A DNA stretch of 64,000 nt, taken from the NCBI GenBank assembly GCA_021432635.1, contig MU270071.1:158392-222391 (forward strand), written 5' to 3'. Of the stretch, positions 1 through 64,000 are shown piece by piece. Position 1 is the first letter of the stretch. The number at the start of each line of letters is the position of its first letter. The position numbers were made by a program, and so were the translations under genes. The stretch comes from Thozetella sp. PMI_491 (taxonomy: Eukaryota; Ascomycota; Sordariomycetes; Chaetosphaeriales; Chaetosphaeriaceae). The notes under the pieces were generated by a model that saw only the letters and a list, made by a program, of their open reading frames with translations, did not search any database and was not told the origin of the DNA.

Positions 1-679
1 ACCCTGAGAGCCCCGACCGGCTGTGGACAAGTCTGTTGGAGTGGATGGCTCAGGACGGCCGGTTCGACATGGCCCACGTGATGGTCTGGGGCCTGAGCTC
101 CGGGGGCTATTACGCCATCCGCATTGCCCACACGCACAAGGACCAGCTCATCGGTTCCATCGCCCAGGGTGCCGGCTGCCACTACTTTTACGATCCCGAA
201 TGGCTCGAAACGGTTGACGGCCATGAATACCCCTTCCAGTACGTGCGGCCCCGGACGGGTCTTGTCGCTCTGCCGCTCTGGGCCACTACTAACTCAATCC
301 ACAGGCTAACTCCGGCCATGGCCATGAAGCATGGGTACAGCTCGGTTGAGGAATACAAGGCTGGCGTGCAGCAAAAGTTTTCTCTCCTCGAAACGGGCAT
401 CATACAGAAGCCCTCCGCCAGGCTTCTGCTTATCAACGTGAGTCCACCCTTCTTTCCACCACCTTCCCTTCTCTTCCCCCCCTTCCGGGCGACCGAGTCT
501 CTGACGCTATGAGTTAGGGCACCTTGGATGGCCTGATGCCGATCGAGGATTCCATGATGTTGTTCGAGTACGGCACCCCGAAGGAGGCCAGGTTCTTCTC
601 GGGGGCGCTCCATATGGGCTACCCCATGGCTAATACATCGGTTTATCCCTGGATGGAGAGTGTCATGGCATCGGTGTAA
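1..679 (+). CDS. Ayg1-type alpha/beta hydrolase, 3' part
   Basis: The 5' part lies outside the window. Two exons are visible, 1-437 and 518-679, joined over an 80-nt GT-AG intron; the frame is open from base 3. The protein shows a nucleophile elbow GLSSGGY followed by YAIRIAHTH, then after the intron [11 protein letters not shown] (acid Asp) and GALHMGYP (catalytic His). This order of Ser, Asp and His with these surroundings is that of the FrsA/Ayg1 family, whose fungal member Ayg1 shortens a heptaketide in DHN-melanin synthesis; other members are dihydropseudooxynicotine-like hydrolases. The substrate here cannot be told from the sequence, and no polyketide synthase lies in the window. The stop codon is at 677-679. 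It converges on the SDR gene, with 267 bases between the two stops. Confidence 0.85.
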
Positions 680-946
680 ATGGGACAAAAACGGGAGGAT
701 ATGAATGGCGAGGAGTCGGCAGCTTTTCTCGTTGATCTTGTGTGAACATGTGTGAACAACACCGGGGACAAAAGCATTGGCTAGGGTATCTAGGCATGGC
801 AATACTGTGCGGCCTTGTTCGAGTCACAACCCACCAGCCCGTTTTTGTGACTTTTCATCCGTTTATATATATATCCTGAAGACACGCTTCCTTCCCAGCT
901 TGCCTCGGGCCTTCTATTCTCTCCCTCTCGGTCTTCTTTCTCCAGT

Positions 947-1841
947 CTACCGACCCATCCACCCACCATCCACTAGTAGTGTGGTACCTGTCACGTAGGC
1001 ACTTGCCTTGCTCGCTAGGAACACCGTGGTGCCTTTAAAGTCCTCAGGCTTACCCCATCGCCCAGCCGGTATCCTCTGGTTTATGCTCGCTAGCCTCTCC
1101 GGGTTGTTGAGCAAGGCGGTGTTCATGTCGGTGTCAATGTAGCCCGGGGCGATGCCGTTCACGTTGATACCCTTGGAGCTAAGCTCGTTAGAGAAGCTCA
1201 TGGTCATGGTGCCGATGGCGCCTTTGGAGGCGGCGTAAGCCGGGATGGTCAAGCCGCCTTGGAAGGTTAGAAGGGAGGCGAAGTTGATGATGCTGCCCCG
1301 GCGGCCGGTGGCCGGCGAAGGGTCAAGCGTGAGCATGTGGGCACCGACGTCTCGGCAGAGGGTAAAGACGGTGTTGAGGTTCACCTGGATAACCTCGTTG
1401 AAGTCCGAAGTCGGGAACTGGTGGCATGGGTGTCGGCGCTGGATGCCGGCGCAGTTCACGAGGATGCGGATCTGGTGCCCGTCAGCCAGGACCTTGGGCA
1501 CCAGCTTCTCGACGTCCTCGGGCGAGCTCAGATCAGCCGTGTAGATGGCCGCTTTTCGGCCCAGTGACTGGACGGCTTTAAGTGTCTCTGTCGACGAATC
1601 GTCCCTCTGGGCCCGAGGCCATGGGTTAGCAAAGGGGAAGAGGCGCAGAGCGGGGGGGGGAAGGGAAAAGGCGGCGACCCGGCAGTGTGGATTGCCTTCT
1701 GTTGCGCACCTGGACCAGGAGAACATCGGATCCAGCCTCGGCAAGGGCGATGGCGACGGCCTGGCCGATGCCACGGGTGCCGCCGGTGACCAGGGCGGTG
1801 TGTCCCTCGAGCGAGAACATGTCCTTGACGCTTGCTGCCAT
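947..1841 (-). CDS. Short-chain dehydrogenase, 2-deoxy-D-gluconate 3-dehydrogenase (KduD)-like
   Basis: Exons 1841-1710 and 1606-947 with a 103-nt intron give 263 aa, the usual length of classical SDRs. The Rossmann motif TGGTRGIG is at about residues 19-26. The NCAG motif follows in exon 2, then the catalytic Ser in NFASLL and the YAASK Tyr/Lys pair; the tail ends LLVDGGWMGR. The closest family that fits (LEGHTALVTGGTRGIG, GRWGKPEDF) is KduD-like 2-deoxy-D-gluconate 3-dehydrogenase, an NAD-dependent enzyme of sugar-acid catabolism; the substrate is inferred only. The gene is divergent from the polyol dehydrogenase at 3088, which suggests shared control. The start is the first ATG, directly before MAASVKDMFSLEG. 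It could equally act on another keto-sugar or polyol. Confidence 0.88.
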
Positions 1842-3087
1842 CTTTGGGCTCGCTCGTCTCTCTCCTTTGGTGTTTCGAGTATACGGGTTAAAGCTGTGGG
1901 AGGGATTCGAATTGGTGAGCGTCCGTTTTCCTTTCCGGGCGGGTTATGAAGCAGAAATCCGTAGCCGATTGGCCCGGCCGTTTCGGCCTATGCAGGACCT
2001 GACAGGACAGGCCCCGTCCGTCGTCGGGCTCACACGACTAAAGCCAAGGTTTCTCCTCCCTTCCCCAAGTGCTGCCCCGCTGCTGCTACAAACTTTCGAG
2101 GAGGGGCACGGAGGGGCACCTCTGTGCGGGGTGGGTTCACGAGGATACAGTACAGTATTGTACATGGCGACCTCGTGGCGGGGTCTTCCGGGGCTCCTCC
2201 CCGGCCTCTCTCTTCGGCAATTGATACCTAGAAAGCCGATAGAGGGCATGGCGGGGTCGATTGGGGGTTAGGGGTAGACGGCGGTTTACCGAAACGGAAC
2301 CCCTCTAGCTCGTTATCCGTTCGGTCTCAATTGCCGGCCGTCACGTCCAGCAAAACTCCTTGTGCGCTCAAGCAGACAGACAGAAGGGCCCGGTTGAGGA
2401 GCCTCCGAAAAGTCCGGGCTGGCCCTCCTTCCCCGCGACGCTCTGAGGCGTGTCGCCGGGAAGGTGCGGTAGGGGTTATTTCTTCGTTTCCGCAGGCCTT
2501 CTCGCTCTTGCTCTTCTGGTCATTTCCCGGCTTCCAGGGGCATGCATGCAACGAACTGCTCCGTCAAGAACCGAACGCCGAGGTCCTTCCGCATCGGCTC
2601 CGTGTTGGGTCGGCTGATCACTCAGGTCGTCTTAGGCCGAAGCTATGCACCGTCTCAACCTCTCCGCCTGCGCCGTCGATATCGGAGCCAGCGGAAACCC
2701 CAGTCCCTCGGTTTCTGCAAGTCTGGTGGCGCGTAAGGTCATGCTTTATTTCCCTTTTTCCCTTCTCCTCCTCTCTCTCCTTTTCCCCCTTTTTCGGCGT
2801 GCGGTACTTGGTCCATTGGGTGTGCTTGTACATACCGGGCTTCCATAGTCGACAAGAGCTTCGTCGTCGTCGTTGTCCCCCCCCGTGTCCTCGAACCCGA
2901 CGCCGAGCCCTACTCACATCCCCGTTGCCCCCTTTGCTTCACCATCCCGGCGGCCTCTTCACGCTCTTCTCTCTTCTCTCTTCCCCCCTTCCAATTTCTC
3001 TCTCCGGGAACCTCCGTATATCTCCAGTCCTTGCGTACCAGCCCCGACAATCAAACCTACTATCGTGCCCGAACCACACTCGTAGTC
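1842..3087. promoter_or_regulatory. Divergent intergenic region between SDR and polyol dehydrogenase
   Basis: No coding exon is seen. The SDR start lies on the left and the polyol dehydrogenase start on the right, so it must hold both promoters. Long pyrimidine tracts at about 2745-2800 and 2960-3005 precede the polyol dehydrogenase start, as is common in fungal promoters. Short ORFs here lack any recognisable motif. Confidence 0.6.
2178..2256. promoter_or_regulatory. Cluster of CreA/CRE-1-like SYGGRG sites
   Basis: Four matches to the carbon catabolite repressor consensus SYGGRG lie within 79 bases: GCGGGG at 2178-2183, CCGGGG at 2188-2193, its complement at 2199-2204, and GCGGGG at 2251-2256. 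They sit between two divergent sugar-metabolism genes, where glucose repression would make sense. The consensus is short and the DNA GC-rich, so chance matches are possible. Confidence 0.3.
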
Positions 3088-4446
3088 ATGGCAGCCCAGA
3101 CTGTAAAAGCCTCGGTCCTCCACGGAGCAAAGGACATGCGTATTGTAAGATACACTATGTTGTAGGTCCTTCGGGGTAACCTCTCACAAGCCACTAGGAG
3201 GAGCGCCAGCTTCCCTCACTCGCGGCCGGCGACGTCGAGGTGGCAGTCAAGGCGACTGGCCTCTGTGGTTCTGACCTCCACTACTTTCATCACTACCGCA
3301 ACGGTGACATTTTGGTCCGGGAACCCATAACACTAGGCCACGAATCCGCTGGTATCATCACCGCTGTCGGACCCGGAGTCACCGCGCTCAAGGTCGGCGA
3401 TCCTGTTGCCCTCGAGGTCGGCCAGCCCTGTGGCCAATGCGCCCTGTGCCTGGAGGGCCGCTACAACATTTGCCGGGAGATGCGTTTCCGCAGCTCTGCC
3501 AAGTCATATCCTCATGCTCAAGGCACCCTCCAGGAGAGAATTGCGCACCCGGCGGCCTGGTGCCACAGGTGAGCCCCCTCGCCCTAAACACTAGAGCGCC
3601 TTGAGCATGCCGGGCTCTCTGTTGGGAAGAGGCTGATGCTCACGCGACGAGCGCTCTAGATTGCCCGAGAGCGTATCCTTGGAATTCGGCGCTCTGGTCG
3701 AACCCCTGTCCGTGGCCCAGCATGCAGCAGACCGGGCGGGCCTTCCGACCGGCTCGACCATCCTGGTGCTTGGCGCCGGCGCGGTCGGTCTCTTGTGCGC
3801 CGCCATCAGCAAGGTGAACAAGGCGAAGGTCGTCATAGCCGACATCAACGAAGATCGCGTCCGATTCGCGGTCGAGCACGGGTTCGCGGACGCATCGTTG
3901 GTCGTACCCATGAAGCGCCCCGAGACCATAGCCGACAAGCTCGAGTTCGCCAAGGAGGTAGCAGAGGCGGTCAAGAACACAAAGGTCGGCGGCGAGGCTG
4001 TTGGTGAAGTGACGGCTACTTTCGAGTGCACTGGCGTCGAGTCTTGCCTGCAGTCGGCCATCTATGTAAGCTCGAGCCTTGCCCTTCCCTCCCCCCCCAG
4101 TGGTGTTCCCACTTCCACCTAGGCCCTTTGGCTGACATGACAACAATAGGCCACCGGTCCCGGCGGCAAGATCATGATTATTGGCATGGGCAATCCGATC
4201 CAGACCCTGCCCATCTCGGCCGCTGCGCTGCGCGAGGTCGACCTCGTCGGTGTTTTCCGTTACGCCAATACCTACCCCCGGATCATCGAGTTGCTCGCGA
4301 GTAAGAACCCGCTGCTTCCAGATCTGAGCAAACTCATCACCCAGCGGTACACAGGGTTAGAGAACATCGAGAAGGCGTTCGAGATGGCTGCGAAGGTCAA
4401 GGATGATGAAGGCAACCTGGTGTTGAAGGTGATTGCACAGCTTTAA
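3088..4446 (+). CDS. Zinc-dependent polyol (sorbitol/xylitol) dehydrogenase
   Basis: Four exons, 3088-3144, 3198-3568, 3660-4065 and 4150-4446, give 376 aa, typical of medium-chain polyol dehydrogenases. The catalytic zinc site is visible as GLCGSDLHY and GHESAG. Only some of the usual structural-zinc cysteines can be read, in CGQCALCLEGRYNIC. The NAD-binding motif GAGAVG follows in exon 3, and its neighbour VIADINEDR carries the acidic residue that favours NAD over NADP. Enzymes of this group oxidise sorbitol or xylitol to fructose or xylulose in the cytosol; which substrate is used here is not decidable by eye. The exon 2/3 joint rebuilds HPAAWCHRLPESVSLE, a conserved block, which supports the model. 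It is divergent from the SDR and convergent with the aldo/keto reductase, 296 bases away. Confidence 0.93.
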
Positions 4447-4742
4447 CGGACGAAAGGAAAGGTTTAATTGCGGCGCGTGGCTGGCTGGGTATAGATCTAG
4501 GTTCTGCTGTGCATCTACGAATTTTCTGGGTAGCGGAGGAGGGGGCAAAAGCAAAATGGTACGTAGTACAGCTGAGCTACAGCCAATAAATGCACGACTT
4601 GAGGAGGACGGACGTCTGCTATGCGGGCCGATTTTTAACCATCTATCAAGGTACCTTGGAATTCTGTCTATCGCCCAGGCTGTCTGTCCGGATTACCTGC
4701 CACGGCTGCTGCATACTCTAGCATCATCGCAATTCTGGCGCC

Positions 4743-5954
4743 TCAAGACTTGTCTGGGAAGCCAAAATCCACGCCGAAAGGCGGGTACACGAAGCGCTGG
4801 AGCTTGCCATCCTTGGTCAGCGCGTCCGAGTAGTCGTTGAGCAGCTTCATGTCCTCGTCGTCTAGCTTGAGGAGCTTCTTGTTGGCCTCAATTCTCTCGG
4901 GCGTAACCGACTTGGCGAGTACGGTGCTACCGCGCGGGACTGTTTGTATAGTATGCCTTTAGTCATCTGGACCACCTCACCATCTTGTGCTCCCACTACG
5001 CCGTCGTGGCAAGGGTAGTTCAGGGGCCACTTACTGTGATAGCTCAGAAGCACCGCGGCCGCGGTGGCGCCGTGCTTCTCGGCGATCTTGACGACCGGCT
5101 CTGCCGTGAAGAGCGGGCCGCCCGTGCTGCCGAGGGGGCTGTAGGCCATGATGTGAATGCCCTTCTCCTTGCAGAGATCGACGATCTCCTGCTGCGGCAG
5201 CGCGGGGTGGTTCTCGATCTGGTTGACGGCCGGAACAACAGTGGCGTGGGGAAGGAGCTGCTCGAGGTAACGCTTGCTGTAGTTGGAGACGCCAATGGCC
5301 TTGGTTTTGCCCGTGGCAAGGGCTGCCTCCATCTGCTTCCACCCGTCCACGTGGTTGTAGCTCCTGATGATGTCGCGAGAGCCGTCGGGGAGCTTGGGGA
5401 ACTTGTCGTCGTTGCCTAGGAGCGCCATGAGCTATGCCGAGTCTTCTCCACCTCTCTTTCTTGTCCCTTTGGTCACGCACCTTCGGGGTTCATCAACAGG
5501 GGCCAATGCTGCAGGAGACGATCAGCTAGGCTCCTGGGCAACGAGCCGGGGTGGTAGTTAAACTCACAACCAGGAGCAGGTCCACATAGTCCAATCCCAG
5601 GCTCTTCAGGCTCTTCTCTAGGCCGAGCTGTACGCGGGTAGTGTATGTGGCCCACACCTTGGTGACGACGAAGACGTCCTCACGCTTTACGCCGGCCGCG
5701 AACGCCTCTTTGAGGCCCTCGCCAACCTCGTCCTCGTTCCCGTAGCAGTAGGCGCAGTCAACAAGCTTGTAACCGTTCTGGAGAGCGTAAGCGACGGCGG
5801 CCTTTACCTGGCCGGCAGGCGACTGCCATGTCCCTGTAGTGCCGTGTTAGCATCCCACGTCCTAGACCCAGTAAAAACCGCCGAAGTTGGACCAACCGAG
5901 ACCGAGGGCGGGAATCTGCTGGCCGGAGTTGAGTTTGAAGGTCTGGTCCGTCAT
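4743..5954 (-). CDS. Aldo/keto reductase (GCY1/glycerol dehydrogenase-like)
   Basis: Five exons, 5954-5897, 5833-5568, 5508-5481, 5415-5035 and 4939-4743, join in frame to 309 aa. The start MTDQTFKLNSGQQIPALGLG is the normal AKR N-terminus. The catalytic tetrad can be read: Asp and Tyr in VDCAYCYGNEDEVG, Lys in VVTKVW, His in LLVHWP. The 28-nt third exon carries HWPLLMNPE and is required to reach the active-site His. The fourth exon begins at an acceptor inside CCTAG, giving NPEGNDDKFPKLPDGS. The first donor is GTTGGT, unusual but needed to keep the conserved GLGTWQ. Such enzymes reduce aldehydes and keto-sugars with NADPH; glycerol, glyceraldehyde and pentose substrates all fit. It is the third oxidoreductase in a row and may work with the polyol dehydrogenase. 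Confidence 0.9.
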
Positions 5955-7127
5955 GGTGCGAGAGGCTCCTCTGGGCTCTCTTCTTCTACTTGTCTTCTGT
6001 CTTCCAAAGGAAATCGCGCGAGAACGGCGAGGATGTGCGAGGAGGAGCCGTGAAACGAGACGCAGGACAGGGAACGGCTAAGTCTGGTCCGTTGCCGCCC
6101 TGCAGTCGGCTAAATGGCTATCTTATGTAGGCCTACGAGCTGGAGCTATGTCGCCCCTCCCCCCATTACTCCGTACCCCCGCGCAAGAAACCCCATCAGC
6201 TAGGGGCAGGTGGAGAGGGACGTGGAAGGGGGGTAGCGTGGCCGAGAGGAGGGGTGGTAGAGAGATACCCCTGAGCCGCCGCTGGGCAAGTTGGACTCAA
6301 GTGGCACGGAACGGTCTAGGCTATTTTTTCTTCTTCCCCTTCCGCAAAAGTGATTTTGTAGGCCCCTTTCTTGTTGACTTGCCCCTTTCTTTCGCTCGTG
6401 ATGCGCACCAAACCATAACGCTCATTCAGTCGAGCCAGTTCTTGTAAAAAGTGTGTCGCCATCTGTTTGCATTCTCTTCTTTTCCTGGAAACCCCACGAA
6501 GTAACCGGGGAGCACGAGTAATTCAACGGCCTTAGCTGCGTCACAGCTGGCGCTCTAAGCCCACCGCCGACGCCCTTAGCAAGGGCTCCGAGGCCGGCAA
6601 TCGGGCTAGCTTTCGGCCACTGTCCGTCGATAGCGGGTCTAGATCGATAGGTGGAAAAAACTCCAGAAGCCGCCGAGAGCTCCGTTTCGGCCTAGCTTCA
6701 CCCGAAACGGGGGAGCCACCAGAGTCGGCAAACCAAGGAGTCGGCTCTCTACCTGCTTTGTAAATTGTAAACCGCTCTACGCCTATACCAGAATACTCTT
6801 CAGGCTGAGACGCTGCTTGTGCGCGAAATGTGCTGTGCCATCTCGCACTGGTTTTCGACGGGCCCCTTTTGGTGCGGCCATCTCCTGCCGCTTCGGATGC
6901 TACCCGTCTTTTGAGCGTGCACGGATGCCTCGAGAATACCTCGTTCAAATGCCTACGTACTTACATTGTTGGAGACCAGTACTGTTCGAGGGTTCTTGGA
7001 CCTGGTTGGGTACAATTTATTACAAAAGAGCCATGCGATGGTCTATGTTGGACGCCACTGCGGTGTATCGAAACGCTAAAATAGTTGTACACGAATCCTA
7101 GTTTCACAAGCCCGGCGGACGAGCTCT
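5955..7127. other. Intergenic, no gene seen
   Basis: It lies upstream of the aldo/keto reductase and downstream of SED5. It holds a T-rich run at about 6323-6340 and scattered short ORFs without motifs on either strand. The left third should contain the aldo/keto reductase promoter and the right end the SED5 3' untranslated region. Confidence 0.5.
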
Positions 7128-8746
7128 CTACCCGGCAATCAATACCCACAGGAGGACTATCATAACCATCAGTTAGAATGCATTTCGTTAAGGGCAAACA
7201 AAATGGGGCGTTGACTAAAAGGGGGAAACGGGGGCAGGGGGATCCAGAGCAATATGATGGCGGTGCTCTAGTACGGCGACGACGACGCCAGAAGGCATCC
7301 TGGGTCAACATACAGAAAATCATCTGGTTACAAGTTAACAGGAGGTCTAGGGGGGCTCGGGTGGCAAGGCCTACTAGGACGCCAAACATTTTGGCTATTA
7401 GCCACCGGTTCCCGGACACCCGGTTCCAGTACTTGAGTAACTCTCGCTGAGCACCTGCCACGTTGTCGACGACATCTTCTCTGTGGTCTTGTGAGCTATG
7501 ACCTAGCTATTGTGAGCTAGGAGCCTATTTCTTACGTGTTTGCGTCTATGCGCTCGATCTGTCGGAGGCTGTGTCAGCGTACGAAGCAGGGCAAACTTGG
7601 CACGCGCCAGAAAAAAAGGACAAGGGTAAAGAGGGAGAGGGGTGGATGAGCCTTACCATTTCTGTTTGCTCGTTCACCATGGCCGCGACTATAGACTTGT
7701 TAGTAACGGGTCACGTGGATGACTGCGACGCCGTCCTTACGTTGACCGAACTATCAAGCAGGTTAGCATTTCCTCGATGGCCAGTCCCTTCTGAGGGCGC
7801 CTTACAATGCTGCCTAGCTCGTTGATGGTCGACTCGATAGCCTCAATGGCCTGCCCTCTCTCCTGGATGTACGTATTCTGTGGCTGGGCCTCCTCCATCA
7901 TGAGCAGCTGCTGATCGCCTACGGGATTCAGAGAAAGCAGATCCGCGCCCGGGGACGGGGTGCCGCGGTTTGGCGTGCCGTACAACGGGGAAGACGACTG
8001 CTGGATCGGGAGGTGGGTGTTCTGGGAGACTGTGGAGATGAAATTGTCCGTCCTCGACCTCGAGGCCTGAATGTTCTTGGTGCGCACCTCCAGCACGTCC
8101 TTAAAGTTGGCTGATACGTCGGTCAATTTTCCTTGGAGAAGGAAGACCACGTTCTTGTTGTGCTCCCCTTCTTGGTCCGGCTTCGGGTGCAGCTGTTTGG
8201 AGAGCGCCTGGAGGCCTGAGATTTCCTGCGTCCATGTGAGCTGTTACTCATTCCCGTTTGTTCCACCACTACTCATCCTTGCATGTCCACGTACTCTATT
8301 CAGCGAAGAGAGGTCTTGCTTGATGATAAACGTGAGCTCGTTGATCTCGACCGGCCGGTCGTCAAAGAGAGTCTTTCTCTTGGCCACTGTCCCCTTCCAG
8401 TTAGCATACTCCAGGCTAAGGCAAGGTACTGGGGTTTGCCTACGCTGTGCCAACTTCTCCAGTTTCCCCATGGTCGCAGATATCCCGCGCCCGATCTCCG
8501 CGGCCTACCAACCCACCTCCACGTTAGCGCCTGAATGTTGATTCCTTTCGTCACGCGAAACAGTCGTACCTTGCGCGCGAACTCGGATCGCCGTGGCCGC
8601 CCATTGCCATCGGCTGCGTTCTTCTGAGAATCCGTCAGGAGAGACCGTCGCTGTGCGCCAACTTTAGACGCGGCCTGGCGGCGCTCGGCTTGCGCGACAA
8701 TCGTTTTGAACTCGGAAGTTCGGTCTTGTATCTGTACGGCACCCAT
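7128..8746 (-). CDS. sed5: Syntaxin Sed5 (Qa-SNARE of ER-Golgi transport)
   Basis: Ten exons rebuild 319 aa: 8746-8570, 8504-8444, 8386-8295, 8225-7806, 7750-7741, 7688-7657, 7558-7536, 7480-7375, 7323-7314 and 7156-7128. The N-terminus MGAVQIQDRTSEF is the Sly1-binding peptide of Sed5/syntaxin 5. An Habc region follows, then the SNARE motif with the zero-layer Gln at about residue 261 (MVNEQTEM). The tail anchor ends KMFGVLMIFFLLWVLIAG. Sed5 is the target-membrane SNARE of the cis-Golgi, pairing with Bos1, Bet1 and Sec22. Two exons are only 10 nt long. One supplies FGQ plus the first base of the next Leu codon inside the SNARE motif; the other supplies MIF plus the first base of the next Phe codon in the membrane anchor. 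Without them neither conserved block can be read, so the model is strongly constrained. Confidence 0.93.
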
Positions 8747-11538
8747 AACGGCTTGCGCACGGTATCTTCTCGTTTTCTGCTTGGGTTGGGTCTAAAGGAA
8801 ATACGGATCGGATATCGGATCGGTCGGGGAAAACGAGTGTCGCCTCAGGAGAGGAAGTAGGCCAGCGCAGCTGACAGTCAAATACGGTGAGGAGAGCGGC
8901 GGAGGATCCCTACGATGCTCTGCTATCTCGAAAGCTTAGAGAGCTAGGAGCAAGAGCGAAGGTAGTCCAAGAAGTTGGGCGGCTCCTCCCAATTGTATCT
9001 TGTATCTATCGTCTTTCGTGGCGCGGGACGGACCGGACTTTAGAAGTGTATCGAAAGCGGTAATTAAATATCGGTACCTGAAGGCGACGGTGGCCTCCGG
9101 AGGGGGCAACAGAGTCGAAAAGTTGAAAGTCAAATTGAAAAGCCGGATAAGGGTCAGGCGCAAACGAAGGGAGAGTGGTAAGGATGGAAGGAAGGCCGTC
9201 GCGCTTGCTCTCACCACTTTGCCCAACGTGTTTCTTTTCGTTTCAAAGCCACAGTTGGTCACAAGCCCCCTGTGCCGTGGGAAACGAAGAGCACAGATCT
9301 CTTCTCAGGCGTACACAGTGTGATAGTGAGGTTTACTGTGTTCTGGACACTGTATGCAGTCATTGAGAGTTGACTACGGAGCACTTGGCAACCCAAATAC
9401 TGTACGGTTAAGGTGCTAAAACTTTGCATCATCAGCGCCTTGGGATTAGCAAAAACAGTACAGCGGTATTCCGTACTACGGGCTGCATGTTGGTTAGCTT
9501 GGTACGAGACAGAGGTCTAGCATACATGAGGGCTTGGGAGCCAGCAAATGGCCCTTTTGGCTTTCTGCCGGCCCTGTAATCTTGCTGTACTTGGGGCAAT
9601 TGCTTTTCTTATGGCCTATGATAGTCAAGGTGAAGACAGTGGCTGTTTAATTCCCGTTGTACATAACGACCAGACAGGGGTTGTAATGTACCTGCAGAGT
9701 AAAAGTCGGTCGATGAGAATCCTCGTTTTCTCGCAGCAAGCCAGGAGAGCCCGTAGTTGCGTTGCGCTTAGGTGCCAAACAGGCCAACAATGCTGAGCTC
9801 ATGCTGCGGTAAGATGAGGTCTACCGTCTATAGGAGCCTGCTGGTCACGGACCGAAATGCCACTCAGAGCGGTGGCTGCTACAGGTTCTAGCGGGTAACA
9901 AGGGTTCGCGAGGAGGGCAAACGGGGGCCTCTCGCTCATGACGTCGTTCGGAACGTGCTGTGCAATGCGACGTAAAGGATGCTGCAGACGGCGCCGTAGC
10001 AGGCGAGGAGTGTTTCCGGGTCAGGACTTCGGGTACATCGCAAGTACGGCGAGGCTGGCCAACCGCAGTAGGGAAGTGGTGTGCAGCGACAGCTTGTGCT
10101 ACGGAGGCATCCAAGGCCGGATTATAAGATACGAGGGTAACGTCGCTCGGCGCAAATTGTGGTCCCCAACGCCGCCGTCAAACAGGCGTCTGCAAGCAAA
10201 CGCAGCCAAGTGGAGGCACAGCTGGCAGCTGCCCTTCCCATGCACCAAGGTGGCCTCTAGGCCTCTCTACTCTGTACGCTACAGGGCAGCTCCGGCGCGG
10301 CAAGAGGGCATGGGCTGAACCGAACTGCTGGGAGAGAGTGCATGGCACCTGCGTTGGCCTGCGTCGGGGCCACTGTTTGCTTCTAGAACACAAGCCCCAT
10401 TCCTACCAAGATGGGACCAAGTCGCAGCCGGTGTCTGGGGGCACGGTTGCTCTCCTCAGCCCACACCGGAGCTGCAGCACAGGCCGTCTAGCAGGGAGCT
10501 TCTGACGCAGACGGACCTCCGATTGATGCGGGCCCCCAAGAAGGTCAAGGCTGAGACACCCAAGTCGCTAGCCAGCACAACCGTTCGCGGCAGCAGAGTA
10601 GCAACCCCTCCCTCCCTGTAGCTATTGGTCGGCAAGGCCACTACGAGACGCGGCCCGGTCGTGCAGGAAGGCGCCGCCGCCTCGCGCCTCAACAGCTGCT
10701 GAAGAATTGAAAGCGACCCCTGCAGCCACGGTCGAGATAGGCAAGATAAGGCACGCCTCTTCCCGGGGAAGGCACATGGGAAGATACATGGGGCCATACA
10801 GCAGGTTTTGGCAACAGCTGATCTACGGGAGCTAGGGCGGTACGATGACGGCCAGCAATTTTTTTTATTTCCTATTGAAGTTGCCGAGGGAATGGGCAGG
10901 GGGAAAAGAGCTTACGAGGATTACGAAATCCTATCGCCCCACGATGATCCATCGCCAGGCGGTAAAATTAGGCCAGCTGGTTGGGCTTTGCTGGGCTTTG
11001 CTGGCTTTTGCCAGGGTGCGGATGACACTTGGCATTGGCTCGTCAATTTTGGCGGCTGCTTTCCCTTGACGTCGGCACCATGGAATCCGTGAGCCCGTCC
11101 GCCGCCCGGAAAAGGTGCTGCATCGTCTGAACCCTTCACATCTCCAGCATTGCCTCTTGCTTTCTGCATTTCCTAGCCCGCTCTTTTCTTTTGAATCTAC
11201 AGCGAAACCCCCCTTGTGGTGTCGTGGTGTTCCGCCTGGATTTTGCATTCCCCGTCGCAACGTAGCCTCCACCCCCCATCCAACCCGGCGAGCCGATCGA
11301 CCGCGATTGATCTTTTGCATCATTGCCAATTTCGCCCTGCCCGTGTCTCGCGCCTCCCCCGGGGGTCTGTGGCCTCTTGCGTCGGCGTCGGTCTGCCCCC
11401 GAAGCGCAGTTCACGAGAGCGCCCGAAAAAAAAAACACAAGACTGTAATCATCGCGTCCGACATTTTGGCAAGCGGGAGAATGTTGCCAGCCCCGAAGTG
11501 CCGCTAGAGCACCAACCAGCCAAACCGTTACAGACACC
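8747..11538. other. Divergent intergenic region, no gene seen
   Basis: This 2.8-kb stretch separates SED5 (-) from the 1210-aa protein gene (+). ORFs of 80-130 codons occur on both strands but none shows a family motif, a signal peptide or a convincing exon chain. The part at about 9300-9780 is poorer in GC than its surroundings. The last 400 bases should hold the promoter and 5' leader of the large gene. Confidence 0.45.
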
Positions 11539-11685
11539 ATGGATGGCTCATACGGGAATGCCTTCCCGCCGCGCTCCTCGCAGATGTTCGTTCCCTCTAC
11601 ACCTTCCCTTCGCATGCACCATCTTCCCGCTCCGACCGAGCCCTCCTGCTTCGCTGCCTTCTCGGATGCTATGCTCGGTGATTAA
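11539..11685 (+). promoter_or_regulatory. Possible upstream ORF whose stop overlaps the main start
   Basis: An ATG in a strong context (ACACCATGG) opens a 48-codon frame beginning MDGSYGNAFPP. It ends with TAA at 11683-11685, sharing one base with the ATG of the 1210-aa protein (TAATG). This arrangement can couple termination to re-initiation. It could instead be a missed first coding exon, but I found no GT donor in a phase that joins it to the large frame. Confidence 0.35.
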
Positions 11686-14600
11686 TGACGTCTTCGCATA
11701 GGTCCCCGTCCAACCCCGCGTCCTCGAGCAACATGTACAAGACCAACGTCAACCGGTCCAAGACGAGAAAATGGGTCGAGGCCAAGGTCCAGAGCTATGA
11801 CGGCGACGATTGGGGGGCCGACTACGACGAACCTGAAGAGCATCCCCCACTTCCCCCAGCGAAGCCTATGGGCCCGCGACAGGTCTCGGGCCCGCCTTCG
11901 TCTGTCCGGCCGACACAACCAGTTGACCTCGCCGCTTCCTCCGCCGGTCTGAGGAGCCCTTCGGGCCCGCCAGCACTACAGATCCAGACCCAATCTCAGC
12001 AGCAGCAGCCACCCGCGCCCGCCGCGCCCAAGGCCCTTCCCGCTCCTTCACAAGCCGACACCGACTCGCCGTGGCGGGCGCGACGTTCCGCGACCGACCA
12101 GATGGCCTCGACTCCACAGTCCGCTCCGGCAACTCAGAGTGCGGCCACGGCATCTAGCGTATACTCGGGAGGTCTGGCGCAGAGCCAGGCCTCATCAACC
12201 CCCCAGAGCGCAGGGGCGGCGCCGTTGCGGTTCCCCCCGCGCAAGAGCAGCATGTCGTCGCAGCAGGACCCAGTTGACTACAGCGAGCTGGCCCGCCAGC
12301 CCGCCTCGACCACATCTGACTCGAGCCAAAAGCCGTGGAATGAGCCCCAATCCGCTTCCCCTGCGAATGCCAAGTCGCCCAACAAACCTCTCCCTTTCAT
12401 CCGCCCGGCTGATATCTACCGACGGATGGAGGAGGAAAGAGAAAAGGAGCGGAGGTCGATGGAGTCGGCCCGGCCGAGTCTGGATGGCTCTGATGTGCGC
12501 GGCAGCATCCTCGGTAGCGGCCCTGCGTCGCCCCAGACCCATACCCCGCAACGGGCCGTCCAAGAGGCCGCTCAAGACGCCCAGAACCCAAGCCCTGAGG
12601 CACGCGCGGAAGGCGCCCCCAGCTCCAAGCCAACCCTAGCCCCTGTCGCGGAGAGAAAGAGCGAGTATGGTTTGGAAGGTCTTCTCGCAAGCTACGGGAC
12701 AGAAGAAGGCTTAGCCGAGCCCATCCCAACAGAGCCGTCCGCACCGCTCAACACCACACAGTCGCTCCCTTCGCAGAACGTGCCGGGGCAGAGCGACCCA
12801 GCCCAGACTTCTGGAGCCGAGAAGGACCTAAGACGGTTTTCAACCAGTCCAAAGCTCCCGGACTTTGCCCGCATGTCGGCCTTCGGAGACGATCTATTCT
12901 CCGACTCGCCTCGCTCCTTCATGTCTGGCCCGCAGCCTCTCTCAACCGTCTCGGACGAGCCCGAAGCTGCCATTCCCGCTCCCAGCGGTCCTCCTCGCGC
13001 CGTGTCGCCTGTCTTGGAGAAAGAAGAGACACCCTCCCTGGCTGACCCAGCAACTAGCTCTTCAATTGTGGTAGCCCAACCGCCGAACGTCTCCGTTCCC
13101 CTCCCTGCCATCGACACTCTGCCGGCTAAACCCCCGCCACAAGCTCTAGGGAGGTCTCCTCGCCTTGACCAAGTGGAACATGCAGCCAGCGAAGACTCTA
13201 CTTCTCCCCTGGCGCAGAGCCATGGCTTGACGGATCTTGCAAGCCGGACACAGCAGGAAGAAGGCGATCTTACTCTGCCAGCTGGCAGTGATATCCAGGT
13301 TGCGCCCGCCGAGGGCGTGGCGCACCAGCAAACAGAGGAGGAACGGAGTAGGATACTTCAGTCATCACCCACAGGAGGTTGGGTGCCAGAGACACCTATT
13401 ATGCCTGGCCATAGGGGCACTGCTGTCCCCGCTTCCCTGCAAACCGATACTCTCCCTGCTGTATCGTACGCCCGGGATGTAGGTGAAATCTCACCGATCT
13501 CCGAGGCTGGCGAGAATGCCGAGGACACAACTGTTGCTGGAATGCCCGAGCCTGGAGTTTCTAGCGCAAAAGCAGTCGTGGAGGCAACGGACGCCGATGT
13601 AGAGATGCCTTCTGCATCGCCGTCCGTGGCAACAGACCCGCCAGCTGGCCCCTTCGCTCGGCTTCAAACTCCCAGCCCGGCCCCCGCTGCTTCGTCTGAA
13701 GCCCAGTCTGTTGATGATTCAATGGCCAAACAAGAAGGCGAGATATTCGAAACAGCCAATACTGGTTCAGAGTCCCCGCGAGACGAGCCAACAACACCAG
13801 TCCCGAACACGGCCACCACGGCACAGCCCGATATCACACCTACGGCGCCGCTTAATCCCCGAAAGGACGCTCGTGAAGTAGACGTCTCTAACGAAGGTTT
13901 TGTGGTGCCTCCGTCTCTCGAACGGGTCTCCACCATCGATACCAACACCAGTTCTCCCGTCAAGGAGAGTGATGTCTTGCGTGAGGAAATCATAAGGTCT
14001 CTGAGCCCCATGTCCGCTGGTACCCCTCTGCCTCAATCCACAGATTTTATGGGCTCAGGTGTCCACACTGGGGCAGCGGAAACTCCCCGTGAAAATCCAG
14101 TACGCGAGAGCTCTTATCTCGGTGATGTGTATGGAGACTACTGGTCCGCAAATGACGAGAAGCAAGAGCAAGATGCTGCTGAGCCCACTGGCCAAAACGA
14201 AGCCACGGGAATCCCGGAGCCCGCAACTACACCGAAGCCACTAGAGACTGTGCGGCTAGAATCCGCTTCACCAGACAACTCGCCTCCAGCGCCTGAGCCT
14301 ACTTCACCAAACGCGATTAGCCCTCGACTGCGGGAGCGGTTCTCCTGGGAAGTGCTCTCCGAGGAGTCCATTGAGCCGAAGTCCTTGGGCATGGGGCCCG
14401 AAGCCCCGGCAATCGGGACGCCGACCGCCGATCTAGCTACGGGCCATGGACACGAAGAAACCGCGGACCCCTCTGCTTCTCGCTCGGTGCCATCTATTAC
14501 CCCCGGAGCCCCTAACACCGCCAAGTCGAGCCAAGCAGCAGCACCCAGTATATCGCACCAAATCTCTCTGGTTAGCACAATCCCGCCTCGGTCCGAGCTA

Positions 14601-15317
14601 GAGGTACCCATTGAACCACCTTCGCCGGTGTCAGTCTTGTCGGAGCGTAACACGACGGCGCCTGAAAGCCACAGGCTTTCCCTAAGGGATGAGAAAGCGC
14701 TCGCGCAGTCATCTTCCACCGGGGTGGCGCCGTCGCCCCCGCATGATCAGCATCCGGCTCTTCAGGAGGGACCACCGACGGCCACGGTGATGACTGGAGC
14801 CGCAGGAACCCCCCAACCCATCAATATCATACCTTTCAGGCAGATACTCGATACGGCGTCACCGGCCGACCGCATTAGACTATACAAGGAAACGAGGCAA
14901 CAATTCGCCTTGCTCGACACGGGACTGGGCCACTGGCTGTCGGAGACCCGGGCCTTACGGCCTGAGCATTTAAATGCTACCTCTTCTTTCAGCGCCAACC
15001 TCAGCCTTGGTCCTCCTCCAGTCGACCCGACTGCAGGCGGGTTACCTGGCTCTCCGCAAGGCGCGCAGCCACCATACCACCAACAATACCTCAACGCCAG
15101 CACAACCCGGGTGGGGAGCCCGGGCGGTAGGCCAGCAAGCAACATGCCCATGCCGCCGCCGCCGCTCCAGGGAGCGAGCAGCTTCGGACACACGAGCAAT
15201 CAAGTAGGCGCCAAGAGCAAGGAATTCCTCATGGTGGCAGGGAAGGTTGGCAAGGGGCTGCTAAGCAAAGGAAAGAACAAGTTGAGGAACACGGGCGACA
15301 AGGTATTTTCCTCCTAA
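11685..15317 (+). CDS. Large disordered fungal protein with conserved-looking ends, function unknown
   Basis: This is a single open frame of 1210 codons. I do not recognise a named family. The N-terminal module (residues 17-45) contains MYKTNVNRSKTRKWVEAK followed by an acidic DGDDWGADYDE patch. A second charged block, FIRPADIYRRMEEEREKER, lies near residue 240. Most of the rest is Ser/Pro/Thr/Ala-rich and predicted disordered. Near residues 1050-1090 a folded-looking segment reads FRQILDTASPADRIRLYKET, then QFALLDTGLGHWLSE. The C-terminus (SKEFLMVAGKVGKGLLSKGK and on) is a basic amphipathic stretch that could bind membranes. The start could be ATG 11685 or ATG 11733, the latter just before the conserved block. 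A stop lies two codons upstream of 11685. A scaffold role is inference only. Confidence 0.82.
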   Translation: MTSSHRSPSNPASSSNMYKTNVNRSKTRKWVEAKVQSYDGDDWGADYDEPEEHPPLPPAKPMGPRQVSGPPSSVRPTQPVDLAASSAGLRSPSGPPALQIQTQSQQQQPPAPAAPKALPAPSQADTDSPWRARRSATDQMASTPQSAPATQSAATASSVYSGGLAQSQASSTPQSAGAAPLRFPPRKSSMSSQQDPVDYSELARQPASTTSDSSQKPWNEPQSASPANAKSPNKPLPFIRPADIYRRMEEEREKERRSMESARPSLDGSDVRGSILGSGPASPQTHTPQRAVQEAAQDAQNPSPEARAEGAPSSKPTLAPVAERKSEYGLEGLLASYGTEEGLAEPIPTEPSAPLNTTQSLPSQNVPGQSDPAQTSGAEKDLRRFSTSPKLPDFARMSAFGDDLFSDSPRSFMSGPQPLSTVSDEPEAAIPAPSGPPRAVSPVLEKEETPSLADPATSSSIVVAQPPNVSVPLPAIDTLPAKPPPQALGRSPRLDQVEHAASEDSTSPLAQSHGLTDLASRTQQEEGDLTLPAGSDIQVAPAEGVAHQQTEEERSRILQSSPTGGWVPETPIMPGHRGTAVPASLQTDTLPAVSYARDVGEISPISEAGENAEDTTVAGMPEPGVSSAKAVVEATDADVEMPSASPSVATDPPAGPFARLQTPSPAPAASSEAQSVDDSMAKQEGEIFETANTGSESPRDEPTTPVPNTATTAQPDITPTAPLNPRKDAREVDVSNEGFVVPPSLERVSTIDTNTSSPVKESDVLREEIIRSLSPMSAGTPLPQSTDFMGSGVHTGAAETPRENPVRESSYLGDVYGDYWSANDEKQEQDAAEPTGQNEATGIPEPATTPKPLETVRLESASPDNSPPAPEPTSPNAISPRLRERFSWEVLSEESIEPKSLGMGPEAPAIGTPTADLATGHGHEETADPSASRSVPSITPGAPNTAKSSQAAAPSISHQISLVSTIPPRSELEVPIEPPSPVSVLSERNTTAPESHRLSLRDEKALAQSSSTGVAPSPPHDQHPALQEGPPTATVMTGAAGTPQPINIIPFRQILDTASPADRIRLYKETRQQFALLDTGLGHWLSETRALRPEHLNATSSFSANLSLGPPPVDPTAGGLPGSPQGAQPPYHQQYLNASTTRVGSPGGRPASNMPMPPPPLQGASSFGHTSNQVGAKSKEFLMVAGKVGKGLLSKGKNKLRNTGDKVFSS

Positions 15318-16817
15318 CCTTCTGACGGTGCACACTTGGCTGGTCTTCTTCCACCAGTACGCGCGCGCCATCTTAACGCAACATGCACGCTTTTCTTTGC
15401 AGGACTCCGAGTTGGGACTGCGCTTGGGACGCATACAAGCACCTCTAACACATGCCGGCGCCTTATTTTTATTTTATTTTATTTTTTTCTCCACCCTCCT
15501 CTACATTAATCTTTACCCCGAGCACTCGGATGAGAATGTGGTGGCGAGTGTTTCTGCTTTTCATCGGGGAATCAGTCGATGCAGCCCGACCGGGCGAGGA
15601 AGTCTCTCTCGACTCTACGAGGCCGGAGCCTGCCGGGGCCGTCGGGGCGTCGATGTTGTGTACACAGGAAAGGGGATCGCGATGGGCCAGGGGTGTTCAT
15701 GTGCCAGAGACAGCTTGTAGCTCTATCTCTTTGTTTTCTTGTCAAGGTTGATGAGAAGAAGTGACGAGCGATGATGATCTCCACGAGTCAGCCAGAAGCC
15801 AAAGAAATTAAGGGAATTTGATTGTTCAAATTGTCCATGGCGGAAATCTATGGACATACAAAACATGCCTAAGCTTCTTGCGCGCCCTCTCACCGTCGTC
15901 ATTATCCATCCCTCCTTGGATATCTTTTTTTTTTTTTGGTCCCCCCCTCCCCAAAACCCCCTCCTCCTCGTCTTAAGTGGCGGCTCAGTTAGAGCCTACC
16001 TCCTCTGCTCCGGATCGCCACTGTGCTAGGCTTGGTTGGCTTTCGTACCCGAGTAAGTGGTCCAGTCCCGCTTTCTAGAAACCCCATCGCAGCCTTCCTC
16101 CCCACATGCGTCGAATCACCCAGTCGCGTAGTAGTTTCTGGGGGCGCGTTGGCAGTGGCCCCAAGAGCCTCGTCCTTTGTTTGCCATTTTTGTCGATCAG
16201 CAGGGGAGGCAAGGGTGATTGAACTCCCCCCCCCCCCCCAAAAAAAAAACCCCCCATTACCGAAGCCATTCCCTCTCCTTTTGCGGGCATTCCCCGAGTA
16301 GACACAGCCGTCTTGTCTTGAGCGTCTGCTGCTTCCTCGATATAGGGATAGTTGGATGGTATATCATCTCACCTTCCATGTTGGCTCCTGTGTATTAGCG
16401 TGCACATGCTCCAACACACAATGCTTTCATTTCTGTCAATTCCCTGTGCCCGCCCGCTCCAGGCTATTTTAAATACCACCGGATGTGCTCTACGCCCCAC
16501 ACGTGGGAACAGACACAGCTAATCATTTCGCTGGACTTCGTCCCACCAGGACCTCGACGCCGAATCGTTTCGACCAGGCACCCAAGGGACCACCAGCCCA
16601 GGTGGCGGACCCATAGTAATACTAGGCCACAGGGCTAAGAACGCTAAGAATGTCGCTGAGCGGCGGTCGACGTGGGGCGTTGGCTTTGTGAGCCGCTTCT
16701 CTCGCTCCGACCTCCACCTGGACCGGCTCGACCAGGGGGGGCGTTTCCAAGCAAACCAGGCCCCCAATGTGAGTTCAGCCCAGGAGGAGCCGGCCGGTTC
16801 AGCTCGATCCTTTCTGA
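15318..16817. other. Intergenic, homopolymer-rich
   Basis: It holds the 3' region of the 1210-aa gene and the promoter of the next large gene. Notable runs are T-rich DNA at 15466-15490, a T run near 15927-15940, and a block of 14 C, 10 A and 6 C at 16226-16255. No coding exon is recognised. Confidence 0.5.
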
Positions 16818-17636
16818 CTGACTTTACTGAAGCTGCATGGTCAGCACCAACCTCGACTTACGACGAGTAATCAAAAGCGCCAGTCCTTGGACTCGCAGCT
16901 GCCCCTGCTCACCCTCCACCGGCCGCAGCGACCCCAGCAGCCGCAATCCCAGCAACCCCAGCGCTGGTCCCATTTCTTCCAGCAGCATTCGCCCTCTGCG
17001 CAGCTGCCCCAGCGCCTCTTCAAATCGCCAACTGTCGCGACTTCCTCATCGCCGCTCCCCCAACTTCCTACCCCGACACGAGCTTCACCCTTCAACCCTT
17101 TCTCTCGCGGCAGCCGACCATCATCGCCGTCATTGCCGTCACCCTTTGCTCGGCCGCCCCAGACACCGCCACCCCGTCCTTCTCCGGCGCGAGACGCTGC
17201 GTCTCCCCACGGCCGCCGCCCGCGCCGTCGCGATAGCCAACCCGAGGTTGTCTCGCCCGTCTCCGGGTCCTTCTCTCCATCACTCTCGTCGCCCGCTCGC
17301 CAGCGCCCGCCCGCAGCTACCGAGGGCCTCCTTCCCGTCCCCGCTCCTATCAGCAAAGAGCAGCCGTCCTGGGACCCGTTCACTGGCACGCCGCTGGTCG
17401 AAGAAGAAGATTTCGAATTCGACGAGCCCGTGCGCGCCCCCCCGCCGACGCATGCGATCGCCGCTGGCCGCCGCACCACTGACAACGACAACAAGATCAA
17501 GGAAAACAACGAGGGCGGCGGTGACGATACGTCCGACAGAGCTCTCGCCGCCGACCGCAGCGGATTGAAGCCGCCATTGTCCCACCAGCAGCATCAGCAG
17601 CAACAGCAGTGGCCACACCCAAAATCTAGCCCGACC
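16818..17636 (+). other. Probable N-terminal coding extension of the downstream giant protein
   Basis: The frame of the protein starting at 17637 stays open upstream for 273 codons, back to a TGA at 16815, without any ATG. Its translation looks like protein. It contains ASPFNPFSRGSRPSSPS with an NPF motif, and PSWDPFTGTPLVEEEDFEFD with a DPF motif and an acidic patch. One way to supply an ATG is a first exon at 16837-16866 (MVSTNLDLRR) spliced from donor GTAATC at 16867 to one of several in-phase CAG acceptors at 16937, 16940 or 16952. Alternatively it is a long leader, or translation starts at a non-ATG codon. Confidence 0.5.
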
Positions 17637-20600
17637 ATGGCTGCTTACGCCCAGAACCCGAACCTGCAGCCGGCTGGCAATTTCCCCCACCACCTCCAAC
17701 AGCACCCGCAGAATCCCCAGTACCAAGGCAACCCTGGCGACCCCAACACGCCGCAACGCCAGTCCTCGTTTGGCCTCCCGTCAGTCAAGAGAACCTCAAC
17801 CTGGGGCTCGTCCATTATGAAATCAATCGAGGGCGTCTCTGGCGAGAACGGCGAAGCCTCTGGGCCACCCCAGCATCAACTGCAACAGGGAAGCTCTTTT
17901 CCTCCAGGCCCCAGCTTAAGCCCCGGGCCCACTGGCGCCGGGGCCTCAGCCTTGCCACAGCCACAGGGCCAGCAGTTCGGGGTCGGACCGCAGAGTCATC
18001 AGATGATGGTGGGTCAAGGCCAGGGGGGTTACTTGAATCAATTCTTTCCCAATGGCCAGCCGCAACAACAACAACCGCAGCAGCAGTTCATCCCGGGAGG
18101 CTACCGACCATCCCAACCAATGATGCAAGCTCACCAACAACAGCCACAGCCGTTCTACGGCCAGGCCCTCCAGCAGCAGCAGCAAATGCATCCCCAACAG
18201 CAGCTACATCAGCAACAGCAGCTACAACAACAGCAGCAGCTACAACAACAGCAGCAACTACAACAACAGCAGCAGCTACAACAACAACAACAGCTCCAGC
18301 AGCTCCAGCAGCAGCATCTCCAGCAGCAGCAACAGCAATCGCCTGGCGGTCCTAGTCAGCAGCCTCAGGGCTTCCCGGGCCCCCAAGGTCAGTTCTTCCC
18401 CCAGGGACAGCTGAATGGACAGCCGCCTGCCCAGCCGCAGATCGTAACGAATGGCGCCCAAAACTACCAATGGGTTCCCCAAGGCATGCGTCCCGACGAG
18501 ACCGTGTCGCCGTCGTCTGGGAACCCGATCCAGCAATTCCCTCCTCAGGGCAACCCGATCCAGCGCTTCCCTCCCCAAGGCCCACAGGGCGCCTGGAAGC
18601 TCGAAGAATCGCACCTGACCCAACCTCTCCTTCCTTCCAAAGGCAATCGAGCCTCCCCCGGTCCTTCACAGCAACCACAACCCTTCTACGGATTTGACAA
18701 GGAGACTGGTGGCGGCGGCCCCTCCACAAGCGGCGCGCTTCAGCGCACAAAGTCCCCTGAGCTGCAGCCCAACTCAGCCGGTTCGCCCCTGAAGCAGGCG
18801 CATGGTGTTCAGGGCCCTCCTGCCAACAATAATCAAACCCCCTCAGGCCCAGCCTCGGGAGGTTTCCTAACAAGGACTTCTACCGGCCAGGCGAATGGCC
18901 TTGCCGCTCCCGCCGAGCAGAACACTAACCGTCGTGTCTCTGGGCTCTTTGGTGGTCTCCGCCAAAAGATAACGGGGGGCAGCTCCGACAAGACGAAGGA
19001 ACCCCCAAGCGGCGTGCGCATTGGGCCGCCGGGAGGTCCCGTTGGCCCCCCTGGCGGCCCTGTTGGCTTGCCTGGCCGGGCCATGGGCCCTCCGGGTGGT
19101 CCCGTCGGCCTTCCGGGTGGTCCCGTTGGTATGCCTGGTGGCCCCGTAGGCCCGCCTGGTGGCCCCATGGGCCCGCCCGGTGGTCCCATGGGCCCGCCCG
19201 GTGGTCCCGTTGGCATGCCCGGTGGACCAGTCGGTCCGCCCGGTGGACCAGTCGGCTCGCTCGGTGGGCCCGTCGGGCTCTCTGGCGGCCCCGTAGGTTC
19301 TCCTGGCGGTACCATGGCCCCGCCCGGTGGTCCCATTGGTCTCGCTGGAGGCCCCGTCGCGGCCCCTCCAGCTCCAGTTGTGACTGGAGATGGAGTATCC
19401 GAGACGAGCGTCGTAACGCTCGAAACCACAGAGCAGAAGAAGCGGAACTCGTTCTTCCCGCTAGGCGGCGCCGGCGGACAGCCAAAAGCGACAGACAACG
19501 AGAGCGTCATTGCTCATTCTCCAGGCACGCCGGTCCCCTCTCCATCGCCGCAGTTCGCGCCTCCCGACAAGAGGCCGACCGTCTTCAATGCTATGACGTC
19601 TCGACCCCCCCAAACCTCGATGTCAGACGTGCCGCGACCTTCGATCTCGAGTAACACATCTCCGATGACGAATGCTCCGGGGCAGCCACCCAAGAAGCGC
19701 TTCTCGGCTCTCAAAGACGTATTTTCGCGCTCTAGTGGGCAGCAGGACCACGGTCAGCAGCCCCCCCCAACGGCACATTCAACGAGATCCTCTATCCAGA
19801 TACAGCCTCAGGGGCAGCAGCCTCCTTTTGCCCCACCAGTGCATCCCGGTTTGGTGGGACCCCCTTCTATAGGCGGACGGGAGAGGAGTGGCAGCGTTGC
19901 GACTTCGCGTCCCTTTACTCCGAGCACATCCCACGGACTCCCGGGACAGGCCTTGCAGGCCGCGACTCCTGACGAGGGCGACCGGGGCCGAAAGCCCACC
20001 GCTGGTGGGTTTTTGGGGTTCCTGAAGAACCGCTCGGACTCCAAGTCCCGTGATCCCAAACCTCAGCATGGTGCTCCGATGATGCCTGCCGGTGGCCCGC
20101 AGTTTCCTCCCGGCCAGCAAGGCCAGCTCCAGTTCCGCCCCCAGCAGCCCATGGCTGGTCAACAACCCGGTCAGTTCGCTCCTCATCCGGGGCAGCAGCC
20201 TGGCCTAGCTCAGTTTCCAGGCCAAGCCGTTCCTGGCCAGCAACAGCCCTTCATGCAAGGGCAAGTCCCGGGACAGCAACGGCCGGTGATGACAATGCAA
20301 CAGCCCGGCCTCCCCTTGCAGCAGCAACTTCAGCAACAACAACAGGTCGGTGGGCCGAATGGGCAACTACGGCCCTTCTCGCAGCAGGCCGGCCCCCAAC
20401 CGAACCAGCAGTTGAATGGGCAACCAGGAGGACAGCCGCGTCAGGGGCTGTCACCACAGCAGCAAGCTCTTCTGCAACAACAATTTAACCAAAGACCCAA
20501 CCAACAGCAGCCGGTGCAGGCCGGCCTTCAGTCGCAGAACAATTCGCCACAAGTCGGCTCGCCCGTTTCGCAGAGCTCCCAGCCCGCAGCCATGTCTCCT

Positions 20601-23600
20601 GTTGAACCGCCTCGCCAGCAGAACGACTCTCCCCTTAGCTTTAGGCAAGCCCTACCCCCACAGCAGCAGTCGAGCCCTGCTCCGGTGAATCAAGTTCAGC
20701 AACATCGCCAATCGTTGCCCGGCACAACGCCTCCACTGCCTAGCCAGGCTCCCTTGCGGAAGCCGGTACCGTCGCCGTCACCTAATTTGAGCGACCAGCT
20801 CAACCCGCCAGGGCTGGCGATGGATGGTTCTGCGGGGCAGAGGACGGCATCTTTCTCGTCCCTGCAGCAAAGTCCCAAGTTGGGTATCCAGGGACCGCCT
20901 GCCACAGGTTCTGTCGACCCGGCTCGCCGGATTTCCGGACCCCCGGTTGGGACGCACTCGCCGCTCGGCAGCCATCCTGTTCAGCCCGGCCAGTCTCCGT
21001 TGCAGCCGAACCCTGCCCAACAGCAGCAGGTCTCTCCTGCTCCATCCCCATCGCCGCAAGCCATCCGGCAGAGCCCGCTTGCCGGACCTCCCCAGCAGGC
21101 CCAAGGCCTAGGCCTTTCGCAAGCGCCCACCGGCCAGCCCCTTGCACAGCAGCCGGGTCCGCTCTCAGGACCGCAACCTGGACAGCAGCCCCCCCAACCT
21201 TTTACCCAGCAGCAGCCTGGCCAACAACCGGGACAGCCCCCGATCCGGCTTGTGGGTGGGCCGCAGCCGTCTGGAACGCCCACCCCTTCAGGCCCGGGCT
21301 TCGCTCCGCCCCAAGCACAATTCATGCTCAACAGGACATCGACGAACCAGACTAATCAGTCTGCCCCCATGCAACCTGCCCAGAAAGAACAGAGCACCAT
21401 GTCCAAGTTCTTCAAGGGCATCACCTCTAGCCAGCCAGCTGCCCCTGCCCCACATGGCCAGGAGCGGCCTGAGAAGGAGAAAAAGTCCTTCATGAGCAGC
21501 ATCCTAAGGAGCTCCAAGCCGGCCCAGCCACAACAGCAGCAAGCTCTTCCTCCTGCCGGCCAAGGCCAGTCCCCTCAGAGCCAATTCGTGCAAGGCCAGT
21601 TCCCTCAAGGCCCCCCTCCCCAGATGGGCCCGCCGCAGGCCCAACAAGCCGCTGTGCAGGGTCCAGGGCGACCGCAAGCCGCCCCCGGTGTCCAGGGACC
21701 TCCTGGAGCTCCTAGCCAAGGCGGCCCAGGACCCAACCAAAGCCAAATGGGCCCGCCCGCTGGCCCCCTGCAGCCCCAGCGGACCGGTTCTACCATTCAG
21801 TCACCCGCAATGACGCAATCGGGGCAGCAGCCTGGCTTCCCGCAGCCGGGCCCTCCAGGCCCTGCGGGCCCTGGGAGAGCAGGCCAGAATATGACACAGC
21901 AGCCCCCACAAGGTGGCCCGCAGGGCCAAACGAGGGTCCAGAACCTCCAACGTCAGATCTCGGGCACCGGGGCTCTCCCGCCAACGCGGCCCGCAGAGCC
22001 TCAGTACGCTCAAGTGCCCATTCCCCAAGGTTACTCGTATGTCCGTAGTGAAGGTGTCCCGGCCCCTTACTGGGTAGGCCAACAGCAGGGACAGTACCAA
22101 GGCCCTCCGGGGAGCCAGTTCATGGTGCCTCAGCTGCAGCAGCAATGGGGGCCGAACGGTCCCGTGATGTTGCAGCATCCTATCGGTTACCTGCAAGGCC
22201 ACGCCCAAGTGGCGCCTCAGGGTCAGCAGCCAGTCTACCAGCACAGCGGCGTGGCCCAAGGCCCTGCGCAGGGCGCACAGCTCCCGCCCCATGGAGGCAA
22301 GCCGCCCGCTCAAGTCCAAGGCATGCCGCCGCTAGCACAGGGCCAGTCATCCGCTCCCTCCGCGGGTGTTGAGCCCACCGGTCCGGTCCAGGGTCAGCAG
22401 CCTGCCGCTGGCCCCCAGTCGCCTCCTCCTGCTCCAGCTCCAGCTCAAGTGTCGACAGTAGCACAGGCCGCGCCGCAACCTCAGCAAGTGCTGCCGCCCC
22501 AGCCGGGCCCAGTAGGGCAGATTTCGCCGCAATCCGCCCTGTCGCCTGCCTCTCAGGCGACCACAAGCCAGGTTCCATCACCGGGACAGCTCGGCGTGTC
22601 TCCCCTGAGCCAACCCCAGTCGCGACCCGAGCCGGCTCACCTCTCGACTAACACGAGCCAGCAAAGCATCTCGCCGCCGCCCCAACTGCGACATCCTGCC
22701 TCCCCCCAGTCATACCCGCTTCCCAATACAACTTTCTCGCCCATCAACCCGGCTGCCGCGGGGCTGCCCAACCCCCCGCTACCAGGCAACGTGATCGCAG
22801 CGCCATCCATGCAGGCCCAGCCGAACCCCAACCTCGTCCCTCAGCGGCAGATCAGCGCAGTCAGCCAGATGTCGGTTCAGCCGTTGCCGGAGCCGCATGC
22901 CCAAGTCGTGCACCAACCTCTTGTCCTGCCGTCTGGCCACATGATCGGAGCAGCGCCTCAGAACGCCTCGGCGAGCCCACAGATTACTCCTGAACGTGCC
23001 GTCAGCCCCGAACCCCTTGTTGAGCCCGCTCAGCCGATCCAGGAGAGGGCTGTTAGCCCTCCCCCTGCTGAGCCGTCTCCTCCACCAAACCACATCGTCT
23101 TGCAGCAGCCGCCCCAGAACGCCGAGGAGAACATCTACGATGCCACCCCGCGCATGTCCATTGCTACCCCTCATGTGCCGAACCAGATAGCTCAACACGA
23201 GATTGTGCAGACCTTGGCCGCTGCAGAGCCCAAGGCCATCAGCCCCCCACAAGGCATGACCAGGGAGCAGCCAAGCGAAGCGATACCGCAGCAGCAGATC
23301 GTGGTCGAACCCTCTCCGCCGGTTGCTCAACCTGCGGCCCAGATCGGTATTATGGCCGGCACGGGCGACAGCAATGGCAACGTGACCCCTCCCAAGTCGA
23401 CATCGGCCGACATCTTTGAAGAGGCTAAGCGCAAGATGCTCCTCCGCGAGCAGGAAGAGAAGATTCCCGTCTTCCCCACCGAGCCTGATATGGAAGCCCA
23501 GGTGGCCCAGGCAGCGAAGAAGAAGGAGCAAGAGGAGCAGCCGCACATGAGCGCCACCAGTTATCCCGGCCAAGAATGGAACCCTTACGGCGAGGGCTTT

Positions 23601-23618
23601 GACAGCTGGGACGAGTGA
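17637..23618 (+). CDS. Giant Gln/Pro/Gly-rich disordered protein, function unknown
   Basis: The first in-frame ATG (context GACCATGGC) opens 1993 codons without an intron; the frame extends upstream (see 16818-17636). No named family is recognised. Residues 179-234 are a Leu-spaced poly-Gln tract and residues 466-577 a 16-fold seven-residue Gly/Pro repeat. Short basic, aromatic islands recur in the disordered chain: KRTSTWGSSIMKSIEG (about 51), RRVSGLFGGLRQKITG (about 432), KKRFSALKDVFSRSS (about 687), GGFLGFLKNRSDSKS (about 790), MSKFFKGITSS (about 1256) and KKSFMSSILRSSKP (about 1282). The C-terminus holds a charged helix (ADIFEEAKRKMLLREQEEK) and ends with aromatic and acidic residues, WNPYGEGFDSWDE. 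It follows the 1210-aa gene on the same strand. A multivalent scaffold is the likely reading, not shown. Confidence 0.82.
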   Translation: MAAYAQNPNLQPAGNFPHHLQQHPQNPQYQGNPGDPNTPQRQSSFGLPSVKRTSTWGSSIMKSIEGVSGENGEASGPPQHQLQQGSSFPPGPSLSPGPTGAGASALPQPQGQQFGVGPQSHQMMVGQGQGGYLNQFFPNGQPQQQQPQQQFIPGGYRPSQPMMQAHQQQPQPFYGQALQQQQQMHPQQQLHQQQQLQQQQQLQQQQQLQQQQQLQQQQQLQQLQQQHLQQQQQQSPGGPSQQPQGFPGPQGQFFPQGQLNGQPPAQPQIVTNGAQNYQWVPQGMRPDETVSPSSGNPIQQFPPQGNPIQRFPPQGPQGAWKLEESHLTQPLLPSKGNRASPGPSQQPQPFYGFDKETGGGGPSTSGALQRTKSPELQPNSAGSPLKQAHGVQGPPANNNQTPSGPASGGFLTRTSTGQANGLAAPAEQNTNRRVSGLFGGLRQKITGGSSDKTKEPPSGVRIGPPGGPVGPPGGPVGLPGRAMGPPGGPVGLPGGPVGMPGGPVGPPGGPMGPPGGPMGPPGGPVGMPGGPVGPPGGPVGSLGGPVGLSGGPVGSPGGTMAPPGGPIGLAGGPVAAPPAPVVTGDGVSETSVVTLETTEQKKRNSFFPLGGAGGQPKATDNESVIAHSPGTPVPSPSPQFAPPDKRPTVFNAMTSRPPQTSMSDVPRPSISSNTSPMTNAPGQPPKKRFSALKDVFSRSSGQQDHGQQPPPTAHSTRSSIQIQPQGQQPPFAPPVHPGLVGPPSIGGRERSGSVATSRPFTPSTSHGLPGQALQAATPDEGDRGRKPTAGGFLGFLKNRSDSKSRDPKPQHGAPMMPAGGPQFPPGQQGQLQFRPQQPMAGQQPGQFAPHPGQQPGLAQFPGQAVPGQQQPFMQGQVPGQQRPVMTMQQPGLPLQQQLQQQQQVGGPNGQLRPFSQQAGPQPNQQLNGQPGGQPRQGLSPQQQALLQQQFNQRPNQQQPVQAGLQSQNNSPQVGSPVSQSSQPAAMSPVEPPRQQNDSPLSFRQALPPQQQSSPAPVNQVQQHRQSLPGTTPPLPSQAPLRKPVPSPSPNLSDQLNPPGLAMDGSAGQRTASFSSLQQSPKLGIQGPPATGSVDPARRISGPPVGTHSPLGSHPVQPGQSPLQPNPAQQQQVSPAPSPSPQAIRQSPLAGPPQQAQGLGLSQAPTGQPLAQQPGPLSGPQPGQQPPQPFTQQQPGQQPGQPPIRLVGGPQPSGTPTPSGPGFAPPQAQFMLNRTSTNQTNQSAPMQPAQKEQSTMSKFFKGITSSQPAAPAPHGQERPEKEKKSFMSSILRSSKPAQPQQQQALPPAGQGQSPQSQFVQGQFPQGPPPQMGPPQAQQAAVQGPGRPQAAPGVQGPPGAPSQGGPGPNQSQMGPPAGPLQPQRTGSTIQSPAMTQSGQQPGFPQPGPPGPAGPGRAGQNMTQQPPQGGPQGQTRVQNLQRQISGTGALPPTRPAEPQYAQVPIPQGYSYVRSEGVPAPYWVGQQQGQYQGPPGSQFMVPQLQQQWGPNGPVMLQHPIGYLQGHAQVAPQGQQPVYQHSGVAQGPAQGAQLPPHGGKPPAQVQGMPPLAQGQSSAPSAGVEPTGPVQGQQPAAGPQSPPPAPAPAQVSTVAQAAPQPQQVLPPQPGPVGQISPQSALSPASQATTSQVPSPGQLGVSPLSQPQSRPEPAHLSTNTSQQSISPPPQLRHPASPQSYPLPNTTFSPINPAAAGLPNPPLPGNVIAAPSMQAQPNPNLVPQRQISAVSQMSVQPLPEPHAQVVHQPLVLPSGHMIGAAPQNASASPQITPERAVSPEPLVEPAQPIQERAVSPPPAEPSPPPNHIVLQQPPQNAEENIYDATPRMSIATPHVPNQIAQHEIVQTLAAAEPKAISPPQGMTREQPSEAIPQQQIVVEPSPPVAQPAAQIGIMAGTGDSNGNVTPPKSTSADIFEEAKRKMLLREQEEKIPVFPTEPDMEAQVAQAAKKKEQEEQPHMSATSYPGQEWNPYGEGFDSWDE
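18171..18338 (+). repeat. Poly-Gln codon repeat with leucine spacing
   Basis: CAG/CAA codons run in blocks of four or five separated by CTA or CTC leucine codons, giving repeats of QQQQQL. Several 18-bp units are nearly identical. Mixed CAA/CAG usage lowers slippage, but copy number may still vary between strains. Confidence 0.9.
19032..19367 (+). repeat. Sixteen tandem 21-bp units encoding GGPVGPP-type heptads
   Basis: The consensus heptad is GGP(V/M)G(P/M/L)P. It is Gly/Pro-rich like collagen, but its period is seven, not three, so it is not a collagen helix. Units differ mainly at third codon positions and at the fourth and sixth residues, which suggests old duplications kept under protein-level constraint. 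Confidence 0.9.
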
Positions 23619-24896
23619 GAATGGAGCAAACGTTAGACCACTGGTGCCCTGGCAGCCCCGAGGAGCCATCTTCTACTGTGGATACTACAAGCAATCGCTT
23701 CGAATTCGCTGCCTATTTGTTTCGCCATACATCTTGATGGAGCCACACATCCCATACTTACGCAGGCTTAATGGCCGCTTAATGCCTCGCCGACAGTGGG
23801 CCTTTTGTTTCCTCTTCTACTATTTTCTAATCTCGATGCTCTTTACCGAAAAAAAATTCGGAGGGAGGGGAAGAAGGCAGCGAGCGGACGATGACCAGCG
23901 AGCCCTGGGACACTAACAAAACATCGACGGCATCTCTCTCTACGGCCCTGGCCAATCTCTTGGATACCTATTTGTACCTTGTTTTTATTTTGTGTGTGTG
24001 TGTGTATTTAGCCCGTCTCATTTGTCTCAACTGCGTTCACCGCTGGGCAATCTTTTTATTGCAAGCCAAGCAATTGTTAATTCTCGACACACCCCATTTC
24101 ACGGACTCTGTAGACTATGGAGACCGGCCCCGGCGGACCCCGGCGGAGCAACGCCCCCTGCCTTCATCCTAAACAGGATTGACAATTCTTAAACCATAAT
24201 ATACCAGTCGAGTCTTGCTATCCGCCATTGGGACTTGCAACTCTGTGCAACAACGGTTCTAGCGCCTTCGTTTCTGCTGATGGTGTCAATAAATATCTCC
24301 CCTCCTCCAGCATAGGTAGTCTCGATATACAGGTGTTGGAGGCGTGGAAACACATCCCCTTGTCACGAGGCTCGAGATTATTTTGGCACACGCAGTGGGT
24401 TTGTCCGGTTCTAGCCGGTTCGTAGAGCATCCCGTCTAGGTCTGGTTTCGCATTACCGATTAGCTTTCTAATGTGCCCGTCTCTCCAGCCCCGTTGAGCC
24501 AGCTCCGAGCAGGACTTGCTTGCTTTTTTGCCCAGCAGGCCCATATCCAATGCGCCCATAGCCCCCTTCGGCTCCTTTGTAGAGCCCCCTCCCCCCCCCT
24601 TCTCGATCAACAGCAAAGAAAGAAAGCGAAAGCAATCCTGGAACAAGTATTCCAAGTATCGGTATCATACACGCAGCTCCTGCGTCTTCAAAGGCAAAAT
24701 CGCCCTGCCCTAACGCCATACGAACCCAGAAATGAACCTCCCATGTGGTGCGGTGGAGAAGGTCGAACCACAGCGCCAACGTCGGCCTGAGTGGGCGCAT
24801 TCTCCGTGTCTTCAGCTGGCCGGTACAGCAGGTGAGAGAAAGATATGTAGTAATGCAATAGGTAGAAGAATAATCTGCGGCACGCCACTGTGCCAC
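23619..24896. other. Convergent intergenic region
   Basis: The 3' ends of the giant protein gene (+) and SEC2 (-) face each other here. A short GT microsatellite lies at about 23991-24005. No exon is recognised; the ORFs up to 142 codons on the - strand lack motifs. Confidence 0.5.
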
Positions 24897-27172
24897 TCAG
24901 GCTGGGGGGGCCGACGGAATCGTCACAGACAGCCGCTTCGGGTTGTCCCCATTCTCCTGGTCGGGGTTGAGGGCTTGCGGGGAGTCACTGTCGCTCGAGG
25001 GGAGGCCATTCCGCTCTTCGGGAGTCGATGGTGTAGGCTCTTGGACCGCGGCCACTCTATCCGATGCTGCGTTGGTATCCTCTGGGGAGGGCACCTCAGT
25101 CGGCACCTCGCCGTCCGCCTCGGCAAGGACACAAGGGTTGCGACTCTCCTCGACCGTTGTCGTGCCCTCGAGCTCATCGTGGCTCGCCCGGGGGCTTTTT
25201 TCTCCACGAACACTAGCGGCAACACTCGAGCTAGGGGCATGGCCGTGGCCAGCCGGAATTACACCGCCTCCGATGCGACTCCAGAACATCTGCTCCCGCA
25301 GGCGCACAGTCTCCTCCCAGGCTGCCTTCTCAGCTTCTTCGTCTTCGGCACGCCAGTGACCATCTTTGACGATGCGCAAGAAGCCGAGAAAGTCGCAGGT
25401 CGACCGCACTCTGGTAAGGCAATACTTGCAGAGGGGGTATCTCTGCGCCGTGGTGGACTCGCTAGTTCGGAAGCGATGTTTCCGGAGATGGTCCTCCTCT
25501 CTCCTGTTCTCACCGCATAGGGAGCATGGGTAAAACTCGGGCTTCGAGAGTTTTGACCAGGCCCCGGTGGCTGGGACAGGTTCAACCACAAGCGAGCCGT
25601 CCGTCATGGCGCTCAGCACGGTACGGCGAGCAAGCCACGAAAGCCCCGGGGCAGTGTCAAGTCGTAGTGTAGGCTCGATGTCTTCGGCGAGGGCGCGCTT
25701 GTAAAACTTCGTGTCTTTGAGGGGCGGAAGAGCCGGGATCGAGGCAGCGGATCCTGTGCTGATGGACGAGGCAGGCGTGTTCGGCGTCTGGGGCGAGCTG
25801 GTCGCCGGGGTGGCGGCATTGGGCAGCGACGCGTTGGAAGCGTTGGAAGCGGCGGATCCAAGGCTAAAGGTGCCGGATATGACGCGGCCGGAGTGTCGCT
25901 TCGAGGTCTGAACGAGCTCTTTGAAATCGCTGAATGCATGCAGATCGGTTCGGAGAACGGGCTGGAGCAAGTGGGTGAAGCTGGTCGGGTAGGATGGGGA
26001 GAGCGGTTCCAAGAGGCCGGGGTGCGGTGCCCCATCCGAGTGGCCGTCTTCGTCTTTGGTGTCGAATTTGCTAAAGCCGGGGGAGGACGGGACGGTTGGG
26101 TTCGTCTGGTCGTCGCGCTCCAGGCTCATTTGCTCCATGACCTGCTTGAGCTCGACGAGCTGCTCCTGCTGGGACTTGAGGAGGACTTCAGTATCCTCCA
26201 GCTGGGAGCGGAGCTGGTCGTTCTTCCTCTGGAGCGCCTCCTGCTCCGCCTTGGCCTCCTCTTTGGCCGAGATGACCATCTTGTTGGCCTCCTCAAAGAG
26301 GGCCGCGGTTAGGTTCTCCAGCTCCTGCTCGATCTTCTTCTTCTGCTGCTCTACCTCCTGCCGCGACTTCCTCTCCTCCACCACGCGTTTCAGAAGCTGC
26401 GTCTTCTCCGCTTCAACCGTCTGCCGGCGCACCCACACGTCGCCGGCCAGCATCTCCCTTTGACTATCAACCTGCGCCTCGAGCTGACGTATCCTCTCGT
26501 GGGCGGCCTCCAGCTCCATCCTAGTAGCGGAAAGGGTGTCGTCAAGCGTGGTCTGGTGGTTGATGGCATTGATGAGCTTGGTGCTCAGTGTGGCAACCTC
26601 GTCGTCGAGGTCCGGGTGGCGAGGACTGGACGACCCTTCCTCGTTCGCGGGGCTCATAGCCCGGCTCCTGGGGTCAGGGAGGGTGCTCAAATCGTTATCA
26701 TCGAGGGACTGCGTAGAGAACATGCGCCTCGCCGAGGAGCCGGCAGCGAGCGCTGCAACATCGGTGGTAGACTGGGCTGCGGACCGTAGCGACTTGGGTG
26801 TGGAGGAATGGACGACGCTGGAGAGGGATCTTGAATGCCCTAGGGTTGTAGGACGTGACACACCCGACAGTGAATGCGGAGGCCAGCCACCGGCCATGGC
26901 GACGAATCTTTGCCATGCGAGGTTAGCTTAGGGCCATGTGAAAGAAGCAGGGTGATGGAAGAACGTCAGAGGATCGGAAGAGCTATTCCCACAGCGCCAT
27001 TCCAGGGCAATATTTCGCCTTTCCAGCGACCAACTGGAGTGCCGGCAATGGCAATGGCGAACAAGAATGGGGCAAAAATCACTGCAGGTCACTTGGTGGG
27101 GGTGTGAAGAAGAGTGTTCTGAGGACAAAATAGCGAGTAGGATGGTGAACAAGGCACTTACGCGGAATCCAT
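24897..27172 (-). CDS. sec2: Sec2-type Rab guanine nucleotide exchange factor
   Basis: The long exon 26907-24897 is preceded by an 11-nt first exon, 27172-27162 (ATG GAT TCC GC), across a 254-nt intron with donor GTAAGT, branch CTAAC and acceptor CAAAG. The join is in frame and gives 673 aa starting MDSAFVAMAGGWPP; an internal ATG at 26897 is the fallback start. Residues of about 105-265 form the parallel coiled coil of the Sec2 GEF domain (QKKKIEQELENLTAALFEEA). Later a cysteine pair region, YPCSLCGENRREEDHLRKH with LCKYCLTRV, and the segment WEETVRLREQMFWSRIGG match the C-terminal half of fungal Sec2. Sec2 activates the exocytic Rab Sec4 on secretory vesicles and so drives polarised growth at hyphal tips. 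Confidence 0.88.
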
Positions 27173-30100
27173 ATCGACGACTGGGGCGAGATCAGAAGAT
27201 TGCCCAGGGACTTGTGTCACGGTGAGCCCTCCCTATCCGATCTTGTCGGTGTTTTCTCCCGGACCGGTGTCAGAAGACCCGGGGCAGCAAGCACGACCAC
27301 GACCAAAACACACACAAGCAAACGCCTCGAGGGGGAGCTGCTTAGTGCGCCGGAGGAACTCGCGGAGGAGAAAGCCGCGGTGGGCGGGATGTCGGCGATG
27401 AGGTAGCTTAAGCGGGCATGTCGGGATGCTGGACCACGGTGGCGTCTTTGGTCTAGTCGCCTTTTTCCTTCTCTCTTTCTCTTGCTCTCTTTTTTATTCT
27501 TGGTCTCTCCCTCCTCCGATGGGTGGTGTGGTGTGTCGTAGTGCGCGGTGCGTGGTGCGTGGAGGGAAAGACGGACGAGCGTCCAGCGATGGAGGGTGCA
27601 ATATTATTGTTTACCAACTCAATCTGTGCCTTGTCTCTTGAGACATAGATGGCGATGGGCACGAGGTTCGCGGAAAGCAGAAGCGTGGGAACCAAGACAA
27701 CGAGTGGGGGGGGCGGGACAGACTCTTTTGAACAAAAGGGAAGGTAGGTGTGCAGGTCGGCCGGCGTTGGGGGGCAGTTTGGTCATCAACTCTTGCTTGG
27801 GCGAAAGCGGAGAAGTAAAGCCACCAGGGAAGCTTCGGCTCGCGTCTCTTGGGGGAGGGCAGGTGCGCAGGTGCAGGTGCAGGTGCACGCTCGGCGCCCG
27901 ACCTAGGCCGATATAGCGAAGGCTCAAAAAACCTGCCCACCTGCTCTCACCCACACCTTTCCGCATGGGGGACCCTTGCATCACCGCACTGGGCCGCCGC
28001 TCCGCGAGGTAGCGATACCGAGTCCATGCTTCTGACGTACTATAGGGCCAGCTGCTCTTTGTTTCGCCCCGTCCCGGCCCCAGCTTGCCGCGCACCGACA
28101 GACAGGCGCTCTTCGCGAGAGACCGACTCGGTTTTTCGGGAAGCGCGAGAAGAAAGAAAAGGAAGCAAACAAGAGAAAGGAAAGAAGGCGAGAAGAGGGA
28201 CAAAAGACGCAAGAGATCCCCAATCGCAAACAAGAAAAAACTGCCACTTCTTTCAGCACCTTTCCTGGGAATCTCGCTGTGAGATGCTGACGTGGTACGG
28301 GACGTTCTTAGGTACAGTACCTTTGGTATCCATTTTTCTCTCCCCGGGCATGGAGAGGGGAGGACCAAGATCGATCGCTGCTTACTGCTTGCTGCTTGCC
28401 ACTCGCCGCTCTCCTCTCTTTTCGACCTTGATTCCCATCGTCCCTTCTTCCTCCAGACTGTGACAAGCGTCAACGCCCCATCACGCCTGTCCGGTCAATC
28501 AGTCCGAGTCCGTGCTGCTTTTCCGTCCGACTACTGTACGGAGGGAGTGACCCCCCTAGTAACTTCAAAGTAAGGTAAGCTTGAGTGATGCTGCGACTGC
28601 GACACCCTGATCCCTACCTCTTCCAGCTGAGAAAAGCAAATGTACAGTGCTCCGCTCTCTCTCCACCCCCCAGGACCACTCCCGTCCTCCAGGAGCTGTT
28701 TTTATTCCCCTCTTCCCTTCGTTTTCCCTCCCCTTGGCCAATTGTCTATGATTTGGTGATGGCAGCACGCACCCCGTGTTCAAACTTGTGCAACGCTCTA
28801 TTGTCGCAATGCCACTCGTCCTTGTTGAGCCAAGACCCTTGCGACCTTGGGGGGGTGCTTGGCCGGGACCCATCCACCTTATCCTTGCCCGTTGCCCGTC
28901 TATCGTATCCTTGAGGCGGCGGGGAGGGGAGAGGACAGGGAGTCCGCCCGGGGGGGGGGGGCCTGGAGCCCAGCCAAGCAAAGCAGGCCAGCACGGCTTG
29001 CACGGACCATGTTCTCGCCCCAGTGTTGGTCCATTTTAGCGCTGGGATTTTGTGGATGAATGGCATTAGCTCCAGATTGAGTTTCCACTGCTGACTGACC
29101 GACCGACCGTCTGGCGTCTCTGGCGGGATGTGGTGTGCCCACCCTTGTGTGCCCCATCCCAGCGAGCAAAGTTGGCTCGACCACGCATTCCAAGGCTGCG
29201 GTGCAGTGGCCAGGCTCTCACATAGCAAAACCGCCCCAGGCCTCCAGGCCTCCAGGCCAACGAGACGAGAGAGCCGCGCTAGGCCTGGCAACCTCCCCCA
29301 AATATCATAGTATTTCTCTACATACTGCGACAAATTGAGTGCCGCCGACTACATCCGAATTGCGCCGGCTGTGTTGGCACGCAATGCGGATCGCTTCCCC
29401 CTTTTCGTATAGGGAGAGGGGAGGTACTCTAGGTTTATGTATTCTATATTGTACAATGTGTAGCAGCTCGTATTTGCGGGCCACTGCCGTTGCAAACACT
29501 TCTAGTCCCCCCTCGTGTTCCGCCGCTGCCCCGAGCAGCAGCAGCAGCAGCACCCGAACCAGCGAAGAAGCATCATTTGTGCTGTATCCCCCTTCGCCGT
29601 GTTTGGCATGCTACGCTCTGCTTTACAAGCTATGCACAAGGATGATGTACGCACACTTGGCTCCGTTGATGATCTCGCATGAAATGGGCGGATGGGCGGC
29701 TCGGGAAGACGGCCTGATCTGCGCCAAGCCGTCGAGCCAAGATGCATCGATTGGCACTTCCGGCACGCAGCATCACTCTTCTCCCCAAGGTTCCTGGTCG
29801 CTCCTGAAGTTCGGCTCGAATCCGGGGGTGGGTAAAGGTCCATCCATACTACTACTACGTACTGCAAGAGGGTTGTGCAATATGCATGGACGGGGGGCCG
29901 AATACGCTCGGAATGCTACCTCGTACAAGAGTCGAACTTTGAGGGTCCCTTTCGGGGGATGCCTCCACCCTCGTCGCATTTCTTCTGGCGAAACCCATAA
30001 TGCGAGCAAGTGAGCCCATTGGAATGCCTCGGAGTGGCCTTGCGGGAGATCGATGCGAATCGGAGGGAGGGGCGGGACCGTTCCCACCTTCCCCCCTTCC

Positions 30101-32722
30101 CCCAAAGCGATCGTGACCTGCCTGACTTGCCTGCTTGCCTCCTCCTCCTCCGTAGCAGATCCTCCGCGCAGAGCGCGTGTCGCTCCCCGATGCACCGCAG
30201 TCCTCCCCCCCCGGAGCCGATCAAAAGTCCCAAAACCGCCCCCGGGGAACCTGCAGCCGCTTCGTCCCCCGTGGTTGGACGCCGAAACGCGAGCCGGTCA
30301 GCAGGGACCCTTGGCACGGCCAGTCCCCCGACAATGTCGTCTCTTCTCCCCCAGCTCCATCCTGCTTGATCCCTCCTCTCTGAACCCCGAACAACCGCCC
30401 TTGATCCGAGATAAGCTCAGCAGGCAGCTCATCGGATGAAAGTGTCTCCCTTGCAACCCGCCGGGCCTGTGCCTGGATCCTTGGCCCTTCACACCGGACC
30501 TTGTCTCAGCAAGGAACATGGCCATTTATATACTTTGTGCAACTGTGTCAACCAGCTAAGGGCGTGGTTTCTCCCACGCGATTTTCTGGAAAATCTGTTT
30601 CGCAAACCTCTTCCCGTGCGTGGCCTAGGCTCCCGTTCTTCGCTCATTTCTGGTTCCCGGGCTCCCTCGCTTTTGCCGCCACCCTCTTGTTTGTGATCTC
30701 CCTGATCTGCCGGCATCTCGTTGCCGCGCCATGCTGCGTTGTTTTCGAGAAGATAAAGCTGGGCACAAGGCCAGCAAAGTTACATGATGACGCACACTCG
30801 AACCGCAGCTCTTTGTGTTGCTAATGGAGAAGAAGAAGCAGCGAAGGCATTGCACAGATTTGCACAGGTTTGAAACAAGCTAATGCTCAATTTTCTTTGG
30901 ACACTGCGGCCTGTTGGGCAAAATAGAGTGTCGGCAACGCTCAGGAAATGCATCCACTCGGAGGTCAACAACTATAGCCCTGCCAGGTCTCGGCCCCCTC
31001 GAGCCCGCAGATACGCTGCAGAACCCGGTATGCACGGCGAGGCTCACCGGAAGGACCGACCCGCTCGTACGATTCAGGACTTCATGTTGCTTCTCTGACA
31101 CTTCGGTCACTGCGCGTACACGACGCTAGCACTGGCGTTCGCTGAGTGGTAACACGTCCTGCGCCATGCTGCTGGTATGTCAGTGCAACTGAGCGTCGGT
31201 CGGCGTTGCTCAACAGAGGCCCCTCCGGCCTAGCTCAATGACGTTCTTCCGTTGCCTCGCCCCGGGACAAGACCACCACCAGTGCACCCGGCGCCAACAC
31301 GCGCCAGCTGGGCACTCTAAGCGCTGGGCCACCAGGTGCGAGCATGCCTGTGCGAACGCCTCTAGAAGTTGTATCATGGGATTTCTGGAACAGTATCGAT
31401 AGAACGGATTCTTAGGCCCACCGTCTTGATCCCCGAAGTGGCAGATGCTGTGATGGGTAGCAGCGGGGTAGGTAAGCTAGGTTGGATGGATCTCCTTGTA
31501 GAGGTTGGCCGATCCTAGCTGTCCTTACGCCTGGAGTGCCTCCCGCGCTCATCGGCCACGGCCCTGTGCAGAAGGGTTGTAAAGACGGTAGAAAACTCTC
31601 CATACCTCGGCTATTGTCCGTCAACTTGGCTTAGTGTAGTCCAAAAGACTAAGACTGCAAGGCGACTCCTATCCTGGTTTTCCTTGTTTCCTCACGATAC
31701 TTGCCGGGGGAAGGATCTGCCTGTAAATGGCTTCAATATTAACTAGGCTGCAGTCAATAGCGATCTCGACTGCCGCCTTACATAGGTTGAGGTGCCAAGA
31801 CGATGCTCGTTTTGTTGCTCATTCGTTCTCCGGGAATCTCCATGTTACGTCAACTCGCCTTCGATAGGCTTCCTTTGTCGCTAGGACGCACTGCCTCGTA
31901 CCGCACTATACCGTGGCTACTTTTAGGTCAATATCTTATAGAAACAACTGAAGGCCGGGGCCCTGTAGCAGAGCGTAGTTCCTGTAATATTCAAAGTGGT
32001 CCAGGGAAAGCATCTGCCAGACCTTGTGGAATGGCAGCTACTTCGTCCATCGCACATCCGCTGTACATTGTCTAGGTGACGATTAGGAGAGGCGCAGTCA
32101 TCAATGGGACAAGCTATTGCGAGATCGATTCTAGGGCATGAATCGGAACCTTTAGCGGCCACAGTGACATTTGCTAGCTTATGGAGAAGCGTTGGTGAGA
32201 CTAGGCCAACCAGGCTTGGGCATGTGCTGCGCTGCTGTCGATGATGAAAGTCGGTTGGTTGTAGCACCCGTCGGTGCTTTCCCGGCCGGCCATCGGATGA
32301 CGCTCGCACATTGCGGGGCGTCCTCCCTCCGGAAGTAAGCGAGTGCGAGCCGGGTAAAGTGGGCCGCCGCACCCGGGGCGGCTGAACATCAGGCCGGGGC
32401 GTCGTCATCAGCTCGCGCTCGCGATCTGACACGCCTTGGGGCGGCTGTGTGTCTCTTTGGGGCGGCGGCGTGTCGTAATCGGCAATTCTAACAGCACAAT
32501 ACTGACAGCGACGCTCGATGTTGGCGGTGGCGGAGTCGACTTGCCTGCCTCAGACATCAGACGGCGGCGCTGCTAAGTGGTGTGTATAAAGCAGACGAAG
32601 GCTGCCCGCTCTTCCCCCAAAGCGGGTGTACTCTTTGCAACCCAAAGCTGCGGGACTTACCCGACAGCGATCTTTGTCTTCCTTTCGCACCACAGCCAGA
32701 ACGCATTCCGTCGGCCTCCACG
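27173..32722. other. Long intergenic region, no convincing gene
   Basis: This 5.5-kb region lies between the divergent SEC2 and QQPY-protein genes. It contains a purine tract (about 28147-28215), a G run (28951-28962), a short AGC trinucleotide run (29534-29554) and many ORFs of 60-284 codons whose translations are arginine/proline-rich with no motif. A TATAAA at 32585-32590 sits 133 bases before the downstream ATG. I found no tRNA or exon chain. Confidence 0.45.
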
Positions 32723-33329
32723 ATGTGCTGCAAGAGACGAGCCCACCCCAGGTTTGCCGGTTACGGCCCACCACAGATTGCGTACGAGCCCAGCCCGGCC
32801 TGGGGACCGGGCTCCCGAGGCATTGGCTGCGGCGGGCGGAGGCACTGCCGCGGACCTTTCGCCGGCTTCGTGGCGCAGAAGATACACGAGAAACAGACAG
32901 CCTGGGCTCGGCAACCGGAGGCTTACCAGAGTGTGAGCACGGAACAGAATCATCCTTTTTGCTTGTAGCTAACCGAGTCTGCCACCAAAGCAACAGCAGT
33001 TATCCCATCCTTTCTTCCAGCAACCCTACCAGCAGCCCTACCAGCAGCCCTACCAGCAGCCCTACCAGCAGCCCTACCAGCAGCCATACCAACAGCCTTA
33101 CCAGAACCAGTACCAGCAGCAGCACCAACAATTTCAGCAGCCGAAGCAGCATCCCCAGCAGAAACATCACGATGCTCACGATGCATACCACGGCCCGGAG
33201 CCGCCTGTGCGACTGGACTGTATCAACATGAAACCCCACCAGGGTGAAGAAGCTGGGCCAACCAAGGGCGATGTCGACTATACTGAACCCCCCCCTAGAT
33301 ACTCGGTTGTCGTCGGCGAAGGGCGCTGA
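32723..33329 (+). CDS. Small MCC-start, QQPY-repeat protein with a PPRY tail
   Basis: Exons 32723-32932 and 32991-33329 are joined over a 58-nt intron (donor GTGAGC, branch CTAAC, acceptor AAAG) and encode 182 aa. I do not recognise a named family. The N-terminus MCCKRRAHPRF has two cysteines followed by basic residues, a pattern often palmitoylated. The exon 1 part is Gly/Arg/Pro-rich and ends with a helix-like QKIHEKQTAWARQPEAYQ. Exon 2 opens with Gln-rich DNA repeats giving seven QQPY units and one QNQY, then a Gln/His-rich stretch. The C-terminus reads DVDYTEPPPRYSVVVGEGR, holding a PPxY motif of the kind bound by WW domains. A TATAAA at 32585 and the first in-frame ATG support this start. 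Confidence 0.75.
33018..33113 (+). repeat. Eight tandem 12-bp units encoding QQPY
   Basis: Units of CAGCAGCCCTAC repeat from 33018. Units 2-5 are identical, 1, 6 and 7 differ at silent or near-silent sites, and the last reads QNQY. The identical core suggests recent expansion, so length differences between strains are likely. Confidence 0.92.
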
Positions 33330-33903
33330 TACCTCAGGTACCTATGTCATGATTTCGCGGGCGGTGGACAACAGGGGAACACGCTTCTAGCGTGATATGT
33401 TCCAAACATCCCAATGCGATGCAGTATGTAGAGGGCACTCAAGAGTGACGATTCTAGATTCTAAGGAAATATAGTGATGCTTGTGCGCAGATCCTCGACA
33501 TGGTCCTGTCCTGGACCACCGTAAGTTCTCGCGTGTGACTGACGGAGACATGTTGACATCCATGTACCTGATTGGTACAAACGAAAACGACAAGCCATTG
33601 CCCGACCTTTTGTAGCCGCCACAACCCTTCCGTGCCCTTCCGTGCGTCCCGAGTGCTAGCGTAAACCCCAAGGAACTCCTGTAAAGTCCCGTCAATTAGA
33701 TAGGCAGTATACATGCTAGGAAGAGTTGGCTGTGTAGTGTGTCGGACTCAGCAACAATCCTTAATGAAGCCGAGTCCGACCCATGACCTCGCAAAATCCC
33801 CCCCCTCGGCGCGCCAAGGGTTCTTGTCCGCCAAGTATACTGGGGAGTGAGAGCACGAAAGGATCCAAGGAAGGCCCACATGCTCTCCAAAACCCAAGTC
33901 CGC
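33330..33903. other. Convergent intergenic region
   Basis: It separates the 3' ends of the QQPY protein gene (+) and PMT1 (-). No exon or RNA gene is recognised. Confidence 0.5.
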
Positions 33904-36900
33904 TTAGGCCTCGTTCTTAGCTGTCGCCTCGTTGCCTTGCTCGCTTGCTGGCTTCGCTGATTTGCCTTCGCGTTCCTTCTGGCCCTCAACGCTCTCGTGA
34001 GCCTCGGGAATCGGCTCGTCAGGCACCAAGGCACCGTCTTTCTTTTGGTTCTTGGTGCTCGAGTCAACCCCCTCGACGTCCGGATGCGGTGGCGCGACGC
34101 CGCCCTGAGGATCCACTTCCTCCGGCAATTGAATTTCGTTGCCATCGGCGTCAACGACACGAGTCCTAGTCTCGTAGCGAGTCTTAAATTCAACCTTGCC
34201 CTCGAGCGCCTTGACCTGCTCCTCGTTTAGGATGTTGCCGTCCTGGTCTCGGTACTCGACTCGCTCCTCGCGAGCAACGATGCGCTGCCCGGGGGGCGGC
34301 GGTGCGCCGGAGATATCCGCCTGATGCCCTGCCGGCTGCTCGCCACCCAGCGGCTTCTGATTGGCATCGCCGCCTGCTGGCGCCGCGTTCACGGGCGGGG
34401 GCGCGGCCGCCTGCTCGGTTGGGACCGGCCCTTGGCTGCTAGTCGGGAGGGACTTGTATGCATCATACTGTTGCCAACCATTGTTGTTAGCCAGAGGCTC
34501 CGCGTGCTCTTCTCTCTCTTCTCCGTCGCCGCCATCTCCTTTGGGCTTTGCCGTCTCTTGGAATCCGCTCACACTGCCGCCTACGGTGACAGGCCCGGAC
34601 GTGTTCCTTAAGCCCGATAGCAATCCGATGCTATCGGAACCACATCTGGCGCATTGTTCGAGGGCACTTGCTCCTTCCACGTAGGTCCAGCTTCTAGTGT
34701 CGCTGGGGCATCTTCCTCTCGGGGATCGCTTCGGGGGGAGCACTTACGCTGTCGAGGAAGGTGTTGCAGTCAAAGTCCCATGTGTCGAACACCTTGATGC
34801 GGTTGCACTCTGCCTTAGTCCACGCGTTGCCGTAGGCAAGGGGCGCAAAGAGGCTGAAGACGGCAACAGATACAGCCAGGAGGGCAACAGCGCTAGCCCG
34901 GTTGATGATGGGATTCTCCTTGATCCCTAGCCCGGAGAAGCGCGCCGTGGCAAAGTCGAAGACCTGGCAGAACGCGATGATACCGAAGTAGAGGGCCGGG
35001 AAGTAGTGATGCAGGAAGAGTTGACGCTGCATGAGGTAGAACGGGAAATAGTGGAAGGCCCAGCCGAGGACTGATGTGCCGATCTCGAAGTCAAACCGCT
35101 TGAAGGTGGGATTGCTGTAGTCGTTGCAGCTACGCTGCCACCGGAGAACAGCAATGCCTTTGAAGAGGACATAGATGAGAACGGCCGCAGTAGCGCTGTA
35201 CCACACGATCGGGTTGCCGATCAGATAGATCTGGCGGTGGTCCTTACCCCAGAAGTTGATGCCGCGCCTCAGGATGGGCCACGATGGCGGGCGAGAATCC
35301 CAGGCGTGTGACTCGACAAGCCCGGCATTGGTCTTCCACATTACCGCCTGAAGCTCCAGGAATTTGCCGAAGAAGCCGGGGTTAGCATAGTTGACCTTCT
35401 CAGCCTTATCGCCAAGCAGGGGATGCTCGTTAGACTCGATGTACCAAACACTGTTCGGGAGAGTGCCTCCCTTGGCACAGGTAACTTCCTGCTGCTCTGA
35501 CGCCCAGTCCGGAAGCTTCACCTTGTGGGAGAACAGCACGCAGCCAGTCATGATGTGGACAAGCTTGAACTTGGTTTCGATAGTGCGAACGCGAGTCTGG
35601 GCAAGGCCGCCAGCGCTCTTCTTCTTCACGATCTCGACGCGGAACAGGTCGTTGGCGTCGCCCTCAAATCCCTCATAGCCGTATGCCGACACCTCGTTCT
35701 GCCAGTCAGCCTCGGTGACTGGAGGCCGAACGTCGTGGGAGTGAAGGCGGCGGTGAGTGGGCAGGTGGTACAGCCGGATCACGGATCCATCCTCGAGGTA
35801 AGGGAGTTCAGGGAGGTTGTCCCAGGCAGCCGTCCCGTTGATGGGCTCGCCGTGGATGTCAAGAGGCTGCGTCTGGTTCTCGATATGCCAGATGTTGTTC
35901 TCATCCTTGTGCGGGTACAGGGTAATCTGCTGCTGCTTAGAGCCACCGGGGTACATAAGAGGATGCGAGTGGAGGTATCCGCCCTGGGTGTTAACGTGGC
36001 GCAATGTAACCCGGCTGCCCATCAAAACGTCGACGGGGACATCCTGCATGCCTTTAGAGTTGAGAGTGGCCTGAAACTCGGAGCTCATGAAGCCGTCACC
36101 GTCGCCCGGATTAACGAGGCAGACGAAGTGGATTGCAAACATGGCCAAGTAGAAGGTCGCAGGGATGACGATAAGGCACAATACGCGAGCCATGAAGTGC
36201 TTGGCAAATACGCGCTAGACGTTGGTTAGCACCGGAGTCAACGAGAGAGCGCAGTTGCCTGCCCCAACGTTTAAAAAGCACCTACCACGGTGACGTTCTT
36301 CGGGTCGCCTAGCAGAACCCACAGCTGAACGAGGGTCAAGCTACCAACCCAGGCGATCGTGAACAGTCCAACCCACTTGATGCTGACGGTTGCGCCAAGG
36401 CCCAGCCCGGTCATGGCAAGCCAGAACCACCAGCTGGGCTCGAAAGCCTTGGTGGGGCCAAGTTCGTGCTGGTTGGTAAAGGAGGTGAAGGCCAGTGCTG
36501 TGAAGGCAGTTGCAATCATCAGGGGGGAGTCGAGGAGGATCAGGCGCGCTTGGGTAAGGAGTCCGTTCTCTGAAGGATAGGTTAGCCAACGAGGCAGGCA
36601 AAGGGGGTAGTGGTGGACGGCAAAGACGCACCAAAGATGACGAAGCCAGCCCCTAGGATCGCCGTGGACGTGCGGCATCCAGCAGCTTTCAAAGTGAGGA
36701 ACATGCTTGGCGCCAGGAAGATGCCACACAGGGCCGGAAACATGCGCATGGCCACGTACGGGACGCCAGGCTCCAGGTAGTCTTTACCGATGTCCTTGAA
36801 ATCGAACTCGCCGTCGAATCCAGCCAGGTAGCCGAAGAGAGTGATCATGAGCTTGGCGAGGGGAGGGTGGACGTCCATGAAGAACTTGCCCTTGATGTAC

Positions 36901-37215
36901 TTGGAGGCAAATCCACCAAAGCTGCAGTGGCAGAGCCAATTAGTACTTGCGGAATGGCCACACGGCTCCAGGGGGTACATACTGGACCTCGTCGAACACG
37001 ACACTGGTGGGCTGGTAGATGCGGAACAGGCGAACGATGGCCGCGAGGATGGTCACGCCAAGGGCAACCTGGAAGTCGGAGACGGGGAGGAGGAACACAT
37101 CGTTGTCGTCGACGCCCTCCGACGTGTATTCATCCTTACTCTTGGCCGGCTTCGCATTCGGCTTTGCGTGCGAAGCGGCCGGGGGCGGCGACTTCGCGCC
37201 AGCAGCTCGAGCCAT
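33904..37215 (-). CDS. pmt1: Protein O-mannosyltransferase, PMT1 subfamily
   Basis: Five exons, 37215-36983, 36921-36632, 36569-36286, 36214-34748 and 34467-33904, give 945 aa. The enzyme sits in the ER membrane and moves mannose from dolichol-phosphate-mannose to Ser/Thr of secretory proteins. The catalytic Asp-Glu pair (residues 75-76, in VVFDEVHFGGF) lies just before the first intron. Conserved KFFMDVHPPLAK, ENGLLTQARLILLDSP and KWVGLFTI follow. The large luminal loop carries the MIR repeats (GGYLHSHPLMYP, YHLPTHRRLHSHDVRPP, HIMTGCVLFSHKVKLP). Assignment to PMT1 rather than PMT2 or PMT4 rests on the C-terminal tail, where VEYRDQDGNILNEEQVKALE resembles the end of yeast Pmt1. That tail is on its own exon after a 280-nt intron and is about 170 residues long, acidic and disordered. 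Confidence 0.93.
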
Positions 37216-38794
37216 CTCGGCAAGCTGTCTCGATGATCGCTATCGGGGCCCGGGGGTTCGCGCGGGCGGTTAACGTCGAGGCGGATGGCTACTTCGCGGT
37301 TCAGTTGTGAGGAGAAGTGTACGGTGGGTGGCGGACCAGGTAGGGGGAAATCGAGATTAACGAGAGTCGAGAAGGGGTAAGAAGATATTACAAAACCGTC
37401 GTCATTGGGGTCCACGGGAGGCGGGCTGACGAGAAAAGAAGAAAGAATCGGTAGCAGCTGGGACACAGGAAGAAGACCCGACGACGCCCTGGGAAGAGGG
37501 GAGGCAGAGTCTGTCTATCGAGTTGTCGTGCTTGTTGGCTTCATTCACCCTAGGGCTGAGAGCTGGAAAGGGGTTAAAGGGCTGAGTGGGAGCGCAGCTT
37601 GCATGCCATAAATTTCCAGTTAAAGGTGGCCTCATCGTAACCTTCCCTGGCAAGATGGGATTAAACCATTGGCTCAGCTGTCAGTATGACGGGTCCCCAC
37701 ATTGCGAGGGGGGCAGTCGACGCGGCGCGCGACCCACGTCCCGCCCTGGGCGATCCCCTTGGTCCTTCCCGCAGAACGGTCGACGGGCGCTCACTGCGAG
37801 CTTGTTTCGCCCGGGTTTTCTCGCCTACGGCCGTTTTCGCGCCCAGGCGAGCCAGCAGAATCCTCCCTTCCTTCCTTGGAGAATTCCAAAGCCAAAAAAA
37901 AAAAAAAAAAAGGCTTTCTATGCGGCCGAGACAAGAACGGCATTGCAGTGAAGACCCCCTCAAGACTATCTGAGGGAGACACAGCTCAGATACCACTGCC
38001 GTTCAGGACAGATCTTGATCTTGCCCGCATCCTGAACAAGACCAGTACCCCATCCCGACCTAGAAGAAAAAGGGCGGAGGAGAGGGAAATTGGCACAGTG
38101 TACGGAGTACCGAAGAGTAGATACATACAAAATCCATGCGCCTGGACATTGGTCCGGCCTCGTATTTTAGAATTGTCGGTTCCAAGCTGTCTACAAAAAA
38201 AAAAAAGAGGGGGGAGCAGTACCCTAACTTAGTGCCTCTGTGCACTCCAAACGACGGGTGGCTGTTGGGCAACCCCCAAAGTCATTCCTCTCCCTGAGTT
38301 CGGCAGCCTCTGGAGCTCGGTATTTCCATGGCGTAGGCAATAACGAGGTACATGTTGCGGCGATGTCCGCCACTTCGTGCCAGCCAACCCAAACAGGCTC
38401 AAGGCGGAAGAGGCAGATACCCTCCTGAACAGTACCGTAATCCATGTCATTTGCAAACAAGCAGTGTATGTGTCGAAGAACCAGACTTAAAAGTCACGCT
38501 GGGAGATAGAGGGACTGTCCCAGTTTTCTCAACGTAGGTACCTGTGGTAGTACTGTAGTACCTTCGCAGCTACTCCATACGAGTACCGGAGGAGCTTGGA
38601 GCTCAGCTGCTGAGCTGAGGCCCGAAAGAAAAGCGAGCCGCAGCCCACAAGGGTGCCCCACATAAGATGGAACCCAGGTGGCGCTCGGACCAAGCCAGGT
38701 TTGTCGCGCCGGCTCTCAAACTTTTCGAGCGCATCCAACCGACCATCAACGGCCATCCCCTGCCGACAACACTAAGCCAACAGTAGCAGCAATC
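37216..38794. promoter_or_regulatory. Divergent promoter region of PMT1 and PRP21
   Basis: This 1.6-kb stretch lies between two divergent starts. An 18-base A run occurs at 37894-37911 and a shorter one near 38195. Small palindromic GTAC-rich segments are at about 38535-38595. No exon is recognised. Confidence 0.55.
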
Positions 38795-40486
38795 ATGGCG
38801 GTCGACACAAACGGCGCCGCGGCAGATGCTTCGCTCGACAACCTCAAGCCCCCTCCGGGCGTCATCATCCCCCCGCCAGGGGAGATTCGCGAGGCAATCG
38901 AGAAGACGGCGGGCTATGTCATGCGAGGAGGACTTGGCCTGGAGCAGCGCATCCGCGAGAACCATGGCTCCAACCCCAAGTTCAGCTTCCTCATGGCCGC
39001 CTCTGACCCTTACAATGCATACTACGAATGGAGAAAAGACGAGATCAAGGCGGGCCGAGGCACCGCCGTCTCTGCCGGCCGTGCGGGACCGGCCGCTGCG
39101 GTGCCGGCCAAGGAGGCTCCCCAGGGCCCCCCCCAGCCGCCCGACTATCGCTTCTCCGCGCGTATGCCGCGCATGAGCCAGAAGGACCTGGAGGTTGTGC
39201 GGCTTACCGCGCTCTTTGTCGCGAAGAACGGTCGCCAGTTCATGACCCAGCTCGCCCAGAGGGAGACTAGCAACCCTCAGTTCCAGTTCCTGATTCCCAA
39301 CCACACCTTCCACAACTTCTTCCAGAGTATGGTCGACCAGTACACATTTCTTCTTCGCGATAGCGGTGTCAACGGAGAAGGTACCAAAGCGCAAGAGGAA
39401 CGCGTCTCGGACCTACGGGAGAACGTCTCCAACCGCCTCAACGTTCTCGCGCGCGCCAAGCAGCGCGCCGAGTTCACGAAGTGGCAGGAGAAGGAGAAGG
39501 CCAAGGCTGAGGAGGAGGAGGAGAAGAAGAAGATCGAATTCGCCAGTATCGACTGGAATGACTTCGTCGTCGTCGAAACTATTGTCTTCAGCGAGGCCGA
39601 CGAACAGGCCCAACTACCCCCACCTACCACCCTCAATGACCTCGAGTATGCCACTCTGGAGGAGAAGAACAAGGCCTCGATCAGCTCAAACCTCAGGATC
39701 GAAGAGGCATTCCCGTTCGACGATACGAACTACAACGCCTACCCACCACAGTCCTACGGCGCACAAGCTCAGCCTCCTAGCACCAATTTCCCGCAGGTGT
39801 CTGTGCAGCTGCCTTCCCGCGGCCCCCCTGGACCGCCAAACGGGGTCGCTCCAACCGTCTGGGCGAAGTCTGCCCAAGAGGAGGAGGAGGAGCAGCGCAT
39901 CCAGGAGCGCGAGATGGCGCAGGCGCGGATGCACCAAGCGCAGAGCGAGGCGAGGGGCAGCACTGCTCCAATGAAGATCAAGGATAACTATGTCCCAAGG
40001 GCCGCCGCAAGGGCAGCCAACAGAACTGGGGCCCAGATGACCATCTGCCCGAACTGCAAGCAGCAGGTACCCATGAACGAGCTCGAAGAGCACATGCGAA
40101 GTATGCCCCCCTCCCCAGCCCTATCCTTCTCTCGTCTCTCTAGCTGTTCCTGCGAGCTGTTTTGTCAGAGTAACAGGTGCTGACCCATCGGTTTAGTTGA
40201 ACTCCTCGATCCGCAATGGAAGGAGCAAAAAGCCAAGGCCGACGCCCGGTACGCTACGACGAACCTATCCACGGTCGATGTGGCCAAGAATCTCAAGCGC
40301 CTCGCGAGTCAACGTACAGATGTGTTCGACACGACGTTGGGTGAGAACCTCACCGAAGAGGAACAGGCTCGGAGAAAGAAGGTGGCCCTCAATAGCTTCG
40401 ACGGCAACCCAGAAGGGCGCCATCAGGCAGTCAACGTCGAGGAGCAGATTAGGGCGATACACCAGAGGTTCTCGGACAAGAAGTGA
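38795..40486 (+). CDS. prp21: Splicing factor Prp21 / SF3A subunit 1
   Basis: Exons 38795-40100 and 40197-40486 give 531 aa. Two SURP domains are clear: residues 30-80 (EIREAIEKTAGYVMRGG with PKFSFLMAASDPYNAYYEWR) and about 127-186 (MSQKDLEVVRLTALFVAKNG with FQFLIPNHTFHNFF). A long charged helix follows, then the Prp21 core, and CPNCKQQVPMNELEEHMR, a short zinc-finger-like segment cut by the intron and continuing IELLDPQWKEQKAKADAR. The protein ends with SF3A1-type VDVAKNLKRLASQRTDVF. It belongs to the SF3a part of the U2 snRNP, which helps choose the branch site. The frame has no earlier ATG. Compared with human SF3A1 the ubiquitin-like C-terminus is absent, as in other fungi. Confidence 0.94.
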
Positions 40487-42121
40487 TCGCCTGACACCGC
40501 TCTCAAACATTTTGCTCTCGATCGGAGCTCTCAGGCCGTATGAGCCGAGATAAGCCGTGTTGACGTTGACGGCCGGTAGCTTGTGTGGGATGTTGTCCGG
40601 TTGGAAGGTGAGGAACGCGGCTCATCGGTCATCTGTTCTGCCTTGGCTCACACCAGCACCCTTTCGCAGCCCTCTCATACCGCTTTCACCCGCGGCCTTC
40701 GGAGCGTGAATTCAAGATACCAGATAAGCAGGCGCCCCCGGCGAGGCACAAGGCCCGCGCGCTCGCAGGGCCAGGGGGTATTTTGTAAGTTAGAGTTTGC
40801 AGTGTGGGCCAGGCCTGAATGCCACGTCTTCTGACATAATTGAGGTTCGGATATCAAGCCTCGAAAATATACCGTCATTGTGGGTGAGGTACATTCACGG
40901 CGAGATCTTTTCTTCCATGGTGGTGAAACGCACCCGTGCTGAATATTGCCCGCAATGCTCGCGGGGGGCATTTCCAACCTATCTTGGACGGGCTTGTCGA
41001 GTGTTGTCTGGCCACGCGCCACTCGTCCTACATGAGCAGTTCTATTTGGCACCCAGGGAAGCCGGGTCCCATCGTTTTCTCTGGTTGTCATCATGATCCC
41101 GGGGCTTCCCAACCATGCTCATCAACCGCAAACAAGCGAAGGCGCAAGGAGACGGCCTTGCTCAAAGGCGTCACATGCCTAGAGCCTGCTAAGACCCAGA
41201 GACACCGTCCGTTTGTCCATCTTTTCCCCGAGGACGGCTGTCGTCTTCTCCGCTGCGCCGTCGGCGGAGTTTTCTCATCTCGGTCAGTAGCTGCCGGCTC
41301 CAATACAGCGTCACAATTCTACGTCAGTACAATGACCGTCATGCTGGCATTCCTCTACAATCAATAGCTGGGGCATAGTTGGGAGTAAATTTCGCCACAC
41401 ACATACGTATAGAAAGAGAGTGGCAGAAGAAAAGGTGGTCAAGTAAATGTAAACGAAACATGGCTGTCAGTCTGTTCACGGGACAGACGAAATGATTTTT
41501 GTAACACCAGTCTCTGGTCAAGGTCGGACTTGAATCTTATGATCTCGTCTGGGTCGCGTGACACCTTTCGTGGCCCTCGCAGGCGGGCAGCATCTTCGGA
41601 GACCATCGTTGTCGGAGGGGAGCCCGCCTTTGTCGGAGAGGTCCAAGTGCTGCTTGTGCCTCTTGCCAGTCTGTCGGGTCCTGCCGCCCAGGATCGCTGC
41701 CGCCTTCCCCGCCTCAAGGGGACCATGCCAAAAAAGGACTCCAGGATGGGGGCCTTGGCTTGCCTGATGGCATCAGAGCTCTTCGACTCCTCCCACCCCC
41801 ACCTTTTTTTTCTTTGGACGGACGCCGCCCGAGCTCGCTCTCTCCCCCGCCGCCGCCACCAGCGACGAAACATTACCACGACCCTCAGCAGTCTCCACAG
41901 AAGACAACGCAGCGATCGCATCGTAGGTCCGGCAATTGGATCTATCGTCTCGGCCCCTCCCAAAACCAATTCCTTGCCACATTACCGCGAAAACGGCGTC
42001 CAACACCGTAGACGGCGGCGGCCCCGCGGACGAGGGTAGCAGCAGCAAGGCACAGAAGCAGACATCCCCCCCTCCTGTGTCGCCTACCAGCCCGACAGCG
42101 GCTCGCTTCCACCGGCCCATC
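40487..42121. other. Intergenic and leader region before SNX3
   Basis: No separate gene is recognised. From about 41936 the SNX3 frame is open upstream of its ATG and reads Ser/Pro-rich (SPPPVSPTSPTAARFHRP) without a start codon, so a longer N-terminus from an unseen upstream exon cannot be excluded; otherwise it is a 5' leader. Confidence 0.5.
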
Positions 42122-42818
42122 ATGCAGTCCATGCCAGATACGCGACAACAGTCGTTTGACGAAATCTACGGCCCGCCAGAGAACTTTCTCGAAATTGAAG
42201 TATGTTAGCTCACGCTCTCGTGTCGGAAGCCCCTCCCAGCCGTGAAGGCGCGAAACCCCTCGTGAGCAAGAATCCAGATCGCCGCCGCAGCGCCTAACCC
42301 TGCCTCTCGCCCCCCCTCTGTCGGACAAAAGCAAACAGGAAAGGTATACGTGCAAAGAAAAGTAGAGGTTTTGCTGACCACCGCCTCGTCATCTCTAGGT
42401 CCGCAATCCGCGCACCCATGGCATCGGCCGTCACATGTACACCGACTATGAGATACTCTGCCGGACCAACATCCCCGCCTTCAAGCTGAGGTCGTCTGTT
42501 GTGCGGCGGCGCTACTCGGACTTCGAGTACTTCCGCGACATCCTGGAGAGAGAGAGTGCGCGGGTCACCATCCCACCGCTCCCTGGCAAGGTCTTCACCA
42601 ACCGCTTCAGCGATGACGTGATCGAAGGGCGCCGTGCTGGACTTGAGAAGTTCCTCAAGATCGTCGTCGGGCACCCCCTGCTGCAGACAGGAAGCAAGGT
42701 ACTCGCTGCTTTTGTGCAAGGTAGGCTTCCTTGGGGGCCTTCTCCCCGTTCGCGACTACGACCCTATTAAGCTAACCCCCGGTCTCTAGATCCTAACTGG
42801 GACCGAAATGCCTGGTGA
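42122..42818 (+). CDS. snx3: Sorting nexin SNX3/Grd19
   Basis: Exons 42122-42199, 42399-42720 and 42790-42818 give 142 aa, the length of a minimal PX-only sorting nexin. The start [20 protein letters not shown] is typical of fungal Grd19. The PX domain fills the rest, with the PI3P-binding [10 protein letters not shown], the proline-rich PPLPGK and [10 protein letters not shown], ending [15 protein letters not shown]3 binds PI3P on endosomes and, with retromer, recycles cargo to the Golgi. Both introns have standard ends (GTATGT and GTAGGC donors). The frame continues open after the TGA for 60 codons (see 42819-43001). Same strand as PRP21 and RIM2. Confidence 0.95.
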
Positions 42819-43001
42819 ATCTTACGGCCGGCTCGTTTCGCGACGGCTTCCTCGTCGCTAACTGACAACCAAATATCTGGCCAAACTCGCATGCCGAGGA
42901 AGCTACGCAAACGGCCGCCAAAGTCCTGGATGGAGATACAGGCATTACAAAAACTAGCTGACGAGGAGGACGAGGCACCTGCTGTATCATCTGGTTGGTG
43001 A
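42819..43001 (+). other. Open extension after SNX3 stop; small ORF of 36 codons inside
   Basis: Directly after the SNX3 TGA (42816-42818) the same frame has 60 sense codons before the next TGA at 42999. Its second half, from an ATG at 42891, reads as a compact charged peptide: basic MPRKLRKRPPKSWMEIQ, then acidic KLADEEDEAPAVSSGW. It may be a stop-readthrough tail of SNX3, an independent microprotein, or a chance open frame in GC-rich 3' UTR. The base after the stop is A, not the C of the strongest known readthrough context. Confidence 0.3.
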
Positions 43002-43896
43002 TGCGGAGGCAGCTATCGGGGGAAGCGTCATTACCTTAAACCCATATGGATACTGAGCAGGACGTGGGACAAGTAAGGGGAATGCCGGTCTGCACGAACG
43101 GGACTGGTCCCCCGCAACGTATACCTATCCTCCACGCGCACCCTTCTGCCATTCCAATTTCCCGGCGGATTTCCTAGCCTCAAGGGGTGTGGGACTGTTT
43201 CCCTTCACAAATTTTCAGTGGAAGCGGCGCTCACCTGTCTAGCCTACCTAGGAATCGTGCCATTCCGTCTCTGATATTTGTTAACATCTCTCTCCTTTGA
43301 TGATTCCCATTTAGCGTTTCTGCTACATAGCGTCAATACCAACTAGCTAATGGATCCGTTTTGCTGCAACGGTTCACCTCCATATATGGACACATCTCTA
43401 AGGGTCCAAGACGTTGAAATCGTCGCCAATGTATGAGTGGCGCAACTACGGAATAGGCTATGTAGAGACTTGCCTTGCTGCTTGTTAGATTACATACGCC
43501 AAGGGGGTCGCTAATTACTTCATACATACAGTACACGAGCTGCCCCTGAAAGGTAGTCCAGTATTTCGGAAGTTTTCCGGCTAATCCTTCTCGGAGGCCC
43601 CTGCTCTTAAAAAAAAGTTGAAATCATCATTCGCGTTATCGGGGCGATAACGATAGGTTGGAAATTGTGAACGCGACCGACCTACCCGGCACAGTCCAAT
43701 GCCGCTTGCTCTGAAAACCTACGAGTATCCTTCCTACTAGGCTTGCGCTGTGCTGCAATACCGAGGAACGCAAAGCCACACAATGCTGAGCCAAGAAGCT
43801 TTTATTCTCATCATTACCTTCTAGGCGCACACTAGCGATACCTGTTTCGACTCTCCAAAGCCCCGAGCTTCGTCCCGCTCCTTCGCGCCGCGAAAA
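43002..43896. promoter_or_regulatory. Intergenic region upstream of RIM2
   Basis: It holds the SNX3 3' region and the carrier promoter. Relatively AT-rich DNA lies at about 43260-43530. No exon or tRNA is recognised. Confidence 0.5.
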
Positions 43897-45167
43897 ATGG
43901 CTTCGACCATGTCGGCAGCACGAAAGGGCCCTTTCCACGCGCCGGCGGCTAGCCATGACGAGCTCCCGCTGGTTCAGTCTAGGGAGACCGGAGATGTCAT
44001 CCCGGAGGCTCGTTCCGCCGGCGTGGTGGTGCCGACCAAAGCTAGCCCCTTCGCAAAGTCATGGGCGCATCTCGTCGCCGGAGCGTTCGTACTTCCCCAC
44101 GACCGCCTTAGCATGCTTCAACTTGGTCACTAACTTTGGATTGAATCAGTGTCGGTGGCATGACTGCTGCGGCGCTGACAGCGCCGCTCGATGTGCTCAA
44201 GACCCGCCTCCAGTCCGACTTCTACCAGTCCCAGCTCCGAGCGTCCCGGGCCGTGCAAACATCCACCATGAACCCCCTGCGGGCTGCAGGATACCACCTC
44301 AACGAAACGGTTCAGATCCTCGCGTCGGTATATCGCCAGGAAGGGCCGCGGGCCCTATTCAAGGGGCTCGGTCCGAACCTTGTCGGCGTCATTCCGGCCC
44401 GTTCTATCAACTTCTTCACCTACGGCAACGGAAAGCGCGTGATTGCGCAGTACCTCAATGGAGGACAAGAGGCGGCGTGGGTTCACTTGAGCGCCGGCGC
44501 CGTTGCTGGAATCGTCACGAGCACGGCCACGAACCCCATCTGGATGGTTAAGACGCGGCTGCAGCTCGACAAGAACGTGGCGGCGCAGAGCGGCGGCGTG
44601 ACGAAGCGTCAGTACAAAAACAGCCTAGATTGCATCCGCCAGATCATCCGGAACGAAGGGATACGGGGGCTCTATAAAGGCATGAGCGCCAGCTACCTCG
44701 GCGTCACCGAGTCAACGCTGCAGTGGACCCTGTACGAACAAATGAAGTCGGCCTTGGCACGACGCGAGCAGCGTGTTCTTGCGAGCGGGCGAGAGAAGAA
44801 CTTGTGGGATCATACGGTCGCCTGGACCGGGACGGTCGGAGCTGCCGGAGGCGCCAAGCTGGTGGCAGCTATCCTGACCTACCCGCACGAGGTGAGTTGC
44901 CAGCTCGAGCTACTGGATGCAGTGGTCTATCGCAGTGCTAACCCAAGCCCTTAGGTTGCCCGGACTCGGCTGCGGCAAGCCCCGATGGCCGACGGCCGGC
45001 CCAAGTACACTGGGCTCGTCCAGTGCTTCAAGCTCGTCTTTAAAGAGGAAGGCATGCTAGGTCTCTATGGAGGCATGACACCCCATCTGCTCCGAACGGT
45101 CCCGAGTGCTGCCATCATGTTTGGCATGTACGAGGGAATTCTGCGCCTGCTCAATGCGCCGTCATGA
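43897..45167 (+). CDS. rim2: Mitochondrial pyrimidine nucleotide carrier Rim2 (SLC25A33/36 type)
   Basis: Exons 43897-44084, 44150-44891 and 44955-45167 give 380 aa. Three mitochondrial-carrier repeats are present with signatures APLDVLKTRLQ, TNPIWMVKTRLQ and YPHEVARTRLRQ. The second half of each shows the usual EG-x-R-LY/FKG pattern (RQEGPRALFKGLG, RNEGIRGLYKGM, KEEGMLGLYGGM). Insertions in the first matrix loop and the YPHEVARTRLR third signature are those of Rim2, which exchanges pyrimidine (deoxy)nucleotides across the inner membrane to supply mitochondrial DNA and RNA synthesis. The first 50 residues are a variable, disordered N-terminal extension. Introns are 65 and 63 nt; the second one separates the PHE and VARTR parts of the third signature. 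Confidence 0.93.
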
Positions 45168-47205
45168 TTTAACGTTGGCTTTCGCCGTGCGGCGCTCCCT
45201 GCTGCCAGTGTTTACCACGTGTGTGTGTGTACGACTACTTGTGCGGCATGTACTACCATCTCACCTCTCTAGCTAGCAGTGAGCCGCATGGCGCCCTTGC
45301 TTGCTTTCATCGCGCTCAGGGCCGCTCTTGCCCCTCCCCACCCCCACTAGGGTGATTTTTCTTTCATTTTTCGGTTCATGTGGGAGAATATACCCCCTCC
45401 TCTTGTATAATATAGATGGTCACGGATGAGGGGCGAATAGCGGGCAGCATTTTGTGTGTCTGGTGCATCTCTGGCGTTCGGGAAGAGGCTGGAGCTGAAG
45501 CTGCACCATGAAGCTGGGGGGTGCCATGATACAGCGAGGAGGCAGCATAACCCCGGCTAGGTGAAAAGAAAAACATTGTTTGGGTTGCCCCTCTAGTAGG
45601 GCATGTATACTAAAACACTAGAGGAGCATGTGGAGAAATCCCAATACCAATATGCCACCGTCAACAGGCCCCCGCGGGCTGTTCAATTGGCCAGAGGCCG
45701 ATCGTTCTGGAGATCTACCTAATATTGTAACATCGGCAGCAGGTGCCAAGACGCGGACGGTGGCTATTTTTTGCGACAGGAAAGATGAAGTTATATTGGG
45801 CTTTATTCTTTTTTCCCTGTGGGTGTTCCCGCAGGCTAAAGGTGAAGTCAATGCCTGCCCTGTTCAGTCGATAAAAGATGCTGGAGATCTGCGCAGCCCG
45901 CGCGGGTCTTCTTTGTTGATGCGCTCTCATTGGGCAGGCTTCACACATTCCGTCCAGATCGCCCCGAAGGATACGGTGCTCGCGTGCATTGCAGGTCCCA
46001 GAAACGAGTCTGGGAGCATGTGCCTCCAGTTCCCCGTCTCCTGATCCCCCCCCGACCCCGTCCAGATGGTATCCTTCGGACGGATCGTCCGGCGCCGATC
46101 TGCAGTGCAGTAGAGTGCCTTAAGGTCCTCGACCTATGGCCAAAGGTCATAGTCCGAGGGACAGAGAAGACAGGGCGGAGAAGCGATGGCCTTCTCTCTG
46201 CTGTCCTCCTGGCTGCTTTTCGCGGCTGCGTGCGTGCGAGCAAGCACTGTGAGGTTCCCTTCCGGAAAAAGAAAATCGCCAGTCCTCCAGGCCCGGTTTC
46301 TCCTCATCCCGTACCAGTCGTAGGAAAGCTGGCAAATGCCATGCCCCAAAACCCGCACCAGCGCCGGGTATATTGGCCACTTTCACGCCTCGACAGATTC
46401 GATCGGCCCATGGCGGCCACGCCGCTTCGCCGGCAGGCCACCGTTGAACCTGATCCTGCTTGACTGCCAAGGATTGGCTGTCGTGTTCCCTAAGCCTGTC
46501 GATACGTCTTCCCGGCTCGGACGCTGCCCTGGGAGAGTCCATGTTTCCTCTTTGAGGTGGCGAAGAGGACCGCTTCTCCGTCTCCGGGATAAATGGGCAT
46601 GGGAAAGTTAAGCTCCTCTTCACTTTCCGGGGACGGTGCAATGCAACGTCAGTGGTACTGCAGGACAGGGGCCAGCGCTCGCACAAGGGCTTGGAGTTCG
46701 GACCTGATCGTCAAGCTCCCTGTCGAGCTTATTCGTAACTACTCTATAGTTCCCGTCCATCCTCCCTCCCAGGACTATAGCCATTTCGTCAGGCAATTAA
46801 GGGGAAATTGTCCACTGCAGACTCTTCCAGGGAGAACCGACCGGCCGGTTGGAATCTGGATTGCCTGGAGGCAATAATGCGTTGCTTTCAGCCCGGTCCG
46901 CTCTTACCATGGCCTTCCGATCCGAGCAATTGGAAGACCGTGACGGGAACTCGAGCCAGGGTGATGGCAGACAGTGTTTGTGGCTTTCCATGGCGCCAGC
47001 CGCTACTATATAATGCGACACGACCTCCATCTCTAGCCATCTTAACTGGCTCTCCTTCTCCCTCAGCTGCATGTTGAGGACACTTTTAATCATCCGTCCC
47101 TGATCCCTTTCTACAATAAACTATCTTACGGTAGGTTAAGCTCCTGGTCACAATCGGGGTCTACTGAACTGATCTATATCAGCTAATACCGTGGAGATAT
47201 CCAAG
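45168..47205. other. Intergenic region, no gene seen
   Basis: This 2-kb stretch separates the carrier from the secreted-protein gene. It contains a short GT run near 45219-45229 and, at the right end, a TATATAA at 47007-47013, 193 bases before the ATG of the next gene. ORFs of 90-180 codons on both strands show no motif. Confidence 0.5.
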
Positions 47206-48004
47206 ATGAAAGGTGTCCTCGCCGCCTCACTTGCCGTTTTGGCAGGCCTTGCCGTGGGTCAAAGAGACTCTGCTATAGACTGCCCGACTGCGGTCGTGAC
47301 ACGTTTTGGTCCGTCTTCACGTGTTCATTTTCCCATCTTCGAGGATTATCGGGAGAATTTGAGCTTCTGCTCTCGATCCATGTCCCGGGTAGCTACATAA
47401 ACATCCAGTATAGGAAGCCACTAACACCCAAGCACGGACAGAGAGGGGATGTCGAAAGCAGTGCCAATACCGGGATTGCGATGTGACATTTACCCTGACG
47501 AACTCATGTGGATGCCCGTCCCGGATTCCCAAAGCAACTCTGATTCTGGGCTGTGATTCAGACGAAGACTGTCCCTATGGCGGCTGCTCCCCAGCATTCG
47601 CCTCAGTCCAGCCGAACTGTAGCCCGGCCTCACCCACCTGGCCACCTGTCATCACCACTACCATCACTACACGAGTCACTTCGACGAGCTCACCGACGGT
47701 TAGCACCGGCATCACCACACTACCAACAACAAAGTCGACCCCAACGCCAACAAGCTCCCCAACGGTTAGCACTGGCATTACCATACTGCCCCCAAAATCA
47801 ACTCCGTGCCCAACAGTCGACAAAACTACTTACCCAGCTGACTGCTCTGCCCTTCGTTGCCCAGTCCCTACATGTCTCGAGCAGCAGACTATCAGGCTTC
47901 CGTGTACCTGTAGCGTTCATACCCGCCTTTTTGTCCAAGGATGCCCCACTGCCTGCCCCGACGGGTGTGCCACCAGAATCCAGACATCTAGTGCAGTCTG
48001 CTGA
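47206..48004 (+). CDS. Secreted cysteine-rich protein with a Ser/Thr linker
   Basis: Exons 47206-47308 and 47442-48004 (133-nt intron, branch CTAAC) encode 221 aa. Residues 1-19 form a signal peptide (MKGVLAASLAVLAGLAVGQ), so the protein enters the secretory pathway. The first domain is Cys-rich (GCRKQCQYRDCD, NSCGCPSRIPK, CDSDEDCPYGGC). A Thr/Ser/Pro linker follows, holding a duplicated SSPTVSTGIT module, as in O-mannosylated stalks. A second Cys-rich domain (CSALRCPVPTCLEQQ, LPCTCSVH, GCPTACPDGCATR) closes the chain. I do not recognise the family; it resembles small secreted effector-like or cell-wall proteins only in layout. No GPI signal is seen. A TATATAA at 47007 supports an independent promoter. 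It converges on the Sos7-like gene. Confidence 0.75.
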
Positions 48005-48613
48005 GGATAATGAGGAGACTGGGGGTCGCCGGGTCGCCACCACAGTCTAAAGCAGTAAGAGAGTTTCTTGGGGGAAGGGGGGGAGGGGGGTTGTTTTAAA
48101 GAATGCTACGCGGTTCTCATCTACCTGCTACCTATATTACCGTGTATGTCAAAGCTGCATGAATGCCGTGCGGGTTCATTTTTTTGAACCTAGTGTTAGC
48201 CAGGACTCACTCACAGTCCGACTAGGTATCTTCAGTACAGAAAGTCTTGGTACATCCTCCATGCTGCTATCTCGTATGTCTCGAGTATGCCTTCTATAAG
48301 ATAGAGTTCTTACAGCAACTCGAAATTTCGCCTAAGCCATGAATAATAATGCCCTGAATATGAACTTGTTGACTCCTAGCGCCTTTGGGCTGTACTGGTC
48401 GGCAAGCATGGCACAGAATAGAGCCTTCGGCAGCCACAATACATAGAGCCTGACGAGTGACCTGGCTAAGTAATAGCTGCTAAATACCATGCCCCCCTTT
48501 CGTAGGAAAGCCTAACCTGCCATGACCTTGCCCATCCTTGATATCAAAAACATTTCATTGTTCCCGCACCAACCAGCCACGATGTCCTTAAACAAAACAG
48601 AAAAAGTCCGAAA
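48005..48613. other. Convergent intergenic region
   Basis: It lies between the 3' ends of the secreted protein gene (+) and the Sos7-like gene (-). A G-rich run with T residues lies at about 48068-48095. No exon is recognised. Confidence 0.5.
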
Positions 48614-49471
48614 TTATCGAATGTCCAGCATCTGCTTCAACGCGGTTTCCGAAGCACGCCACCATCTTCCCCTTTCCTCTAGGTCGTCCTCAACACCACC
48701 AAGAGCCGCTTCTTTCCGTCTCCTAGCCTCCCGCGCTGCTGTTGTGCTGTTCTGCTTCTTCGCCTCTAACGGTGCGAGTTCCGCCTGCAGTCGCTCGAGT
48801 TCTTTCCGCTTCCGTGGCACCTGGTTGTTCAACTGTTCCAGCTGCCTGTCCAGTTCACTAATCTTGGCTCTACGCTCGTCCAGCAATGCTGTGGTCTTGG
48901 CCAGGGGCAAGTTCAACTCCGGCCGCAGGTTCGGGTCGTCTTGGGCCCGCTTGTGCTTTGCGATGCTCGCCTCAAGCCTAGCAACTGCCTCGGGGAGTTC
49001 GCGCAGCCTTTTGGTCTCTAGCTGGACGCGCTCATACTTCCGGCTGAGCTCCCGCCCGCGGGCCTCCAGCTCCCTCACCATGTCTGCCACCTCCGTCTTG
49101 AGTGCCTTGAGCTGTGCCTTAGCCTCCGCATTCTCGGCCTCAAGGTCTGCGTTCTCCTGCGGGCTCACGATCAAGGGCGGATCGCCAACGATTGCGCGAA
49201 TGAACTTCTCCTTAGTGACTTGTTCGACATATGAGAACCGCAATTTGGCGAACAGCTCTCGATAATGCTCCAAGTCGGCTTCCAGGCTTGCTGGGGTTAG
49301 GTTATCCAGGGATGATGTAGACGCATCAGACGTCCGTAAGCTGCTCTCGTTCTTGTTCTCTTGGGAAAACGCGCTCGAGATAGGCTCGCTAAGCTTGATG
49401 ATTGAAATCTCGTGTTTGGACTGCAGCTCATCGACGGTGCGGAGCACCTTTGCCGCGCGACTGGCGTCCAT
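48614..49471 (-). CDS. Sos7/Kre28-like kinetochore coiled-coil protein
   Basis: Single exon of 285 codons. The N-terminal part contains DLEHYRELFAKLRFSYVEQV followed by TKEKFIRAIVGDPP, a block I associate with the N-terminal domain of fungal Sos7. Sos7 (Kre28 in budding yeast) partners Spc7/KNL1 at the outer kinetochore and helps recruit checkpoint proteins. Residues of about 108-260 form a long coiled coil (heptads of Leu/Ala with many charged residues), and the end reads WWRASETALKQMLDIR. The family call rests on one short block plus overall layout, so other small kinetochore coiled-coil proteins remain possible. It shares a 421-base divergent promoter with the RS-type protein gene. Confidence 0.72.
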   Translation of the reverse strand: MDASRAAKVLRTVDELQSKHEISIIKLSEPISSAFSQENKNESSLRTSDASTSSLDNLTPASLEADLEHYRELFAKLRFSYVEQVTKEKFIRAIVGDPPLIVSPQENADLEAENAEAKAQLKALKTEVADMVRELEARGRELSRKYERVQLETKRLRELPEAVARLEASIAKHKRAQDDPNLRPELNLPLAKTTALLDERRAKISELDRQLEQLNNQVPRKRKELERLQAELAPLEAKKQNSTTAAREARRRKEAALGGVEDDLEERGRWWRASETALKQMLDIR

Positions 49472-49892
49472 GTCGGAGAGACACGGTAGTGATCCGAAAA
49501 TTGTCTGGTTGTCAAATTTGCCCGCAACGGCGTGCCACTAACGAAAGATATGGTCGCGACTTGAGGCTGCGCGTGCTGTTGATTGCTTGGATTTGTTTAT
49601 TTAGAGGCTTAGAATGGTCTAGCGTAACTTTGTTCCTTATCGTGTAAGGCGGTGCGGCGGGGCAGAATCGATAGTACCTCGACTCTCCGCTAGTCCTCTG
49701 ACGTGTACCCCACTGTGCACTGAGTCTCGAATCAGGCGGGATCCTCGTCTTTCTCCGGTTCATGCTGCTCCTTCCGCAAAACCGCCCCCCCCTCCCCCCT
49801 TTTCTTTTCTGCCGCCCTGCGCCCTGATTCAGGAAGTGGTACGGCGCGTTGAATTAAGACATAACCAGCTTCTCACCCGAAACCTATCTGGG
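49472..49892. promoter_or_regulatory. Compact bidirectional promoter
   Basis: 421 bases separate the starts of the Sos7-like gene (-) and the RS-type gene (+). A C-rich/T-rich tract at about 49784-49810 lies in its right third. No TATA box is evident, as expected for housekeeping genes. Confidence 0.55.
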
Positions 49893-51427
49893 ATGGCTAA
49901 TGACACTGTCCTGACGGATGAGTACGTTGCGGAGCTCTTGGCCAAGGATGCGGCCGAGCGGTCCGTTAAGTATTCGTCACTGGGGCTCGAGGCATACCGG
50001 TCGGCATCTGCAAAGTTCGCACTCCAGCAGCCTCGCCCTCACGACTCGTCACTTTGCTGATGCCATTCTCGTCCAGACCCGGGAACAAAGCGAAGCCAAA
50101 CACACGGTTTCTACAGAACATCATCAAGTCCACAAAGAATCACAATGCCGCCCTGCTCGCGAAAGAGACGGCCGAATCGCAGGCACGTTTGAACAATCTG
50201 GCCGAGGCCCATCAGCAGAAGCAGCGGCGCTACAAGCCTGACGCGAGCGACACTCGACGCCGACAACTAGGCGCCATCAGTGCTATCCTGTCTGGGAAGA
50301 GAAAGCATGGGGAGCATGGAGACCCAGACCAGACCGCCCATGCCGAGAGAACGAGGCCTGATAAAAGCTGTCCCGATAGCCAGAGCCAAACCGACAAGAG
50401 GCTCAAGGCGGGCGACGAGGGGGGCAAGGACGGAGGAGGCGAGCCAAGGAGGCCTGCCCGGCGGGATGAAGAGCGCGGCAAGTCGGAGAGCAAAGGGCGT
50501 CGGGATAGGTCACGATCACCTACTCGGCGGCGAGAAAGGCGAGACCGAGACTACCGAGAACGCTCCCCCGCAGGCAGAAGGCATCGCCGCGACTCGTCCG
50601 ACTCCGACATGGGATCTGGCGCCGAAGCGCCGAAAGACGACTCGTCGCTCATCCCCCGGAGAGAGAAGAAGGCCGGCCAGTCCGGCTCGCACGGCCACGA
50701 GCAAGAAGACGGCAGGGCGCGTGGGCTCGTTCGAGAGAGGCAGAAGGAAAGGTCCTGGCGCAGCGGCCCTCTGAAAGGCGAGCTGATGGGCCGCATCCTA
50801 CCCACCGGTAAAGGGCGAGAAGAGCGACGACTGACACGCGAAGAGAGTTCAGATCAGCATAGGACGAGGCAGGGACGCACCAGTCAGAGCCACCGAGAGG
50901 TGGGACGTGCATCAAGGCATGGTGCTCCCGAACCAGGGTCCTCCCACCGAGAAGATCTGCTCCACACCCGGGTGTCGGACCGCGAGAGGAAGCATCGGCT
51001 GGCCGAGGAGGAGAGCCGCTCCGCCATGAACAATGATGAGGGCTCGGATTCCATGGAGGAATCCATCGGCCCTGCACCGCCGGTGCGCGGCCGCGGCCGG
51101 GGTGCTGGCTCCGGATCGTCTGCCATGGACAACCGGTTCTCCCAGGACTACGATCCGAACGCGGATGCCGAGTTGGATCCAGAGGAAATGGAAGATTGGG
51201 ACGAGGCGGTGGAAGCGTACAGGGACCGCCAGAAGTGGAGGCAGCAAGGTGCTGATAGGTTGCGCACCGCGGGGTTCACCGATGAGCAAATCCAGACTTG
51301 GGAGAAGGGCGGAGAGCCACCTGAACGGGACGTTTTGTGGGACAGGAAAGGCGAGAGACGTGAATGGGACAGGGGAAAGGTGGTCTCGGACGGAGTCACT
51401 AAGGCGACACCGGACTGGGCCATTTAG
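49893..51427 (+). CDS. RS/RD-rich nuclear protein, probable splicing-related
   Basis: Exons 49893-50014 and 50077-51427 are joined at donor GTTCGC, unusual but the only one that links the two conserved parts, giving 490 aa. The N-terminal module reads LTDEYVAELLAKDAAERSVK, SLGLEAYR, and after the intron KPNTRFLQNIIKSTKNHN followed by ALLAKETAESQARL. The middle is Arg/Ser/Asp/Glu-rich (RRDRSRSPTRRRERRDRDYR), as in splicing factors and nuclear-speckle proteins. The C-terminal module is DPEEMEDWDEAVEAYRDRQK, then WRQQGADRLRTAGFTDEQI. This combination occurs widely in filamentous fungi, often under the loose name pre-mRNA-splicing factor 38B; the name is not evidence of function. Nuclear location is inferred from composition. 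Confidence 0.82.
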
Positions 51428-54147
51428 TGAGAGGCCTCTTAGAGGCCTCTCAGGGGCCTGCTCTATGATATACGCTCCTCATCTATGCGTGAAATCTCTG
51501 CATCTCGACATGATGGATGGATGGATGTGGCCCCCCCCACTCATCGATCTTTGGATGCCGGTACAATTAATGCAATACCCTGATAATAATTCTAGAGTGA
51601 TGGTATATCAATGGGGTGGTAGAAAAACTAAAAAACTCTGCCGACACGTACCTGCATTCGTTGCCCACCGATGACGGTAGAGCGACGACGTCTTGAAACA
51701 AGAGGCATGAAACATACCGAGCCAAAAGGGTTGGCTTGAACAGTACCCTGACTTGCTTGTCTGCCCCTCCCCTTGCAGAATGGTGATCTGTGGGGTAAGC
51801 CACCTCAAGCGACCCGATCTGGCGACAAAGTAAACGAAACAACAAGGGATGCCTGCTGGGTCTTGGTTCTTTTTCTTGTTGCTTTTGACGGGTTCCTTTC
51901 TTTCCTCACACAGGACCCACTATGATCTTTCATTATCGCTCCCTTCCTGGCGGGTGATTCCTGGTAGGTGAATGTAGAGCGTAATTCCAACCGCCCGGTT
52001 ACCTCTGTTTGAAATGGCCAAGGCGCGGCTCGTCTGGAGCGCTGCCGGTTCCGTCCAACACGGGCTGCACGGCTTGCACGGGCCCTGCAGGCTGGTAGAA
52101 GCGAGTGGCGCACGTGGGGAGCAGGCACTCTTCGGCATCCCCTAGGCGTGTCGTCATGAAACATCCATGCCAAGAACACGACCCTTTGGCCCACTGGCTC
52201 ATGACTTGGCTTGTGGCCGCATTGGTGATCTTCTAGCTGCCTTGGCGACTTGGGATCAGAGGACCGGCGGTGCTTGGCCGTCAAGGGGACCAAGCTGAGC
52301 TCGCTGCTTCATCGGGTGAACTTGTTGGGCTTGCCCAGGTCCCTGGTGAGCTTCTCTAGCGAGAGCTCTATCGGGTGGGGACCGTCACGCGATGCTAGAA
52401 ATCAGTAGCTTTCCACATTCGCTTGTTGTGTGCTGCCCGGCGTCCCCCGCCCCTCCCCATCAGGTGATGCACCTAATTACTTAGGTACAGAGGTATCTTA
52501 GGGGCTCCAGGTATGTACTTAGTGATACCCCCGCCCTCCGCCCGACTTCCCCCAAAAAGAGCTCTTTAGGTTATTCTTTATGCGGGAAGGGCGCTGCTGC
52601 GGAGGCCGCCTTGCTGCTTTCACCCAAGCTGCAAGCCAAAGCGAGGGAAGAAAGGCAAAGGGGGAAAAAAGGGAGGGGAGGAGACATGGGGCCAAAGGGA
52701 AATCCTTGACTTCGAGATGGGTAGGCCCCGAGATCTGCTCAAGTCCCGAAGCAGGCCCCCGAAAAAAGCCCCAAGGTGAAACGGGGAGGGTGGCCGTGAG
52801 AGGTTCGTGACCTGTCCATGCGCGTGCCCGTTGGCGGCGACCCCCGCCGACCCGACAGCTATGCTACGTGACTGCGCCATTATTTCGCGCCATTGCATCC
52901 GGCCGAGTGCAGAGTGCTCCTGAGTGCTCCTGACCTTCAGGCTTAACTATATTATTATTTCCTACTTGCTATCTTGCGGGACCAGGAGGGAGCTAGATGG
53001 TAGGTAGCTCCAGCAAGCCCGGTCTATTCCGTCCTCAAGCTTGCCAAGCTACCGAAGGACGGGGGCGGGGATAACAGATAGCGTGGTCAGGGTCGGGAAG
53101 GCCGTCCCTGCCCTTGCCTGACATTTTCTGGCCCATTCGGCCACCTGCGGCGCCCCGCCTACTCCCCTCATCAGGCGGTGGTGGTGACGCAGGGCAGGGG
53201 CAATCGACGAATCATGAGCCCCGCTGGTCTGGCTGTGTGCGACACAGAGTCAAGAGCGCCGGGCTCTAGGCTCTGGCGGGCGTCATTGCCGTCGAGCCAT
53301 CAATAGCTAAAGACAAAATCTCAGTCCAGCTGCCCGCAAGCCCAGGCCCAGCCCCCCTCCGCCCCTCCCTCCTGCCTTCAAGGCCTTCTTCAAGCGGAAC
53401 CGACCGCCTGCGCTACTCGCCCGACTTTCGCTGCGTCGTCGTCTTCGCGACGAGCTGACACGCCTCCGAGGAGGGGCTGCAGGGAGGTGCTGTACTACTG
53501 AGTTCCGTACGGGGAATAGCTTAGCAACACCCTCTTGGGGACCACGGACCCTAGAAGCGCGGGCCCCACTTGCCCACCTCCCCCCCAAAACACCCCGTCA
53601 GTCGCTGGGACCTGGACGGGGCCTAAACCGCCTAAAGTCAAACCCCGTTCCATCCCATGCCGGCCTCGCCAGCCTCCGGACCGCCTTATCTGCCCTGACG
53701 ACCTCCTTCGCCTCCACACCATCGCACCTGTTCGCCCTTCCTCCCTCCAGATATTCTCATCGTCCGCCCGGCGCTTCCCGTCTCTCTCTTCCTACGGCGT
53801 CGTCCTCTCTCCTTTTTAGTGAACGACTCTATTTTGCACGCCTGACGCGCCTGATTCTTAACCGCTCCCCCCCCCTTCCCCCCCCGCTTACGACCTATCA
53901 TTCGGGGCATGCTCCAGCGCGGCGGCGCTGCCTAGATTGGGCGTCACGGATGACTATTCCTGGCCCCGCTGAGAGCAGAACCAGCAGCTGCACCGCGCCC
54001 ACTGCTTATTCCAAGGAAGCACGCCCACGATCAACCCCCGGTGGCCGGCTCTGACGGGATCGCCTCCTTCGCACCAGCACCATTATTAGACTTCGATTTC
54101 GAGAGCCCGCCGCCCAACTGCCCTCGCGCGACGCCTCGACCCTCAAG
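51428..54147. other. Intergenic region, no gene seen
   Basis: This 2.7-kb region lies between the RS-type gene and the RING ligase gene. A GATG microsatellite lies at about 51509-51525 and C-rich runs at 53575-53590 and 53865-53885. The stretch 53700-54147 is pyrimidine-rich and should hold the promoter and leader of the ligase gene. No exon chain is found. Confidence 0.45.
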
Positions 54148-56822
54148 ATGCGGCCCCCGCGCGTGGCCATCCTCGTGCTTTTCTTCTCTGCCTCGCTCTT
54201 CTTATTTTGCCGTTCAATCAGCGCGCTACGCCGATCGCCCACAACAGCATCGCAAGACACCACCCAGAAGGCCTCCTTCCGGCCCTTCTTCTCCTTTGCC
54301 GCTCCCTTCACCCTGTTCCCACCGAACGCCGACATTAGTCTCACCGATGACAACAGCACCTCTTTCCCGGCCCGACCTGCTGCGTTTGGCCCGCCCCTGC
54401 CCGCGAAAGGACTGAGCGGTCAGCTCTGGATTGGCAGCGGCTTCGCTGAGGACAACCTGCAGGATGGCGAGAGCGAGGGGGAGCTGGGATGCAGCGACGT
54501 GTCCGGCTGGGGGGACGGGCAGCACATGGTCATGAAGGCGGTGGAGAAGGCCTTGGCGAGCGACAGATCTGCCTCCGGCAAGTCGGCCACGCCCAAGAGG
54601 GCTGACGACCTCTCCAAAGGCCCTGCTGCCGACCGGAAGGTCCCGATCGCTACGAAGCCCGTCGGACCAGCCCCGGTTGTCGACGACGGCACCGACGACT
54701 ACCTGCACGAAGCGCTATCCAAGCACAAAAAGACCCAAGAGTCCTCGACGGCCTCCGGCGCGAGCCATGCCGATATCCAGTCTATCCAGGAAACGGCCGA
54801 GATCACGGGCAAGATTGTCCTGCTCAGCCGAGGCGGCTGCGGCTTCCTCGAAAAGGTCAAATGGGCACAACGCCGCGGAGCCACCGCACTGATCGTCGGC
54901 GACAACCAGAAGGGAGCACCCCTGATCCAAATGTTTGCGCGCGGCGACGTGAGCAATGTCACCATCCCCTCCATCTTTACGTCTCGGACGACCGCCCATT
55001 TGCTATCGTCTCTGATGCACCCCGGTAGCTTCATCGAGGACATTCTAGACGAGAACGGAAACCCCCTACTCAAGGTTCAGCAGTCTGAAAAACTGCGGAA
55101 GAACAAGAAGGGCAAGCAGACCGCCACGGCGGCCGCGGCGATGCCCAAGGCAACCTCGGATCCCAAGTCGATCAAGGCCGCATCCGACAGGAAGGATCCC
55201 GCCAAGATGGGCGAGAGCGACAAGAGCTCGCAGGGGGGTTGGCTTTGGAGGCTGTTTCATTGGGGCGGCGGAGACGCTTCTGTGTCTGCACACAGTCGAC
55301 CTCCCAGCAGCGGACGTTTGGACTGGGTCCTTGTTGATGATTGGAGCGACGAGAAGGACAAGGATATCAAAAGCAGCCTAGATAAAGCGTCCAAGGGCAA
55401 GGATCACCAGTCCGAGGGCTCTCAAGCTCTCTCCGGGGACGACTTCCAGATTGGCGTTCAGGACTGGCGCGACCCGGACCTCGTCAATCCCAGTGGCCAA
55501 AGCACCAAGGAATCCGGCCAGAAGAGTGCTGGCACAGGCGGTCAGTCTTATGCCGCCAAGCCTGCCGCTTCGAAGCAAACAGAGAAGCAGTCGTCGGATT
55601 CTTCCAAGGACGCGAACGGTCCCAAGGGCGGCAGCATTACGCCGAGCAGTGGCGAATACGTTCCGGAGTATGTCACCAAGGAGCGTGACGCGTCCTCCGG
55701 GAAACGGAAGTCCAGCGGAAGTCCTAGCTCCCAGGGTGGCATCATGTCCAAAATCTTCGGTGAAGATGACGGAACCTACTCTGCTGGCAGCGACGGCTCG
55801 GCCAGTCCCATCAGTCCCGCGCCCGAGGTTCCGGAGCCGCCCAGGTCAAGCCCAGGAGGACGCCCCGAGCATGAAGGTCTCTGGGTTACCATCACTCCGA
55901 CTGGCAGCGCAAGCCCCTTCTTCGATACCTTGCTGGTTCTCGTCATTAGCCCGCTTATCACCCTGACTCTGGTGTATGCCTTGCTCATTCTGCGTGCGAA
56001 GATTCGTAGGCGCAGGTGGAGGGCACCCAAGTCGGTGGTGGAGCAGCTTCCGGTGCGAACGTACCACACCGTTGCCACGACGCCAGCCCATTCCCCGAGA
56101 CTGCCGTCCCCAACGAGCTCGTCTCCCACTACGCCTCTCCTCCAAGGTTCATCACGGTCCCGGCCGAGGTCACGGACTACTACGGGTGTTCCCGACGCCA
56201 CCGATCTGCTTCGGGTTGACGCTGCGCTGCAGAACCCTCATCCGCCGTCACGCCCCGAGCCCGAGAAAGGACCAGGTTCGGGGAACATGTCCAGCGAATG
56301 GAAGAAATATATGGGGAGGCAAGTGGAGTGCGTTGTGTGCCTGGAGGAGTATGTCGATGGCGTCAGCCGTGTGATGAGCCTGCCTTGTGGCCATGAATTC
56401 CACGTGGAGTGCATGTGAGTCGAGTGCCCGCCATTATTTCTTGAATCTCGTCCTCTCGTTGTGATAACTGACCGAGACATAGAACACCGTGGCTTACCAC
56501 GAGGAGGCGGACATGCCCGATCTGCAAAGGAGATGTCGTCCGATCCTTGGCCCGTGGCTCTCCTTCGAGCCCGAGATATGAGCCATACCGAGACGACAGC
56601 GACGACGACTTTGACATTTCTGGTCCCGGTAGACGATCGCCGTCACCGGTGAGAGAGGACCTTGAGCAAGGCGTGACGATCATGCCAGCACCGAGACCGG
56701 GACGTCGCCGCCGGAACGAGTCTAGCGAGAACTGGTTCACGATGCTTTCTAACAGTCTCGGAGCGGGCTCATCACGACCCCGCGGCTACGACTCGGAAAG
56801 CGACGAGGATCGAAACAGGTAA
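54148..56822 (+). CDS. PA-TM-RING E3 ubiquitin ligase
   Basis: Exons 54148-56414 and 56483-56822 give 868 aa. Residues 7-21 form a signal peptide or anchor. A PA (protease-associated) domain lies at about 216-290 (GKIVLLSRGGCGFLEKVKWA, GATALIVGDNQ, VTIPSIFTS). After a long Ser/Gly/Lys-rich stretch comes a transmembrane helix at about 591-611 (TLLVLVISPLITLTLVYALL) followed by a basic stop-transfer. The RING-H2 spans residues 728-770: C728, C731, C747, H749, H752, C755, C767, C770, with ECVVCLEEYVDG and TCPICKGDV; the intron cuts between C755 and Ile756. This domain order defines the PA-TM-RING class (RNF13/GRAIL; yeast Tul1 is only distantly similar), which ubiquitinates membrane cargo in the Golgi-endosome-vacuole system. 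The tail after the RING is disordered and rich in Arg, Ser and Asp. Confidence 0.92.
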
Positions 56823-58153
56823 TAGAATCAAAGGCTATCTCTCCGATTCCTAGACCTCTAGAAACCCCCGGTGGCTTCACCGCATCTACTGTTTTCTTTT
56901 TCTTTTATTTGGCATTTCATGGACACTCGGGCATCACGGCATCATAGGACGAGCCTAGCACGGCTGGGCAGGATCATGGAAGCGGAGTCTACTGGACGGG
57001 GGAAAGGGGCAAATCTGCGGCGCCCTATGGAGAGACCGGCGCCTGCTGACACTCGTTTTGCACACACTTACACACTGCTGATACCTCTGGTTGCTATTTT
57101 CTTTTCGCTTGCCTACCTTCCTTCAGAAGGAAGTGTCCCTCCTCTCTGTACCGCTCCGTAGCAGCGAATAATTCCAGAGGCGATCGAAGTTGGACGGGAG
57201 AGGAAGGGTCGCTCCTGTTGGTGGATGCGGCCGAGGGCCGCAGAGGTGGTGCATGACCGAGAAGAAGAAGGATGGGTGGACGTTGATGGTGGATTATACC
57301 CCTGGTAAAGGACTGAATGGGTAGGGCGCCTGGTTACTGCGACGACCGCAGTTGGGAGATAGTGAAGATACTGGAATATCACACCTCTACACATGTTTAC
57401 GCGGTTCGCAGCCCAGCCTCCTGCACTCTGTGCGGCGTGTCATGCGCTGTGTTCTATCAAGATATGCTACCAAGATGTGCTCTCCGAGCGCAGCAGCCAC
57501 AACGTCAGCTTGAGTTATCATACTTTTTTTGCCTTTGGCTGTCGTTGTCTTGGCTGACGTGCGTCTCGAGTGCATCTTACAAGCATGTAGCTTCACAAAA
57601 ACGGAGGCTTCCTGGTTCAATACCTCGTCCAGATTTCCTCACTGGCCGAAATGCAGGGCGGTGGTTGTGTTTGACCGACATGTAAACTCGTACCGTTCCT
57701 GCCGTTGGGTGTCTAATGAGAAACGCTTCACTCAAGCTGCCGGTTCTGGGGCGGTCTATAGTCCTGAGGATCAGGTCACGGTGTATAAGCCAAGAGAAAA
57801 TGTGTTACATTGTTATCTGTTCAACTTGCAGTTGCCTGGTGAGAAGACGCCATGGTCCTTTCCCTTCGCCTCCTGCCACGAACGCTACTCTGATCCCGGT
57901 AAAGCATCATGTTGATACTGTAGTACAGGTAATAGAAAACAAACACACTTAGGAACCCTCTAGTATATAATGTGGGAAAGAACACTTAGAAGTCCTCTAG
58001 TATATAATGATAATGTGGGACAGAACACTCAGAAACCCTCTAGTATATAATGTGGGAAAGAACCCAGCAGTCGATGCTGCTAGTCCCAGCAGACACAGAA
58101 TCCCCCCTCAATATCAAGTCAAGGTGAAGCTTTTGCAGCTTTATTCCAGTGAG
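56823..58153. other. Convergent intergenic region with a short tandem repeat
   Basis: It lies between the ligase gene (+) and the unrecognised gene at 58154 (-). Apart from the tandem repeat at 57942-58060 no feature is recognised; ORFs of 60-130 codons lack motifs. Confidence 0.5.
57942..58060. repeat. Three tandem copies of a 37-43-bp unit
   Basis: Each copy carries the shared core CTCTAGTATATAATG and then GTGGGA(A/C)AGAAC. Copies start at 57942, 57981 and 58024; the middle one has an extra ATAATG. The unit is AT-rich and contains a TATATAA-like element. It lies about 95 bases beyond the stop of the - strand gene at 58154. Confidence 0.85.
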
Positions 58154-59116
58154 TCAGGGAGTCATATCCGAGGAACCCGGAGAGTTAAGATTCCAGTCCC
58201 ATGCGTGTGGTAAGGGTGTTGGTGATGCCGCGAGAAGCGTCTCGGCTAAGCCCGTGGCGTGTTCAAACGCTTCCGGGGGAGAGGCCGGTGGCCAGATGAG
58301 GGTTTCTTGGGACGGAAAGTCTAAGTTTGGCACCATTGGAAACAAGTCAGGAACGACAACGGGCAGCATTTGGGGCAAGGAGAAGGGCACAATGGCACTA
58401 GAAGGGAGTGATGAAAACTGGGGCTGTGGGAGCGGAGAGAATGTCTCCATGATCGGAGCCGTCAGGAGGCCGAGAGGCTGCAGAGGCACCCCTGTCTCCG
58501 GTAGAACTGCTGCTGACCCGGAGAGCTGCATGTGGCCCGCCTGGAAGGGGTTGGCGGAGCCAGGGATGAGGTACCCCTGTGAGTGCCCCTGTGACGGGAA
58601 CAAAGGGGGGTTTAGTGTACGGATCACTTCCCCGTCGATGTTGTACTCCTTGCCGTCAACAAACAGGCCTGGGGGAGGGGTCTCCATCTGTGTAGGCGGG
58701 CTTGGCAGCATATCACAAGGCTCGCGGATGTACGCCCTGAGATTTTCGATATTCCGCAATCTTTCCTCCATCTTCCTCTGCCGAGCCTGCACCCTCATCT
58801 TACAATTCTTGAGCGCCTGAAGCCTATGCGGCGGACGTGTTTCGTAGAAACATGTGAGATCATTTTCGGTGAAAAAGCCATCCCACTGTTTTTGCGAAAG
58901 AGGTTTAGTGACAGGACTCAGGGGTTGAGAGCGGGCCGTGGGTAGCGAGGGGCGGGCGAGGGGAGGTGGAGCAAAGGGACATACAATGCAGAGCTGGCAC
59001 GACGAGTTCCTTCTACGCACGCTGTTGGGGCACCATCGCTCAGCCGAGTACTTGAAGACGCAATCATACAAGCGGACGGGATTCATGTTGACAAGTGGAT
59101 CAAGTTGACAGGTCAA
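58154..59116 (-). CDS. Unrecognised protein, Cys-rich N-terminus and Pro-rich tail
   Basis: The whole span is an open frame of 320 codons. A likely intron at 58984-58886 (donor GTATGT, branch CACTAAAC, acceptor AACAG, 99 nt) is itself in frame, so spliced (287 aa) and unspliced (320 aa) forms are both translatable. Spliced, the N-terminal half reads DCVFKYSAERWCPNS, SSCQLCIWDGFFTENDLTC, with cysteines spaced like a metal-binding module. A basic coiled segment follows (KMRVQARQRKMEERLRNIEN), then a long Pro/Leu/Ser-rich tail. No family is recognised. The start could be at 59116 or at the ATG 59086 (MNPVRLYDC). It may be lineage-specific; expression is not shown. Confidence 0.5.
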   Translation of the reverse strand: MTCQLDPLVNMNPVRLYDCVFKYSAERWCPNSVRRRNSSCQLCIVCPFAPPPLARPSLPTARSQPLSPVTKPLSQKQWDGFFTENDLTCFYETRPPHRLQALKNCKMRVQARQRKMEERLRNIENLRAYIREPCDMLPSPPTQMETPPPGLFVDGKEYNIDGEVIRTLNPPLFPSQGHSQGYLIPGSANPFQAGHMQLSGSAAVLPETGVPLQPLGLLTAPIMETFSPLPQPQFSSLPSSAIVPFSLPQMLPVVVPDLFPMVPNLDFPSQETLIWPPASPPEAFEHATGLAETLLAASPTPLPHAWDWNLNSPGSSDMTP

Positions 59117-62100
59117 GTCGGCAGGTGGGTCGTGGCATGGGCTGAAGATCAGGATACGCTATCGATCTAGGGATCCGCCGGCTCATATATAACCACGCTA
59201 AGCCATAGGATGTGCTGAAGCGAAGTAATGGAATCAGCCACGGCATAAATTTGGAGCATTTGGAAAAGAAGAAACTTCTCGGGCTGCGTATGTATGTGTG
59301 TGGATGGGTGGGTGATGAGGGAGGGGGCTGCGGGTGATGAGGAGGCGCACACCGGTCGGTGGAATCCAGAGGGCCTATAGGAGATTGCGCCGACAGGGTA
59401 CGCGATCTAGATAAGGCAGAAGCCAGCTACGTAGGAGGCTGGAGGCGGGACGAAAACGACGGCGGAAAGAGGAAGGAAGATGCGCCTGAGGGGGGGGTGA
59501 ACTCACGTCTCATTCGACCCAGCCAGCATCAGGTGAGAGGCAGCGAGGGGCTTTTGCATAGGACTGGGCTAGCAAAGTGCGAATCGAGTCCTAGGAGACT
59601 TGGGACGATGGAGAGAAGTTGTCGTAAATAGTTGACCGGGCTAATTACTGACCTCTTCCTCGACCGTTTGGCTATCGTAGGTGAGCTACGCTTGTGGTCG
59701 AACGTGTAAGTGCTAACGGACCAATCACAAAGCGGGAAATTAGACTCCAGAGTCCCCAGCCTGGGATGACACTGCAACGCCGCTCCAACCCCCAAGTGCG
59801 TCCAGGATAGTCTTGTGTCTGATACTGCTAAGTAGGGTAGACACCATAGGAGACGCCGGATCGATCTAGTGAAATCCTCCGAGGGCCAGGCAGAGAGATC
59901 CAAGCCCTCACACTCTGCCTCAACTTGTCCTGCTGGCTGTGGGCATGCGGATGCCGGCGCAAGGCGCGCGGCCAATCGATCGGATCCAAGCCCTCCCGCC
60001 CCTGCCGTGAGCCAGTCGGGAGCGAAGCTTAGCGAGTCCATCGAGACTATCAACGCGCCACTGCGTTGCCGTGGGGGCTTTCACGGCTTGGGCATGAAAC
60101 AGATCACCTTGTCGCTGGCTTGCTTCTCCCCTTCTTCGGCCGCAGCAAGGGGTGCTGCCCGCATTGTACTTTCGGCTGTCCTCCGAGCACGCGCGTCTAC
60201 GGTATAGAGTCTAACCTTCCTGCTTTCGCGGAGACGGAACGTTACTGGATAGGCCCCCACTAGGTAGCTTGTCGCTCATGACTGCATACAGGCATCCGCC
60301 GCCTCGAGCGGACATCACACCAAGGCTCTGTGCCGCTCCTGTCTCATCCCTTCTCTTGGCAGCCTCTCTGAGCGCAGCTTATCAGGACCCCTACGCTCTG
60401 CCCCCCCCTCCTACAGTCCAATGGTCTTAAGGCCCCACGCTCCTCCTATCTCCCCCAACTTCTTCGCAAGTCAGTGACTAGTTGGATAGACTCGTCCTGG
60501 GTAACGGCCAGGCATGTCGGCCATTCATCGTCTTGGCCGGGGGCCTTTCGCACCCTAGGCCTAGGCACGCATTTCGCTTGATGAGGTGGTACAGTGCCAT
60601 TTCTAAGGCCCAAGAAGGGGGTAGCCAAAGTCTGGCTCGGGAGATCAGGCTCGGGAGGTCAGGCTCAGGAGGTCAGGCTCGGGAGGTCTGGCTCGGGGAC
60701 ACACCGCTTCACCACTTTCTGCACTTTTAGTATCGTCGTCTGCACGCCCCTGCTGGTGTAGAGAAGGCTCTGGCAGCCACAAACTCAGCTTTCCGCCCAT
60801 CCTAGCCATGATGCCGCCTCGCAAGCTCCTTGCATCTCTCGCCGCCCCTCGCTCAGCGCCCGCGGCCGTCCGCCAAGTTCCTTCTTCTCCGGTGATACCT
60901 TGGAAGAAGCTGGAAGAGGAAGCAACCGCAGGAAGGCTCGGCTTCCTCGTGGCCCCTCTCCACCTCTCTCCACCCGACGTCACGCATATGCAATCCAGCT
61001 TTGGAACCGCGTCGACCTCGCCTGCGACATGTGTCGAGGTCCCGGGCTCCCGGATTGACTGTCTGTGCAGGCCAAGCTGAGGTACTCTGGACCAACCCGG
61101 AGAGCCTGCCTCGACAGTATCGACCGGTGTCGCGTGGAGAGGAGGTGGGGAAGGGTGCGTTCGAGGAGGGGCGTGTAGAGGAACGCTGACACTTGCCAAC
61201 CAACGGGGGGGAAAAAAGAAAAGAAAAAAAAGAAGAAAAGAGAAGGGAAAAAAAAGAAAGAAACTGGCGGAGGAGAGGGTCTCATGTGATAGCGCAAACT
61301 CGGTGGCTTGCTTCCAGCCCAGGTTCTCTGGCAGATTGGGTTGCATATTGCGACGTTGTGCAACATATTCGTGCAGACCGGCCGGTCCTTTCGCCGCCGC
61401 ACTTGAGTGGGTGGATGGATGGTGTGGTGGAATGCTCTACAGCAAAGCCGTGAGCGGGTCTCTTGTTGCCTGCCTTTGCTTCCCACGCCTGGCCGGCTGC
61501 AAGCCATTCTTCCCGTGCCGTTGGCCAGTGCGCTCTTTCGTCCCGTAACCCGGTTGCTGTCGATCGGATCGAAAACTACCTAGCTCGCCAGCCGAATACA
61601 ACACGGCTCATGTGCTCGGGGATCCTTGTCCAGAAGCGCTGACCGCCTTCCCCCCCCGCCCCCAAAAGACTCGAGCCGTGTGGTGTTGTCGTCCGGCAAC
61701 TTCCTTACCACTCCGCATGTACTGTACATGCTCTCCCAGTCGCCAGCCAGTCTCGCCTTCGGGCCAGCAGGAAGTTAGAGGACCACGGCATCGGCCAGTT
61801 GCAACTCGATATACTATCGGTTGTTGTCCTAGCGCCTCTCCCTTTATTATCCCTTGCTTACAAGTCCCAATATCCTGATCGTCGCCGCCATCCTGGAAGA
61901 GCGTTCTCGTTCTGAGACTTGGCCCTAGCTCACTGGGGAGGCAGGGGACGGGAGGAGGCTCCCAAAAGATCGAGGAGGAGTGGCAGACAAGAATTAGCAG
62001 CGATCCAGATCGTGGGGCGCTGCTATTTTTGCCTTGGCCATGAGCCGTCCTCTGTCGTGACTTACCCCCCCCCCCCCCCCAAAACCGGCTCCCACCGCGT

Positions 62101-63942
62101 GCCAGGTTGCGCAGGAGCTACGGGCGCCATCTATGTCAGCCTGGATGACTACGGTACCTAGACTACCTACCTAGGACGAGCCATCCTTGGCGGCGAGGCG
62201 TCTCTTTCTTCCTTCCCTTTGGACGAAGACACAAGTCGAAGTCGCTCTCAACTTCCCACACCTGGGCATCGCGGAAGCCGGGCCGGACCACACCAACTTG
62301 AGCGTCCCGTCTCTCTATTGGGCCGATCGCTTGCTCCCCTGCTCTGCTGTCACCATCAGGCCCGACATGGCGGTGGCCTGGGAGAACCGAATACTGTTCG
62401 AGATACGACGGCCTGCCTTGTTTACTGCCAAACATGATATGCGACCTGTCACTCTGACGTTAGTTTTCCCACCAAGATTACCACCCCGCGCCTCCGTCGA
62501 GCTGAAAACGTAGGAGGCGGGGCCTGCCCTCTTCAGGCGGGGAGATCGAAAAAGATCTGAGAGTGAGTCCAGCATTAGCTACACTTTGCGTAGACGCGCT
62601 GTCTCGCCTCGGGCTCCGACAGCAGGGAGTGGCAGGTGCTGTCACACCTCGTCTAGACGGCCACAGCATTAGGCACAGCACCCTAAGCACCACGCACGCA
62701 GTTGCCCAGGAGGCAAACGGCATGGGGATCTTCTAACACAACTCCCCCCTCTCGCGCCTCCCCGCCGCCCCTTGCACGGGGCCCCTCCCTTGACTCCGTC
62801 GACGGGCTGTTGCCCTCCACGCCAGCCTGGCTGGTCCTGCGACCTCGCGCGGCTCGGCTAGGGATGGTTCGGATATTAGGACTTGCTCCAAAGTGGACGC
62901 GACCCAGTCTGCCGGGAATCACTCGATTCCCTCTTGATGGCATTGGGCCGCCTTTGCCCCGAGAGGACTGACTGACTGCAAAGGCATCTTGGACGAAGAG
63001 CTCGCAGCGGCCGCGTATCATGCAGGCCTCAGTGATTGCTTCTGGCAGTTCGACTCTAGTAGTAGCATGCAGCTTTTGGCGCCCATGCGTTTTCGTTTCT
63101 TTTTCTTCCCTTTTGCCCTTGCGTAGCCACTGTCACTTTCTCCTTGACTTTTTTTTTCTTTCTTTCCCCCTGTGGGCGCAGCGATATCGGTTGTGCATGC
63201 AGGTGGCGATGGGCGGTGATGGGTTTTTGCGACATGTCAGCTAACAACCTCTCGACGCAGTCTTGCCAGCCACTCGTCCGGCGGTGGCCATGGGCACCCT
63301 ATGTCGACAACTAGGCTGGGTTAGGAATGCTGTCTGAGTTCTCACCCTACTGGATTGGCAGGGACGGCCAATTTACGGTCGTGCCCACTGACCAACCCTT
63401 CGCCCTCTCTCCGCTCCCGCCCCCCCCGGCCCCCTTCCCGGAGAGCCTCTTCTCCCCGCAGTCTTAGATATGTCCAGTCTCAACTGGTCGCACGCCCACC
63501 CACCGCACGCCCCTCAAGGCGGCCCGGCCAGGGGGAGGGGGGTTAGTGATGGGAATCCTCTGTCCCGATATCCATCTAGAAATTGAGACACGACTCAGGC
63601 AAGGATTGCCATCTTCGCGAAGTATCGGCGATCGTTGCGGCCGCCCGGCCCCTCGAGCTCCACCGCTCCCGCTGTCTCCTGGCCAGCCAAGATCCCAAGT
63701 ATATAAGCCAGGCCCGGCAGTCCCACCTTTATTTCTCTTACGAGTATCAAGTATGTTCATTATATTCGTGGGATCTTGCCTCCACTTCCCTGCGTGCTCT
63801 ACTTGACTGTGACATTCTGGAGTCTTGCTCGAACCAGTCACCGGATGCGTATGTCCCCTTCCTAAGAAAGATGCTGCGTGCTTCCCCCACTGTAGGGTAT
63901 ATCTTCTGATATGGATAAACAGAAGCCGTGACAGACAGCATC
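59117..63942. other. Long intergenic region, low-complexity rich
   Basis: No convincing gene is found in 4.8 kb. It holds a 14-bp tandem repeat (60636-60697), a purine tract (61206-61263), a run of 16 C (62065-62080) and a T-rich run near 63148-63165. An ORF at 60808-61080 (MMPPRKLLASLAAPRSAPAA) has a mitochondrial-presequence-like start but no further support. TATATAA at 63700-63706 may serve the gene starting at the window edge. Confidence 0.4.
60636..60697. repeat. 14-bp tandem repeat, about 4.5 copies
   Basis: The unit is CTCGGGAGGTCAGG with single-base variants (GAGATC, CTCAGG, TCTGG). No gene overlaps it convincingly. Confidence 0.8.
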
Positions 63943-64000
63943 ATGCCCCCCACGACGAGTCCCACTTCGCCCTCCCCTGACCCGTCTAGGGAGGGAGTGC
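63943..64000 (+). CDS. Possible gene start running off the window
   Basis: An ATG at 63943 opens MPPTTSPTSPSPDPSREGV, a Pro/Ser/Thr-rich start typical of disordered N-termini, and remains open to the end. TATATAA at 63700-63706 lies 237 bases upstream. Only 19 codons are visible, so this is a weak call. Confidence 0.3.
   Translation, partial: MPPTTSPTSPSPDPSREGV

Follow-up and report, generated by a model that had tools for sequence, protein, structure and literature searches.

The window analysed here, to which all positions refer, is a stretch of 64,000 nucleotides from contig MU270071.1 of Thozetella sp. PMI_491. On its minus strand, ten coding exons between positions 8746 and 7128 join into a single open frame of 319 residues, encoding the Qa-SNARE Sed5. 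The exons are, in order, 177, 61, 92, 420, 10, 32, 23, 106, 10 and 29 nt long, and all nine introns start with GT and end with AG. The gene product matches Pfam SNARE over the whole profile (48.5 bits), its SNARE motif aligns without gaps to solved syntaxins and is adjoined by a C-terminal membrane anchor, as in Qa-SNAREs. The Sly1-binding N-terminal peptide is present as well (Pfam Syntaxin-5_N, residues 6–23, 20 bits with a cut-off of 16.6). An earlier note on this DNA had named the gene SED5 and held that both 10-nt exons are required for the frame, which is borne out by the spliced frame and the two Pfam matches.

SED5 is found at a single locus in the 72-Mb assembly when the best-scoring candidates are considered, five of the seven matches being pieces of SED5 itself. 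The other two, on contigs C4 and C33, were rejected as a second copy and are weak paralogues. An orthologue search in viral and prokaryotic contigs matched no relative; such DNA has no bearing on conservation. Other genes assigned by Pfam in the window encode a Sec2-like exchange factor (24900-26927, minus strand), a protein O-mannosyltransferase (34697-36214, minus strand), a mitochondrial carrier (44145-44951, plus strand), the Sos7 kinetochore protein (48617-49537, minus strand) and a PA-domain RING protein (54055-56415, plus strand). A gene for the splicing factor Prp21/SF3A1 (38666-40180, plus strand) shares the window with SED5, which is probably a coincidence.

Exon structure of SED5

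The 5' part of the gene is formed by exon 1 (8570..8746, 177 nt), which carries the start codon and the Sly1-binding peptide, exon 2 (8444..8504, 61 nt), exon 3 (8295..8386, 92 nt) and exon 4 (7806..8225, 420 nt), which ends with the residues ELGSI of the SNARE motif. Intron 4 (7751..7805, 55 nt, GTAAGG...TAG) is followed by microexon 5 (7741..7750, TTCGGTCAAC, 10 nt), encoding F G Q and the first base of L, and by intron 5 (7689..7740, 52 nt, GTAAGG...TAG). Exon 6 (7657..7688, 32 nt) and exon 7 (7536..7558, 23 nt) lead to exon 8 (7375..7480, 106 nt), in which the membrane anchor begins. After intron 8 (7324..7374, 51 nt, GTAGGC...CAG), the anchor is continued by microexon 9 (7314..7323, ATGATTTTCT, 10 nt; M I F and the first base of F) and, beyond intron 9, the longest one (7157..7313, 157 nt, GTATGT...TAG), completed by exon 10 (7128..7156, 29 nt), which also contains the stop codon. 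The letters predicted at the junctions are GGCAGCATT-TTCGGTCAAC-TCGCGGCC for exons 4, 5 and 6 and GGCGTCCTA-ATGATTTTCT-TCCTCCTG for exons 8, 9 and 10.

Both 10-nt exons begin at a codon boundary (phase 0), and the last base of each belongs to the following codon. Their coordinates, letters, phases and GT-AG borders agreed throughout with the earlier description. Being internal, not longer than about 30 nt and bordered by splice sites on both sides, they are coding microexons as judged from sequence and homology. A branch-like CTAAC is located near the 3' end of introns 4, 5 and 9 (within GCTAAC, ACTAAC and TTCTAAC, respectively), while intron 8 contains TTAAC within GTTAACT. A motif scan of introns 3 and 7 found no CTRAY-type branch motif, which counts against the model. 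According to the alignment, microexon 5 carries Phe251 and the first base of the Leu254 codon, which we take to be layers -3 and -2 of the SNARE motif. The residue presumed to be the zero-layer glutamine is Gln261 in exon 6 and thus lies in neither microexon, a correction to the earlier note.

Chance expectation and other tiny exons in the genome

The chance expectation was estimated from 20,000 shuffles per exon, in which the outer splice sites were fixed and the remainder was shuffled with dinucleotides kept. The resulting counts represent orders of magnitude and not probabilities, because the criteria were chosen after the exons had been seen. When YAG, GTRNG, a branch motif in each of the two introns and suitable coding were all demanded of a 10-nt exon, none of 20,000 shuffles qualified for exon 5 and two for exon 9. 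Dropping the coding requirement and accepting G or T as the fifth donor base gave 6 and 31. Branch motifs, any GT donor and coding, the last relaxed for exon 5 and unchanged for exon 9, gave 9 and 7, compared to 1,239 and 2,461 for the bare YAG-10nt-GT arrangement.

The 72 Mb of the genome were scanned for a cassette of exactly 10 nt, preceded by a branch site and an acceptor and followed by a donor and another branch site. This cassette was matched 18 times, compared to 5 times with the acceptor destroyed and 13 times with the pattern reversed; since the two controls disagree, the excess can be given only as a range of 5 to 13. SED5 exon 5 is one of the matches, while exon 9 is outside the pattern. 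The flanks of the other 17 matches were inspected by eye, and three of them read as exact 10-nt exons, in genes for an amino-acid permease, a sugar transporter and a LicD-like protein. In the permease (L027; G000:C10, reverse, ~664918-664988), the exon GCGGCATGAT lifts the Pfam AA_permease score from 107.8 to 119.4 bits; the first intron of this gene reads GC-AG (GCAAGT...TAG). In the sugar transporter (L037; G000:C56, reverse, ~335220-335303), the exon TACTACCAAA, giving the residues NVIQ-YYQ-TILYKSLGI, raises Sugar_tr from 75.6 to 92.7 bits, and the intron preceding it seems to open with GCGAGT, also a GC donor. The third reading (L024; G000:C4, forward, ~546306-546378), in which the exon GCGAGTCTGT precedes one of 24 nt, had no Pfam match either with or without the 10-nt exon; we assume it to be LicD-like from its motif. 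A fourth match (L023; G000:C3, reverse, ~279476-279553) is a 19-nt exon (AAATTCCAGGTCCAGCTCG) of an FSH1 hydrolase (79.7 versus 64.1 Pfam bits). For the remaining 13 of the 17, inspection by eye showed no clear coding reading. Two further patterns, in which no downstream branch site was required, gave no useful contrast (23 matches versus 17 with the acceptor destroyed and 22 reversed, and 351 versus 246 and 638); neither SED5 microexon fits them, so they are no test of SED5.

Further microexons in the genome are expected if the splicing machinery handles such exons routinely. Since tiny coding exons occur in unrelated genes, SED5 is distinct mainly by having two of them, beside exons of 32, 23 and 29 nt. 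The convincing 10-nt exons of the permease and the sugar transporter were exposed by one narrow DNA pattern, and the gene models of this lineage are worth checking for missed microexons. That automated gene callers are prone to overlook exons of this kind, as had been suggested, agrees with the plant literature (PMC8831610) as well as with a case in Trichoderma (PMC11121469, section 2.4).

Effects of skipping and the question of regulation

As had been proposed, the frame is lost if either microexon is left out, resulting in a truncated predicted protein. Without exon 5, it ends ELGSI-SRPW, upstream of the zero layer, and without exon 9 it ends FGVL-SSCGY, the remainder of the anchor being lost. 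Retention of intron 5 likewise truncates the predicted protein, whereas with intron 4 or intron 9 retained, translation continues in another frame. Intron 8, with 51 nt a multiple of three and free of stop codons, would be retained frame-silently and would add 17 residues to the anchor. SED5 is essential in budding yeast. Since either skip truncates the protein, splicing has to be accurate if Sed5 is essential here, too.

The earlier note also considered the microexons a possible regulatory point. One or both of them might be regulated: Sed5 levels could be adjusted through skipping or intron retention, or an anchorless Sed5 ending FGVLSSCGY could arise when exon 9 is skipped. Each skip alters the predicted product sharply, intron 8 retention remains in frame, and the Trichoderma transcription factor Xlr2 is reported to contain a 20-nt coding microexon, supported by RNA-seq, whose use depends on glucose (PMC11121469). 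The Xlr2 exon resembles those of SED5 in being a coding microexon of a filamentous ascomycete that is needed for a conserved domain, and it was missed by the annotated model. It differs in length, in the type of gene and in its reported glucose-dependent use, whereas SED5 is a housekeeping-type gene with two predicted exons of 10 nt. Regulation is nevertheless unlikely, and the claim found no support: the normal protein requires both microexons, similar microexons are present in unrelated genes of the genome, and the RNA fold around the exons is ordinary, being no better than that of many shuffles (z -0.75 and -1.45). An RNA structure drawing the splice sites together likewise gained no support from these values. 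It is very unlikely that the two frame-shifting microexons provide coordinated control, in which slow removal of the introns around them, or a skipped exon 9, would set the amount of anchored and anchorless Sed5 in the hypha and thereby tie early secretion to the capacity of splicing and of the exon junction complex (EJC).

Alternative structures, splicing order and known microexons

For the C-terminus, 5,089 structures were enumerated, allowing at most two introns with lengths of 40-250 nt. By hydrophobicity, the microexon 9 model (2.62) ranks second of 4,953 distinct scorable tails, which was counted against it; when only the 244 distinct tails with 20-30 residues are compared, the shortest of them being unscorable, it takes first place. 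The most hydrophobic tail uses the same acceptor as exon 9 with a 14-nt exon. In Pfam SNARE, the microexon 9 model scored best of six C-terminal models with 51.7 bits, the others ranging from 41.0 to 46.1 (exon 9 skipped, 41.0; intron 8 retained, 41.0; alternative junctions, 43.9, 43.2 and 46.1). That the anchor is completed otherwise, either by joining exon 8 to 7267 (tail STAIILLWIPL...) or by a 14-nt form of exon 9 spliced to 7265, is highly improbable. Both alternative tails are hydrophobic (1.97 and 2.64, respectively), but they score lower in Pfam SNARE (43.9 and 46.1), and the 14-nt form depends on GTTGAC as donor, GAG as acceptor and an intron of 44 nt. Intron 9 contains a second hydrophobic stretch (STAIILLWIPLPP; 7229-7267, minus strand), which lies behind a TAG acceptor (7268) within reach of exon 8. 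Its resemblance by eye to the end of the real anchor (LLW) is faint, and the stretch may be due to chance or a relic.

For microexon 5, the enumeration covered structures that lead in frame and stop-free from TINE to MVNEQ through a single GT-AG intron or a pair of them, with GT donors only and a minimum intron length of 35 nt. Four such structures were obtained, of which the one with TTCGGTCAAC is the sole one with the length required by homologues and a gapless SNARE motif. Four of the six SNARE loci detected in the genome, those reading as Qa type, were aligned to SED5, while L005 and L006 were left out because they were read by eye as other SNARE classes. In all four, the corresponding residues (FQQV, FRDL, FQDL and FQDM) are encoded within one uninterrupted frame. 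The exon 5 model aligns to all four without gaps and exceeds a rival with a 4-nt exon by 11-13 points. It is scarcely credible that exon 5 is unused and exon 4 joins the acceptor at 7696/7695 directly, a stop-free and in-frame structure reading ELGSI-SIV-AAMV, one residue shorter: this gaps the SNARE motif (25.2 bits to the best solved syntaxin, 5buz_C, versus 33.7 bits with exon 5), is 19-22 points worse against all four aligned paralogues and uses an acceptor only a few bases past CTAAC. The 51.8 bits of this structure in Pfam SNARE are no judge of exon 5, because the profile begins further on. The claim that the SNARE motif and the anchor can be completed only by the two 10-nt exons thus holds for exon 5 within the enumerated limits (one of four structures), and for exon 9 on balance only.

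Since the structure of SED5 fits its protein family and chance offers no ready explanation, the locus is read as an intact SED5 gene, with six introns (51-157 nt) interrupting its 3' half and two 10-nt coding microexons that are most likely constitutive (probability about 0.78). The best reading of their inclusion is intron definition, in which the splice sites would be recognised as pairs over each short intron rather than over the exon. Pairing of splice sites by intron definition has reportedly been studied experimentally in fission yeast, in work by Romfo from 2000; the mechanism is the same as that proposed for SED5, although the lineage is different.

Coding microexons of fungi are already in print, and SED5 alone is no new mechanism. 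Phanerochaete P450 genes are described with microexons from 6 bp (PMC1184071) and Tuber NACHT-ANK genes with microexons that alternative splicing is reported to diversify (PMC3689799). Both resemble SED5 in combining fungal coding microexons with short introns but belong to other gene families, and the reported diversification sets the Tuber genes apart from SED5. The plant microexons of 1-15 nt (PMC8831610) are similar to those of SED5 in size class and in their two short flanking introns, and are described as often misannotated; they are from plants and were derived from many RNA-seq data sets. Neither SNARE nor syntaxin occurs in the main text of that paper, and a literature search, thin on subscription journals, retrieved no paper with both 'Sed5' and 'microexon'. 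SED5 provides a natural substrate for studies of how a short-intron fungal spliceosome handles 10-nt exons: its two microexons are equal in length and phase, and for either one the outcome is easily told, as a full anchor or a truncated protein.

The two introns flanking each microexon would be removed consecutively, probably the downstream one first. An exon of 10 nt is too small for spliceosomes on both introns simultaneously, so the introns should go in sequence. The downstream-first order is suggested because removal of the upstream intron first would leave the next donor 10 nt past the new junction, and in human cells the EJC suppresses donors up to 15 nt past such a junction (PMC6224609). 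Similar suppression would disfavour removal of intron 4 or intron 8 first. In plants, the introns flanking microexons are likely removed consecutively as well, and the downstream intron alone was removed more often in most cases with all read types (PMC8831610). Mago nashi, the only EJC part sought, has a homologue in the genome (124.7 bits) with one stop within the match, which is possibly an intron.
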